In this document: positions 1 through 64,000 of the stretch, piece by piece | Numbering within the stretch: position 1 is the stretch's first letter | Layout of the letters: every line of letters starts with the position of its first letter | Source: Cordylochernes scorpioides | Lineage: Eukaryota > Arthropoda > Arachnida > Pseudoscorpiones > Chernetidae | Direction of reading: 5' to 3' | DNA length: 64,000 nt | NCBI GenBank assembly: GCA_030710605.1 | Contig: CP092880.1 | Coordinates: 8,445,909-8,509,908 of the forward strand | The notes under the pieces: model-generated | The model's database searches: none | What the model was told of the DNA's origin: nothing | The model's input: the letters and a program-made list of their open reading frames with translations, nothing else | Made by a program: the position numbers and the translations under genes

Positions 1-189
1 TGCTTCGAGCAATCGCTCTTCCGTAGAAATTGTTTAATTTTCAAAAGAATCATACACGTCTATAAGTTTCGAATATTCATAACAGATGGGCGCGCTAATG
101 TATCATAATATAGTTCCATACGTAAATATTATTCAAGCGAGTTCTATTTATTGTTGACAAGAAAACATTTTGTGACTCTTTAAAATTTT

Positions 190-238
190 GTAAATTGTAA
201 TTTTTGACTCTTCCGACTCAAAAGTTTGCCGATTCCTG
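190..238. mobile_element. Possible hAT-type element end
   Basis: The segment ends in GTTTGCCGATTCCTG, close to the terminal inverted repeat of the complete hAT-like element at 24986-25368 (CAGGGGCCGGCAAAC read on the other strand). The partner end was not found inside the window, so this is either a truncated copy or one whose other end lies to the left. Weak evidence. Confidence 0.35.
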
Positions 239-317
239 TTCTAGATACATACGTAGAACGTATATTTGCTTCTAGTTATATATACTAGTAAATTAAATTT
301 TATTGCCCTCTATCGTT

Positions 318-428
318 AAAATTTTACACAAATAAATTTACTGGCAATGCGTTTCTTTTTTTTTTTGTCTGTAGAGATTTAAAAAAAGAAACGCATTGCC
401 AGTAAATTTATTTGTGTAAAATTTTAGT
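318..428. repeat. Palindromic MITE-like hairpin
   Basis: Two near-perfect arms of about 50 bp, both carrying the core AATTTACTGGCAATGCG or its reverse complement, flank a short T-rich loop. The arm recurs singly near 10595, 11095 and 11780, so this is a dispersed foldback family rather than a local structure. No coding capacity. Confidence 0.7.
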
Positions 429-506
429 TATATATACATTGTTGTTCTGTGCTTATACACTCTGCATTGGAAGGTTATTTGAGCTGATGGTTGAAACTAT
501 GAATAT

Positions 507-803
507 TGTCGCGGAGATAAAATAAAGCAAGGGGCAAATTTGGGAATAATTAATTTATTATAAAGGTGGGTATTTACCTTTTAGTTCTCCAATAAAATTA
601 TATACAAGAGGTATTTATAGGGAGAGAGAGTCAGATGATAAAAACAACTTATCCCCAGGTAAAGATAATAATAATGAGAGTGGTCAGCCACCGTCCCGTT
701 TACCTTATTTGCTAATCAGATTCCGAGAACCCCTCACACCTGTGGTCCCCCCGGGGTCCAAGGATGATTGACAGGTGTCCCATCTGGATGGAGCTTCTTG
801 ACA
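507..803 (-). mobile_element. Solo LTR, copy 1
   Basis: The 297-bp unit has TGTC...GACA ends and is flanked on both sides by ATAT (503-506 and 804-807), a 4-bp target-site duplication as in Ty3/Gypsy elements. Read on the minus strand it has a TATA-like CTATAAATA near 615-630 and a downstream AATAAA, as an LTR promoter and polyadenylation site should. A second copy lies at 21248-21562 with the same duplication sequence. No internal region or second LTR is adjacent, so this is a solo LTR left by recombination. Confidence 0.75.
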
Positions 804-1024
804 ATATCATGGAATCATAGAAAATTTGCATATCGCAGTTCTTCAGCGATTCCAATCTTTTTCATTTATTGTTTAAAATGATCTATTTCTCGTCGTATGT
901 GATTTAAAATAGCACGAGACTAATTCCATTTTTATCCAATAGATGGCGCTAGACGTTCTGTTCAACATACGGAGTGTATCTATAGTCACATATTATTAAC
1001 CTGTCAACCTAGATGTCTCTAGGT

Positions 1025-1354
1025 CAGTGATTCTCAACCAATGTGCCGCGGTAATTTTGTGTGCCGCGAAATTCTAAAAATGTGCCGCCGAATTTTAGTC
1101 ATATGATTATGTTCACGTTTGTATTGGTTTTTCTTTTTTTCTTTTTCATTTTTTTACTTTTTAAAATAACGAAATTAGCAAATTGAATGTTAGAGATGTA
1201 TATTACTTATATTTTGCATAGAAATATTGATACATAATTTGAATTTTTTTGCATTCAAGTTAGCAAAAGTGTGCCGCGAAATTCTAAAATTGTGCCGCCA
1301 AATTTTCAAATCTTTAAAATAATGCCGCAACAAAAAAAAGGTTGAGAATCACTG
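1025..1354. mobile_element. hAT-type MITE
   Basis: The 330-bp element has terminal inverted repeats CAGTGATTCTCAACC and GGTTGAGAATCACTG and is flanked by a perfect 8-bp duplication CTCTAGGT at 1017-1024 and 1355-1362. The TIR matches the well known hAT consensus type, and 8 bp is the hAT duplication length. The interior repeats 'gtgccgcgaaattc'-like words and has no ORF, so it is non-autonomous. Confidence 0.92.
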
Positions 1355-1409
1355 CTCTAGGTCAATACGTTGGGGTAAGAAATGAAAGCATTAAGCATGA
1401 ATACCTGTT

Positions 1410-1860
1410 TTACACATAAAACATACTACTACTATCCTTACTGCGATGAAAAAATATATTGGGAGAGCTTGGTTCATCAGTGGTGAACCCTCTTAGAGGT
1501 TTCGCTAATTGAATATACCAGAACGCTTCTTAGAATTCTACTACGGTATTTTGGACGATTCTGTTATTATATACAGTTAAACCTGTCTATAGCGCCCCCT
1601 CTAAATAGCGCTTTCCTCTCTATAGCGCCCGATTTTAAACATTAAAATGTAAACATTTTACATTCAAAGTAACCTGTCTATAGTACCCCTTCTCTATAGC
1701 ACCCTATTTTGGTGAGTCCCAAGAGGGGGCGCTATAGACAGGTTTAACTGTATATGCTACACTGATAGGTGAAATATTAGAAGTGGTATTCAAACAAACT
1801 ATGGACATATGCTTTTAGAACAGAAGAATTCAGTAGGTATAAGTCTTGAAGAGAAGATCT
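1410..1860. repeat. Dispersed repeat family P, copy 1, interrupted
   Basis: Family P is recognised by 'ctgcccttactgcgatgaaaa', a 'ggctcatcagtggtgaaccctc' block and a distal 'actatggacataagctt' block (best copies near 50113-50365 and 51585-51790). Here the left blocks lie at 1430-1510 and the distal block near 1798, with a pogo-like MITE inserted between them. Nothing codes for protein. Confidence 0.6.
1574..1750. mobile_element. pogo/Tigger-like MITE nested in family P
   Basis: This 177-bp element has inverted ends CAGTTAAACCTGTCTATAG and its reverse complement, with TA on both sides. TIRs beginning CAGT with a TA target duplication are typical of pogo/Tigger derivatives. It interrupts a family P copy, so it is the younger insertion. 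A related element is at 41956-42131. Confidence 0.85.
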
Positions 1861-2008
1861 CTCGAACAATTTGACCATTACAGGAAACTAGTTATCCATA
1901 TGTACTAATTTTTGAACACCACACACACATACTGTATCAAGTAAGTTTCACAAAATGAAAAAAAAAAAAAAAAAAAACGTTGTGGAGTTGAAATAAACAT
2001 GCAGAACT

Positions 2009-2665
2009 CTATTGGCAGATTGGAACAACAATGTATTGGCAGATTGGAACAACAATGTATTGGCAGATTGGAACAACAATGTATTGGCAGATTGGAACAA
2101 CAATATATTGGCAGATTGGAACAACAATGTATTGGTAGATTGGAGCAACAATGATTGGCCGATTGGAACAACAATGTATTGGCAGATTGGAACAACAATG
2201 TATTGGTAGATTGGAACAACAATGTATTGGCAGATTGGAACAACAATGTATTGGCAGATTGGAACAACAATATATTGGCAGATTGGAACAACAATGTATT
2301 GGCAGATTGGAACAACAATGTATTGTCAGATTGGAACAACAATGTATTGGCAGATTGGAACAACAATGTATTGGCAGATTGGAACAACAATGTATTGTTA
2401 GATTGGAACAACAATGTATTGGTAGATTGGAACAACAATGTATTGGTAGGTTGGAACAACAATGTATTGGAAGATTGGAACAACAATGTTTGGTAGATTG
2501 GAACAACAATGTATTGGCAGATTGGAACAACAATGTATTGGCAGATTGGAACAACAATATATTGGCAGATTGGAACAACAATGTATTGGCGTTGGAATAA
2601 CAATGTATTGGCAGATTGGAACAACAATGTATTAGCAGTTTGGAACAACAATGTGTTGGCGTCGA
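2009..2665. repeat. 24-bp minisatellite, about 27 copies
   Basis: Tandem array of a 24-bp unit containing ATTGGCAGATTGGAACAACA with point variants and a few truncated units near 2150, 2490 and 2590. Because 24 is a multiple of three, all six frames stay open in places, which produces long artificial ORFs on both strands; none has a credible start context or non-repeat domain. Flanked by a poly-A tract (1959-1977) and unrelated unique sequence. Confidence 0.93.
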
Positions 2666-3388
2666 AACCCAATACTCTTCTATCAGTTTCCGAAAACAAT
2701 CTTGTTGAGGTCATCGGGAGGTGATAAGTGGCGGTGTTATCCATGCCAGTGGAACGATGGAGAAATTGGTAAACCACCCCCCATGGTAAATAAAGACCTA
2801 ATCGGACCTTTATAGAACAAAGGTGCATCTGCACTCAGAATAAACTATGCGCCCCCCATTTAACTAAAATATATATATATATATATATATTTTAATCCTT
2901 TTATTAGTCTAAATTAGACAAGATATTGGGGGTCGTGCTCATAAATGGTTCTCTTGTATAGGGATCCTTTGTCCTTTCCAATACAATTTAGTATATAGAT
3001 GGAAATTTTGCCGGGAGGAAATTGTTCTAAAGAGACAAGGGTCCCGTCGGGAGAGGCGACCCTTGTCTCTTTAAATTTAGTATATGTTGGGGAGTGGCCT
3101 CGTGGAGTCGTGCATAACTCAAAATATAAATATGACTAAATTATTTCAATGTTTTATAAGCAATCTGAGCCTTAATTCTGGCATTAAATATCTTGGATGG
3201 GAATGAAGACAATCTCAATAAGTGTGTTTCGTTCACTATATGGTCAAAGGTAAATAGACACATTCTATTGTTAACGGTCCGAACAAATGGTATAGTCTCT
3301 CAAATTGAGATTTTAAAGGATGGATGCTCAATAAAAGAATTCCCTATATCACTATTGTAGCAAATAATTTATTATATTTTATGTACTA
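2666..3388. other. Unassigned stretch
   Basis: No supported gene. It contains a short AT dinucleotide run (about 2867-2891) and a small inverted repeat around 3030-3075 (ACAAGGGTC / GACCCTTGTCTCTTTA). Otherwise nothing recognisable. Confidence 0.5.
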
Positions 3389-3968
3389 CTAGCCGAATTA
3401 CCCGGGCAACGCCCAGGTTTTACCCGATTAAATATTTTTATTCAAATACTATTCGTTACAATTATAAATTGTAGTCATGGATGTCACTCTTGTGAAACGT
3501 CCCGCTCCAAACTTTGTGTCTGTGAAGCGATATTTTTATAGAGAGATGATTTTACTTTGTGTCTTCTGCGCGAATGAATGTTTTTCTGTTAGAATTCTGT
3601 TCCTGCATACTAAAAATGAACTGGCTTCATCCGTGGTCTATGCTTTTTGGATTTTTTTTCCCGATATAATTTTGTATCTGACGATAAAACATGATACAGC
3701 AATATTTTAATAATCATTTTATGACTAAAAAACAACTATTTTTGCCCAGAACTGTCAATTTCAATTTTTCTTGGATAAGAATGCGATAACTATCTCATCC
3801 GATGCAACGCAATTTGCAAATAACCTGATGAATATTCGGGATAGAGACTTGAAATTTTCACTATAAGTTTTTCCAGTTAAAATTTCAGTCAGATTAGTTA
3901 CATATTGTGGACGTGTATAGCCGACAAACATACATACATACATACACTGACTTTTATATATATAGGGA
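3389..3968 (-). mobile_element. Non-autonomous Helitron
   Basis: On the minus strand the element starts TCCCTATATATATAAAA and ends with a GC-rich hairpin (CCTGGGCGTTGCCCGGGT) followed within about 12 nt by CTAG and a T, the standard Helitron 3' terminus. Related 3' ends occur at 48483, 50555, 53194, 62145 and 62488. No Rep/helicase coding capacity; a small + strand ORF at 3477-3710 lies wholly inside the element and is not supported. Confidence 0.8.
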
Positions 3969-4045
3969 TGTATTTTTATATTTATATTATTTATATTTTG
4001 TTACTCTAGAAATTCTTCCCTTATTGCTTATCTTATATGTTATAA

Positions 4046-4135
4046 AGGTTGATTTTGTACTTGCCTTAAATAAATTGCTGTGTCATCCTCAAGTTTGTCT
4101 TTCCTAATTTTCCATGCTACATTTTGGTTGAGAGA
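4046..4135 (+). mobile_element. LTR-B 3' end fragment
   Basis: The segment ttgccttaaataaattgctg...ttttccatgctac matches the polyadenylation-signal end of the family seen at 14815, 21567, 22088 and 48985-49067. Only the terminal part is recognisable. Confidence 0.5.
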
Positions 4136-4254
4136 GCTGCTGGGCAGATTTAGGGAAGACAACCTTTCGGACATGAAAGCTAGATATCTAAATTAAAATT
4201 AAAAAAAAAAAAAACCTATCCCTGGAAGCTTGATAATTTTATCTTAATAAAGGA

Positions 4255-4572
4255 TGATTGTTTTTTTTTTGCTTATCCCTAGTACACGTGGTACAGGCCA
4301 TGATAATCATGGTGGGTAGAAGTTGGAGACTGCTTTTGCTGTAAGTACACCACATGACTACATATGTGAAAATCAGTTCGACTTTGCACTTACAAATGTG
4401 CCAGAGCCCTGTTTGGTTACTTGCACTCGCTGGTGGGGTTGGACTTTTGCAAGAATCGGGGGCCATTGGAGCATTTTTTTTTTAATCAGAAAAAAGTTCT
4501 CAATGCGGGAATCGAACCCGGGTCGTAGCGGTCAAAAACCAACGGTTTAGACCATCCTTCCATCGACCCCCT
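4255..4572 (-). mobile_element. tRNA-derived SINE-1, copy 1
   Basis: On the minus strand the copy begins with a tRNA-like head that carries an exact Pol III B-box (GGTTCGATTCC, complement near 4509-4519) and an A-box-like GGAAGGATGGTCTAAACC. A body of about 240 bp follows and an A-rich tail ends it at the left. Other copies: 18390-18810, 34440-34672, 49140-49447 and 52317-52622. SINEs have no protein product; ORFs at 4239-4466 and 4323-4550 are accidental. Confidence 0.88.
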
Positions 4573-6594
4573 GAAAAAGATTAATGTGATAAAATTCAAT
4601 TCAAAACAAGCAATAGGTTGTTTCATAACTGAAACTCTATGTGACATCTAGCGCTGTCCAGCATCAACATCATTCCCTCTGAAAGACAGAAGTCCTGGAC
4701 GCTTGTTTTGATAGCCTTAGGAAAACAGTTAGAATCTGGAAGTAATATGCAGCTGTGATCATTGAAGTTTCGGTAGTAATTTGTAGTCTGCAGTAAACTT
4801 TTGTTCAACTATCACAATATTACCATTACTATGAAGTGGCTTCGGCAGGTATGCGTCATTAATGCGGAACAGAAAGAAAGAAAAACTGAGCAGTTAGAGT
4901 AGGAAAAAGTTAAAAACATAGAAACATGTGTGTGATAACATTTATTCAAACAATAATATTATAAATATTTAATATTTAGTTATTTTTTATAATTTTAAAA
5001 ATTTAAAAGATTCTAATAACTATTATGAATTAATATTAAAATACTTAGTGAAAATTATAAAATATATACAATCATTATTTTGTTATGTTTGTTAGATGAC
5101 GGAAAGAGATTGGTGCTAGGCAGGGTCTCGCCAGAAACGAACCTGGCAACGTTTTAACCCTAGCATTTAAATGTATTACCAATCTCTCTTATACCTTTGA
5201 TTAAACAAAAATAAAACTTTCTTTTCCATGTTTATTATTTAGGATCTTTGATGCGAGGTTGAATATGTTATTTGTTATATTAGTATTAAAAGGCAGAAAC
5301 ACCAAATCTCTGAATGTTCAACCTTCCACACGGTGTTTATGTAACCTATGTGGAACCACCAACCACCATGGTGGTACTTGAGATAACTAACAAGAACAAC
5401 CCAAGAACAACGTTTCCCACCGACCCGAGGCCGCTTGTTTGCGGCGATGGTCAATAGATAGCGTCTAGCTATGACGTCTATTTTGACGGGAGATATGACC
5501 TTCATTTTTATAGATCAATATCCCTCCAAAATTTCCATCCATATTTTAGCCCAGCCACTTTGCCAGCTAAACACCTCTTTGGCAGATTATTAAGATTCCT
5601 TTAGATACCTTATGGAATAAAGTCCGCCCTAGGCTGACGAGGGCTATTAGCCTGAAACCATGGTCTCTAAGTGGATGCTTCTCAGTTCGACAATGCGTCA
5701 CAAAGTGTGATAAAATTTTCCCCAGTCTCCTTAAAAAAAAAAAAAAAACAGATGACCGGAGACATCAAAGATGTTCCACTTTCATAAGTTTTGTTCACGA
5801 GAGCGTAAAATAAAGTAAAAATCGCAGTAACAATGCACCGACCTAATATTTATGGTGATAACAATATTACAATACAAATGACGAAATCCATGTCTACGCG
5901 CAAGAACGCAAATTTTTATCCCAAGATGGAGAGATTGATCGACTCAACGATTGGGTAATGAATAATTCAGAAGATGAGTAAGCGATATATTTAATTAATA
6001 AACTCGTTATGACTAATTACGAGCCCCATGGGGCAAAGTGATTGTTCGATTGTATCAGAGCTGCTGTCAAATAATTCAACAAGACCTGATACGATGTTTC
6101 TTCTTTCCTTGTCTTAATCTCTTTTATATTTCGCTTCTCTATGAATGAAAATACTGTGAAAAAGTTACGCTTCAAATTCTTATAACCTTCATTCATCACG
6201 TGAGAAATTATTTTATTAAGACGAAAAATCTTAGTGCATGGATCATATGTGAATTCCAATGTTTTTCTCCTTTATTTTGTATCTTTTTTTTTTCTTTTCC
6301 TCGGATTTACCCTTTCAAATCTGTTTATGAACTCAATTGTCTTAATTACAATGTATAAATTTCATTATCTCAATATTGATTGTGATTAGCTTTTGCTTTT
6401 TATCTTCATTTGCTGTGAATCCGTGATAAATCCATGTATAATAAATTTCTTTTCCTCCAATTTACCCAGAATAATCTATTTATTAGCTTGATTGTCTTTA
6501 TATAATTTTTCCTGTATATAAATATCATATTACCATTAAGGTACTATTACTTTTTCTCTGCATGTATCATGCATTTCTGTTTGGAGAATCTGTA
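4573..6594. other. Unassigned stretch
   Basis: No supported gene. Small ORFs at 4623-4808, 5275-5505 and 6017-6259 have no recognisable domain and no splice or codon evidence. A short imperfect inverted repeat lies around 5105-5195 (AAAGAGATTGGT / ACCAATCTCT). Confidence 0.5.
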
Positions 6595-6645
6595 TAATAC
6601 TAAAAAGTATTAATAAAGATTTTTTTTGTTGTTGTTGTTATGACT
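6595..6645 (+). mobile_element. LINE-like 3' tail with GTT microsatellite
   Basis: ATTAATAAAGATTTTTTT is followed by (GTT)n. The same 'aataaaggct...gttgttgttg' ending occurs at about 14790-14812, 20040-20065 and 20170-20200, suggesting a LINE family with a GTT tail. No coding sequence was recognised upstream in this copy. Confidence 0.45.
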
Positions 6646-7079
6646 AATGATGACGAAGAAAGAGATTAAGTAATATTACTCTTTCTGGAATGTCATCACT
6701 CGAAGATTGATGATTTGAAGTTTAATCATGTTAGCGAAGAATATGAAGTGAGAGGACGACTTTGCAATGTAACTCGAATGGCTATCACAAAGCTAAAGCT
6801 CAATATCCTTCCAATCCGATTCCTTACAGAAGATAGGCAGAAGTTGCTTTGTGTTACATCAAGAATTTGTCCCATTTCTGACAGGAAATCGGTTTCAAAT
6901 TGAAAGACGACAATTTCCTTTGACATCTGCACTAGCAATAGATACTTTATTACTGAAATATACATTACAAAGGCAACAGATTAAACATTTTTTCAAAAGT
7001 AAATTTCATTTGCAATGAACATATATAAATTGCTATAAACGATCCAGCCAGACATTGGGAAAACTTCTCAAGAATAAGA

Positions 7080-7435
7080 AGAAAGAATGAACTCTCACTT
7101 TGCCGGTCCCAAGCTCGGATGAAAAAGGAGGAGGGGGAGCAGTAACAAGCTTGCTAAAAAACCTGGGATTAGCTGGCCCGGCTGATAGTACCTTGTAAGG
7201 GCTTCTGATCAAGGGATACAGAATGAGTATGTACTCCATGTTAGGAGCAGCTGCACATGGCATCTGTTCATGTCAGAGGCGGCCATTTCTTTTGTAGCTA
7301 AGTCAGCCTGCCACTGAGTAGTGTCCCCAGTCTTAATGACAAAGGTAGACGCATTCTATTTCACCCAATCATGATGGTTGTCGCTCGATACCCTGATATG
7401 ATTGAGTGGAGACAAGAAAGAAGAAGAAGAAAGAA
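7080..7435 (+). repeat. Dispersed repeat R, copy 1
   Basis: About 355 bp, from 'tttgccggtcccaagc' to 'gatatgattgagtgga'. Copies occur at 31829-32175 (opposite strand), 36593-36940 and 42745-43160. Strong nucleotide similarity between copies but no shared long ORF and no clear terminal repeats, so the class is unknown; it may be a fragment of a LINE or other element. Confidence 0.75.
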
Positions 7436-8254
7436 AGATGTAGGAGAAACTTATCAGAAGACGTCTTTATCAGCTATGTTTGTATATAGGGACGTGTTAT
7501 TTTAGATTAACAACTATTGAAAGTGGGGGATTTGGAGAACTTTCTATTACAAATTTCCATTTAGTTTTATTCTTAAATTTACGAAGTTTTCGATGCTAAC
7601 TAACCTTAACACTACTGTGTTAAAAAACAGACTGTCGTTTTATAAAATTTACATATTACTATTTACATATGGATAAACATATTAATAATATTAATAAAGC
7701 TATCATTATCTATTTATGTTAATATGTGATGTACATGCGTGGATTTTGAAAATAAATCAATAAAGATGAAGATTATTTATATATATATTTCTAATATAAT
7801 ACTTTAAGAATAGAAAAAAAATGATATTTTTGAATATATACTTACTTTGAATTTTATTTTTGCCTGAAATCATATTACTTTCTATATACGTAATAGCTAT
7901 CAAAACACTTAAAAAGAAATCTATCTTAGAAGCTTGATCCCGGTTCATTTTTGTAAAAATTTGCTGAAAAAAATGTCAAGTTTATAAAACAAATATATAT
8001 TATGAATATATATCAGGTATGTGTGTTTTGACAAAAATATCTTAATATTAGCTATATATTTTCAAATGACCTGATTCTGTGAACCTTTAAGTTTATATTT
8101 TAAATATTTTAAAAATTTCATTTTTTTATTCAAAAAATGAACAATAAATAAACCGAAAGAGGGAGAAAGAGAGAAAATAAAGAGGGATTTTGAAAATATA
8201 ACAGGTAGTGCGGTATTTATTTACACTTTATATTCTTTTTGAAAATAGAGCAAT
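7436..8254. other. AT-rich unassigned stretch
   Basis: Very AT-rich with many short homopolymers and no supported gene. The minus-strand ORF at 7757-7948 is low complexity (Ile, Asn, Lys and Phe rich) and not credible. Confidence 0.5.
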
Positions 8255-8271
8255 CCATAAATAAATCTTTA

Positions 8272-8480
8272 ATTAAAAAGGCATATATTGGATCAAAATA
8301 TAATTTATTTTACCCATATTTCAGTTGGTTGAACGCCAACCTTTTTCAAGGTATTATAAAATATTAATGTGTGTAAAATTAATATGTGTGTAACATTAAT
8401 ATGTTATAATATTTTGAAAAAGGTTGGCGTTCAGCCAACTGGAATATTAGTAAAATAAATTATATTTTGATGCAATATAT
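8272..8480. repeat. Long palindrome (foldback element)
   Basis: Two arms of about 85-90 bp, each with CATATATTGGATCAAAATAT-like ends and the core CAGTTGG(T/C)TGAACGCCAACC, flank an AT-rich centre. Single arms recur at 20210-20310 and 55003-55075, so the element is dispersed. Transcripts would form a long hairpin. Confidence 0.85.
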
Positions 8481-9500
8481 GACTTTATATTTTATTCCAA
8501 AAATAAAACGAGATATGAATTTTTCTAAAACTACTTTCGATAAAATGTTAAATGCTTAGAGAAAAACATTTATTTTCGCAGAATTGTTAGATGTCTTTAT
8601 AGCTATCGGTTTAAAACAACACAGATATTGTAATTCTATATTTATAATGTCCATTTATATATATATATAGCTAATTAATTTAGTTCTCTCTCTCTCAATC
8701 AATAGAACTCTAAATAAATTTAATAATTCCATATTATGTATAAGTGATAGCTCTAACAATTCGCAGGGGATTTTGTATTTTCACTTTTCTTATACACATA
8801 AATTAAATAACGAAGACACATAATTTTTCTAAAATATTTAATAATAATAAAAATAAAATATGCTTTTAAAAATTTATTAATTCCAAATAGCCCCCGCCAA
8901 AACTTAAATAATATTCTCAAAAGAATAAAAAGGATTCTAAATGGAAGAAATATAAATAAATTACGAAGAAATAAGGTAGGTCAATCAAATGATGAAGAGT
9001 AAAGGAAAATTTAAAAAATAATCAATCAGAAAAGGAATCCTGTCAATGGAGGAAGGTATCGCAGACGAACCCACCTGAACGGTCGTCATGGCTGCTCTGC
9101 CGTTCCTATCGTCTGCGATGATGTCATTGGTAATGGCGGCATTCCATTGGTTGGTTTTCTTTTGTTTTGTTTCTTATCTCGTATTTCCCTCACTTTCCAA
9201 GATATCACTATTTTCTTACATCTATACATTTATTTCTAATCTTTATATGTTTATACATTCTATATCACACATATTTAGCTTATTTTGTATTTAAAAAATA
9301 AATTTTTAAAATATTTAATTTCGATATTTTAAGAGTATAAATTCTCTTAAATTCATATTCTAATTAATTTTAAAAAGTGAAGATATTCTAGCCAACAAAT
9401 ATATCTGCCTCACTGTTAGCCTAGCGTTTGCTTTCTTAGAAATAATTGAAAAGTGAACACGAGATTTTGTTTTAGCATTATGCCTACTTTTTTAATATTA
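8481..9500. other. AT-rich unassigned stretch
   Basis: No supported gene. A short inverted repeat brackets GTCGTCATGGCTGCTC around 9055-9120 (ATCGCAGACGA / TCGTCTGCGAT). The + strand ORF starting at 9088 begins in this repeat and becomes hydrophobic low-complexity sequence; not supported. Confidence 0.5.
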
Positions 9501-9505
9501 CACTC

Positions 9506-9718
9506 GTAGACAAAACTTAAGGAAGTAAAAAGTCTTTGAAATCGCCGGCCGTTAATTTTTTCTTTTGAAGTATACAGAGGAAATTTTGTTCACACTTGGT
9601 AATCTCGTGTGTCTTCAATAAAAGTCACTGTGTATCAAATACCTTTCAGAGTTATTGTCTCAATCCCGATATACATGTTAAAAGGTACAACTTCCTTAAG
9701 TTTTGTCCATGAGTGTAT
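9506..9718. mobile_element. MITE-A (Tc1/mariner-like), copy 1
   Basis: Ends are ACACTCGTAGACAAAACTT and AAGTTTTGTCCATGAGTGT, flanked by TA. The interior carries 'ttattgtctcaatcccgatatacatg' typical of the family. Other copies: 10332-10542, 16513-16645, 31147-31356, 33898-34108, 35222-35640 and 63345-63560, plus fragments at 14243, 43641 and 48812. About 210 bp, no transposase, so mobilised in trans if at all. Confidence 0.85.
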
Positions 9719-10102
9719 CTTTCAGAGTTATTGTCTCAATCCCGATATACATGTTAAAAGGTACAACTTCCTTAATTTTTGTCCATGAGTGTTCAGAGTT
9801 TCAGAGTTATTGTCTCAATCCCGATATACATGCTAAAAGGTGCAACTTCCTTAAGTGTTGTCTATGAGTGTATCTTTCAGAGTTATTGTCTCAATCCCGA
9901 TATACATGCTAAAAGGTACAACTTCCTTAAGTTTTGTCCATGAGTGTATCTTTCAGAGTTATTGTCTCAATCCCGATTTACATGCTAAATGGTACAACTT
10001 CCTTAAGTTTTGTCCATGAGTGTATCTTTCAGAGTTATTGTCCCAATCCCGATATACATGCTAAAAGTTACAACTTCCTTAAGTTTTGTCCATGAGTGTA
10101 CT
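9648..10102. repeat. 75-bp tandem array grown from the end of MITE-A
   Basis: About six units of roughly 75 bp, each running from TTTCAGAGTTATTGTCTCAA to the MITE terminus TTTTGTCCATGAGTGTA. The first unit is the true 3' end of the MITE copy at 9506; the rest are reiterations of that end plus a short linker (tcttt). One junction carries an extra 'gttcagag'. Confidence 0.9.
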
Positions 10103-10331
10103 TCTGATATATGAGATAATTTATAAAACTGATTAGCGATTATAATATTTATAAAATGACAATGGCTAGGTTATTGCAATCTTATTTCCTAATATCTTTT
10201 TGCTTAGGGAAATCTGTTACCATTCTATTTTTAATTCAAAAGTTATGAAAATCCGAAAGAAATGACTCTATATAAGTAGAAATAACTACTCTATATAGCA
10301 AATTTGTCTCAACCTCCTGCTAAAATTCTAT

Positions 10332-10542
10332 ATACACTCATAGACAAAACTTAAGGAAGTTTTACCTTTTAGATGTATATCGGAATTCAGACAATAACTC
10401 TGAAAGATATTACAGTGACCTTTATTGAAGACATACGAGATAACCAAGTGTGAACAAAATTGCCTTTGTCTCTTCAAAAAAATAAACAACCGCCGATATC
10501 AAAAAGTTTTTACTTCCTTAAGTTTTGTCCATATGTGTATAT
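10332..10542. mobile_element. MITE-A, copy 2
   Basis: Inverted ends ACACTCATAGACAAAACTTA and TAAGTTTTGTCCATATGTGT, flanked by TA repeats. Inverted relative to the copy at 9506. Non-coding. Confidence 0.87.
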
Positions 10543-10653
10543 AAATATATTTAATAGAAATTAAAAGTTATTATCGTCTATAGATAAAATTTGCAACAAA
10601 TAAATTTACTGGCAATAATTACATTAAATAATATCTCTACAGACCTTACTACA

Positions 10654-10990
10654 ATTCTGCAGGCTGTATATTTTAAGGCGAAAGTATTGACTGTTGACTC
10701 ATTCTGATGTAATCATTGGATGTGATTAATTTACTTAAGTCTACACGTTGTTCTAACTGTTGTAAATGGCAATTTTTAAGTACATATTTCATACGGTGTA
10801 CATATTTCAAGCTACTATTTCTAATTACTATATGCAAAATTTGACATCGAATGTGTAATTTGCGTGCTTTCCAATGTTTAATTATGTTAATTTCACGATA
10901 ATTTGATTTGTGTATAATTTCAGATTTACACGCAATTATCCTAATTGTGGATATGGCGTGTCTTTGCAACTGTTAAATAAATAAAAAATA
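10654..10990 (+). mobile_element. 5'-truncated LINE 3' end, copy A
   Basis: Begins inside the last codons of the ORF2 C-terminus (F-C-R-L-Y-x-L-R-R-K, stop) that is better preserved at 20470-20722, then follows the same 3' UTR to 'atatggcgtgtctttgcaactgttaaataaataaa'. Severe 5' truncation is typical of LINE insertions. The minus-strand ORF across it (10673-10969) is a shadow. Confidence 0.75.
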
Positions 10991-10992
10991 AA

Positions 10993-11365
10993 GTTATTAA
11001 ATGAGAGGGATTGATTCATCAGTATTGAACCTTCTCAGCGGTTTCACTACCAATGAGCCAAGCCCTCTCATTTAATAACTTATATCATTGTTAAAATTTT
11101 ACACAAATAAATTTACTGGCAATGCGTTTATTTTAAATATCATCAAATATTATCTCTACAGACCTTACTGCAATGATATGAGTTATTGAATGAGAGGGCT
11201 TGGCTCATCAGTAGTGAACCCTCTCAGCGGTTTCGCCAAATTAATCTCTAGACCGCTCTACTATTGTATTGGACTGGTTTTGTTATATACCCTGCATTTT
11301 CTATGGAAGGCAGCTTAGGGGTGTTTAGTGAACTATGGACATAAGCTTATAGGTCTGTAGAGGTA
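10993..11365. repeat. Family P hairpin and partial copy
   Basis: 10993-11083 is a palindrome whose arms are TTATTAAATGAGAGGG and the reverse complement, around the family P core (ctcatcagt.ttgaacc). A second partial copy, 11165-11365, runs through the core to 'gaactatggacataagctta'. A single arm of the 318-428 hairpin lies between them at about 11088-11130. Confidence 0.65.
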
Positions 11366-11449
11366 CATACATATAATTTCAAGGTATTGCATCGAGCAAA
11401 GCTCTTCCGCAAAATATGTTTTCATAACCGATATATATTAGTAAATTAA

Positions 11450-11515
11450 ATTTTATTGCCATCTATCGTGTAAATTTTTAACGATAGATGGCAATAAAAT
11501 TTAATTTACTTATAT
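11450..11515. repeat. Short palindrome
   Basis: Arms AAATTTTATTGCCATCTATCG and its reverse complement flank a 12-bp loop. The same arm sequence lies next to the 318-428 hairpin (about 295-315), so both probably belong to one family. Confidence 0.75.
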
Positions 11516-12239
11516 CATTGTAGTAAGGTATGTAGAGAGATAATATATTTGATGATATTGAAAATAAATGTTGTATAGTTATTATTTAATTTATTAATTA
11601 AACATTACTCACCAGATGAAATTATTTTATTACAATTATATATATTTAAAAGGTTATATTTATTTTATTTTTACAATTTATTTATATTCGAATCCAATGT
11701 TTACGCTTCATGCTCTCTATTATGATTATATATATTTAAACACAGAGAATACTCTACAATAAAAAAAAAAAAAAAACATATTGCCAGTAAATTTATTTGT
11801 TACACATTTTATAGATATCAAAAGAATTGGAATGTAGATCCTTATTTAGGCCATTCTGCAGTCCAGGTGAAGACTCTAATCAAGGATTGAGCAGTCTGCT
11901 TATTTGAGCCAGGAAGTTTCAAGTTGACAGAAAGTCAGTTATGTGCCGTTGAGACGCTGTAGAATCAGGACAGTCTACAAGGGAAAACAAGAAAGGTAGA
12001 ATTAGCTAAACAGGAGGTGATTCACACTGATTGTGTTTTTGTTTTCGGAGAGCAGTTTTTGAGAACAGCTTGAATCTCTATCTGGAAATTAGAGACCAAG
12101 ATCTTCCAGAATAGGGCTTTTTCCAATAAAGATTGTAGGTTCAGATATGAATTTTGGAATACAAGTTAATAAAGCATCTAATAGTAGACGAAATTCTGAA
12201 AGATCTATAGTTTCTTTCTGTCATACACTTCGGACCTGC

Positions 12240-12377
12240 AGATATTGAAAATAAGTCACAAAAAAGACTTAAAATACACTTCGGATCAAGCAGAGATATT
12301 GAAAATAAGTCACAAAAAAGACTTAAAATACACTTCGGATCAAGCAGAGATATTGAAAATAAGTCACAAAAAAGATT
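12240..12377. repeat. 54-bp tandem repeat, about 2.6 copies
   Basis: The unit contains GAAAATAAGTCACAAAAAAG and AAATACACTTCGGATC. The AAATACACTTCGG word equals the terminal word of the palindromic element at 18975-19190, so the array may have grown from a transposon end. ORFs on both strands here are repeat artefacts. Confidence 0.75.
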
Positions 12378-12379
12378 CA

Positions 12380-13450
12380 ATGACACTTTGGCCAGTAAAA
12401 AATATTTACTGTGGCCCCGAAGTGTCTTTTAATTTTAAAACTATGAATTCTGGCGAAGAAGCCGTCTCCATGATAAGCAAGACTTGGTACCAGTTGGAAG
12501 AATCCACGTAGAAACAGCCGCAGACATCCACGATAGCCTCAACCTTGCTGTGGCCACAGAGCCTGGATACGTTAACTTGGTCCTATCATGTACCATTATT
12601 CTAATAGAGCGCATCCAGACCTGTTCTACCAGAGCAGATCCTAGTTTGGCCTAGGTATACTCTCAGATAGACAGAAATTCCAAGAATCACGCTAGAAGCT
12701 CTGGGTAAAAAGCCAACCATTATAGAAAAGGGCAGAGAGGACTTGATGTTCTTGATATAGTAGAATAATTGGGACTTCCACACCTGCGTCCATTTTCGAT
12801 CCATATAGGTATACATAACATAACCTTCCCGAAGTCCAGGATGACGGAGACTAGGACTTCAAAAAGAAGAAAAGTCAGGACTCTCGGTCCAAGGCAAACT
12901 GACCATCCTTGAATATCGCAATAGGTCGCTGAAGGTAAAAACTGCAAAAATCCAAAGCTCTCTCCTGCTAAGTATTTTTGTTTTATTCTTTTTCGCTACT
13001 CTTTTGGCTTATTTCCAATCAAGGTAAGAATACTCTAGTCACTTTTACTAATAACAACAATAACTTATTTACACAGTGAGATGCATAAAAAGGTCATAGA
13101 GAGTCCATTAGTTGGGACTCGGACACAGCTGTTAAGGAACCTGGTTCAAATAGAAGTATTGTGAATGTTCTGAAATGTTTAAATCCCGATTTTTACAGTT
13201 TATTTTTCTCTTTTACATTTTAAGTCGGGAAGAAAGGATACAGATTTGATATCTTCCATTTAATATAAAATTCACATACACTTTATTGAGATGAGAGAAG
13301 TGCAACTAACTTCAAAAGTTCTATTGAATTTGATGAACATCTCTCTCTCCTAAGATTTTATAAGCCGAATTCCAAATATAGAGAGATATATAATTACAAA
13401 AAACAAACTATCCCTATATGTGAAAAATAGTACAAATGTGATATTGTAAT
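12380..13450. other. Unassigned stretch
   Basis: No supported gene. A small inverted repeat at about 12381-12432 (GACACTTTGGCCAGTAAA / GGCCCCGAAGTGTC) resembles the palindromic family at 18975. ORFs at 12601-12947 are short, overlapping and without recognisable domains. Confidence 0.45.
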
Positions 13451-13454
13451 GGGA

Positions 13455-13868
13455 TAAGGTGCATAAATTATGAAAAAAGGCATCTCCTTATTGTGCAACT
13501 GAAAGTTGCTGATGGCTTGCGCCATCTATCGGAATAAATATCAACTATTCTCTATGATTTTTAATTATTCTAGAATTGGCCAAATACCCATTCTTGATTA
13601 ATCAAGAAAATCTAACCACGGACGCGTTTCGGGCTGTTGGCCCTCATCAACGTGGTGCAAGCTGTACCTCAACGACCAAAAATGAGAGCCAACAGCCCGA
13701 AACGCGTCCGGGGTTAGCTTTTTTTGATTAATCAAGAATGGGTATTTGGCCAATTCTGGAATATTTAAAAATCACCGAGAATAGTTGATATTTATTCCGA
13801 TAGATGGCGCAAGCCATCAGCAACTTTCAGTTGCACGATAAGGAGATGACTTTTTTCATTATCCCTAA
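13455..13868. repeat. Long inverted repeat (LIR-1), about 410 bp
   Basis: Two arms of about 190 bp are near-perfect reverse complements. They include GGCATCTCCTTAT, GCAACTGAAAGTTGCTGATGG, TGATTAATCAAGAAT and GACGCGTTTCGGGCTGTTGG, around a short centre. Diverged or shortened relatives are at 33690-34262 (interrupted) and 53207-53410, with a single arm near 47990-48060. Foldback transposon-like; non-coding. Confidence 0.9.
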
Positions 13869-14101
13869 ATGTGTTTATCTATACAATACACATGTGCACA
13901 CCGAAGGTTTTGCAATAGTTTGGCCGCATTATCTCATAACACATAATTTTGTTACGAATTCTACCTAAGCATTCAAAGTACAGATAAACTTGTTGTAGCG
14001 TCTTAAGCCATCTTTCCGCCAGTTCTTCGATCCGGCTACGATACCATTTCTAATCATTCGAAGCTAAGAACTCCTTCATTTCAGATTCCAACCCATTCTA
14101 G

Positions 14102-14745
14102 TCATTGAAATACCGCCCGCGAAGGAAGAGAGAGAGAGAGAGGCACATTGAACAGAACAAGAAATAATCCGACGGTGCAAGGTCCGGGATATATGCTGGA
14201 TATGGACACAAAGATTACAATTGCGAGAACCGGCGACATTAATGATTTTCCACATATTAAGTTTTGTTCATGAGTATAAAGGGACATATGATCGAATATT
14301 ATTTTGGTGTGTGTGTGTTCGAAACACAAATGGTGGAAGGATGCGTTTGGTTTTCGCCACAAAGCCGGGTTCTTCTGCTTCAAAAAGTATATAACCGCTC
14401 CAGCTGTTTAGAATACAGATTGGTGTTGATAGTTCGACAGTTGAAACTAAACTCATAGTGGATTATCCCTTCAAAATTCTACCAGACGCACAACATCAAC
14501 TTATATTCGAAACGTCAACATTTGACAACAGGTTGAGGAGTCTGACTCGGTCTCAACCATCACTTTTGGATGTTAGGTTTACAATATTTGACCCAATACT
14601 CATCGTCAGTATCTTTATGAAATGTAAATCATTAGAATTATACAAGGCTGCCCAAGAGAAAACACATTGTGAAAAGAGAGCCGTATGTAAATACGTAGAT
14701 ATGGAAATAAGCAATCACCTGTAAATAACTAACTTCTTTCCTAAG
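14102..14745. other. Unassigned stretch with small ORFs
   Basis: Overlapping ORFs on both strands (14102-14383 minus, 14458-14724 plus) have no recognisable family. 14243-14325 repeats 16607-16690 almost base for base: a MITE-A end plus 'acatatgatcgaatattatt' and a GT run. The + ORF ends just upstream of a LINE-like tail at about 14780, so it could be LINE-derived, but I cannot show this. Confidence 0.35.
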
Positions 14746-14754
14746 AAATTATGC

Positions 14755-15085
14755 ACCTGGGAGAATCCTGTGTAGGGTATAGGTACCCAATAAAAGGCTT
14801 GTTGTTGTTGTATATTGCAACGTGGAAAATTAGGGAAGACCAACTTCGGGATGAGACAACAATTTATTTCAGGCAAGAACAAACTATGAGAAAAGAAACT
14901 TATTGTGAAAGGTTGTAGTTTTATTTAAAATTTGTAGCGCAATTTTTTCGTTTACTTCAAACTATGAGTTATAAACAAAAGATAAGTAAAAGAGGGGAGT
15001 GTACAGAGTATAGCAAAATATAAACATAAAGAATAATACTCTGCTAATAAAATAATAAATATTTTGTTACAATATTATTAGAATT
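14755..15085 (-). mobile_element. LINE-like tail followed by LTR-B copy
   Basis: 14785-14812 is 'caataaaaggcttgttgttg', a GTT-tailed LINE end. From about 14818 the LTR-B sequence begins (cgtggaaaattagggaagac ... caatttatttcaggcaagaac ... gttacaatatt); on the minus strand this gives an AAATAAATTG polyadenylation region and a CCACGTTGCA end. No LTR partner or internal coding region is adjacent. Confidence 0.5.
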
Positions 15086-15599
15086 GTCTAGCAGTTTCTT
15101 GCACAAATCCACTTAGCGGTTTGCCTGAGCTAACGTCAATTCGTAAGGTCCAAAGAGGCAGCTCCTGTTGGCTTTGCCTAGTTTGTGAAGGTGACGAACC
15201 ACAGTGATTTTCAATGTGCCCAGTTCGTCTGATATTCTTTGAATTCCGGTTGTTGGATTTACCCCCACTGCCGGTCACAGGACGTCCTTATCTGTGATTC
15301 GTGGCCTAGCGGTTATTTTCAGGATTCCTGTCACCTTGGCGAAATTTCTTTAAAAAACCTATCTATAATGCCGTGGTTCAAGAACCCTCCCTCTTTCACA
15401 TGACAAATGTTTATTATTACTTCAACAGCACACATTAGGATCCAATTAAAACTAATAAATTAACGGTTCTCTAATAAATCTATATTGATAATCTACATTT
15501 TAAATTTCAATTAAAGTGAATAAAAAGAAACAATAAAGAAACGAGAGCAATATATAATATACCACTTCACCTTAATCAGTATGAGCTATCACATGTAGG

Positions 15600-15735
15600 G
15601 GGTTTAACAGTTCAAAATCAAAATTCAAAATCACTTTATTAAACAAAATGTTAACGCGGGATTCAATCCCTGTTCATGACTGTCGGGAATCGAGGGTGTT
15701 ACCTACTCGTCTACCGACTTTGTTTAACAGTTAAT
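15600..15735 (-). mobile_element. tRNA-derived SINE-2, copy 1
   Basis: On the minus strand it reads GTCGGTAGACGAGTAGGTAA (A-box-like), then a B-box-like GGGATTGAATCCCGCG, then AACATTTTGTTTAATAAAGT. Copies at 19440-19532 and 28005-28085. Head-only copies; non-coding. Confidence 0.65.
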
Positions 15736-15749
15736 GGCTGAAACTTTAC

Positions 15750-16085
15750 CTTTAAATTTATATAAAAGGACGTACCTGGATCTGTAAAGAAAAAAAAAAA
15801 ACATTTTTTTTTTCTCAAAATATTTCGAGAGATTGCTCCCTCTTTATCAATTTATTGTACATTTATTTATTTATGCTTATGAGGTGATACAGCAGCGTAT
15901 TTACAATTAGAGAGGAGACAAAATGAATTAAATATAGAAAAAAGAAGTTAGGACATATCGGTCATTAAAGTCTGAGAGGCAAGGCCTTCAGCCAGTTCAG
16001 GGCTTCCGGGGTGACAATTGTACATTGAACTTAATTTACAAATTCTTGTAGATCACATGAAAACAATTTGTCATTGGTCAAAAAA
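15750..16085. repeat. Left half of a palindromic element, interrupted
   Basis: Matches one arm and the centre of the complete palindrome at 17745-17990 (aaaggacgtacctggatctg ... gagagattgctccctcttta ... ttacaaattcttgtagat). It is split by a LINE fragment at 15864-16017. Confidence 0.65.
15864..16017 (-). mobile_element. Short LINE 3'-end insertion with 9-bp duplication
   Basis: Flanked by identical TTGTACATT at 15855-15863 and 16018-16026. Comparison with the uninterrupted element at 17776-17800 shows the sequence is continuous without this segment. On the minus strand it ends CATAAATAAATA, a LINE-type tail. 154 bp, no full domain. Confidence 0.7.
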
Positions 16086-16512
16086 TAATTAATGATAATA
16101 ATACATTAAAAATTAAAATTGAAAATAATAATAAAAATAAAAATATTATAAAAATTAAAGGCTTTTTGTGAAATTAGTAATGCAGTATTTTATATAATGT
16201 TTTTTTGAAACAAAATGTAAAGAAATAAATAATAGAAAAATTTACCTTTAAATATTCAAAATCTTTCGGATAATCCTGCTAGAATTGAAATTTCCTGTCC
16301 GTAAGTTATTCTACGCTTTCTTGGCGGAATGCTAAGTCACGATCTGCAATGTTCAATCGTTTGATGGATTTATTTCAGTTTAGATATATCCTCGAATGTC
16401 GCGATAGGATAAGTTTCCAGTACAGTAGAAACCTTTGGTCTTTTAAATGGAAGAACTGTACTCGAAGCACAAAATATTGGTAAAATTTCTATACTTGCAG
16501 AAACCTCTTTTC

Positions 16513-16690
16513 ATACACTCATAGACAAAACTTGAGGAAGTTTTACCTTTTTGCATGTATTCATTCCCAAAAAAATAAAATAAAATAGACAACAGGCGAC
16601 ATTAAAGACTTTCCACTTCCATAAGTTTTGTCAATGAGTATAAATGGACATATGATCGAATATTATTTTGGTGTGTGTGTGTGTTCAAAA
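16513..16690. mobile_element. MITE-A, internally deleted, plus shared flank
   Basis: Ends ACACTCATAGACAAAACTTG (16514) and ATAAGTTTTGTCAATGAGTA (16620-16641) enclose a shortened interior. The 16607-16690 flank is duplicated at 14243-14325. Confidence 0.7.
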
Positions 16691-16699
16691 TACAATTTC

Positions 16700-17490
16700 A
16701 AGTTTGTATTGATAAATTAGCGACCCATCTGTCGGTTCTTCAAGGATATTTTTTTTCCTTATTGAGGGGAATGCATTCAAATATAAAGTACACTAATTCA
16801 GCTTTAATTTTATTTAAGAATCCTGTCGGCTACGTCATGTTGTAACATTTCCTATTTAGAAATAAGAGATAGTCCCAATACTCTGTGTTTTAATATTTAA
16901 TTAAATTATAACAAGGTTAACCATAATATATGACATAAAATAACTTATGCAAAATTAGAGAAAGAAAAAAATATACAGTGTTACGGACGGCCTAAATATG
17001 AAGAAAAATCAACGAATAATGCAATATTTTACGTAAATAAATAATGAGCATGTTACAGTGTGAAATATGCCTTCTGCAATTAAGTTTTTTTATATGGGTT
17101 TGTCGATAAAAAAAAAAAAATCTATCCCGGCTCTCCTGGCCTCATCCGGCGATGATCCCCTGGCAACCCATCCTCAGGCCCCTCCAACAATATAATGTAC
17201 ATAGTGATTTGTATATATTCCGCTTTATGTGTCCATCGGGGCTCAAAAATCATTCATTTTGGTTAGCAGCCCCGTAAATAAAGATATTTACGATAAAAAA
17301 AACGAAGAGAATTCTTAGATGTGCGATGAGACATCGTCAGTGGGAGATCACTGAGTACTCAGCAGCAAATGGATGCATTGGACTTGAGTTTTGAAAAAGA
17401 GGAAATTGATCTGAGGTGGTTATTCAGGAGTGAATTTACAATGATGAAATCAGTGCTTGTCATATGAGTAATAGCTTAGAAAATTCTATC
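16700..17490. other. Unassigned stretch
   Basis: No supported gene. 17120-17295 is relatively GC-rich (gatgatcccctggcaaccca ... gcagccccgtaaataaagat) and looks like the end of a retroelement transcript, but no domain could be read. Confidence 0.4.
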
Positions 17491-17990
17491 TTTATATAAA
17501 AAAGGACATACCTGAATCTGTAATGAAAAAAACAACAAATTTTTCTCAAAATATTGTCACTGAATAATTATTTTTAAATACTCTGTTGTTTATATCATCA
17601 TAAATATTTTCCTAGTCATCACCCCTTACCATGGTTGTATATTACCACTTGTAAAAACAATTGACATATTTATCAACATTTAAGTTTAATTAATAAATTA
17701 TTTTTAATTAAGCTTTTGGAATACTTGTCTTCTCTACCGTGACAGTATTTCGAGAGATTGCTCCCTCTTTATCAATTTGCTGCACAATAAACTTAATTTA
17801 CAAATTCTTGTAGATAAAATGAAAACAACTTTGTCCATTATGTGATCTACAATAATTTTTAAATTAAGTTTACTGTGCAATTAATTGATAAAGAGGGAGC
17901 AATCTCTTGAAATATTTTGAGAAAAAAATTGTTTCTATTTTTTCTTTACAGATCCAGGTACGTCCTTTTATATAAAGTTATTTGATGGAT
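17490..17990. repeat. Palindromic element
   Basis: 17745-17990 contains arms GAGAGATTGCTCCCTCTTTA and its complement around TTACAAATTCTTGTAGAT. The outer part (aaaggacatacctgaatctg at 17505 and cagatccaggtacgtccttt at 17951) extends the palindrome, with an AT-rich insert at about 17560-17745. Same family as 15750-16085. Confidence 0.7.
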
Positions 17991-18354
17991 CGCCTTTTGA
18001 CTCAAATTCTAACTTTGTTAATGATGATTGAAGCGAGATGAACTTTAGCCTTATCATGAGGTTTCCATTATCTTTTATGAACTTTATCCCTATAATCTAG
18101 CAAATTCTATTATCTCTCTTTAACCCTTACACTACCCATCTTTTTTTACTAGTTTCCATGGCCATGGAAATCCTATGACGCAAGACATGGGTTTTGCTGC
18201 AAGCGCATATTTTAGGTACAAGTTCGGCTTTGTACTTAATGTGTGAGGGAGGTATTTTTCACACCCATAATTTAGAGTTGGGATTGAAATGGTTTGCGAT
18301 ATAAACTGGTAAGGTAAAATCTCTACCTTTGGAACATAATATCAATTTTTATTT

Positions 18355-18812
18355 TTTTTTTATCCCTCGTACATGTGATACAGGCCATGATAATAATTTT
18401 TTTTTGCTTATCCCTAATACACGTGGTACAGGCCATTAAATTCATGGTGGATAGAAGAAGAAGACTGCTTTTACTGTAAGTGCACCACATGTCTCCACAT
18501 GTGAAAAGCAGTTTGACTTTGCACTTACAAATGTGCTATGATAATCATGGTAGGTAGAAGTAGGCAACTGCTTTTACTGTAAGTGCACCACATGTCTACA
18601 CGTGTGAAAAGCATTTCGACTTTGCACTAATAAATTTGTCAGAGCTCCGTTTGGTTACTTGTACTTGTTGGTGTGGTTGAACTTTTACAAGAAACGTTGG
18701 TCATTGGAGCATTTTTTTTTAATAGAAAAAAGTGCCCAATGCTGGATTCGATCCCGGGTCGTAGCGGTCGAAAACCAACGGTTTAGAACATCCTTCCACT
18801 GACCTCCCATAA
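18355..18812 (-). mobile_element. tRNA-derived SINE-1, copy 2, internally rearranged
   Basis: The minus strand shows the tRNA-like head with the B-box region at about 18740-18760, the SINE-1 body and the tail. The body is partly repeated: the 'gtacaggccat' tail word occurs at about 18380 and 18428, and 'ctgcttttactgtaagtgca' at about 18470 and 18570, so the tail half was duplicated or hit by a second SINE. Confidence 0.8.
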
Positions 18813-18974
18813 TATAAATCGATTAGCCACTTTTGACCATCTCCTGGAGTAAATGCTTTTGTAAACCAAATCTAACCTAATTCAACATCCAATGAGTGAC
18901 CAAAAAGGCCATAAGCATCAATGATGTTTGAGATGTCGCCCATGGGAAATATGGAGAGACTATCAGAAGAATAT

Positions 18975-19192
18975 CTCTATGAAAAATAGACACTTCGGCC
19001 AGTTAGAGTTTTTATTTTTTTCAACGTTTCGACAAAAATATTTTGTCTTCGTCAGGAGAAGTAAATAAAATAAAGCATTTGGCAAGGCGTTAAAAATTGT
19101 TCTTATATAATAAATAAAAACTAACTGGCCGAAGTGTATTTTTCATAGAACTATGAATGTCGGACAGGAAACTTTCTATCTTCAGTATATCA
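18975..19192. mobile_element. Palindromic MITE (family D)
   Basis: Ends ATGAAAAATAGACACTTCGG and CCGAAGTGTATTTTTCAT are inverted repeats; the interior has the paired words TTCAACGTTTCGACAAAAAT and GTCTTCGTCAGGAG. Related sequence occurs at 41470-41660 and 41750-41945. Non-coding. Confidence 0.75.
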
Positions 19193-19439
19193 GAAGAATA
19201 ATCAATGAAAATAATAATAATAATAACAAACACAAAACACCATCTTTTGACCATCATTAAAACTTAACAGACACGAATCGATAAATTTTCAGCGTTGGTC
19301 AAATTCAGAAAGCCAATTTGATCGCCATGTTTTAAATTTTTAATCAGTATTCTGTTCCAAAATAAAATTTATTAGGTACTGCTCAAAAAGAACAACCTAG
19401 CTTATGATATCTACATAAGAAATATGAACAGGTTCTTTA

Positions 19440-19532
19440 TAGAAAAACGTGTCCAATGTGAAATTAGATCCCGGTTCATGGTTGTCAGGAATCGAGGGTT
19501 TTAACCATTCGTCCACTGACTCTTTCTTAATC
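19440..19532 (-). mobile_element. tRNA-derived SINE-2, copy 2
   Basis: Head region only: GTCAGTGGACGAATGG (A-box-like) and GAACCGGGATCTAATTTC (B-box region) on the minus strand. Diverged from the copies at 15600 and 28005. Confidence 0.55.
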
Positions 19533-19739
19533 AGTATAGTGCTGTTTTGATTTCATGAAATTCCTCGAGGAAAAGTTCATTTCATTTTTAGAATTTATTA
19601 TGGAAGTTTGTTTTTAGATAACGTACACAGACTCAGATGGTTGGGCGAAACCATCTTAAATTGAAGATTAACGCAAGTTCTTCTATATTCTTGTTTATAG
19701 CATTTATTCACTCAAAATACAAGATATACATTATATAGC

Positions 19740-20070
19740 GAGATTTGCGGGACAAGAATGGAGCCGGGGCTACATCACCATATACTCTCATGTATGGGGC
19801 TGAAAGACGAACGAGAAGTGCTCTTCAGGGAAATAGGCCTTGAGGGACTCTCTTTGGAGCTCCTGTTGAATGAGGTGGTGAGAAACAGAGCTGGAGCGTT
19901 TGCGTTGTTCAAATTTTGGAAGACGACTGAAGAGAAGGGAAAATGCTATATACATAATCTAATTGATGTAAATAATTATATGTAAATAATCTTTGTCAGG
20001 ATTAGAATAACGAATCCTGTATGGGACTTTGATTCCAGTAAAAGGCTTGTTGTTGCTGTTGTATATAGTC
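19740..20070 (+). mobile_element. Probable LINE ORF2 C-terminal end and 3' UTR
   Basis: The ORF at 19758-19985 contains H-H-I-L-S-C-M-G-L-x-D-E-R, resembling the 'HIL..C..L...R' C-terminal region of LINE polyproteins. It is followed by a short UTR ending 'gattccagtaaaaggcttgttg' with a GTT tail, like the ends at 14790 and 20185. The start codon and product are not genuine host features. Confidence 0.5.
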
Positions 20071-20209
20071 ACAGTGTAGAAAATACTATACTATACCTAC
20101 TACATATAGGTTTCTCTCTGTATTCTTAGTTCTCTTCTCTTACTCTGTAAACTGAGGACGAGAGGTCCTCAATAAAGGCTTTTGTTGTTGTTGATATACA
20201 TTATATTTA

Positions 20210-20310
20210 AATAAAAGGTATATATTGGATCAAAATATTATTTATTTTTACCAATATTTCAGTTGGCTGAACGCCAACCTTTATCAAGGTATTATAACAT
20301 TTTAAAGTGT
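20210..20310. repeat. Single arm of the 8272 foldback
   Basis: 'tatattggatcaaaatatta', 'cagttggctgaacgccaacc' and 'tattataacat' match the left arm at 8272-8360. The other arm is absent. Confidence 0.7.
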
Positions 20311-20475
20311 GTCAACAACAAACTCAGCGCCACATAACGTCTCAATAGAATTAAGTTTTAAAATATTTTTGTTTATATTAAACGGGGAGGAAAAATTGAT
20401 ATATAAATTCATATTATGGAGAAAAAAAAAAAAATGTAAATACATTCATATATTATATATTTCTATAACGTTCAA

Positions 20476-20870
20476 TTTTTTACTGGACATGGTGACTTCA
20501 ACACATATTTGTTTAGAATTGGAAAAATTGGTTCACCTGCATGCACTTGTGGAAATAAAAAACAAACCCCTGAACACCTTCTGATAAACTGTCCATTAAC
20601 TTCTGATCTAAGGGAAAAAAACCAACTTTACCTGACTAATACAAAACAAGTTGCTTACAATAAAGACCAATACATCAAGTTTAATAGATTCTGCAGGCTG
20701 TATGCTTTAAGGCGAAAGTGTTGACTGTACATATTTCAAGCTACTATTTCTAATTACTATATGCAAAACGTTCAATTGTGTTAATTGTATATAATTTCAG
20801 ATATACACGCAATTATCCTAATTGTGGATATGGCGTGTCTCTCCCAACTGTTAAATAAATATATTATATT
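20476..20870 (+). mobile_element. LINE 3' end with ORF2 C-terminal zinc-binding motif, copy B
   Basis: The frame through 20483-20722 reads T-G-H-G-D-F-N-T-Y-L, then C-T-C-G-N and T-P-E-H-L-L-I-N-C-P. This is the classic 'TGHG...CxCG...EHxLxxC' C-terminus of Jockey/I/R1-type LINE polyproteins. A stop at 20722 precedes a 3' UTR that matches 10680-10985 and ends in AATAAATA. A frame disruption near 20480 separates it from upstream sequence, so the copy is dead. Confidence 0.82.
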
Positions 20871-21099
20871 ATTCTATTACAAATCACCATTTTGTGTTTA
20901 TTTTTGTCAAAGGAGTATTATATCACAAAGAGGATGTCCAACAAGCTCCGTTTATTATAATAAACCGGGAAAAGTGATTTAAAAAAATAGCTTGCATCTT
21001 TTCCTCGGCTAAGAAAAAATAATTAGAGCAATACAATTCTGACTGAAAGTAAATCTATGCAATTTTGAAATAGAGAACTGTACTACATATTTACATCCC

Positions 21100-21238
21100 T
21101 ACCTTTACAATTTAACAAAATCAATAAGCAAATCCAGGGCCAGATTTCTTTTAACTATTTTTTATTTCTCAAGTTTTAGGGCCAATCTTTCGGCCTTCAA
21201 CAAGAGACCTAGAAGTACCACTTCCAGCCAATTATATA
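21100..21238 (-). repeat. Family C repeat, copy 1
   Basis: Reverse complement of 22283-22410 (ggctggaag.ggtacttcta, tgttgaagg, aaaacttgagaaata, ctggccctggatt). A third, diverged copy lies at 31395-31600, where the 'ctttcgggataacatgccctt' pair makes an inverted repeat. Class unknown. Confidence 0.6.
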
Positions 21239-21247
21239 ATAATATAT

Positions 21248-21562
21248 TGTCGCGGAGATAAAAAGGGCAAATTTGGGAATAATTAATTTATTATAAAGGT
21301 GGGTATTTACCTTTTAGTTCTCCAATAAAATTATATACAAGAGGTATTTATAGGGAGAGAGAGTCAGATGATATAACAACTTACCCCAAGGTAAAGATAA
21401 TAATCATGAGCGTCGTCAGCCACCGTCCCATTTTTCTTATTTGCAGATAAGAACCCGAGAACCCCTCACACCTGTGATCCCCCCCCCTCCCCCGGAGTCC
21501 AGGGATGATTGACAGGTGTCCCATGGAGCTTCTTGTGACCGGAGTTGCAGAGCTACTTGACA
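21248..21562 (-). mobile_element. Solo LTR, copy 2
   Basis: 315 bp with TGTC...GACA ends and ATAT on both sides (21244-21247, 21563-21566), closely matching 507-803. On the minus strand it has the same CTATAAATA TATA-like box and downstream AATAAA. Differences from copy 1 are small indels, including a C-run near 21480-21492. Confidence 0.78.
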
Positions 21563-21566
21563 ATAT

Positions 21567-22282
21567 TGCCACGTAGAGAATTAGGGAAGACAAAAACTTC
21601 AGGAGGAGACAACAATTTATTTCAGGGAAGGACAAATTATGAATTGTAAACAAAAGATAAGCCACGAGGGAAATTTACAGAGTCGCAAGACATAAACTTA
21701 AAAATGACCACTCTGTTAATAAAAAAATTATAAAATTAATAAATACTTTGTTAGATAGCTTCTTCCCTATGGAAGCTGTGACCCACAGCTAGCAATTATT
21801 GTAGATACTGACGTGGATTTGACGTGCTTCTGCCAAGGATTCCATCGAAGTCTTGGAACTTTGTCCCTAGTATCTTTGCGTCCATTTTCTTGCGGCGTGA
21901 AGAGCGGCTTTGTCGTCGTATCATCGTCTATAGGGACATCGTCATCTTGGAAGGAAGTCTTGGCTTTGACACGGTGATGGAATCCTGGAGCCAGTCTCTA
22001 AAAATGTGGATTACAGCACCCATGGCTTCAAGGTCTTCTCGGCGGTCTTCAGTTTGTCTTCCCTAACCTACCCAGCATCTCCACCAAAATGCCACGTGGA
22101 AAATTAGGGAAGACAAAAACTTCAGGAGGAGACAACAATTTATTTCAGGGAAGGACAAACTATGAATTGTAAACAAAAGATAAGCCACGAGGGAAATTTA
22201 CAGAGTCGCAAGATATAAACTTAAAAATGACCACTCTGTTAATAAAAAAATTAATAAATACTATGTTACAATATAATTGGCT
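21567..22282 (-). mobile_element. Pair of LTR-B direct repeats with a spacer
   Basis: 21567-21757 and 22088-22282 are direct repeats (tgccacgtggaaaattagggaa, caatttatttcagggaagga, ttacagagtcgcaaga, gaccactctgttaataaa). The 330-bp spacer ends 'gtttgtcttccctaacctac'. The arrangement could be two LTRs around a deleted interior or a tandem duplication. The + ORF at 21824-22066 lies in the spacer and has no recognisable domain. Confidence 0.5.
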
Positions 22283-22410
22283 GGAAGCGGTACTTCTAGG
22301 TCTCCTGTTGAAGGGCTTGTTGGCCTAAAAACTTGAGAAATACAAAATAGTTAAAGAAACCTGGCCCTGGATTGTTTGTACATTTTGTTAAAAAGAGAAC
22401 TGTGTATCTA
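22283..22410 (+). repeat. Family C repeat, copy 2
   Basis: Inverted copy of 21100-21238, so the two flank the LTR-B pair in opposite orientation. ORFs through this region (22296-22604 minus, 22564-22992 plus) show no recognisable domain. Confidence 0.6.
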
Positions 22411-22989
22411 GTAAAATAAATAGAGAGAGCCTCCCTAGAATTCCAAACCTTCCTCTGCGTGGCGGGCATGAGAAGCAGCACAAGTAAAGGACTGCCCTGT
22501 TGGGCGAAGTACAGTGTCGTGAGCCCCGAGCCGCTACGGTAACCGTGAACAGGGAACTCTGAAATGTGGCTGACTAACAGGGCAATGGCACCCCTCCATT
22601 CCATAGAGCAACAAAATCAGTTTGTTGGCCTGTATTGTAATCAGGGTGCACAGACCGATCTGATTTGCTCCATGGACAAGACACCATCACCAAAAATAGA
22701 GAGAGATATCAATATATACAAAAAAGTAAGGTATTACTTTATTCTATATATATGCAATATGCAAATTTCTGACTTATTTGCATATATACTTATTCCATGT
22801 GAGGTATCGCGGTGTTATCAGCAAGGAACACAGCTTCAGCCAACAACATTTATCCAGCATCGGCAGTTATCAGAGATTCCGATGGCGCAAGGACTTTTTT
22901 TTTTTAATTGTTCCCTCCTATCGGCCTTTGCCCTCTCTTCCACTGCATTGTTTGGTATCATAGCCGCGTCCGGGTTGTTGGATTTTCTC

Positions 22990-23860
22990 TGATTACCACA
23001 TTCTAAATGTCAAGGGAACACGGCTGGTCTAGTTATAGAATCGCTAATGCCAAGTCTTACCTCCAATGCCATCTAAAATTGTCTCTCAACTGAACCATTA
23101 ATCACGGTCTATCATGTTATGCTATATAATGGGTATGCTATCGCATGCCGGTTTACGGACCGAAAGGTCTGGGTGGCCACTGCTGCAAGGATGTCATGTT
23201 AAAGTACACACAGTAGTACCACCCTCCCGCCTCCGCGCGGTTCCCCGTGTCAACCTCGTACCTCAGAGGTCCTTGATTCGTCGTCAGATTCAGGGAGTAC
23301 TGGGAACTAAGGGTATGAGGGCAAAGGGGGGAGTTCTATTGGAGCGTAGGACGGGTTAAACCAAGTCCGAACGGGAGTGCTCGGACAGCAACCTTGCCAT
23401 GAAACTCTCATAGACGCCTATGGCTGATTGGTCGACCCCATGGAGCCAGACCATAAAGGCGGGCGCGAGAGCCCAAACAATTGGCCGCTCGGTGCATGGA
23501 GAATGCATCATTCCTTTGATACGGTGGCTAGTGAAAATGGATCGGCTTATGGACCGAAAGGTCTGGGTGCCCATTACTCCTAGGATGTCATGTTAAAGTC
23601 GGCTTATGGACCGAAAGGACTGGGAGGTATCTGCTTCTAGGGTGTTATGTTAAAGTTTCCCCTGGTATGGTTGCAAGATGAATTGAAACTTGCCCTCCTG
23701 CCTTCCAGGGGGCTCTATGTTTCGCTAAGTTAGAAGGAGGGTTACAGACTTATGGACTTTCTAGGCCTGGGTAGTCTTTCGATCCTAGGATGTCAAGTTA
23801 AAGATCCATTGATCTTTCATGTCTACTTTAATATTCCCAATGTAGAGGAACTATGAGAAT
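22990..23860. repeat. Degenerate direct repeats
   Basis: 'ggaccgaaagg.ctgggtg' followed about 20 bp later by 'ggatgtcatgttaaagt' occurs at about 23157-23205, 23550-23600, 23605-23660 and, weaker, 23750-23800. The copies are separated by unrelated sequence and are too diverged to define a unit. No gene supported. Confidence 0.5.
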
Positions 23861-23869
23861 GAATGTCAA

Positions 23870-24465
23870 GGCTCAATTGAATATGCCCTTATGAAAACAG
23901 CCAAGATGTCAAGGGACCACAGATCATGTCCTGTCCTACGAAGACAACAGCTAAGATCTCAAGGGAACACAGAACACCTACTGTCCTACGAAGACAACAG
24001 CTAAGATATCAAGGAGCCACGGAAACAGATCATGCCCTATACTACGAAAACAACTAAGATGTGAAGAAACAACGGGTACACAAATCATGTCCTGTCCTAC
24101 GAAGACAACAGCTAAGATATCAAGGGAACACAGAACACCTACTGTCCTACAAAGACAACAGCTAAGATATCAAGGAGCCACGGAAACACAGATCATGCCC
24201 TATCCTACGAAAACAACTAAGATGTGAAGAGACAACGGGAACACAGATCATGTCCTGTCCTACGAATACAACAGTTAAGATGTAAAGGGAGCACATAACA
24301 CATACTGTTCTACGAAGACAACAGTTAAGATATCAAGAGGCCACGGAAACACAGATCATGCCCTATCCTACGAAAACAACTAAGATGTGAAAAGAAAATG
24401 GGAATACAAATCATGTCCTGTCCTACGAAGACAACAGCTAAAATGTAAAGGGGCCACGGAAACAG
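23870..24465. repeat. Tandem array with higher-order structure
   Basis: Monomers of about 51-56 bp built on CTACGAAGACAACAGCTAAG, alternating between types ending 'cacagaacacctactgtc', 'cggaaacagatcatgcccta' and 'acaaatcatgtcctgtc'. A three-monomer block of about 160 bp repeats roughly three times. Non-coding. Confidence 0.85.
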
Positions 24466-24985
24466 AAATAGAGACAAAATCTTCATAAATAGTTTCGAGT
24501 AATCTCTATAAAAATATTTTAATAATAATAAAAACATTTCTTGTCACTTTAATGAGCATTTAAATGGCAGAGAGTGCCATCTAGTGTAATAAAAATTAAC
24601 TAAAAGTTGATTAAATCCATAATATTTGGTCGAATCCATTCTCTCTCTTCGTTGTTGTTCAAATCTACGGCATCAATTTCCAATAACAACCTCTCTTTTT
24701 ACACTAGCGGTCCCTCAATTTAATTCTCTGAAAAGGAAAGGTAGGGGGTAGTGTTACAGCAGTCATTTATATTTATGAGACCATTTAGCGAAACAAGGGT
24801 TCGTAGAAAAAAATCGATATAACGTAATATCTTTTAATCTCTACTATTGCAGACACAGATTTGAGGTAAGAGCATCAGGTTTTGGCTAGGTTTTCATTGA
24901 TATGATAAAAATTAATGCCATAATTAAGTTTTTCAGGGAAATCAGTCCAAGATTGGCTAACCTCTTCAGTTAGATTCCTCTAAGG

Positions 24986-25368
24986 CAGGGGCCGGCAAAC
25001 TTTTGAATAGGAAGAGTAAAAAAATTACAATATACAAAATATCAAAGTTTTTAAAAAGCCACAAGATATCTCTGGGACGTGGGACCAATGTTGATTCTCG
25101 AAGTGGACGCTCAACTGATGGAGACTTCCAGCTTTCCCCTCGGGATATGGACTCTGGACTTGATCATCTATGGACTCTTGGATCTTTGCTGCTGTTGGAG
25201 CGTGAAAGGGAAACTCGGCTGAATGCAATATTCATAATTAAAGGGTTAAATGGCACAAGATATTTTCTTGCCAACAATAAATAGTACTCGCATAAATAGT
25301 ACTTGCGTATGGAACTATATAAAGAGCCTCAGCTTCACATCCAAAGAACCGCAGTTTGCCGACCCCTG
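24986..25368. mobile_element. hAT-type non-autonomous element
   Basis: Terminal inverted repeats CAGGGGCCGGCAAAC and GTTTGCCGACCCCTG, with a perfect 8-bp duplication CTCTAAGG at 24978-24985 and 25369-25376. At 383 bp there is no transposase; the ORFs at 25003-25284 and 25025-25228 are internal frames of the element. Confidence 0.93.
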
Positions 25369-25544
25369 CTCTAAGGTGATCAATCTATAGATATAGTCTG
25401 GTCGTAAGACGTTGGTTCATCAATTGAAGATTTAGGGTGGAAGATAATGCGTTGTTCTTCTCTTGCTCTTCGCACCCATATGTTGTTGATCTAAGAATAC
25501 CATCCGACTGTAGAAACAGTTTAAGAGCAGGTAAGTCCCTCTTC

Positions 25545-25756
25545 TCTGACGTTTGCTGGCTATGTGATGCGCGGATCAACAGGAGAGACATTGCCGACAG
25601 TGTTGGAAGAAAAGCTCCAAGGGAAGAGATAGAAGGAAAGGAGACGACAGGGATACACAGACGATCTAAAACAATGGACTAGACGACACACCTACGAGGA
25701 GATGAAGAGTATGGCGGAGGAAGTATGGAAAAACCATGTGGCCCACCCTCAGTAGA
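25545..25756 (+). mobile_element. LINE ORF C-terminal end, copy A
   Basis: The frame ending in TAG at 25754-25756 reads R-R-Q-G-Y-T-D-D-L-K-Q-W, then M-A-E-E-V-W, then H-V-A-H-P-Q-stop. This resembles the C-terminus of RTE-type LINE polyproteins ('RRW.DDI...A.DR..WR'). The 55-bp array that follows is built from the last codons and stop of this ORF. A second such end lies at 63100-63145 on the minus strand. Confidence 0.7.
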
Positions 25757-26712
25757 GGAAAACATTGAAGGAGGGAGATATGGAGAGACCATGTGGCCCA
25801 CCCTCAGTAGAGAGGGGCACTGAAGGAGGGAGATATGGAGAGACCATGTGACCCAACCTCAGTAGAGGAAGGCACTGAAGGAGGGAGATATGGAGAGACC
25901 ATGTGGCCCACCCTCAGTAGAGGAAGGCATTGAAAGAGGGAGATATGTAGAGACCATGTGGCCCACCCTCAGTAGAGGAAGGCATTGAAGGAGAGAGATA
26001 TGGAGAGACCATGTAGCCCACCCTCAGTAGAGGAAGGCATTGAAGGAGGGAGATATGGAGAGACCATGTGGCCCACCCTCAGTAGAGGAAGGTACTGAAG
26101 GAGGGAGATACGGAGAGACCATGTGACCCACCCTCAGTAGAGGAAGGCATTGAAGGAGGAAGTTATGGATAGACTATGTGGCCCACCCTCAGTAGAGGAA
26201 GGCATTGAAGGAGGAAGTATGGAGAGACCATGTAGCCCACCCTCAGTAGAGGAAGGCATTGAAGGAGGGAGATATGGAGAGACCATGTGGCCCACCCTCA
26301 GTAGAGGAAGGCATTGAAGGAGGGAGATATGGAGAGACCATGTGGCCCACTCTCAGTAGAGGAAGACATTGAAGGAGGGAGATATGGAGAGACCATGTGG
26401 CCCACCCTCAGTAGAGGAAGGCATTGAAGGAGGGAGATATGGAGAGACCATGTGGTCCACCCTCAGTAGAGGAAGGCATTGAAGGAGGGAGATATGGAGA
26501 GACCATGTGGTCCACCCTCAGTAGAGGAAGACATTGAAGGAGGGAGATATGGAGAGACCATGTGGCCCACCCTCAGTAGAGTAAGGCATTGAAGGAGGGA
26601 GATATGGAGAGACCATGCGGTCCACCCTCAGTAGAGTAAGGCATTGAAAGAGGGAGATATGGAGAGACCATGTGGTCCACCCTCAGTAGAGGAAGACATT
26701 GAAGGAGGAGGA
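25720..26712 (+). repeat. 55-bp tandem array, about 18 copies
   Basis: The unit contains AGATATGGAGAGACCATGTG, CCCACCCTCAGTAGAGGAAG and GCATTGAAGGAGGG. The first unit coincides with the ORF end of the LINE fragment (tatggaaaaaccatgtggcc...cagtag), so the satellite is a reiteration of a LINE 3' terminus. An inverted counterpart is at 62755-63140. Confidence 0.93.
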
Positions 26713-26724
26713 AGACCCTATTCT

Positions 26725-26995
26725 TTATTAGGATGAAAATGGAGACTTATTCTTGTCTCTATCCTGACTTAACCACTCTAAGACATTGTCTGCCACGTAG
26801 AGGCGCCAGGCAGGGATTTTCCCTTCTAAGTAGAGGTGACCATAGTAAGAGGTATCTCTCTCTTCCACACTATATTCCACATTATATAATCTTATTTATT
26901 CATATTCATATTTATTCTGTATTTAATCTTATATAATCTTATATGGACTTTGAAATAAATCAGTTTCAATCTCAATCTCTTCCCCACTTCTCAAC
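26725..26995 (+). mobile_element. SINE/LINE-like element with (CAATCT) tail
   Basis: The last 120 bp (ttatataatcttatttattc ... cttatatggactttgaaata ... agtttcaatctcaatctc) match 32690-32831, an insertion with a 14-bp duplication beside exon 3 of the channel gene. The 5' part differs, so this may be another truncated copy of the same family. Confidence 0.5.
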
Positions 26996-27440
26996 TAATT
27001 AAATACAACCATCCGAGATTGAGATGAAATAAATAAACAAAAAATAAAGAAGTGAATAAAATTCTTATAACTTGCGTAAGTAATGTTTAACGATAGCCCT
27101 GCTATCAATGTAGCATAAATCTACCTAGTCTTTAGCTTAAGTTACGCTGTTTTTATATTGAACTCACGTTATTTGGTCATTTCAATTTTAGAATAATGAT
27201 TCTAATGTACTACTTACAAATATGATAAGCTCTTAGACAATTCTGGTTAATTCCTTGTGACTCTTTTATGAAAAAAGGTAAAGTTACAGATCTGTTCTAA
27301 ACTCCATGGTAGAAACTCTTAAATAAAATTGCACATTGAACATCTTTAAATACGAATAGTTAATCGTGGCATTTGCACTTGAAGGTGTCATAAAGTTAAA
27401 CTATTTTGAGGCGTATTTTCTAAAAATAAAATAATATTTT

Positions 27441-27645
27441 ACTGCCCTTACTGTAATGAATTCTCCTGGAACCTTTTTCCAAGAGGTTAGCTTCACTATC
27501 AGTATAAAACTAAAACGGACCAATGTAATATTACAGCAGTATGGTAGATTAAACTGGCGAAAGGGCTGGGAGGATTCACCAATGATGAGAAAGGCTCTCC
27601 CATTAATTTATCATTGCATTAGGGGCAGTAAAAAATAGTTTTATT
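27441..27645. repeat. Family P palindrome
   Basis: Arms begin 'ttttactgcccttactgtaatg' (27438) and end 'cattaggggcagtaaaaaata'. The interior contains the family P words 'agattaaactggcgaaa' and 'gattcaccaatgatga'. Non-coding; ORFs here are frames of the repeat. Confidence 0.7.
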
Positions 27646-28004
27646 AAAAAAATCATAAACATCAAAATAGATTAAATTTCTGATACTAATAGGGGTATAG
27701 ACATGTGAGGAGGTTCTTCTTGGAACCTGCGATAATAAATGAGAGAAACGTTCATTAAATCTAAGGTCGGAAACCTGCTGGATGCTTCTAAAATCTAATT
27801 GGACACGTATCATGTACATTTGTATGGAAACTGTACTATCTGGGCCTATTTCTTGAATCTAGAATATGTCAAGGCATATATTGCGATAATATAAAAGAAT
27901 AAAAAAGAGTTTCTTGTGTAATAGAAGCTACTTTTTGTTCTTTAATATTATTTCGCAATATAGTAATGGTAATCAAAAGGTTGTTCTCTCTATAACAACA
28001 AGTC

Positions 28005-28085
28005 GGTGGACGAGTAGGTAACATCCTCGATTCCCGACAGTCATGAACCGGATTGAATCCCACGTTAACATTTTGTTTAATATGT
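28005..28085 (+). mobile_element. tRNA-derived SINE-2, copy 3
   Basis: GTCGGTGGACGAGTAGGTAA (A-box-like) and GGATTGAATCCCACG (B-box-like), then AACATTTTGTTTAAT. A detached 'ctaataaagtgattttggaa' near 28148 may be its displaced tail. Confidence 0.65.
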
Positions 28086-28825
28086 GAATAACCTTCACAT
28101 ATTATTCATTGTTTCAATTATCATAAACTAGGTTGCTCTTGTTGAGTGGTACCTAATAAAGTGATTTTGGAAGTTGTTCTCTACATGTCAAGGCATATCT
28201 TACTGTAGATCTTGTTGCACCAATTTCCGCGAATTGACAGCTTTATATATCTTTGCCGAAAGGAAGTATTGGATTTGAGAGGATGCAACAAGGGCGTGGA
28301 TTGGAAGCGATATTGTACACTCTGGCAACGCCCTGACATCTTCTAGGCCTCGTTGGACTTCTATCTCAATCTCTTGATTTAGCTCAACTCTTAATCTATT
28401 ACAGAGTTTTATTTATTTATCCTCAGTTTGTACAAAGTACATTACATATGGTGATGTAATGACACATGTCAATCATGTGTATAATTATTTACAGAAGTGT
28501 TTATTATACAACATGATAATCTTGTTATAAGTATTATACAATATATATACACGTAAATATTAAAAATAAAGAAGGCATCTCCTGACCACGAGCACATGTG
28601 CTATTTACATAATTAGAAATTTTCTTAATGAAATAAATTATTATTATACAAAAATCTTTTCTTTTATCTATATAAACAAATTTGTTCTGAGAAAAGGATG
28701 ACTACCATAAAATGCAGGGAAAGGCAAAAACCATTTAAAAGAAACTCGTCACCGTTAACATTTATTACTTCTTCATAATAAAACAGTATCCACACACACT
28801 GTGTGGGTGGGTGTCGAGGCTGGTG

Positions 28826-29079
28826 ATGGAGAGTGTCAAGCGAGGACGTGTGCGACCTATCCGGGACCTGGCGACGGAGATAAGTTCCAGCCATCCGTGG
28901 AGCAGCCGGTGGAACCTGGCGTACAAGCTGCTGGTGTTGCTGGGCTGCGGAGCAGGGTTTGTGTACCAGATATGGGCCTTCGCCTCGCTCTACCTGGCCC
29001 GGCCTAGCGTGGTAGACTGGAGGGTGGCCCACCCGGAGTTTGTGGAACTGCCGGCCATCACCATCTGTGATATCAACCC
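28826..29079 (+). CDS. DEG/ENaC exon 1: N-terminus, TM1 and PAITIC motif
   Basis: Encodes 84 codons plus two bases (phase 2). Residues 1-30 are a basic cytosolic N-terminus with a serine-rich stretch before a Trp, where family members usually carry the gating HG motif region. Residues about 31-58 form TM1 (LAYKLLVLLGCGAGFVYQIW onward). Residues 74-84 read ELPAITICDIN, matching the family's 'FPAVTICN.NP' just outside TM1. ATG at 28826 is the first in-frame ATG; the frame is open upstream to a GTG at 28811 only without ATG support. The donor CC|GTGAGT lies inside the first unit of a 21-bp tandem array. Promoter and any 5' non-coding exon were not identified. Confidence 0.93.
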
Positions 29080-29395
29080 GTGAGTCTGTCACATCAACCC
29101 GTGAGTCTGTCACATCAACCCGTGAGTCTGTCACTTCAACCCGTGAGTTTGGCTTGTGGCATCAACCCGTGAGTCTGTAACATCAACCCATGAGTCTGGC
29201 TTGTGGCATCAACCCGTGAGTTTGGCTTGTGGCATCAACCCGTGAATCTGGCTTGTGGCATCAACCCGTGAATCTGGCTTGTGGCATCAACCCGTGAGTC
29301 TGTCACATCAACCCGTAAGTCTGGCTTGTCACATCAACCCGTGAGTCTGGCTTGTGGCATCAACCCGTTAGTCTGGCTTGTCACATCAACTTGCG
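29080..29395 (+). repeat. 21/30-bp tandem array containing the exon 1 splice donor
   Basis: About 12 degenerate copies of ATCAACCCGTGAGTCTG followed by 'tcac' or 'gcttgtggc' or 'gcttgtcac'. The founding unit is the exon 1 / intron 1 boundary (ATCAACCC|GTGAGT), so most units carry a canonical-looking 5' splice site. Using a downstream donor would place CCG TGA in frame, hence a premature stop. Intron 1 then continues as ordinary sequence to 29586. Confidence 0.93.
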
Positions 29396-29586
29396 TTAGT
29401 GTCCTTCTTGGATTTCTAACACATCAGTCTAAATAGGACATCAAACTGTTACAAACGTTATCCTTTGGCATTGATTTATGGATGATCGAGCCTCAACATG
29501 AGTTATTTGGTGTGTGAGTGTCCCTCAGTGACACCGTTCAGTACACCTCCGTGTAGAAACATATAAAGTGGGCTGTTGTGGCCCAG

Positions 29587-29710
29587 GTTTCGGAGGTATG
29601 ACTTCTGTCTGGACAATCCAACCAAGTGCCGTATGACAGAACGAGGCAAGCAATTCTGTGAAGAAGAGCCGGAACTCTGCAAGAACGAAACCTTCATGCT
29701 TTATTACAAG
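29587..29710 (+). CDS. DEG/ENaC exon 2: start of the extracellular domain
   Basis: The acceptor CCCAG|G supplies the third base of the Pro codon begun in exon 1, giving the family sequence 'NPFRR'. 41 codons follow (FRRYDFCLDNPTKC...FMLYYK) with four cysteines, then donor AAG|GTGAGC in phase 0. This is the palm/wrist region just after TM1. Minus-strand ORFs across it are shadows. Confidence 0.93.
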
Positions 29711-29876
29711 GTGAGCTGGCTTCTTTATATTCATTTAGGATTAATGCTTTAACATACTAATGCTGATTCTTTTCCATTGAAGATTCTGGAATTAAAATGA
29801 GAAGAATAAACTATGGTAGTAAAGAATTATCTTTCATCCAGTTTATACAGTCATTTAGGAGTTTGTTGGAAAACAT

Positions 29877-30960
29877 TCTGTTACGACGCTTTCTAGCCGT
29901 CGATGTTTGTGCGCAAGGTTTATAAGAAAACAATGTGGGTTAGTTTTGGATACAGCTTAGTACTATAAATTTATTCCCAGAGCTTTAAAAGGGATATTAA
30001 TAACTATACATAGTAGATGAACTTGCCTTCAATGTCCGCCCCGGGTAGGTTCCTCCTTCTCCTTTTTTGCACCGTCCTCCACTTATTGATCTACACGGTC
30101 CCACTCCTTGGGACACTTCCTTGTAGCCAAATTGCCACGTCTACTGTCACCGCAGATCTGTTTTTAACTGTCCTGCTCCCCCCACATTGGAATGCCGTCG
30201 TGACGTCTGTCCTCCCCACACACGTGGGCCATCCTCCCGTAGCTGGTGGAATCCATCCATCTTTTTACAACTTCACCCTGGGATCCCTGCCTCTCGGATA
30301 TCTTGTCATACAGTGAGAAGGGAATTATATATATTACAATACACTTATCCCCCGATTTACACGGTAGATACGTTCCTGAGAAAAACATGTAAATCGAGGG
30401 ATAGGTGTATATTAAATTGTCAAATCTGAATAGGTGTTCGCCCCCTCATGAATCAGAGCCTCCCAATATTCTTTTCAACATAGGTAGTATAGAGTAGAAT
30501 ATCGCATTTTAGTATAGTGCGATAAAAAAAAACTTATTTGGAAAACCGTGTAAAAGCGAAAACGTGTAAAACAAGTACCGTGTAAATCGGGGGATAGGTG
30601 TATTGTTACGACGCTTTCCAGCGGTCGTCGTTTGTGAACAAAGTTTCTAGATAAACATTATAGGTTCGTTGTGGATACAGCTTAGTTCGTTATACTTTAT
30701 TACCAGTAATTGTTAATGGAATTGAGAACTAGGTACATTAGATGGACTTGTCTCCAATCAGAAGGATCCTCCATCAGAAGGATCTTCCTTGTCAACGGTC
30801 GACTCCCTACCAGATCGGGCAAGTTTCTCTGACACCGTCTTGCAGGATCATCCACACGGACACACTCCCTAAGACAATTTGCCGCTTCTTATTTCACTGC
30901 CGATATCACATTCGGTGTCCACTTTCACAGTCACACTTCCCCTCATAGCCTGGAAGAGGA
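29877..30960. mobile_element. LTR-like direct repeats with a nested MITE, in intron 2
   Basis: 29880-30300 and 30604-30960 begin TGTTACGACGCTTTC and share 'gatacagcttagt', a 'tagatg.acttg' block and a 'tccacac..'-type distal part; divergence is high. Between them, 30343-30602 is a MITE with inverted ends (see separate entry). Small ORFs here, such as 30017-30316, look like chance frames in a pyrimidine-rich LTR. Confidence 0.5.
30343..30602. mobile_element. MITE with long terminal inverted repeats
   Basis: Ends ACACTTATCCCCCGATTTAC and GTAAATCGGGGGATAGGTGT, followed inward by matching 'acggta' / 'taccgt'. The interior includes a family P fragment (about 30440-30515). Located in intron 2. Confidence 0.8.
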
Positions 30961-31146
30961 CACTTTTACGGCGGGGAAGACTCTCCGGCTGAAAATTTAA
31001 ATTTGTAAATATTAAATTCTTTTTTAAATTACTATATAATAGGCAAAATAGCCTAGCTGCGAAAGCTTTAAACTTTAGAATCTGATGTCCCTGGTTTGAA
31101 AACACTTTTCGCTATCTTTTTATTTTCTCTAATTATTTACACATTA

Positions 31147-31356
31147 TATACACTCATGGACAAAACTTAAGGAAGTTGTACCTTATAGCATGTATATCGA
31201 GATTCAGACAATAATTCTGAAAGATATTATAGTAACCTTTATTGAAGACACACGAGATAACCAAGTGTGTGAACAAAATTGCCTCTGTCTCCTTTAAAAA
31301 AAGACGACGGTGACATCCAAGACTTTGGTCCTTTAGTTTCGTCCATGAGTGTAAAT
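31147..31356. mobile_element. MITE-A, copy in intron 2
   Basis: Inverted ends ACACTCATGGACAAAACTTA and a 3' end reading TTAGTTTCGTCCATGAGTGT, flanked by TA. Interior typical of the family (acgagataaccaagtgtg). Confidence 0.87.
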
Positions 31357-31394
31357 ACTAAGAACATATATGCTAAGATTATTTAATAAGACCA

Positions 31395-31605
31395 ACATGT
31401 AAACCAGGGCTAGGTTTTTTTACTATTTTTATTTCTCAAACTTTCGGGTTAATATGCCCTTCAACAGGAGAACTATAAGTATGACTTCCAGCTAACTATA
31501 CACGTCGAAAATAAATCGCACTTTTAGTTCTACTGTTAAAGGGCATGTTATCCCGAAAGCTAAAGAGATAAAATAACAGAAGAAACTTAGAGCACTGGAT
31601 TGTTG
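31395..31605. repeat. Family C palindrome, in intron 2
   Basis: Arms around 'ctttcgggttaatatgccct' and 'agggcatgttatcccgaaag' form an inverted repeat related to single-arm copies at 21100 and 22283. A further arm starts near 63905. Confidence 0.6.
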
Positions 31606-31828
31606 ATCTTCTTATTCTTTTTGTTGGATCGGTGGTTCAATCAAATTGAGAATAGATTGAAATATATATAGGTTTTAATATAGCGCACGAGGTTATGCAA
31701 GCAGGCAGTACAAGGGAAGACATAACAGGAAGTGAAGGAAGGAGGGTACAGCGCCTCTAGTGGTGATGGCTGGAAGCTCCTCGAATGCCACGTCATCCCG
31801 TGACGTAGGTGCGCTGGATTTGAAGTAG

Positions 31829-32175
31829 CACGCAGTTCAGCACTTTTTCTTTCTTATTTCTACTCAATCATATTTGGGGTATCAAGCTTGTGAAGTAGAA
31901 TGTGTCTGCCTTTGTCATTAAGACAGGGAGCACTACTCAGTGGCAGGCCGACTTAACTCCAAAAGAAATGGCCGCCTCTGACATGAGGAACAGACGCCAT
32001 GTACAGCCGCTCCTAACAAGAAATACAAACGCTGCTCATCCTGTATCCCTGGATCAGGAGCCCTTACAGGGTACTATCAGCCGGGCCAGCTGAGTCCAGG
32101 TTTTTTAGCGAGCTTGTTACTGCTCCCCCTCCTCTTTTTTCATCCGAGCTTGGGACCGGAAAAGGCGGAGTTTGT
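31829..32175 (-). repeat. Dispersed repeat R, inverted copy, in intron 2
   Basis: Reverse complement of 7080-7435, ending 'cttgggaccggaaaaggcgga'. ORF 31902-32093 is a frame of this repeat. Confidence 0.75.
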
Positions 32176-32509
32176 TGATCTTATTAAATTGTAAAGTCAG
32201 GGATGAATATGTATGCTAAGAATATGATGAACGAAAGGAGTATATTCCCTGAATATCATACAAAATGTGTCTTTTCATTGAAATTCTTTTTCGAAATGGC
32301 ATCCAAGCAAAAATCTGGGAACGGTTGAGCCTTATACCTAGCATGTTCTTTAGGAATTTTTGCCTTATGGCTTTACGAACAACTTCTCAACTAGAATATC
32401 GAGGAAGCTCATGTAGAATTTCTATTCGACAGCAGCGGGTCATACCTGCTACCGTCGCCTAAGCTGTCTGTGTACCGTGTTGCTGAGGAAAAATAAAAAT
32501 CTCCTCACA

Positions 32510-32845
32510 CTCAGCATTCCCCAGAGCACTGGGCCGAAATCACATTGCGTCAACACGGGCCTACTGCCATCGCAAAGTGGTCATCGCCAGCCAACACCTA
32601 GACCTTCTCACACTGTGGGAAAGAACTCTCGCAGTCCACCGGTGGTGGAGTCTTTCCCGCGGTTGGCGACACCAATAAAGAACTTATATATATATGTATA
32701 TTTGTCAATTATTATATGTATTTACATTTATTTATTCATATATATTTATCATTACATGATCTTATTTACTCATATTTATGTATTTAACCTTATATAACCT
32801 TATATGAGCGATGCAATATAGAAGTTTCAATCTCAGCATTCCCCA
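32510..32845 (+). mobile_element. Retroposon insertion with 14-bp duplication at the exon 3 acceptor
   Basis: The 308-bp insert 32524-32831 is flanked by identical CTCAGCATTCCCCA at 32510-32523 and 32832-32845. Its distal part (tatataaccttatatgag ... agtttcaat) matches 26890-26980. The duplicated target includes the exon 3 acceptor (CTCAG|CATTCCCCA), so the insertion left one 3' splice site on each side. The downstream copy is the one continuous with the exon. Confidence 0.75.
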
Positions 32846-33033
32846 ATCCAACAGAAGTTCGGATATTGTCACCAATTGTCCTCTGTGTCGACGATACAGA
32901 TCCTGAACTTCGACTATGTCGAGGATGTCTTGTGCTATTCCAACCTGAGCAAGCTGGACCAATATGGCGTCTTCCCTCGGCATATCTTCAAGGAATGTTA
33001 CGCTTCCTGGGCTCCGGATATCAACTTCTGTAG
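32837..33033 (+). CDS. DEG/ENaC exon 3: extracellular domain
   Basis: 65 codons plus two bases. The acceptor TTTCAATCTCAG|CAT is phase 0, matching exon 2; the donor TGTAG|GTAAGT is phase 2. The peptide HSPIQQKFGYC...WAPDINFC contains four cysteines, and its 'YSNLSKLDQYG...CYASW' segment fits the variable finger/knuckle region. No stop in frame. The minus-strand ORF over it (32762-33055) is a shadow: the + strand frame joins neighbouring exons in phase and carries family context. Confidence 0.87.
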
Positions 33034-33479
33034 GTAAGTTCCTTCCACTTCTCAAACTATTTTTATTTATTAATCAATCAGACGTGATATTGATATATTT
33101 GCGCCTAATACAGAGGGAACAAAACAACAAACAAATTAGAACTTAGAATTAAATATTTACAAATTTGCATGTATTATTCTACAGTCGATATTTTTGTAAG
33201 CCCGTTGAAGAGCGAATAACGCTTGAAAGCTAGCATTTTTAAATAAAAAAGATACTCATTGTGAGAATATAATTGTAATTATAATTATTCTACAGTGTTT
33301 ATAAAATGTATATAGACAAAGTGGCTGAGGTGAAAGAGTTAGATCATTTAAATCAGGGAACAATCGATGTCTCACTTCTGTAAAGTTCGGAAAGTCGTAG
33401 ATGACTTCTCAAACTAAGGGAAATTGTGATAAATCAACAACCCGCCATCTATATATGGCAAATAAAAACACCAAGACGC

Positions 33480-33600
33480 TGATGTCTTCTACTGTCCTTA
33501 CTGCGATGAAAAAATATATTGGGAGGATTCATCACTGATGAACCAAGCCCTCCCAATATTCTTTTCATCGCAGTAAGTAGAGTAGAAGTTTGATTTATGT
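33480..33600. repeat. Family P hairpin in intron 3
   Basis: Palindrome with arms 'cttctactgtccttactgcg' and 'cgcagtaagtagagtagaag' and a short centre. Non-coding. Confidence 0.7.
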
Positions 33601-33689
33601 GTGAAGGAGACATTCACGTCTTGATGTCTTCATTTGCTACAATGGAAATTGTATCACAGATGATAAATATAAAAAGAACATCTGATTGT

Positions 33690-34262
33690 GCAACTGAAAG
33701 TTGCTGATGGCTTACACCAACTATCGGAATAAATATCTAATAATTGTTGGTTTTTAAATTCCAGAATAGTATCGAAATTACCATTATTGATGAATCAAGA
33801 AAAATCAACTTTATGTTCGTATTTCAAGTTTTTGGCATTTATCAACCTGGTACAGACTGTATCTCAACGACCAAAAAAGGCCCTATCAAGGATCGGGTAT
33901 ATGCACTCATGGACAAAACTTAAGGAAGCAGTAAATTTTTGATATCGTCGGTTGTCTATTTTATTTTTGAAGGAGACAGAGACAATTTTGTTTATACTTG
34001 GTTATCTCGTGTGTCTTCAATAAAGGTCACTGTAATATCTTTCAGAGTTATTATCTGAATCCCGATATACATGCTAAAAGGCACAACATACTTAATCCAT
34101 GAGGGTAAAATCAACGAGAGCCAACAGCCTGTGAAAGACATACGTGGTTGGCTTTTATTGATTTATAAAGATGGTAAATTTCGCCAATATATATTCTAGA
34201 ATAAAAAATCAAACTACGATAGATGGCAAAAACCAGCATAATCGATCGAGAGATTTTTCTTA
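33690..34262. repeat. LIR-1-type inverted repeat split by MITE-A
   Basis: Left arm 33690-33897 (gcaactgaaagttgctgatgg ... gtatctcaacgaccaaaa) and right arm 34109-34262 (gagccaacagcctgtgaaag ... gatagatggc) correspond to 13455-13868 but are diverged. The MITE-A at 33898-34108 lies in the centre. Confidence 0.75.
33898..34108. mobile_element. MITE-A nested in LIR-1
   Basis: Starts GCACTCATGGACAAAACTTA and ends at 'catacttaatccatgagggt', a worn right end. It splits the centre of the long inverted repeat, so it is younger than that element. Confidence 0.75.
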
Positions 34263-34439
34263 ACTTCTCACCAAATTATTGGAATGAAGTACAATACATA
34301 TTGTATAATCAAAACAGGACGTGAGTAAAAGCACTTAGTACTAGTCCAAACTAGTGATCTGGACTTCCCGAGTTGTTGGCGTTCTGTACTCCAGGAACTT
34401 GGGTTAGAAATATCTCTCTTGTTGGAATACAGTAAACCA

Positions 34440-34675
34440 TCACCTTAATAAGAATGAAAATGCGCCAATGGACCCCGATTCTTGCAAAAATCCAACGCCA
34501 CCAGCGAGTGCAAGTAACCAAACGGAGCTTGGGCACATTTGTAAGTACAAAGTCGAACTGCTTTTCACACGTGTAGACATGTGGTGCACTTACAGTAAAA
34601 GCAGTCGTCTACTTCTACCCACCATGATTATCATGGCCTGTACCACGTGTACTAGGGATAAGAAAAAAAAAATTA
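34440..34675 (+). mobile_element. tRNA-derived SINE-1, copy 3, head missing
   Basis: Begins in the body (aaaatgcgccaatggacccc) and runs to 'gtgtactagggataagaaaa'. The tRNA-like head is absent, so the copy is 5'-truncated. ORFs at 34351-34536 and 34468-34707 are SINE frames. Confidence 0.82.
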
Positions 34676-35221
34676 GTAAGATACCCTTAGGAATATACAT
34701 GGTTTAAAGATGGTATTTCCTAGTAAGTTAGAGTGTACTGCTCTCCACACAAAGTTGCTCTGGAGAGTTACCAAGTGTCAATTGATGTTAACTGGAGCTG
34801 AATGCTCCGTTAAATTGGTCGCTTGGCTGATATTAGCTTCTGGTTGTGTGAAATCTGTCTGGAAATGTGAGAAAAAAACATGCGCCCCTTAAGATTTCAA
34901 AAGAACATTCCCAGTATTTGTTAAAAACGCTGAACAAATTTCTAAAGTTAATTTACATATGCTTTCTTAAGTTATTAAAAATATTTTCTCTGAACATTTA
35001 TACCTATGCCATTTATTTATAAATAAGGATATCTCTCTTTGAAAAAAAAAAAAAAAAACGCAAAAGAGCTATGCGTCATTGATTATTTTGACAGGAGACG
35101 GAATTTAATTTCTTTTTGCAGATTAATATCCTCCCGGTTAAATTCCCACATTTATATACACTTTAGCAAAATGATAGAATTCAATAGTTGATGTCTCTAC
35201 CATCACAGAATTCTGTCCATA

Positions 35222-35640
35222 ATACACTCATAGACAAAACTTAAGGAAGTTGTACCTTTCAGCATGTATATCGGGAATCAGACAATAACTCTGAGAGATA
35301 TTTGAAACACAGTGACCTTTATTGAAGACACACGAGATAACCAAGTGTGAACAATATTGACTCTGTCTTCTTCACAAAAGGAAGACGACATCAAAATATG
35401 AAACTGTTGTATATATATTAATTAATTGTTACCACAGAGTGTGTGTAAGTTCACAGGTAAATAGTGCTAACCGAAAAAAAAGTTCCTTTGTTTAATATTA
35501 GTTTTCCTTTTATATTTTGTTCTCTCTCTTGTAAATCAATAAATATAATGTTTGATTAATAATTATTGGAATCAGTTTCATTAAATATTCTAAGCAATGT
35601 CAACAGAAACTTCCTTAAATTTTGTCCAAGAGTGTGTACA
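35222..35640. mobile_element. MITE-A interrupted copy in intron 3
   Basis: The left end ACACTCATAGACAAAACTTA and interior run to about 35396. The right end 'cttccttaaattttgtccaagagtgt' is at 35607-35636. About 210 bp of AT-rich sequence separates them, so a second insertion or expansion lies inside. Confidence 0.65.
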
Positions 35641-36146
35641 TTATTCTTAGTGGGATTATTTGAATAAATACGCCAACAGAATATAAACAATTAATTAATA
35701 TGATTTGAAAGTTTTATAAACATTGAATTTTAATTTTATTGAAATAAATGATGAAAATGTTAATCTAGATAACACCTCGTGTATTACAAAATGTTGAAAT
35801 AGGATTCTAGATAATTCTTGCCTAAAAAGTCAGTCTAAATGCTGATAGTAGAACAGTTTGGTAGAGCCAATCTTGTACGCCACCCAGACAGGCCACGATA
35901 GACTGGACAAAGTTATCTGGAGTTATTTGCCAAGGTTGGTACATGATATTTACACTCGAAAAAAAAACCTTTGCATTCGTCGACCGCTGATAGCTTCTGG
36001 CTTTCTTAACACCTCCTTCGTTTATAGAGGCAGACAGTATCGAGGGCAGACCTATGGTTGTTACATACTGGAACATGGACAGTGGAAGATGGAATGTTCT
36101 ATATACGGGGTTTGGGTATCTAACCAAGTATATGGCTGTGAAGTAG

Positions 36147-36304
36147 ACAATGTATCTACTCGCCAATGCTGTGTGATGGCAGTGAGGAATACCTGGAGAG
36201 AGTCTACACTTTTGGGATGTTCGAGATCTGCCGCAACTGTTACGTCATCAACAGCCGGGTGCGCAAGCCCCCTACTCCCATCTCTTACATCCCTTTGTCC
36301 TCTC
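36147..36304 (+). CDS. DEG/ENaC exon 4: extracellular cysteine-rich segment
   Basis: One base completes an Arg codon from exon 3; 52 codons then read QCIYSPMLCDGSEEYLERVY, followed by TFGMFEICRNC...PISYIPLSS, and one base is left over (phase 1). Four cysteines. The acceptor is placed at GAAGTAG|A because it keeps phase with exon 3; three bases upstream is an alternative that adds one residue. Donor CTCTC|GTACGT. An ORF on the minus strand and the + strand 36166-36720 frame extend beyond the exon only because the adjacent array is stop-free. Confidence 0.85.
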
Positions 36305-36545
36305 GTACGTATTGTAAATTTGTGGTTTGTACCTACTGTCAACTTGTAGCTTTATCTATTGTCATCTGGTTCTCTCGTACGTATTGTCATCTTGTGATTT
36401 TTATGTACTCTCAACTTGTGGTTTTTATGTACTTTCAACTTGTGGTTTTTATGTACTTTCAACTTGTGGTTTTTATGTACTTTCAACTTGTGGTTTTATC
36501 TACGGTCATCTGGTCCTCTCGTACGTACTTTCAACTTGTGTTGTT
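36296..36545 (+). repeat. 24-bp array (72-bp higher order) containing the exon 4 donor
   Basis: Units such as TTTTATGTACTTTCAACTTG alternate with copies of the junction CCTCTCGTACGTATTG. Junction-like donors (CTCTC|GTACGT) occur at 36305, 36377 and 36521, spaced 72 and 144 bp, all in the same frame. The whole array is open in the exon 4 frame, so use of a later donor would add 24 or 72 codons without a stop. Confidence 0.9.
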
Positions 36546-36592
36546 TAAAATATCATTGCCACTAAAGCGTCAACTATTTCTTAAATTAGAAA

Positions 36593-36940
36593 CTCCGCCT
36601 TTATACCGGTCCCAATCCCGGGTGAAAAAGGAGGGGAGCAGTAAAAAGCTCAGTAAGAAAACCTGGACTCAGCTGGCCTGGCTGATAGTACCCTGTAAGG
36701 GATCCAGAGATACAGAATGAGTCTGTACTCCATGTTAGGAGCGACTGAACATGGCGTCTGTTCCTCATGTCAGAGGCGGCCATTTCATATTAGAGCTAAG
36801 TCGGCCTGCTACTGAGTAGAGCTCCCAGTCTTAATGACAAAGGCAGACGTATTCTACTTCACCCAGACACCATCAAAAGTCTCAAGCTCTACAAGATTGA
36901 TAGCCTGAAATGATTGAGTGAAGATAAGAAAGAATAAGAA
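36593..36940 (+). repeat. Dispersed repeat R, copy in intron 4
   Basis: From 'aactccgcctttataccggt' to 'gaaatgattgagtgaagata', matching 7080-7435. Confidence 0.78.
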
Positions 36941-37076
36941 ATAACTTTTCATGCTACTATTTTTCATATGTGTTGTTTTACAATAAATATATGGTAACAT
37001 ATTATAATCTATACAATCCCACAAAATAAACGATGAATCGGTTTAATAGAAGCTAAAAAGATGCTATCATCCTTAG

Positions 37077-37381
37077 GTTTCTCTCCCTCAATTACACGCC
37101 TGGTAGAATTAACGCGCACTTCTTATCAGGTAAGGGATATCGAAAATATACTCTATATGAGGTGTAGAAATTGTGAAACCTTCCTGAGTCCGTGTGGGGC
37201 AGAGGACCAAGGCAACTATTTGCGGATCGTGCTGGACCTGGACCCCAAGCAGAACTTCTTTCCCGTGATAAAGAGCCAGGCCACCGCCTTGGTCCACTCC
37301 CCGGCCTCCCTCGTTGATCCTTTCCTCACCACGGGGATCCAGATCACACCTGGACTGGCGCAAGACATCCTTCTCACTATG
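37077..37381 (+). CDS. DEG/ENaC exon 5: finger and beta-ball/palm region
   Basis: 101 codons after two bases that complete Arg with exon 4. It starts FSPSITRLVELTRTSYQV and continues IENILYMRCRNCETFLSPCG, then GNYLRIVLDLDPKQNFFPV, then a stretch ending in the turn GIQITPGLAQDILLTM. The 'LxLxLDxxQNxFxP...G...TPG....I' pattern is the conserved core of the DEG/ENaC extracellular domain. Acceptor CATCCTTAG|GT, donor CTATG|GTACAT in phase 0. The usual 'GxCYTFN' is reduced to C-E-T-F here. The donor is the first of about 24 near-identical ones in a 72-bp array. Confidence 0.9.
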
Positions 37382-39062
37382 GTACATACCTACCCTTGGT
37401 CACCAGGCTTCACATCCATGTGGTAGGCCCAAACCAACATCCTTTTCACTATGGTACATACCTACCCTGGGTCACCAGGCTTCACATCCATGTGGTAGGC
37501 CCAAACCAACATCCTTCTCACTAGGGTACTTACCTACCCTGGGTCAGCTGGCTTCACATCCATGTGGTAGGCCCAAACCAACATCCGTCTCACTATGGTA
37601 CATACCTACCTTGGGTCACCAGGCTTCACATCCACGTGGTAGGCCCAAACCAACATCCTTCTCACTAGGGTACTTACCTACCCTGGGTCAGCTGGCTTCA
37701 CATCCATGTGGTAGGCCCAAACCAACATCCGTCTCACTATGGTACATACCTACCCTTGGTCACCAGGCTTCACATCCATGTGGTAGGCCCAAACCAACAT
37801 CCTTCTCACTAGGGTACTTACCTACCCTGGGTCAGCTGGCTTCACATCCATGTGGTAGGCCCAAACCAACATCCGTCTCACTATGGTACATACCTACCCT
37901 GGGTCATCAGGCTTCACATCCATGTGGTAGGCCCAAACCAACATCCGTCTCACTATGGTACATACCTACCCTGGGTCACCAGGCTTCACATCCATGTGGT
38001 AGGCCCAAACCAACATCCTTCTCACTAGGGTACTTACCTACCCTGGGTCAGCTGGCTTCACATCCATGTGGTAGGCCCAAACCAACATCCTTTTCACTAT
38101 GGTACATACCTACCCTGTGTCACCAGGCTTCACATCCATGTGGTAGGCCCAAACCAACATCCTTTTCACTATGGTACATACCTACCCTTGGTCACCAGGC
38201 TTCACATCCATGTGGTAGGCCCAAACCAACATCCTTTTCACTATGGTACATACCTACCCTGTGTCACCAGGCTTCACATCCATGTGGTAGGCCCAAACCA
38301 ACATCCGTCTCACTATGGTACATACCTACCCTGGGTCACCAGGCTTCACATCCATGTGGTAGGCCCAAACCAACATCCTTCTCACTAGGGTACTTACCTA
38401 CCCTGGGTCAGCTGGCTTCACATCCATGTGGTAGGCCCAAACCAACATCCTTTTCACTATGGTACATACCTACCCTGTGTCACCAGGCTTCACATCCATG
38501 TGGTAGGCCCAAACCAACATCCTTTTCACTATGGTACATACCTACCCTGTGTCACCAGGCTTCACATCCATGTGGTAGGCCCAAACCAACATCCTTTTCA
38601 CTATGGTACATACCTACCCTGTGTCACCAGGCTTCACATCTATGTGGTAGGCCCAAACCAACATCCTTTTCACTATGGTACATACCTACCCTTGGTCACC
38701 AGGCTTCACATCCATGTGGTAGGCCCAAACCAACATCCTTTTCACTATGGTACTTACCTACCCTGTGTCACCAGGCTTCACATCCATGTGGTAGGCCCAA
38801 ACCAACATCCGTCTCACTATGGTACATACCTACCCTGTGTCACCAGGCTTCACATCCATGTGGTATGCCCAAACCAACATCCATCTCACTATGGTACATA
38901 CCTACCCTGGGTCACCAGGCTTCACATCTATGTGGTAGGCCCAAACCAACATCCTTTTCACTATGGTACTTACCTACCCTGGGTCAGCTGGCTTCACATC
39001 TATGTGGTAGGCCCAAACCAACATCCTTTTCACTATGGTACTTACCTACCCTTGGTCAGACT
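37366..39062 (+). repeat. 72-bp tandem array, about 23 copies, carrying the exon 5 donor
   Basis: Each unit includes ACATCC(T/G)T(T/C)TCACTATGG and TACATACCTACC, that is, the last ~15 bases of exon 5 and the donor, plus GGCTTCACATCCATGTGG and AGGCCCAAACC. Some units have CACTAGG or CAGCTGGCTT variants, which fall in blocks and suggest higher-order duplication. 72 bp is 24 codons and no unit has a stop in the exon 5 frame, so the frame stays open for over 580 codons. It is intronic if the first donor is used. Confidence 0.95.
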
Positions 39063-39074
39063 GTGGAGAGCTAG

Positions 39075-40325
39075 GTTCACATCCATGTGGTAGAACTAAC
39101 TTAACATCTGTAGGTTAATTATAACAGAATTAGTAAATCAAACAATATAATTATTAGATATTTCGGTAATCAGATTTTTTTAAATCACAATAAATATATA
39201 GTTACTAAATATGCAGGCGATTAGCACTATATTTCTCTATAGTAAAAATATTGACGGTAGAATATTTGAAATTAAATACGTGACCTAACATAAGGGCTTA
39301 ACCTATCTAATGACCATCCAACAGACCTCCTGCACATTGACTTCTAAAGGAATAATGTAAAAGATAGTAATGACTATAATTTTATATCGTATTCTTCATT
39401 ATTATTTATGGCTTTAAAAATGAATCCCGCATTAGCTAAATTTGTATCAATAAGATGATTTGAAACTACAGAATGATCCACCTACATTACTCTACCAGAC
39501 GTGATGGCTAAATAGTTCACAGAATTATTTGACATCGATATCAGACGACATTTCAGCGCCATGTTCAGCCATATATATATATCTCCACAATCTACAGAAC
39601 GGTGTCTATAATCGATATAAACGAAACACAGATCCATTCAAACTTCCTCTTTATAGACCAGAGATTAATATGATAATCAACCAAAGATATCTTGACTAAG
39701 AATCAATAAACAATCGCATCACTTCAAGGTAAAATTTCTTTATAGCATAAAGACGTACAAAGTTTTGTCTTTGGTCTTTCTTCTATAAGTACGCTACCTA
39801 TATCTAAAAACCTGGAGAAGAACTACCAAATTCTTAAGCCTGTATGTATGTTACGATTATTTTTGTGTTTTGTTGTTGAAAAGAGGTGCAGTCGTGAAAA
39901 TGTAAAGATAATTATTTACCTTTCAAGTAGATTTTATTTTGAATCACTTGAAGTAAAATTACACATAAAATTATTTATCACAGCAATATAGAATTTATAG
40001 AATGAATTCTATAATCGTGATTTTAATTAAAAAAAGGTAGGGTTAACTATACATATTTACAACAATAATAATTAAAGTGGTATGTTCTGAATCTATGGTC
40101 AAAAATATATAACAGTCAATGAATGAAAATGAAATATAAAAAGAAACTCTTTACCTTGAAGATTAGTGAAAATGTTCTGTAGAAGGTAATGGCAAGTCTA
40201 CCTACTAGAAAGTCACAGATTACTTTCATTTGAAGAGTAAAGTTGAGCTTTGATGAGCCATAACGATCAGAATGGTACAAGCAGAGACAGAACACAAACA
40301 CAAAGCAATAACGCGCCATCTATAC
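39075..40325. other. Intron 5 unique sequence
   Basis: AT-rich intron without recognisable repeats or genes. The small ORF at 40116-40319 has no support. Confidence 0.55.
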
Positions 40326-40716
40326 ATATAAAATGAAAGGATTTAAAAGCACGAATATTTCTTTAATACATAATACAAACTTCTACTGCCCTTACTGCGA
40401 TGAAAAATATAATAGGAGGGCTTAGCTCAATATTTGAATGTAATTCTACTGTCCTATAAGCTTATGTCCATAGTTTTCTTGAAAACCATTTCTGAGATTT
40501 TATCCTTCAGTGCTGCGTATATAAGCAGAATCGTTCAATACAGTATTAGAGCTCTGAGAAGACGTCTGGTGGATTAAATTGGCGAAACCGCTGGAAGGGT
40601 TCACCACAGATGAGCCAAGCTCTCCCATTATATTTTTCATCGCAGTAAGGACAGTAGAAGTTTGTATTATGTATAAAAAAACATTCGTGCTTTTAAATCC
40701 TTTCATTTTATATAGA
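40326..40716. repeat. Long inverted repeat of family P next to exon 6
   Basis: Left arm 'aaaggatttaaaagcacgaa' ... 'aacttctactgcccttactg' and right arm 'cagtaaggacagtagaagtt' ... 'ttcgtgcttttaaatccttt' are reverse complements over more than 100 bp. The right arm ends about 55 bp before the exon 6 acceptor. Confidence 0.88.
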
Positions 40717-40770
40717 ACACAAATAGAAGCCTATAAACAACACAATACCATGATATCATCGGCTGTCCAG

Positions 40771-40869
40771 TCCGAGGTCAGCCTGCTCCCTGCTCCCTTC
40801 TCCACCAACTGCACGGACTATGAGGCCAAGTGGAGACAGACGGGAAGGTTTGCGGATCGTAGTCAGAAG
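40771..40869 (+). CDS. DEG/ENaC exon 6: LLPAPF...NCTDY segment
   Basis: 33 codons, phase 0 at both ends: SEVSLLPAPFSTNCTDYEAK and then WRQTGRFADRSQK. The 'EVSLLPxPxSTNCTDY' string is a hallmark of ENaC-type extracellular domains. Acceptor GGCTGTCCAG|TCC, donor CAGAAG|GTAGGT. An upstream ATG-initiated reading (from 40579) is in frame, but the phase-0 join to exon 5 gives the conserved TPG...EVSLLPAP spacing. Confidence 0.93.
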
Positions 40870-41469
40870 GTAGGTGCACATTGTGACAACTCACACTAAT
40901 TTCATATCATTAAAGAATCCATACTAGCTGAACCACCCGACATTGTACGGGCAACCGAATTAAAATCTGACCCTTTACACTCAGTCTGTAAATATGTCAT
41001 ATCCACTGAAAATATAATCATTAGAAATCAGTGTCTACGCAATATAAATGCAGTAGTCTTTTCGGCCGTAGTTTTCAACCCTAAAGGCTTTTCTTCAGAG
41101 GCCTAAATACTGTTTTATTGTAATAGGGACAGGAAGATATTCCTTTTGGCTTGAAAAATCGCCCAGTTGTGTCGGAATAACGAAACAAGAAAAGCTAAAA
41201 GTTAAGGATAACGTCATTTTGCAGGTTAGTTTTATAAATTGAGTCGTAAATATTTGCTCATCAATCTTTTAACTACTTTGCTTTCAACGTTTCAACAATC
41301 TTCTGTCGTCATTTTCAAAGAATTATTTGTGAACAGCAGTCAAATAGTTCATTCAAAAGGACGAAAGAAGGTCGTCGAAACGTTGGAAATAAAAAAATGA
41401 TTACCAAGATCATATCATTATCAGACCATTATCATCATTATATTCTTTGACGAGTATAATATTTGTTTT

Positions 41470-41945
41470 TGACTCGTCCTTTAGATGTTGTACTAAATTT
41501 GAAAAAAAAATCGCGTGAAAGCGCTCTTGCAACCCCAGAATAATTTTTTACGCCTTGCCAAATGCTTTATTTTTATTTAATTCTCCTGACGAAGACAAAA
41601 GATTTTGTTGAAACGTTGAAAAATAAAACTTTAACAGGCCGAAGTGTCTAAATTTCAATGAAAAAAAGTATCAAAGAAAGGTTGATATAAATAATTTACA
41701 CTTCAGTTATAAGTTTAGTTCTCTTGTTCTAATTCCAACTTTATTGTTTTCGAAGTAAGAGACAGTCGAATTTTTAATTTTTTCGACGTTTCTATGTCAG
41801 GAAAAAATTATAGAACCTTATAGAGAGGCGTTAAAAATATGTTTTTGTTTTCCTGACAGATTTTTGTCGAAACATCGAAACACTAAAGGAAGAAGTGTCT
41901 CTTTCTTCTTCATGAACAAAGAATGCCGGCCAGGCAACCTTTGTC
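41470..41945. mobile_element. Family D palindromic MITE fragments in intron 6
   Basis: Two partial copies with 'cgtttcgac/gttgaaacgttgaaa', 'cctgacgaagacaaaa' and 'gccgaagtgtct' words, related to 18975-19192. Further related words lie at 41280-41400. Non-coding. Confidence 0.55.
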
Positions 41946-41955
41946 TTCAATATAC

Positions 41956-42131
41956 AGTAGAACCTCCATGAGAGGCAATCGCGTTAGAGGATACCTCTCT
42001 ACAAAGGATAGTTTTCATTAGCAAAATTACCATTTTTACTATTTAGCAACTCTTCGGTAAGAGGGCACCTCTGCCTAAAGGACACTTTGGCTCTGCAATT
42101 CAGTGTCCTTTACAGCGAGGTTCTACTGTAT
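41956..42131. mobile_element. pogo/Tigger-like MITE in intron 6
   Basis: Ends CAGTAGAACCT and AGGTTCTACTG, flanked by TA, about 176 bp. Interior phrases 'agaggatacctctctac' and 'cggtaagagggcacctct' are typical of pogo-related MITEs. Confidence 0.8.
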
Positions 42132-42329
42132 CCTACTTTTTTATTTAAAATAAAATTCAGCATGAAGGGTTACGCACTCTATTTGTGCAGTTTGAAGGGA
42201 AAATTGTATTCAAGAGTGAAAAGGGACTTCATTAAAGAATCCATTAAAAATAATTCCTTGATCGACCAGCTCAAGAAATCAGGTTCAGACTATTAATTAG
42301 GCACCATATTCCAATAAGGCTCAAACCTA

Positions 42330-42510
42330 CACTGAAGATAGAAAATAACAAAATCTACCCTCACTTGCCCAAAATGTAGCTTGGCACCTGAAGCTCCAGA
42401 ACACATGTTGGCTTGCATTATATGTACTAAACAGTACCTTTGGGAGAGGTCGCTGCTTATCATAAAACAGTTTGAGAAGTATGAACTCATGGAATTTGTG
42501 TAATCTTTAC
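42330..42510 (+). mobile_element. LINE ORF2 C-terminal zinc motif fragment
   Basis: The frame ending at 42502 reads C-P-K-C-S-L-A-P-E-A-P-E-H-M-L-A-C, then KYELMEFV and stop. This 'CPxCxxxxxxxxHxxxC' tail is common at the end of arthropod LINE polyproteins. A 134-bp part, 42377-42510, is duplicated at 42839-42974. Confidence 0.68.
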
Positions 42511-42744
42511 AAAAGGGGATAAGAAATAACAACAGGCCCAAACCTACAGGTTATTATTTTTTTTCGGATTTCCAAAGCTGGCGTTGTAATACTTATATAT
42601 CAGAATCTGCACGTTTTATAAGATCGTTCAAATATATTGTCGCGTGTTTTCTCTTGGTCCTTTATGTGACAACGCCGCTTCCGCCGCGGATCATCAGCCG
42701 TAACGCTGTTGCCTTCCCTCTGCAGCTCTTGGATCCCACACAAA

Positions 42745-43160
42745 CTCCGCCTTTGCCGGTCCCAAGCCCGGATGAAAAAGAGGAGGGGAAGAAGTAACAA
42801 GTTCGCTAAAAAACTGGGCTCAGCTGGCCCGGCTGTTAGTAGCTTGGCACCTGCAGCTCCAGAATACATTATGGCTTGCATTAGATGTACTAAACAGGAC
42901 CTTTGGGAGAGGCTGATGCTTATCATAAAACAGTTTGAGAAGTATGAACTCATGGAATTTGTGTAATCTTTACACTTAAGGGCTCCTAATCCAGGGATAC
43001 AGGATGAGTCTGTACTCCATGTTAGGAGCAGCTGTACATGGTGCCTGTTCCTCATGTCAGAGGCGACCATTTCCTATTAGAGCTAAGTCGGCCTGCTACT
43101 GAGTAATGCTCCCAGTCTTAATGACAAAGACAGATGCATTCTACTTCACCAGGAGTTAAG
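42745..43160 (+). repeat. Dispersed repeat R interrupted by a LINE fragment, in intron 6
   Basis: 42745-42838 and 42978-43160 are the two halves of repeat R. Between them, 42839-42977 is a second copy of the LINE C-terminal fragment from 42377-42510. The insert joins at 'gttagta|gcttggcacc' and 'tttacactt|aagggctcc'. Confidence 0.75.
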
Positions 43161-43716
43161 AAATAAGAAGACACAAACTCGTTCTTTTATTTCTAGTTTT
43201 CAAAACAAAAACCGCTCGAACGCCGGCGTTGCGTGACTCGTGACTTCGATCCAAGAGAATCGACTAAAGTTTTGAAGCGTGCCATCTATTAACGGAGGTT
43301 GAAACTGTTTCCTTCTCTAGGCCAATACCCGTAACAATATTTTCAAATGGTTTATTATGCGAGAGGTGACGATTTACATAAGTTATCTACAGAGCTAAAC
43401 TTCCAGATATTTTTTTCCCTTGTAACAATTCCCAGTTCTCAAATTTTAGAGTTTAATTTATATTGATAATTTTGGTAAAAATCATTTATTTCTGGTTGTG
43501 AGTTTGTTTTAAAAGACTCTATAGCTACTACACAAACCGTTCTTGAGTTGTTTGTTTCCAGACAGTGAGTCACTGTATTCACCTTCCCCATCCCCCTGAT
43601 GGAGGAAACCGTGAGTCACCGAAACGCCGAGAAATAAATACAATCATGGACGAAACTTAGGGCAGTTGTACCTTTTAGCATGTAATATCGGGATTGTCCG
43701 CTAGAACGTAAAGGTT

Positions 43717-43752
43717 GGGGGGGTGGGGGGGGGGGGGGGGGGGGGGGGGGGG
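43717..43752. repeat. Poly-G tract
   Basis: G7-T-G28 on the + strand, directly abutting the first unit of the 122-bp array. It could form G-quadruplexes on the + strand. The run length is also where sequencing is least reliable. Confidence 0.9.
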
Positions 43753-44887
43753 TTTGGGATGTGCTGGCCTGTGTGGATGATTGTATCACCAATACCCCAT
43801 CATAGACATAGAGTCGCTGATAAGACCAACACTGAAGAAGGAATAATGTGACAATCACCCCACATCGACATGATGTTGGGATGTACAGTCCTGTGTGGAT
43901 GATAGTATCATCAATACCCCATGATAGACATAGAGTCGCTGATAAGACCAAAACTGAAGAAGGAATAATGTGACAATCACCCCACATCGACATGATGTTG
44001 GGATGTGCAGTCCGGTGTGGATGATTATATCATCAATACCCCATGATAGACATAGAGTCGCTGATAAGACCAACACTGAAGAAGGAATAATGTGACAATC
44101 ACCCCACATCGACATGATGTTGGGATGTACAGTCCTGTGTGGATGATTGTATCATCAATACCCCATGATAGACATAGAGTCGCTGATAAGACCAAAACTG
44201 AAGAAGGAATAATGTGACAATCACCCCACATCGACATGATGTTGGGATGTGCAGTCCTGTGTGGATGATTGTTCATCAATACCCCATCATAGAGTCGCTG
44301 ATAAGACCAAAACTGAAGAAAGAATAATGTGACAATCACCCCACATCGACATGATGTTGGGATGTGCAGTTCTGTGTGGATGATTGTATCATCAATACCC
44401 CATGATAGACTTAGAGTAGCTGATAAGACCAACACTGAAGAAGGAATAATGTGACAATCACCCCACATCGACATGATGTTGGGATGTGCAGTCCTGTGTG
44501 GATGATTGTATCATTAATACCCCATGATAGACATAGAGTCGCTGATAAAACCAACACTGAAGAAGGAATAATGTGGCAATATCTACACATCGACATGATG
44601 TTGGGATGTGCAATCCTGTGTGGATGATTGTATCATTAATACCCCATGATAGACATAGAGTCGCTGATAAGACCAAACCCGAAGAAGGAATAATGTGACA
44701 ATCACCCCACATCGACATGATGTTGGGATGTGCAGTCCTGTGTGGATGATTGTATCATCAATACCCCATGATAGACATAGAGTCGCTGATAAGACCAACA
44801 CTGAAGAAGGAATAATGTGACAATCACCATACATCGACATGATGTTGGGATGTGCAGTCCTGTGTGGACGATTGTATCATCAACACT
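43753..44887 (+). repeat. 122-bp tandem array containing the exon 7 acceptor and exon start
   Basis: About ten units starting GATGTTGGGATGTGCAG. Each contains the 3' splice site TGTGCAG|TCC and about 30 bases matching the start of exon 7 (TCCTGTGTGGATGATTGTAT then CATCAATAC), followed by intron-like 'cccatgatagacatagagtc'. Starts are near 43872, 43994, 44116, 44238, 44354, 44476, 44598, 44720 and 44842; the last runs into the real exon. An exon begun at an upstream copy would meet CCA TGA in frame. Minus-strand ORFs across it are repeat translations. Confidence 0.95.
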
Positions 44888-44972
44888 ATCCTATGGCGCT
44901 GCGGATGTTTCCCACCCAGCATCCCCAGCTTCAGGGATGAAGTTGGGGACCTCAACCTCTGCAGACGAACCT
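44858..44972 (+). CDS. DEG/ENaC exon 7: CxxxC...CGC signature
   Basis: 38 codons plus one base. Reads SCVDDCIINTILWRCGCFPP then SIPSFRDEVGDLNLCRRT. Joined to exon 6 this gives SQKSCVDDC...CGC, the family's 'YSQxxCxxxC......CGC..P..P' motif. Acceptor TGTGCAG|TCC in phase 0, donor CCT|GTGAGT in phase 1. The first 30 bases of the exon are what the upstream array repeats. Confidence 0.92.
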
Positions 44973-45434
44973 GTGAGTATCTGACCATCGTGGAATTTGT
45001 TCTAATACACCATATCATGGCAATTTTGTCAGAAATCGTTTAAATAAAAAACATTTGACCAGAAACCCACGTGATTTTAATGTAGAAGCTAGTACTAAGA
45101 GGGTGAAGATTTTCGATTAATATTTTTATTTTCTATTCGAAAGTCTTTTCTATCTGATATAAATATATGATCTCAATCTTGTTTTGGATAAAATTGTCTT
45201 AAAATCTCTTTAAGAATTATGGACGTAAAGTTGATATTTAGGGGAATCACATTTGAATCAGTGAACTAATACTATATTCGGGGGATAAAGACAAAATCAG
45301 CGCGCTAATCAAATGATAACAAAAGAAACGAAATAATTTGAAATCTAATAACACGGTTTGTACTTTTTATCAATCTTCATGGTGGGTGTTGCTGCCGTCG
45401 GTGGGGTTCTATGAGGTACACGGATACGCCCACG

Positions 45435-46495
45435 TGATACTCAAAACACATACTGCTCACACAATACACACACAACATACAACACACAGCACGCTCACTG
45501 CACACAACATTCTCAATCCACACAACATACAACAAACAATGCACGCACAACATGATCAATGCACACAACACACACAACACGCTCAATATCTACAACATAC
45601 AACACGATCAATGTCTACAACATACAACACACAATTCACGCACAAAACGCTCAATGCACACAAAATACAACATAAAACCCGCTCAATTCACACAACATAT
45701 AACACAAAATGCACGCACAACATGCATACAAAACATATAAAACACAACATGCTTAATGCACACAACACACAGCATGCTCAATGTAAACAACACACACAAC
45801 ATACTCAATGTAAACAACACACACAACATGCTCAATGTAAACAACACACACAACATTCTCAATGTAAACAACACACACAACATTCTCAATGTAAACAACA
45901 CACAACATGCTCAATGTAAACAACACACACGGCATGATCAATGTAAACAACACACAACATGCTCAATGTAAACAACACACACAACATGCTCAATGTAAAC
46001 AACACATACAACATGCTCAATGTAAACAACACACGCAACATGCTCAATGTAAACAACACACGCAACATGCTCAATGTAAACAACACACGCAACATGCTCA
46101 ATGTAAACAACACACGCAACATGCTCAATGTAAACAACACACGCAACATGCTCAATGTAAACAACACACACGGCATGCTCAATGTAAACCACACACACGG
46201 CATGTTCAATATAAACAATACACACAACATGCTCAATGTAAACAACACACACAACATACTCAATGTAAACAACACACACAACATGCTCAATGTAAACAAC
46301 ACACACGGCATGCTCAATGTAAACAACACACACAACATGCTCAATGTAAACAACCCACACAACATGCTCAATGTAAACAACACACACAACATAGACAATG
46401 TAAACAACACACACAACATGCTCAATGTAAACAACACACACAACATGCTCAATGTAAACAACACACACAACATAGACAACACGCTAAATGTACAC
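45435..46495 (+). repeat. 27-bp CA-rich array in intron 7
   Basis: The right half (45780-46470) is a regular 27-bp satellite, CAATGTAAACAACACACACA then ACATGCT, about 25 copies. The left part is an irregular version with many 'acaacata' words. All frames on both strands stay open for long distances, giving artificial ORFs of up to 218 codons. Confidence 0.93.
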
Positions 46496-46601
46496 AAAGC
46501 AATGGCCTTCTTGAAAGTGACGGTTAAATCCGGGGAATACACCAGTATCAGGTAGAATTAGGGATGGTTTGATCTCCCCATTGGTTACCTCCCAGCTCAC
46601 A

Positions 46602-46681
46602 TGTGCTCCAGTGGATCCCAACGCCTGCGTGAACAAGGTCGACCTCATCCCATGTTACCGCATGTGCAATACCAACTGCAA
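46602..46681 (+). CDS. DEG/ENaC exon 8: CxxC cysteine cluster (5' border unresolved)
   Basis: Clear coding from the Cys at 46602: CAPVDPNACVNKVDLIPCYR then MCNTNCK, with six cysteines, then donor CAA|GTGAGT in phase 2. It matches the 'C....C......C...C' cluster that follows CGC in the family. The best acceptor by sequence, TTACCTCCCAG|CTC (exon start 46596), is phase 0, but exon 7 ends in phase 1. Phase-compatible AGs exist at 46545 and 46551 and would add 16-18 residues. A small missed exon is another explanation. Confidence 0.78.
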
Positions 46682-46689
46682 GTGAGTAG

Positions 46690-47380
46690 TAAACGTGGAA
46701 CACATGAACTCCTAGTGTACTTTTCCATGGCATTCCTCAATGCTTGAAATACAACATGTGTATTTGAAAAATAATTGCTGTTTTTTTATACGATTTGGTA
46801 AAATATTAGAAGGTTTTAATATAAATAAGCACTAAATCTCTTTCAAATGTTAATAAATTATATTGACTGACAGAAAATATAATAAAACTACGACTTTACT
46901 TCATTTTAGTTTTAATATGCATAGTTATATTGTGTACTTACACCCACAATAATTTACAGAAAAAACCTTGATGAGGTGTCTAAAGAGGGAATGTTAACTG
47001 TATATTGGTTCTAAAGACCATGCCATCTATAATGCCTTAGAGATTTTTACCTAACCTTTTACAATTGTAAAAAGGAGTAAAGAAAAGGAGTTTTCGCTAG
47101 TATATGTGTGATGTAAGAAGATGAAGTCCTATAAGCATGAATGCATCTAATAAGAATTTGTTATTGTATAGAGAATTCAACATAGATCTTTTTGCTGCAG
47201 TGATAAAAGGAAACCAAATAATTGATGCATAGCTTATTGTAGAGCGTATCATAGCTTTATATAATTTGTTAAGTGTATAAGATATATATTTGTTATATAT
47301 AGATGGCGTGTTATTGCTTTGTATTATATCTACTATTGTTTAACTACCAGATGATTAAAGTGCCCGATGTAGACGCAAAC
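46690..47380. other. Intron 8
   Basis: AT-rich intron without recognisable repeats. The in-frame ORF upstream of exon 9 (from 47303) extends into the intron by chance. Confidence 0.6.
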
Positions 47381-47382
47381 AG

Positions 47383-47458
47383 GATGAGACAACAATGTGG
47401 CAGGTATTACATCTACGGCACGGAGATCTACAGTTCTACCATCGCTAATCCACCGCCG
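47383..47458 (+). CDS. DEG/ENaC exon 9: post-cysteine 'Y...S...P' segment
   Basis: The acceptor CAAACAG|G gives the last base of a Lys codon with exon 8; 25 codons follow, MRQQCGRYYIYGTEIYSSTI then ANPPP, ending at donor CCG|GTAAGT in phase 0. It corresponds to the 'C...Y....S.S..P' strand before TM2. This acceptor is the only nearby one that keeps phase, although its pyrimidine tract is weak. Confidence 0.8.
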
Positions 47459-47584
47459 GTAAGTAAAATATATGTCACTGTACACTGTATCTATCCTGAT
47501 CGTGCAACTAAATTTTTCTGAAAGTGTATTCAGCCAATTCTGGAATAAAGCAAAATCAACAATTAGTTTGATATACAATATCAC

Positions 47585-47738
47585 AGAGGGTAGATCGAAA
47601 TTTGAAAATTATACAGAAAATGTTTCTTTTGAATGAAAAATCGGAGATTAAGGAGAAATAACGAATATTTCTAACCTTAGAGATGAAGTATGAAAGGATG
47701 AATTGTGAAAAGTAATGATAAACGGAAAAATAAAAGTG
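47585..47738 (-). mobile_element. Body of a tRNA-derived SINE (SINE-3)
   Basis: Continues on the minus strand from the tRNA-like head at 47739-47810: 'cacttttatttttccgttta', 'caattcatcctttcatactt', 'ggttagaaatattcgttatt'. The same body makes the arms of the palindrome at 49784-50058. Confidence 0.7.
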
Positions 47739-47810
47739 TCCAGGGATGAGAATCGAACCCACAGTGTTCCGCTTACCGGGCAGATGCCATGTCCACTAGG
47801 CTACCCTGGA
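47739..47810 (-). tRNA. tRNA-like cloverleaf (tRNA-Thr GGT-like), probably a SINE head
   Basis: The 72-nt minus-strand sequence folds as a complete cloverleaf: acceptor TCCAGGG/CCCTGGA, D stem GCC/GGC, anticodon stem TCTGC/GCGGA with loop CCGGTAA, and T arm with loop TTCGATT and B-box GGTTCGATTCT. The anticodon would be GGT (Thr). Odd features: C instead of U at position 33, GGT not being the usual eukaryotic Thr anticodon, and no encoded CCA. It is followed by TTTTATTTTT and by SINE body sequence. I take it as a SINE-3 head rather than a working tRNA gene. Confidence 0.6.
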
Positions 47811-48069
47811 CATATTTTTCCGTTCGTTTCACACAGGTTTGCGGATATATCGACAAGTTATGAAACAAAGGTACGTTTTAGACGTTTTAGTTTTTTTTGA
47901 AAAAGAGCTAGCTCGAAAGCTTCTTTAATAAAATAAATAATAAGATTTGCGGTGTCTTATACCTTTTTTGTAATTTTGTAGTTGGTATTTATTTCGACAG
48001 ATGGCGTAAGTCATCAGGAACTTTTAGTTGCACGAACATGGAGATGTCTTGATGATTCGTATATGTAAT

Positions 48070-48483
48070 TCTATATACAGTTACGAGCGTCATTCCTCAT
48101 CGGCCTCTGTCACCGTTTGCTTTTTTTTTTTGGAATGGCGCCCTCCTATTGGTTAGCTACGGTCACGCCACCTTCGCCCCCCCCCCATCATGCCCTCCCC
48201 CCCACTCGCTCTTTCGTTTTTGTAACTATTGGTTTGGAGCGGGCCGCTCTTTAAATAAATGCATATATTAGTTAATAACCAAATGGAATCCTCTCTTTCC
48301 TTTTCCCAGTAAGAGACGCCTACGGAAGCCAACAGTACATAGACAGATAAAGCACATAGGCTATAGTTATTAACTAATATATGCATTTATTAAAGGCGCC
48401 AAATTTATAATTGTAACAAATAGTATTTGAATCAAAACATTCAATCGGGTAAAACACGGGCGTTGCCCGGGTCATTCGGCTAG
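48070..48483 (+). mobile_element. Helitron-like element (3' end clear)
   Basis: Ends with hairpin CGGGCGTTGCCCGGGT then CTAG at 48480-48483. A plausible 5' TC start is TCTATATACAGTTACG near 48070. It contains an inverted repeat, ATGCATATATTAGTTAATAA at about 48259 and its complement at about 48367-48388, and a C-rich tract at 48176-48190. Confidence 0.6.
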
Positions 48484-48984
48484 TATAATATAAACCTTAA
48501 TGCCAAAACTTTGTAAAATTTATCAGACACAGGATGTTAACTCCATGTTTGTGTATGTAGATGAATGACTACGTAGATGAAAAATTCACGTACGTATATA
48601 TATACACTTTGTATCTACTGATGTCTCCCGGGCGGTTGGCGTTTCTTGCGCTCCAGGGGCCTGGGTTATCCTTATTTCTCTCCCTCTCTACTAATGTGTG
48701 ATTAGCACGCTGCAGAGACTTGTTTTCGTAACCTCATTACATTACTGTGTCTAATTAACATGCTCAACTCTACAAATAGTTTTCATTTTAAAAATTTGTG
48801 GCTTGTTTTACACTCATAGACAAAACTTGAGAAAGTTTTACCTTTTAGTATCTTGTAGCAAAGTTTTTATTTTTTACATGCATTTATTATTTTAGACTAG
48901 TATTAAGAGAGTATAATTTTCTAATGTTTATATTTTGCTACTCTGTAAACTTCCCTCATTTCTTATCTTTTGTTTATTTTTCAT

Positions 48985-49067
48985 AGTTTGTTCTTGCCTT
49001 AAATAAATTGCTGTCTTGCCCCGAAGTTTGTCTTCCCTAATTTTCCACGTGGCAATATATATTTTAA
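48985..49067 (+). mobile_element. LTR-B 3' end fragment
   Basis: 'cttgccttaaataaattgctg' ... 'ctaattttccacgtggca', the polyadenylation end of LTR-B in forward orientation. Upstream sequence to 48880 may be more of the same LTR, but it is too diverged to define. Confidence 0.55.
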
Positions 49068-49137
49068 AGAGCTTTGGTGTAATTCTCTGACACTCAACCT
49101 ATATACCATGGTTTTAGGCTATGGACATTCAATATTA

Positions 49138-49447
49138 GAGGGTCAGTGGAAGGATGATCTAAACCGTTGGTTTTCGACCGCTACGAACCGGGTTCGATTC
49201 CCGCATTGGGAACTTTTTTCTGATTAAAAAAAAAAAATGCTCCAATGACCACCGATTCTTGAAAAAATCCAACCTCCCCATCGAGTGCAAGTAACCAAAC
49301 GGGGCTATGGCAAATTAGTAAGTGCAAAGTCGAACTGATTTTTACATGTGTAGACATGTGGTATACTTACAGTGAAAGCAGTCGCCTAATTCTATCCACC
49401 ATGATTATCATTGGCCTGTACCATCTGTACTAGGGATAAGCAAAAAT
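49138..49447 (+). mobile_element. tRNA-derived SINE-1, copy 4
   Basis: Complete copy: A-box-like GGAAGGATGATCTAAACCG, exact B-box GGTTCGATTCC at 49192, body, and tail 'gtactagggataagcaaaaa'. The tRNA-like head starts GGGTCAGTGG. Confidence 0.9.
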
Positions 49448-49659
49448 ATATAAATTATCTATATTGCAGGAACGGTTGAAATATTTCTTCACCAGCTCCA
49501 GTTCAAACGAATATTATTAGGCACCGCTCACCAAGAGTCTAGTTCATGAATGTACAATGAATAGTTATTTGAAGTTATTCATATCTCTCATACACATATA
49601 CAATAACTAATATTTACAAACTGTATGATGTAAATCCAGTCTTTATACTATATGCTATG

Positions 49660-50405
49660 AAAATTCGAAACTATTATAGACACGTATGATTCTTTTTAAA
49701 TACTAAGCAATTTCTACTGACCTTACTGCAATAGAAAAATTAATTTATAATACAATATAATGCGGCTTATGATTGTAGAACGAAAATTGCAATTATACTG
49801 CGAATGTTTCTTTTGAACGAAAAATCGAAATTCATTTTAAGGAGAAATAACGATTATTTCTAACCTTAGATATGAAGTATGATAGGATGAATTGTGAAGG
49901 GTAATGATAAACGGAAAAATAAAAGTGTCCAGGGATGGGAACCCTATCATACTTCATCTCTAAGGTTAGAAATAATAGCTATTTCTCCTTAAAATGGATT
50001 TCGATTTTTCTTTCAAAAGAAACATTCGCGGTATAATTGCAATTTTCGTTCTACAATTAGTAAAAATTAACGGAAACATTGTTCTAATAAAAAGACTCAA
50101 TTTGATGCTTGCGGAAGAGCGATTGCTCGAAGCATATTATATATTTATAATTGTATGTAATTCTGTTGTCCTCAAAACTTATGTCCATAGTTCATCTAAA
50201 ATACCCATTCCACGAGTCTTGCCTCATTATCACTATAAAAGGAAAACCGAAAAATGCAATATAACAGCGGTATGGTAGATTAAACTGGCGAAACCGCTGG
50301 GAGGGTTCACCGCTGATGAGCCAGTCCCTCCCATTAATTTTTCCATTGCAGTAAGGGCATTAGCAATTGTTTAATTTTTAAAAAGAATCATACGCGTCAT
50401 AACAG
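49660..50405. repeat. Palindrome nested in a palindrome, in intron 9
   Basis: The outer arms are family P (49695-49745 and 50275-50400, with 'caatttctactgaccttact' and 'tccattgcagtaagggcatt'). Inside lies an inner palindrome with arms 49784-49905 and 49940-50058 made of SINE-3 body, meeting at a truncated tRNA-like head (gtgtccagggatggga). ORF 49994-50278 is a frame of these arms. Confidence 0.8.
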
Positions 50406-50554
50406 ATGGCGCGCTAATGCATCATAAAACTATATCCTGTAGTTTCATTCTCTCTCAGTAATGTAAAAGAATAATCTGGCTCAAAAATGTTTCAATTTTT
50501 CCCCATTATATGATTGAACAAAAAAAAAAAACGTTTCTATTTTTTTATTCATTA

Positions 50555-51388
50555 CTAGCGGACGTACTCGGCTTCGCCCGAGGTTTTACCCGAGTAAAGG
50601 TTTGTCTAACGAACATTTGTTAAAACAATTCTCTATAAACTTATAGAAAAAAGAGATATATTTTGATAATTTGAAACTCGTAAATGTGAATCTCTCGATA
50701 AAGTGAACACTTTTTCCCGGTCCCTGTGTGCCGTGTCATCCTGAATTTTGTCTTTCATAATTTTCTACATTAAAAAATCATCGTTTTATCTAGTGAACAT
50801 ATTTTCCCGGTCCCTTGATAAATACTCGATAAGTTGAATAAAATCATGGTCGTGAATCTCTCGATAAAGTGATCATTTTTTCCCGGTCCCTGTGTGCCGT
50901 GTCATCGTGAATTTTGTCTTTCCTAATTCTATACATTACAAAATCATCGACACGGGATATCATTTAATGTTGTCTAAAGGGGGTTAAGAGAGCAGTCTCT
51001 TTCAAATGAAAAATGCTTTAATTAAGCAGATGTTTAAAGTATAATATATGAGAGAGGCAATCTTACAGGTTGTCGACGCTGTAAAATCCCCAGAGAGAGT
51101 GTTTTTGTAGCATCATGCTGTGACTCACACGATGACCCAAGGTCATCAGAAGCAGCAAACTAAGCCTATCTCCGTCTCAATGGCGGCGATGCTTGCGAGT
51201 TAAATATACAAATCTGCAAATAACTCTGAGGATATTCATGATATTCAAGAAATTATTTTTCGTAAACCTTTCCGGGGATACACCTAATAATATCCCAATT
51301 TTTCACGGCGATTGGATGTATGGTTTTTGAATCCATAGAGGACACACACACACACACAGACAGACATTCAATTTTATATATATATAGA
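50555..51388 (-). mobile_element. Non-autonomous Helitron in intron 9
   Basis: The minus strand starts TCTATATATATATAAAATTG and ends GGTAAAACCTCGGGCGAAGC ... CTAG at 50555-50558. 834 bp, no long ORF. Contains a duplicated 'cccggtccctgtgtgccgtg' block (50718 and 50883). Confidence 0.8.
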
Positions 51389-51559
51389 TTAATTATAAAC
51401 ATTTTGACCATTATTTTTAAAACGCAATTTTTATTAATTAAAATGTGTGTTCACTTTAATTATTTTTTAAGAAAATGTGCAAATAATCCATATATATTTA
51501 AATGCATTAGTGCACCATTTGTTATCAAAATTTGAAACTATTTTAGACGCGTATGATTC

Positions 51560-51790
51560 TTTTTAAAAATTAAACAATTTCTACTGCCCTTCCTGCAATA
51601 TGAAAAATTAATGGAAGGGCCTGGCTCATCTGTGGTGAACCCTCCCAGCGGTTTCGCCAGTTTTAATCTATCATACCGCTGTTATATTGCATTTTTGGGT
51701 TTTATTTTTTATAGTGATACTGATGCTAGACTCTTGGAATGGATATTTTAGATGTACTATGGATATAAGCGTTAATATATATTGATATAC
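51560..51790. repeat. Family P copy in intron 9
   Basis: Runs 'caatttctactgcccttcct' ... 'tgaaccctcccagcggtttc' ... 'gatgtactatggatataagc'. Single orientation, so this is the basic unit from which the palindromic versions are built. Confidence 0.7.
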
Positions 51791-51929
51791 ATCTAAAGGA
51801 AAGAACAAATGTCATTATTTGACGCTGATGCTTTGGCAAAATACAAGATAATTCAACAAAAAATAAGAAAAGATAAAATATGTGAAATAAACTCTGAGAG
51901 AAAAATGACAAAAACCATAACAAGACTTT

Positions 51930-52146
51930 ACACTATAAAGGAATGACAATACATCCAGATGGCACAAGAACCTATAGGATATGCAACAACTGTCCTGGTG
52001 TGGAACTAACACCTTCCCACATATTCTCATGTCCAGCAATGGCCGCAGCCTTGCAGAAAATTGACATGGACCCAGAGCAGCAGCTTTACAAACCCAAGAT
52101 AGTGGACATTTCTGCTGCTGTGATAGAGATGTATGGAGACATCTGA
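51930..52146 (+). mobile_element. LINE ORF2 C-terminal fragment in intron 9
   Basis: 67 codons ending at a stop: C-N-N-C-P-G-V-E-L-T-P-S-H-I-F-S-C-P-A, then LQKID...LYKPK...IEMYGDI. The 'C..C......P.HIF.CP' zinc motif followed by 'LY' and a final 'HG.I'-like end is typical of LINE polyprotein C-termini in arachnid genomes. 5'-truncated. The ATG used by the ORF is not a real start. Confidence 0.72.
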
Positions 52147-52316
52147 AGCTCTTCATTGGACACAATAACAACATATACATCTATCTAATTTGTTATCAGA
52201 GAAAATCAATAAAATCCATTGTTTCTCATGGCAGTATAGACAGTAGGGGAAACTGCCATCACTGATATGTAACATTAAGCTGGTGGAATGTCTGAGAGGA
52301 TTCATCATTGATAAGG

Positions 52317-52622
52317 GAGGTCGTTGGAAGTATGGTCTAAGCAATTAGTTTTCGACCGCTACAACCCGGGTTCAATTCCCACATTGGGCACTTTTTTTCT
52401 GATAAAAAAAAATGCTCCAATGGCCACCGATTCTTGCAAAAGTCCAACCCCACCAGCAAGTGCAAATAACCAAACGGGACACTGGCACATTTGTAAGTGC
52501 AAAGTAGAACTGCTTTTCACATGTATAGACATGTGGTGCGCTTACAGTAAAAGCAGTCATCTAATTCTACCCACCATGATTATCATGGCTTGCACCACGT
52601 GTACTAGGGATAAGCAAAAAAA
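52317..52622 (+). mobile_element. tRNA-derived SINE-1, copy 5
   Basis: Head GGGAGGTCGTTGGAAG with the B-box degraded to GGTTCAATTCC, body, and tail 'gtactagggataagcaaaaa'. ORFs 52324-52629 and 52372-52560 are SINE frames. Confidence 0.88.
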
Positions 52623-52740
52623 TCTCTGATAAGTCAGGCCATCCCAATATTTGTATATCGTTGCAGTAAGACAGCAGTAGACTATCATGCTTGGAAAGTA
52701 GAAGAGTACTAAAGTTCTTACAACGAGAAAGGTTACATCT

Positions 52741-53194
52741 TCTATATATATAAAAATGAATGTTTGTATGTTTGTTGGTCTGTATGTCCGGTATACAAAT
52801 TCGCAGTAGTTCACTAATTCAAACCAAAATTTCCATACATAGGTAAAAAATAACGGGGATGACGATAGGCTATTTTAAAAAATATATAAATCAATTATTA
52901 AAACTATATATTCAAATTATTCTAAATAGCTCACGAGCAGCGCCCTCTAGAACGCGGTGGATCTGATGGCGGGGCGCGCCCATTCGCTGCCTGCGAGCAC
53001 GTGGCTTCCCTGTGCGCGCGCATGCGCCGGGAAGCCACTTGCTCGCCGGCAGCCGACGGGAGCAGTCACTTGCTCGCCGGGAGTCAACGGGCGCAGACAT
53101 TTACTCGCTGGCAGCCAACGGGCACATGTTTAATGCGGTTTGAATAATACATTTAATCATGTAAACCCGGGCGTTGCCCGGGTCATTCGTCTAG
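52741..53194 (+). mobile_element. Non-autonomous Helitron in intron 9
   Basis: Starts TCTATATATATAAAAATGAA and ends with hairpin CCCGGGCGTTGCCCGGG then CTAG at 53191-53194. The interior up to about 52940 closely matches 62165-62345, while 52945-53120 is unique and GC-rich (gcgcgcccattcgctgcctg). The minus ORF 52912-53100 lies in that GC-rich insert and is not supported. Confidence 0.85.
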
Positions 53195-53206
53195 TACTAT
53201 ATAATT

Positions 53207-53410
53207 AAGAAAAAAAAAGGCATCTCCTAACGTGGCAACTGAAAGTTACTGATGGCTTGCGCCATCTATCTGAATAAATATCAACTATTCGTAGATTTTT
53301 AATTATTCCAGAATTATAAATCAACGAATAGTTTGATATTTATTTCGATAGATGACGCAAGCCATCAGTAATTTTCAGTTGCACGATAAGGAGATGCATT
53401 TTTCTTAATT
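53207..53410. repeat. Short LIR-1-type palindrome
   Basis: Arms GGCATCTCCT...GCAACTGAAAGTTACTGATGG and the complement, meeting near 53315. A deletion derivative of the 13455-13868 family that lacks the central half. Confidence 0.85.
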
Positions 53411-53420
53411 TATGCACCTT

Positions 53421-53569
53421 ATCTCAGGAAAGACGTCTGGGCGACGTATACCTGGACGCCCGCCGAAACGCTTCGTGGACCAATTAGAGAAACTCACTGG
53501 CTTAACAGTCGCCGAGATGGTACATCGAGCTCAAGACAGAGATGGCTGGTGTCGCATCGTGTTTGGGAT
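53421..53569 (+). mobile_element. LINE ORF C-terminal fragment
   Basis: 49 codons to a stop at 53567: G-K-T-S-G-R-R-I-P-G-R-P-P-K-R-F, then LTGLTVAEMVHRAQDRDGW and CRIVFGM. This is the 'GRP.KRW.D.........A.DR..WR..V' ending of RTE-type LINE polyproteins. Too short for ORF scans with a 60-codon limit. Confidence 0.75.
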
Positions 53570-53701
53570 GTAATACGTACAGTGGGCCACAACGTTTGAT
53601 CGTGAATAAAATGATATTACTCACCCAGTACAATGTCACAATTGTACTATATTTCTATACTATATAAGTTAACCTAAGTTGGTGTGTTCACCAGGCTGGA
53701 G

Positions 53702-53752
53702 ACATTGGGAATTGACCAAGAGGATGAGAAAGAGGTTTATCTTATCCCACTG
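53702..53752 (+). CDS. DEG/ENaC exon 10: pre-TM2 segment
   Basis: 17 codons, TLGIDQEDEKEVYLIPL, donor CACTG|GTGAGT in phase 0. The acceptor GCTGGAG|ACA is chosen because it is phase 0 with exon 9; a better pyrimidine context, TTCACCAG|G seven bases upstream, would need a different phase. The sequence fits the acidic linker before the 'Y..N...' helix leading to TM2. The small size and border ambiguity lower confidence. Confidence 0.65.
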
Positions 53753-53875
53753 GTGAGTGACTGCGGTATTGCCTGTAGACTATTGAATAATTATAATTGT
53801 TTTCCGGGGAGGGTGGTGAAAATCCCCACAGCTGGATAAAGGGGTATGAACGCGTAGCAAGGCATAATCATTGGT

Positions 53876-54660
53876 ATGGAACCCCATCGTCTTGCTAATT
53901 CTTACTTCTACCTCACTGCTCTCCGATGGTATGAGAACAATGGGGAGAACATCCATACCTGGCAGGATTTCACGACCCAGATAAAAAGGTATTTGGAGAA
54001 AGAGAAAACCTTAGGCTGCAAAAGCCGCGAAAAGCTCAAAACACGGGCACAAATGAAAGGAGAGAGCACTTAATTATACATTCAGGATATATTGAGCTTC
54101 TGCAAAGAGGTCGACCCTCAATGAAACAAGAAGATAAAATCTCTCATATCATGAAGGGGATTGCGGAGGGGCTTTATCAGGCACTCCTCCCAAGGGGTTT
54201 ACATACCACCGAACAATTCATCACTGAGTGCCGCCATGTTGAAGGTCTCCGACGTAAGCGAGTGACCATAACCAGGTACGAGTGCTTACCAAATGCAGAC
54301 TCTTTCTATGACCAGGATTAAGGAGAAGATCTGTCATGACTGATCCGGAAAAACGTCCGCGAGAAGCTACAGTGAGTATTAGGTTCTCCTCGTGAGGAAC
54401 CAAAAGTCGCCTCCATCGAAGAGATGGTAAAGGAGGAGATTGAAAAGACCCTGGCACCATATCAAAACCTTCAAGACGCCCCCCTCAAGCACCCAGGTTC
54501 ATATCAAACCCTAGGTACGAAGCAAAATCCAGAAGTCGCGATACCAACGAATGGCGGACTATTGAGGGAAAGCCGATTTGTTTCCACTGTGGGCGCCCTG
54601 GCCACGTCGTCCGTTACTGCGGTGATAGGCAAAGGAAAAACTAAGAAAATAGAAATGAAT
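53876..54660 (+). pseudogene. LTR-retrotransposon gag remnant
   Basis: Fragments in shifting frames: 53876-54073 (ANSYFYLTALRWYENN, then WQDFTTQIKRYL), 54076-54300 (SFCKEVDPSMKQEDKISHIM, later FITECRHVEGLRRKR) and 54560-54650, where one frame reads CFHCGRPGHVVRYC, a CCHC zinc knuckle. This order (gag helical domain, then zinc knuckle) is that of Ty3/Gypsy-type gag. A TAA near 54070 and later frameshifts break it. No protease, RT or integrase follows. It lies within intron 10 of the channel gene. Confidence 0.75.
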
Positions 54661-55002
54661 ATATTTACTGGTCAACATTTTTGCCCAAGAGAACCGGATG
54701 GTGTTTTTAGTGTAACTTTTCATGCTGAACTCAAAAATCTAATCAGAAATTTCCAACACCCATGGTTTTTGCGTGATAGCCTTTTTTTTTGGTATTGGGA
54801 TAAATACAGCAAAAAATGCAAAAAAATATTACGTGAGCATTTTTGCATAAACCTTATTACATTACACTGGTTTATCAAAAATTATTTTTCTTTGTCCCAG
54901 AAGAAACAGCATCTTATCTAAATTTAACTCTTTGTGCTGATTCCAAATATATCATTAGTTTTTTTCTATCACGCAAGATTTTTGAGATACACCTACTTGA
55001 AA

Positions 55003-55078
55003 AAAAGGTTGGCGTTCAGCCAGCTGAAATATTGGTAAAATAAATAATTTTTTGATCCAATATATGCCTTTTTAATTA
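55003..55078. repeat. Single arm of the 8272 foldback
   Basis: 'aaaaggttggcgttcagcca' then 'aatattggtaaaataaataa' and 'gatccaatatatgcc' match the right arm at 8410-8480. Confidence 0.75.
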
Positions 55079-55116
55079 AATATAGGCCTATATGAACGAA
55101 ATATATTTATTTTATT

Positions 55117-56750
55117 GAAAAGCAGTGACAGTGAATTTTCTTCTATACTTTGCTTGTGGTACATCCCTCTTGAGTGTCCACCAGTAGTCAGCAAGCATAC
55201 CGGGACTCCATTTACCTTGGTACCGCTTCTCTATGCTTGATATATCTAGATGAAACCTCTCATCATGCTCATCGCTAACTGCACCAAGCTTGTCAGGAAA
55301 GAAATCCAGATGTGAATGCAGGAAATGGATCTTGAGAGACATGTTACATCCCAGTGCCTTGTAAGAAAGCAACAGATCATTAACTATGTCTCGGTAATTT
55401 TCAACCTTGACACTTCCTAAGAAGTTCTTGCAAACGTTTCTAAAGGAATTCCATGCTGCTGCTTCAACTTCATTCAAACTATTTTGAAAATTTCCATCCT
55501 GCAGCAATTCTCGAATCTGAGGTCCAACGAAAATGCCTTTTTAATTTTCGCATCACTTATGCTAGAACAGTTTTGTTTTAGGTAGGCAAATCCACTGGCA
55601 TTTCGATCTATTGCCTTGACAAAGTTCTTCATTAATCCCAGTTTAATATGTAATGGTGGTAAGTAAATATTTTCTGAATCGATCAGGGGAGGATTTACAA
55701 TATTTTTATGTCCTAGAGTAAATATTTCACGGTTTGGCCAGCTTTTTTAATGCAATGCCTTTTCCTATCTCTGCTATCCCACTCACACAGAAAACAACAA
55801 AATTTTGTATATCCAAGCTGTAATCCACGCAAGAGAGCAATGACTTTCAAATCGCTGCATATTTTCCAACCGTATCTTTCATATTCTATCTTTTTCAAAA
55901 GCAGTTTCAAGTTTTCGTAAGTCTCTTTCATGTTGGATGCATGTGATATTGGCACTGATGGGAACTTATTTCCGTTGTGAAGGAGAACAGCTTTCAAACT
56001 AATTTTTGAAGAATCAACGAATAAACGCCACTCTTCTGTATCATGGTCATGACCAAGCGTTTCCATTAGACTAACAACATCATTGCAATATACTAAATTA
56101 TTCTCTTGTGAAAAGAAGTCTTGAAATTCATCTTGACGCTTGCGTAAAAAGCATACTTTTGTGCCTTTATGCCGCAGATTCCAGCCTTTTAACCTAGAGC
56201 ATAAAAGTTCACTCTGTTTTTTGGATAAATCTAAATCACGTACGAGGTCGTTCAAATCTCCTTGGGTTAAAAAATGAGGTTCAGATGAAGCACCTGCTTC
56301 AAAATTTGTGTAATCCGACTGTTGCTCTCGTCTATCTGAATCATCGTCACTAAATATTAAATTTTCAGGAGGCTGTGGCACAGGTAAAATATCACTATGA
56401 GAAACCGGTCTCATAATAGAAGGCAAATCTCGATATTCAACTGTAAGTCTTGATTTGGATGTAATATCTGTAGTCTTTGTCAAACAAAAATAGCAGTCTG
56501 AAGAATGGTCTTTAGGTTCCCTCCGTATCATTGGAACCGCAAACGGCATATGACGTTTACCTTTAATCCACCCTGTAAGACGTCGAGCACAAAGGATGAG
56601 GAGCCCAAGTCTTATCTTGGTCACCGACTTTACAGCAAAAATAAAGTTGATAGCACTTTTTGATGAGCGGTGTAAAGTTTCGCCTTTGAAAGTTAATTCC
56701 CCAAAAATGTAACAGAAAATATAAGGAATATTAATGCGACGCCTCGGCAT
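55117..56750 (-). pseudogene. Uncharacterised arthropod-type gene with frameshifts
   Basis: Intron-less minus-strand reading in two main pieces: 56750-55713 (345 codons from M-P-R-R-R-I-N-I-P) and 55507-55112 (ending KRDVPQAKYRRK...). I recognise it as a widespread, unnamed arthropod family with an N-terminal zinc-binding-like segment, 'HLLTQGDLNDLVRDL'-type and 'CFLCEWDSRD'-type motifs, and a C-terminal 'LKIHFLHSHLDFFPD...DEHDERFH' block. The middle (55740-55540) continues in another frame (PPLHIKLGLMKNFVKAIDRN). The two breaks fall at A-runs (about 55743-55748 and about 55541-55546), each fitting loss of one A. In the N-terminal part a further compensating shift (about 56590-56640) and a CYIF where the family has CYIC suggest real decay. 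Function unknown. Confidence 0.75.
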
Positions 56751-58610
56751 ATTGACAGTCTAGTGCACACGATTTATAAAAGCAAATCGATAGAAAATAA
56801 TTAACTGATCACTTCAAATTTACCTGTCACTTCTGATGCAAATCTATTAAACAAATCGTTAGGTTTAATTTAAATATATATAATAATGGGATTGGATCCT
56901 GTCGACTCTCTGTCGGATCTGTTGTTACCTGTGTAAGATCCTGTTGACTCCTGTCAACTTACTGTGGGATTGGTGAATTGTGGTGAATCCTATGTCGGAT
57001 TATGTTGAATTGATGATTTATGGCGCAGTCTTGGTTGAATGGTGGGTTTCCACAGGGAAATAACGAGCACACCTGGATGGGATAGAACATGGACTTTGCG
57101 AAAGGGAGAGAGATGTGACTGGAGGAAGTACCTTTGCCTTTCACATGATCGAGAGGACTTTACCTTGGTTGGAGCCTGAGTTGAGCACACCTTGCTTCTA
57201 GCCCGGTCACCTACCTTCTCTAACTTCTTGTCCGAGATAATCGTCATTAACTATCTCGGATTCTCATTGGTGGAGATGATTCTACGTGCCTGCTTCTTAT
57301 TCGCTATTAGTTGGTCATGCTTAAAGGTGATTGGTTGTTGATTTGTCATGCTTAACTGTGATTGGCTTAGTACCTCCATTGTCGCCATGATTGCAATCCT
57401 CCAGAAAGAAGAAGGTCTTTGAACTTTAGTTTTATGGTTCCTGGGCAGTGACCTTTACTTCCTGGATGATGCAATCCTGTTAATTGTTGTTCCCTTTTTC
57501 GCGATGCCTAACTTTTATTAAATCTTTTGACGATACATTGCATATATTGTGGTGGGGTTACATATTGCTATATACAAATTATCACATATATATATTAAAA
57601 CTGTTCAACAAATAGCATTCCAGAGCTTGCCGTTATTTTTGAGTTGAAAGCAAAACAGATTGCATTATAAAATAAACATATTTAATTAAAAATTCAATAA
57701 TTCGTTATTAAAATTAATATTTATGATTCTTAAAGAGCAAAATTTAATTAATAACAAATAAAATAAAGCTTTTGGTTCCACATATCAACTCTTCTTGTCA
57801 AAAATAAAGCGCTAGCTAATGTAATGATATTTACTTAAAAAATGCTTACGTAACATTTTCTGCATTATTACTGAATATACCAATTTATAGAAAAAATGGT
57901 TATCCTGCAAGAACTATGGGTGATGGAAATTTCTGATTTCATTTTTGAATTCAGCATGAAAAGTTACATTAGAATCAACATCAGGTTTTCTCCGGCAAAA
58001 AAAAAAAAAAAAAAAAAATTAAATAGTGTTTCATCACAATTTATCCATTTTAACATTCTTATATATAGAGTAGGAAGAGATCGCCTATATCTTGGATCAA
58101 AGCTATTTATTCTTCCAATAATCCGAGGTGGTCAGCTTTGGGTAGAATTCCAAGTGAATAGTGTTTGTAGTGGATAGCAGAGGCAACAACGTCGAAATAC
58201 TGGAAGATATCAATAAATAAGTTTGATCCAAGATTCATAATTGATGTATCTGACACGGATTGCTTCATCCTTCAATAGAAAGAGATAGTCTATAGAGTTC
58301 CTAGAAACGACCAATTGTTGCCATTGCCGGCCCAGCGCCCGCCGGGGAAGCCTCTATGAACCTCGGGTCTGACTACCTCCTGGTGAAAACTTGTCCTGTC
58401 ACGACATCTGGCCATAGGTATGCCACCTAGGCCATGGTTTAGCGATGACGATTTGACTATGGGTCATTTTTTAGCCGAGCTGGCGATTGGTCTTAGGCAT
58501 ATCTACGGTTGGTTGTCTTGGCAGGACTCATGACGTCAGGGGTTGATCAGATCGCCAGAGATGAAATGGCTTCCCCAAACTTTAAATAAAAAATAGAACT
58601 CTACGATATC
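56751..58610. other. Intron 10, unassigned stretch
   Basis: No supported gene. 56880-57260 has several 'cctgt(c/t)ga' words and may be LTR-like; 57997-58018 is a poly-A run. ORFs at 56959-57247 and 57896-58177 have no recognisable domain. Confidence 0.45.
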
Positions 58611-58611
58611 A

Positions 58612-58842
58612 ATTATGTGTGTATTGTGATGGTTTAGTGGTGTGTATTGTGATGGTTTAGTGGTGTGTATTGTGATGGTATAGTGGTGTGTATTGTGATG
58701 GTATAGTGGTGTGTATTGTGATGGTATAGTGGTGTGTATTGTGATGGTATAGTGGTGTGTATTGTGATGGTATAGTGGTGTGTATTGTGAGTGGTATATT
58801 GGTGTGTGTTGTGAGTGGTATAGTGGTGTGTATTGTGAAACT
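58612..58842. repeat. 23-bp minisatellite, about 9 copies
   Basis: Unit TGTGTATTGTGATGGTATAG then TGG, with late units carrying 'gagtggtat'. Non-coding. Confidence 0.9.
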
Positions 58843-58849
58843 GTATGTG

Positions 58850-60215
58850 TATAGAGAGCCTGTTGTGAGTATGTATTGAGAATGTAAAAGAGGCTATATG
58901 TCGAAAAGGGAGTTTAAATTATAAGACAACAATAATTTCGATATAAAAATAAAGTAACAGTAAGTAAATAACAAGTGATTTCCACAACACATTGAGCTAA
59001 ATCCATCACACGAGAGAGAGACGAGTGCAGTTAAACTCTAGACACCGTAGTCGTCCAAATTCCTAGTTTCTGAGAGAACCAACACCTCAGTTCACCAGTC
59101 TGGAAACCCTATATGATGATAGGAAGGTACATTGTACAGAATGGTTTGATTGGTCCGAATGATACTATTCACCGTTGAGGAGGAGAACTGTAAGAAACCA
59201 TCCGCAGGTTCACTAAATTACCGTATGTGACTCAATACGAACTTGTGTCTTGGCAAACACCCAGGAGCGCAAATACCTCCTGTCACGTCCGTACAACAAG
59301 CCAGTAGAAAATCGTTCAGCGAGACACAACTTCAGAGATTCGCAACAGATATTTAAAATTGCTTAGAACCCATAATGTTTGATGGCTTAACATGGTACGT
59401 CCCAGAAAGGACAAAGCAAGCAATGCCTCAGGTGTAGGAAATATCTCTTCTTTTGTCTGGTTTGAGAGTTATTTTGCAGCTGCGTTTGTTAATTACGAGG
59501 AATTCATCGCACATCTTTTTTTGCTTTCCGTGGAACTACCATCGCGAGGTACATCATCTCCGTGTGGGACTGAAGAACCTAGGTCACGGAAGGTCTGTCT
59601 TCTGCATGTCCGTCCTCATAGCGCTGAGATCCGCAAAGCGAATTAAATAGGAAATTCTGGAGACACTACCCTCCATACAGTCAAGAACTCTCTCCAATAC
59701 ACTTTATTTACATGTGTTCGGATCGTTTAAGAAAGTGCTATAAAAGACGGGGCTTTTTGTATTGGAATCGCTATAGTTGGAATGCTGGGCAGTTTACATG
59801 CTTCACGGACAGTGTGGATCATAGTCAGGTCCTGATAAGAAAGTTGTTGTTGATGCTCTTAGGTGAATTTTCCTAAGGTTCTTTTTAAGATGGCCTGGAG
59901 TAAGTGAGAATTTTCTCAGGTGTTGATACATGCTATGAGTTGTCGCAATAGAAAGAGAGATTTATAACCCAGGTTCCTGGGGCGCAGAACACCAACTACT
60001 CGGGAATATTGTTATGAGGAGCCGTTTAATTAAGATAAACAAAATGTTTATTTATCAGTAAGAGAACACTGGTTGTATTGATAAGATCAATTTTTTTCAC
60101 AATAATAATTATCAACAAAATAAAATGTGTAACAATTAAAGGTTTCGACTCTTCAATTATTTATATGAAAAAAAAAAATAATAAGAAAAAATAAAAAATA
60201 AAAAGATCAGGTGTT
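58850..60215. other. Intron 10, unassigned stretch
   Basis: No supported gene. The overlapping ORFs at 59392-59646 and 59453-59650 have no recognisable domain. Confidence 0.45.
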
Positions 60216-60218
60216 GAT

Positions 60219-60545
60219 ATTAAAAACAAAGTAAAAATATCCTGATCAGAAGCATATGTGCTTTCAGAAAGCAGAGCGCCATCTGGTGGAACAGAAATCA
60301 ACTAAACATTGATACTAAGAACAAAGAACTAAACTAAGAACATTAAGCGCCAACAGCGCTAAACACGTTTGTGGATGGCTTTTCTTGATTTATCAAGAAA
60401 TTAGATTGGCCAAATATCAGGGAACAGGTTAAATCAATGTTTAGTCGATTTCTGTTCAACCAGATGGCGCGCTGCCTTCTGAAAAACACATGTGCTCCTG
60501 ATCAGGATATGCCTACTTTGTTTTTAATTATTTTTATGAGTAAGT
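60219..60545. repeat. Long inverted repeat LIR-2, copy 1
   Basis: Arms carry AAAACAAAGTA, CCTGATCAG, ATGTGCT, GCAGAGCGCCATCTGGTGGA and the reverse complements; the centre has 'ttcttgatttatcaagaa'. ORF 60437-60676 starts inside the right arm and is unsupported. Confidence 0.85.
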
Positions 60546-60914
60546 GTAGCGGGGAAGTACAAAAATTTCCAGTTTCTCATGTCTATCAATTCAACGAAAT
60601 CAAAGAATTACATGGGTTCTCTGATTCATTGCTGTTGAGAGCTTTGTCTATGTGTATTACTATTTCGAAAGTTTAGCAGAAAAGTTGAGTATATCATAAA
60701 AAATGATAAAGAAGATGACTAGAAGCTATTCAATGGTTGTTTGTCTCCCCATCAAGACTGAATAACTGATTATCTATTTATTTATTTGTACTCTCTTACT
60801 ACTGCTCTCTCTCTCTCTCTCTTCTCTACGTGGAATCCAAGACGAGTCTATAAAGGAAGATAGGTTCTAAGAAATTTATTTTCAGTTCTTGTTGTGGTAT
60901 AATATTACCATTCA

Positions 60915-61142
60915 TTAAAAACAAAGTAGGCATATCCTGACCAGGAGAACATGTGCTATACAGAAGGCAGAGCGCCATCTAGTGGAACAGAAATAAACTA
61001 AGCATTGATTTAGCTTGTTCCCTGATATTTGGCCACCCCAATTCTTTATAAATCAAGAAAAGCCATCCACGAATGGCGCTCTCCCTTTTGTAAAGCACAT
61101 GTGATCCTGATCAGGATATGCCTACTTTGTTTTTAATATTAA
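60915..61142. repeat. Long inverted repeat LIR-2, copy 2
   Basis: Arms 'ttaaaaacaaagtaggcata' and 'tatgcctactttgtttttaa', with 'gcagagcgccatctagtgga' inside. A deleted version of copy 1; part of an arm also occurs at 24563-24600 and near 28575. Confidence 0.85.
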
Positions 61143-61631
61143 CACCTGACCTTTTAATTTTTTCTATTGTTTTTCATTATCATTTATCTAAATGTCTTTC
61201 TATTGGAAAAATAGACTTTTTATCATTCACACACTAACTTAGAATGTAATCTACATTCGGCCCCTTTCATTCTCCGATAGGTAATGTCACTTGATGCTAA
61301 AGATATCAGCTGATATTGCCAGAGATTGTTGGTTACAAAACGAAATCAAATTTGTGTAACGCCCCGTCATCCGACATTCTGTTTGTGTGAGTCAGGCTAG
61401 TGAGTGTCTCCCAGTCTGGTATAAATATATATTGACGGCCTGGCAAATAGAAGTGGGAAAGGTTCAAGATTTACAACAAAACCTAAATTACAACTTGAAA
61501 GATAGAATGAGAGAGCTGTGAGTGTCTAACTTGGAGAGACTGTATACAGAGAGAGAGAGAGAATTCATCCAGTTCACCCTCCCATGAACGACCACCTTTA
61601 GGATATCAAAGATGAATTAAGAAAACGATAA

Positions 61632-62145
61632 TCTACCTATCTATCTATATTAATAAAATGCAAATTTCATAAGTGGTGTTCGCTAAAAACTTTCGTTACA
61701 ATGCATCAATTTCGACCAAATTTTCAACATTTATGTAAAACGAGATGGAGCAGGTTTTGCTTAACATCAAAATATTTTTCCTAACATTAACATGCGTAAC
61801 TTCGGTGTTATCGATTAAATACAAAAAAAATCAACAGAGTTAATTTTATTTATATATAAATACAAAAAAAAAAATTCAACAGAGTTAATTTTTTTACATA
61901 CTAGCTAATAATCTCAATCTAAAAAAATATTCAAAACAAGCAATTTTAAGATAACACCATATGTAAAACAGTCGGCCAAGAAAACAACAACGATATTACA
62001 TCTTTCTCACATATTCACACACAATCTTGATTAATAATTAAAACTAATCTTTAACATTGTTTATTATACTTCATAATATATAATATTCGTTAGGCAAACT
62101 TTCACTCGGATAAAACCCGGGCGAAGCCGGGTACACATCCGCTAG
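61632..62145 (+). mobile_element. Non-autonomous Helitron
   Basis: Starts around TCTACCTATCTATCTATATT and ends with hairpin CCCGGGCGAAGCCGGGT and CTAG at 62142-62145. The interior contains a local duplication of 'aaattcaacagagttaattt'. It directly abuts a second Helitron. Confidence 0.78.
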
Positions 62146-62488
62146 TATATATATATAAATTAATGTTTGTATGTTTGTTTGTTTGTTTGTCCGGTATACA
62201 AATTCGCAGTAGTTCACTAATTCAAACCAAAATTTCCATACATAGGTAAAAAAATACGGGGAAGACGATAGGCTATTTTAAAAAATATATAAATCAATTA
62301 TTAAAACTATATATTCAAATTATTCTACTTAGCTCACGAACAGCGCCCTCTATCAAAGATTGCTGATGCTAACAAATAGATAATGCTAATAACAAAAAAT
62401 TATAAAAACAATCTTATCTAAATATATATCACTCGGGTAGATATGCACACGGGTCAATCCCGGGGCGAAGCCCGGGTCACCCGTCTAG
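62146..62488 (+). mobile_element. Non-autonomous Helitron, head-to-tail with the previous one
   Basis: Starts in a TA run followed by 'aatgtttgtatgtttgtttg' and ends with hairpin CCGGGGCGAAGCCCGGGT and CTAG at 62485-62488. The first 200 bp match the Helitron at 52741. Its 5' end lies at the CTAG|T border of the first element. Confidence 0.82.
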
Positions 62489-62504
62489 TTCGCTATAAAA
62501 TAAG

Positions 62505-62650
62505 AAATACAAGTAAGCGAGAAGAGCTTTTTTATATAAGTGGATGATCGTACAAGACGCTCTTCTACTCGTAGATCGTAGATTTTACGATCCTCCTTTA
62601 ATATAGAGAAGCTCTTCTCCCAGACCCGTGTTTCTTCTTCTTCTATATAA
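62505..62650. repeat. Imperfect inverted repeat
   Basis: 'cgagaagagctttttta' / 'gagaagctcttctcc' and, inside, 'gatcgta' / 'tacgatc' pairs make a compound hairpin. Not found elsewhere in the window. Confidence 0.45.
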
Positions 62651-62744
62651 AAGATGAATTAATTGAGCTTTATCAAAGGAGAGAAACCTTTGTTGGAATT
62701 TCCCATGGTTTTAGGAAGTCGTTCCTATAGTGTCACTACATTGT

Positions 62745-63145
62745 TTTTCCTTCCTTCAATGCCTTCCTATACTGAGGGTGGGCAACATGATCTCTCCATA
62801 TCTCCCTCCTTCAATGCCTTCCTATACTGAGGGTGGGCAACATGATCTCTCCATATCTCCCTCCTTCAATACCTTCCTCTACTGAGGGTGGGCGACATGG
62901 TCTCTCCATATCTCCCTCCTTCAATGCTTTCCCCTACTGAGGGTGGGCCACATGGTCTCTCCATATCTCCCTCCTTCAGTGCCTTCCTCTACTGAGGGTA
63001 GGCCACATGGTCTCTCCATATCTCCCTCCTTCAATGCCTTCCTCTACTGAGGGTAGGCCACATGGTCTCTCCATATCTCCCTCCTTCAATGGCTTCCTCT
63101 ACTGAGGGTGGGCCACATGGTCTCTCCATACTTCCTCCGCCATCC
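62745..63145 (-). repeat. 55-bp tandem array with LINE ORF end, copy B
   Basis: About seven units of the reverse complement of the 25720-26712 satellite (CTTCAATGCCTTCCTCTACT, GGGCCACATGGTCTCTCC). At the right end, 63100-63150 on the minus strand reads K-R-M-A-E-E-V-W-R-D-H-V-A-H-P-Q-stop, the same LINE C-terminus as at 25700-25756. Confidence 0.9.
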
Positions 63146-63344
63146 TCTTCACTACATTGTACATAAAAAAAAAACAAGATCCATTTAGGATTTTAGCTTA
63201 TCAGCACTTCGCGTGATGGGAGTAACACAATATCATTTTTAGTTATTGTGTTATTCTTATCGAGAGGGGCTGATAAGTCAGAAAACTTGAGTTCATGCAA
63301 TAAAACCTGATAAAAGAAACTTATCCCAGTATGGATCTTCGGTT

Positions 63345-63560
63345 TACACTCATGGACAAAACTTAAGGAAGTTGTACCTTTTAGCATGTATATCGGATTC
63401 AGAAAATAACTCTGAAAGATATTACAGTGACTCTTATTGAAGACACACGAGATAACCAAGTGTAAACAAAATTGCCTTTGTATTCTTGAAAAAAAAAAAA
63501 AAACAGGTAAATGGCGACATCAAAGACTTTCCACTTGGTTAAGTTTTGTCCATGAGTAAA
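63345..63560. mobile_element. MITE-A, copy in intron 10
   Basis: Ends ACACTCATGGACAAAACTTA and TTAAGTTTTGTCCATGAGTA with the full typical interior. Lies about 165 bp upstream of exon 11. Confidence 0.88.
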
Positions 63561-63724
63561 GATATAAAAATCAACAATTAAGTTTTCAGAAATGTAAAAT
63601 GGCCTTCTTCAGGGATCAGGGATTTGTTTAAAAAAATTGTTTCTGATTCCATTCAGGATATATGGAGTCTGATAATTATCTTTTAATAAGCCATTTCACT
63701 TAACTTTCTACTTTGTTGTTTCAG

Positions 63725-63759
63725 AACATCAGTGCAAAGCTTTACGAAAACATATTTGA
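63725..63759 (+). CDS. DEG/ENaC exon 11: helix leading into TM2
   Basis: The acceptor TTGTTGTTTCAG|AAC is strong and phase 0 with exon 10. 11 codons, NISAKLYENIF, plus two bases of the next codon precede donor GA|GTAAGT (phase 2). It fits the region just before TM2, where family members have a Tyr/Asn-containing stretch. The next exon, expected to carry TM2 and the G-x-S filter, is outside the window. Confidence 0.72.
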
Positions 63760-64000
63760 GTAAGTAAATTTTTACTTTTTAAATATTTACAAAACCTTTC
63801 ATGTACACTTTTAAATATAGATAAAGAATTCTTCCTGATTTGAAATTAAACGAAAAAACATGGTGAAGGAAGACGAGTTTCTTTTATTGATGCATAGGTG
63901 CAAGCTTTCGGATAAAAACCCTTCAACAGGCGAGAAATGAAGCGCGACTTATAAGGACTATGGTACAAATGGTAGGAAGGAATAAATATATATAAAAAGA
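63760..64000. other. Start of intron 11
   Basis: Intronic sequence to the window edge. 63895-63960 contains a Family C arm (gcaagctttcggataaaaac, cccttcaacaggcgagaaat). Confidence 0.6.

Follow-up and report, generated by a model that had tools for sequence, protein, structure and literature searches.

Tandem arrays at four exon borders of a DEG/ENaC-type channel gene in the pseudoscorpion Cordylochernes scorpioides

This analysis concerns tandem arrays at exon-intron borders of one sodium-channel-type gene, of the DEG/ENaC type, in a window of 64,000 nucleotides of the C. scorpioides genome, the window being the whole stretch of DNA that was analysed. Four arrays repeat a segment made of the end of an exon together with its splice site, and they are of the same kind as the arrays known as "mirages" in lancelets. 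The observation is real and unusual; what gives it value is that the host lineage is new and that a single gene shows the pattern four times. The arrays are probably mirage-type minisatellites that arose from local duplications of the borders, with the copy at the exon edge being spliced and the others tolerated, silent and with no function of their own. Mirages are in this way extended from lancelets to an arachnid, with four cases in a single gene, and whether repeats are born preferentially at splice borders or are only tolerated there can now be put to the test. The gene also offers natural material for studying the choice that the spliceosome makes among as many as 24 almost identical sites.

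The channel gene and its border arrays

The gene starts at 28826 on the forward strand, which carries all of its exons, and exons 1 to 8, joined by reading and by frame, give a single open frame of 378 residues. Exon 1 (28826–29079), placed by its open frame and Pfam match, ends in TICDINP with the donor CCC/GTGAGT (the slash marking the junction), and exon 4 (36183–36308), which continues in frame to exon 5, has the donor TCGTAC/GTATTG. Exon 5 (37168–37381; donor ATG/GTACAT) and exon 7 (44858–44972; acceptor TGTGCAG/TCC) were placed by frame join, as were exons 2 (29587–29710), 3 (32900–33033), 6 (40771–40869) and 8 (46612–46681). A probable exon 9, near 47383–47458 on the same strand with its 3′ limit set to within one base, extends the frame without a stop. 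The channel frame matches Pfam ASC (PF00858) over residues 35–378 with E 1.4e-18, and the sole solved structure matching it at the 0.001 level is ASIC5 (HMMER, E 9.5e-4). A search of a large protein database gave no channel homologue at E ≤ 0.001, and tblastn within the window found no convincing nearby paralogue, matches outside the gene having E of at least 1.3. By eye, exon 1 contains a hydrophobic stretch that may be the first of two transmembrane segments; a single narrow pattern, run over the three forward frames as far as the end of the window, did not find the second segment or the last transmembrane exon. Neither the exon 9 stretch nor four other frames in the window had a Pfam match, so that among them no further protein gene was recognised that could act as an unbiased control, and an open frame of 600 residues running through the array at exon 5 had no homologue among 7993 candidates scored. 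Just past the probable exon 9, at 47736–47811 on the reverse strand, ARAGORN and Rfam place a tRNA-Thr-like sequence, which may be either a genuine tRNA or a SINE derived from one.

Tandem Repeats Finder (TRF) reports five strong arrays within the gene, four of which overlap an exon edge; these four were delimited by TRF and a unit scan, and all five are given here on the forward strand. Array 1 (29064–29390) has units of 21 and 26 bp and lies at the exon 1 donor, array 2 (36297–36547) has a 24-bp unit within a 72-bp unit at the exon 4 donor, array 3 (37365–39058) has 23.5 copies of 72 bp at the exon 5 donor, and array 4 (43754–44883) has 9.3 copies of 122 bp at the exon 7 acceptor. The exception is a 27-bp array in intron 7 (45742–46473, TRF), which contacts no exon. 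A near-pure G tract of 36 bp (43717–43752, forward strand) abuts the upstream edge of array 4. All four border arrays extend on the intron side, and they take in 16, 12, 17 and 26 bp of exons 1, 4, 5 and 7, respectively, so that the repeated copies comprise an exon end plus its splice site. Counting the authentic site, the donor junction of exon 1 occurs 13 times (GT kept in 12), that of exon 4 three times (at 36299, 36371 and 36515, GT in all three) and that of exon 5 24 times (GT in 24 of 24), and the exon 7 acceptor occurs 10 times, where AG is kept in eight and the authentic site is the last. Exact extra copies beyond the authentic one number seven at exon 1 and 15 at exon 5 (both as 9-mers), and one at exon 4 and four at exon 7 (both as 12-mers). 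Among the 15 splice junctions of exons 1 to 8, only these four have copies above background within 2.5 kb, with scores of 58, 39, 69 and 75 compared with at most 20 at the other 11 and a median of 20 at random points.

The original prediction, of arrays carrying junction copies at exons 1, 4, 5 and 7, holds for all four at the places where it had put them. Two details needed adjustment: the exon 1 array stands but its spacings are 21 and 26 bp instead of 21–30 bp, and the exon 4 array stands but the reading frame puts its donor four bases past the first GT, at 36308/36309. The view that the four units are unrelated and do not come from one spreading satellite was also borne out, each array being built from the gene's own border. 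The units are mutually unrelated in sequence and have no match elsewhere in the window, on which ground the spread of one satellite was rejected. Such uniqueness is not special to the border arrays, since the arrays beginning at 2010, 12240, 23896, 45742 and 58617 are likewise without a match elsewhere in the window.

Resemblance to lancelet mirages

Arrays of this kind had been thought undescribed, but passages of PMC3087553 and of a second lancelet paper already report, under the name of mirages, tandem copies of exon borders in the amphioxus Adh3, globin (BflGb6 and BflGb9), troponin C (TnC) and PGBD5 genes. In those passages mirages occur at 5′ and 3′ borders, many copies retain AG or GT, splicing is suggested to be undisturbed, and the mechanism is called unclear. 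The resemblance is close on several points. As far as the lancelet passages describe them, units there span an exon-intron border, as in all four arrays here with their 12–26 bp of exon, and many but not all copies keep the splice dinucleotide, as in 12/13, 3/3, 24/24 and 8/10 copies here. The unit lengths given in the same passages are 10–72 bp (Adh3), 60 and 108 bp (PGBD5) and 150–160 bp (globins), such that the 21/26, 24/72 and 72 bp units fall within the reported range and the 122-bp unit lies between reported values. In contrast to the lancelet cases as presented there, the host is an arachnid DEG/ENaC gene, four borders are affected in one gene, and there are up to 24 copies of a junction.

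No mirage outside lancelets was found among the open-licence literature matches listed. Passages on minisatellites of an earthworm metallothionein (PMC12783039) place them in intron 1 and not at borders, and a survey of tandem repeats in Daphnia (PMC3152781), in whose available text neither "splice" nor "exon-intron" occurs, adds no further case. Internal tandem repeats in human duplicated genes, as described in part of PMC2812944, are similar in that some are minisatellite expansions at an exon-intron boundary; they differ in that exons were changed or new introns proposed, whereas the coding frame is intact here. Intron gain by tandem genomic duplication likewise involves a duplicated segment that includes splice signals, but in the channel gene no new intron is seen and the far borders of the introns are unlike the arrays.

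Chance, splicing and origin of the arrays

Position at borders was compared with a null in which arrays were placed randomly and were permitted to intrude on an exon by at most 30, 60 or 100 bp. For the five strong arrays this gives 0.16, 0.32 and 0.51 expected exon overlaps, respectively, against four observed, and P values for at least four of five of 4.8e-6, 7.4e-5 and 4.9e-4; when the 11 merged TRF rows of the gene are all counted, the values are 2e-4, 2.6e-3 and 0.014. These P values overstate the case because the gene was selected by its pattern, after the fact. Nor is it unusual for a junction to lie in a repeat, as 25% of 400 points taken at random within the gene have a score of at least 34; four of 15 junctions is about the random-point rate, and only the position at the edge of an array is unusual. 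Some bias towards borders may nevertheless exist, since tolerance alone predicts roughly 0.2–0.5 edge overlaps per five arrays and four were seen.

The copy at the exon edge is presumably the one that is spliced. Under exon definition, the site that yields a short complete exon is preferred, and preference for the exon-edge copy would fit this because that copy gives the shortest complete exon. At exons 1, 5 and 7, use of another copy in place of the authentic site would run into a stop, and at exon 7 this holds for all nine upstream acceptor copies, two of which lack AG. This is not so at exon 4, where the array (36309–36547) is open in the gene frame; its donor copies lie 72 and 216 bp downstream, and their use would lengthen the protein by 24 or 72 residues with the frame kept.

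Arrays 3 and 4 differ in how the authentic unit compares with its copies. In array 3 the commonest base has a mean share of 0.949 in the donor columns of the 23 full units, compared with 0.973 in the remaining columns and 0.944 in the exonic part; donor columns being no better kept, nothing visibly preserves the copies, and selection for copies was rejected on these columns, that is, for array 3 only. The authentic first unit of array 3 is 95.3% identical to the others, and the 23 full units are mutually 94.6% identical on average; it is thus as close as any other and seems to take part in homogenisation, not being set apart as in array 4. There the authentic unit alone of the 10 has GAC and AAC, with C at bases 12 and 27 of the exon in place of the T of the other units, a pattern as expected of an edge unit outside homogenisation. 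An edge unit left out of homogenisation is also described for amphioxus in passages of PMC3087553.

A short local duplication across an exon-intron border, taking in 12–26 bp of exon, the splice site and some intron, probably began each array, and the duplicated border would then have expanded by ordinary slippage or unequal exchange. The gene would tolerate the intron-side copies, which would stay silent because the exon-edge site is preferred in splicing, and duplications extending deep into an exon would be removed by selection, leaving arrays that would have no function of their own. The open frame of 378 residues and the ASC match obtained by joining the exon-edge sites count in favour of this explanation by border duplication, as do the stops that copies at three of the exons would introduce, the absence of matches to the units elsewhere in the window, the edge unit of array 4 and the same structure in lancelets; the authentic unit of array 3, which is not set apart, counts against it. 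Alternatively, exon borders of this genome could be hotspots that actively promote tandem amplification, for instance through breaks linked to transcription, splicing or R-loops. We regard this as rather unlikely: borders do carry four of the gene's five strong arrays (the placement null giving P of 5e-6 to 5e-4), but this is a single gene chosen post hoc, P rises to as much as 0.014 when all 11 merged repeats are counted, and at 11 of the 15 junctions no copy exceeds background. Stretches prone to R-loops are expected to be G-rich on the coding strand, and the coding-strand GC skews of arrays 1 to 4 (−0.09, −0.01, −0.33 and +0.07) do not suggest R-loops. This is indirect evidence, on which the R-loop origin raised at the outset was rejected; the mechanism proposed in the original prediction goes beyond the data. 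On a wider scale, it is possible, albeit doubtful, that minisatellites of this arachnid genome arise preferentially at exon borders and that mirages are general in animal genomes with fast-turnover repeats, having arisen independently in lancelets and pseudoscorpions.

The arrays might instead be functional, whether by acting as decoys in splicing, by docking U1 or by varying the protein through the exon 4 donors. The open frame of the exon 4 array with its two downstream donor copies, and the 15 additional exact matches to the 9-mer at the exon 5 donor, would agree with this, but array 3 shows no special conservation of its splice columns and stops would follow from the copies at exons 1, 5 and 7, which makes such a role very unlikely. 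It is highly improbable that the arrays came first and exons later took splice sites from them, or that the arrays are traces of intron gain through tandem duplication of AGGT-type segments, a proposed route to new introns (PMC4974935, PMC3443670) that PMC3087553 also discusses. At exons 1 and 7 the exonic pieces fall in stretches aligned with ASIC5 (PAITICDINPF and a C...C..CGC stretch), so the exon probably came first and was the source of the array; the HMMER alignment is weak, with E of 9.5e-4 for the whole sequence and of 0.3 and 23 for the single stretches. Moreover, the far border of each array-bearing intron (80 bp at each of acceptors 2, 5 and 6 and at donor 6) is no more like arrays 1 to 4 than are its own shuffles: scores were 14, 13, 14 and 18, reached by 133, 157, 228 and 41 of 300 shuffles each, which argues against intron gain by tandem duplication. 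Least probable of all is that an assembly error created or inflated the arrays. Long arrays are hard to assemble, and one amphioxus draft mirage is said in part of PMC3087553 to appear aberrantly assembled, but the units here vary by point changes and form variants, and the exons adjoining the four arrays are all intact and read in frame.

Other repeats and elements in the window

A 55-bp satellite occupies 25716–26708 and recurs inverted 36 kb away at 62748–63138, with aligned pieces 84–94% identical. The unit of a 76-bp array at 9643–10100 matches dispersed stretches of the window, for example 31148–31226 at 91–95%, and this unit and its dispersed matches are perhaps ends of a mobile element; an array at 18442–18635 similarly has several dispersed relatives in the window. 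A mobile-element-like open frame on the reverse strand (55713–56759) has 1124 protein matches, of which the best 120 were considered. Seven of these 120 are from C. scorpioides itself (LAZ67_ entries) and are 74–91% identical over 57–77% of the frame, one being named a transposase; none of the other 113 exceeds 65% identity, and they include one from a moth at 54%.
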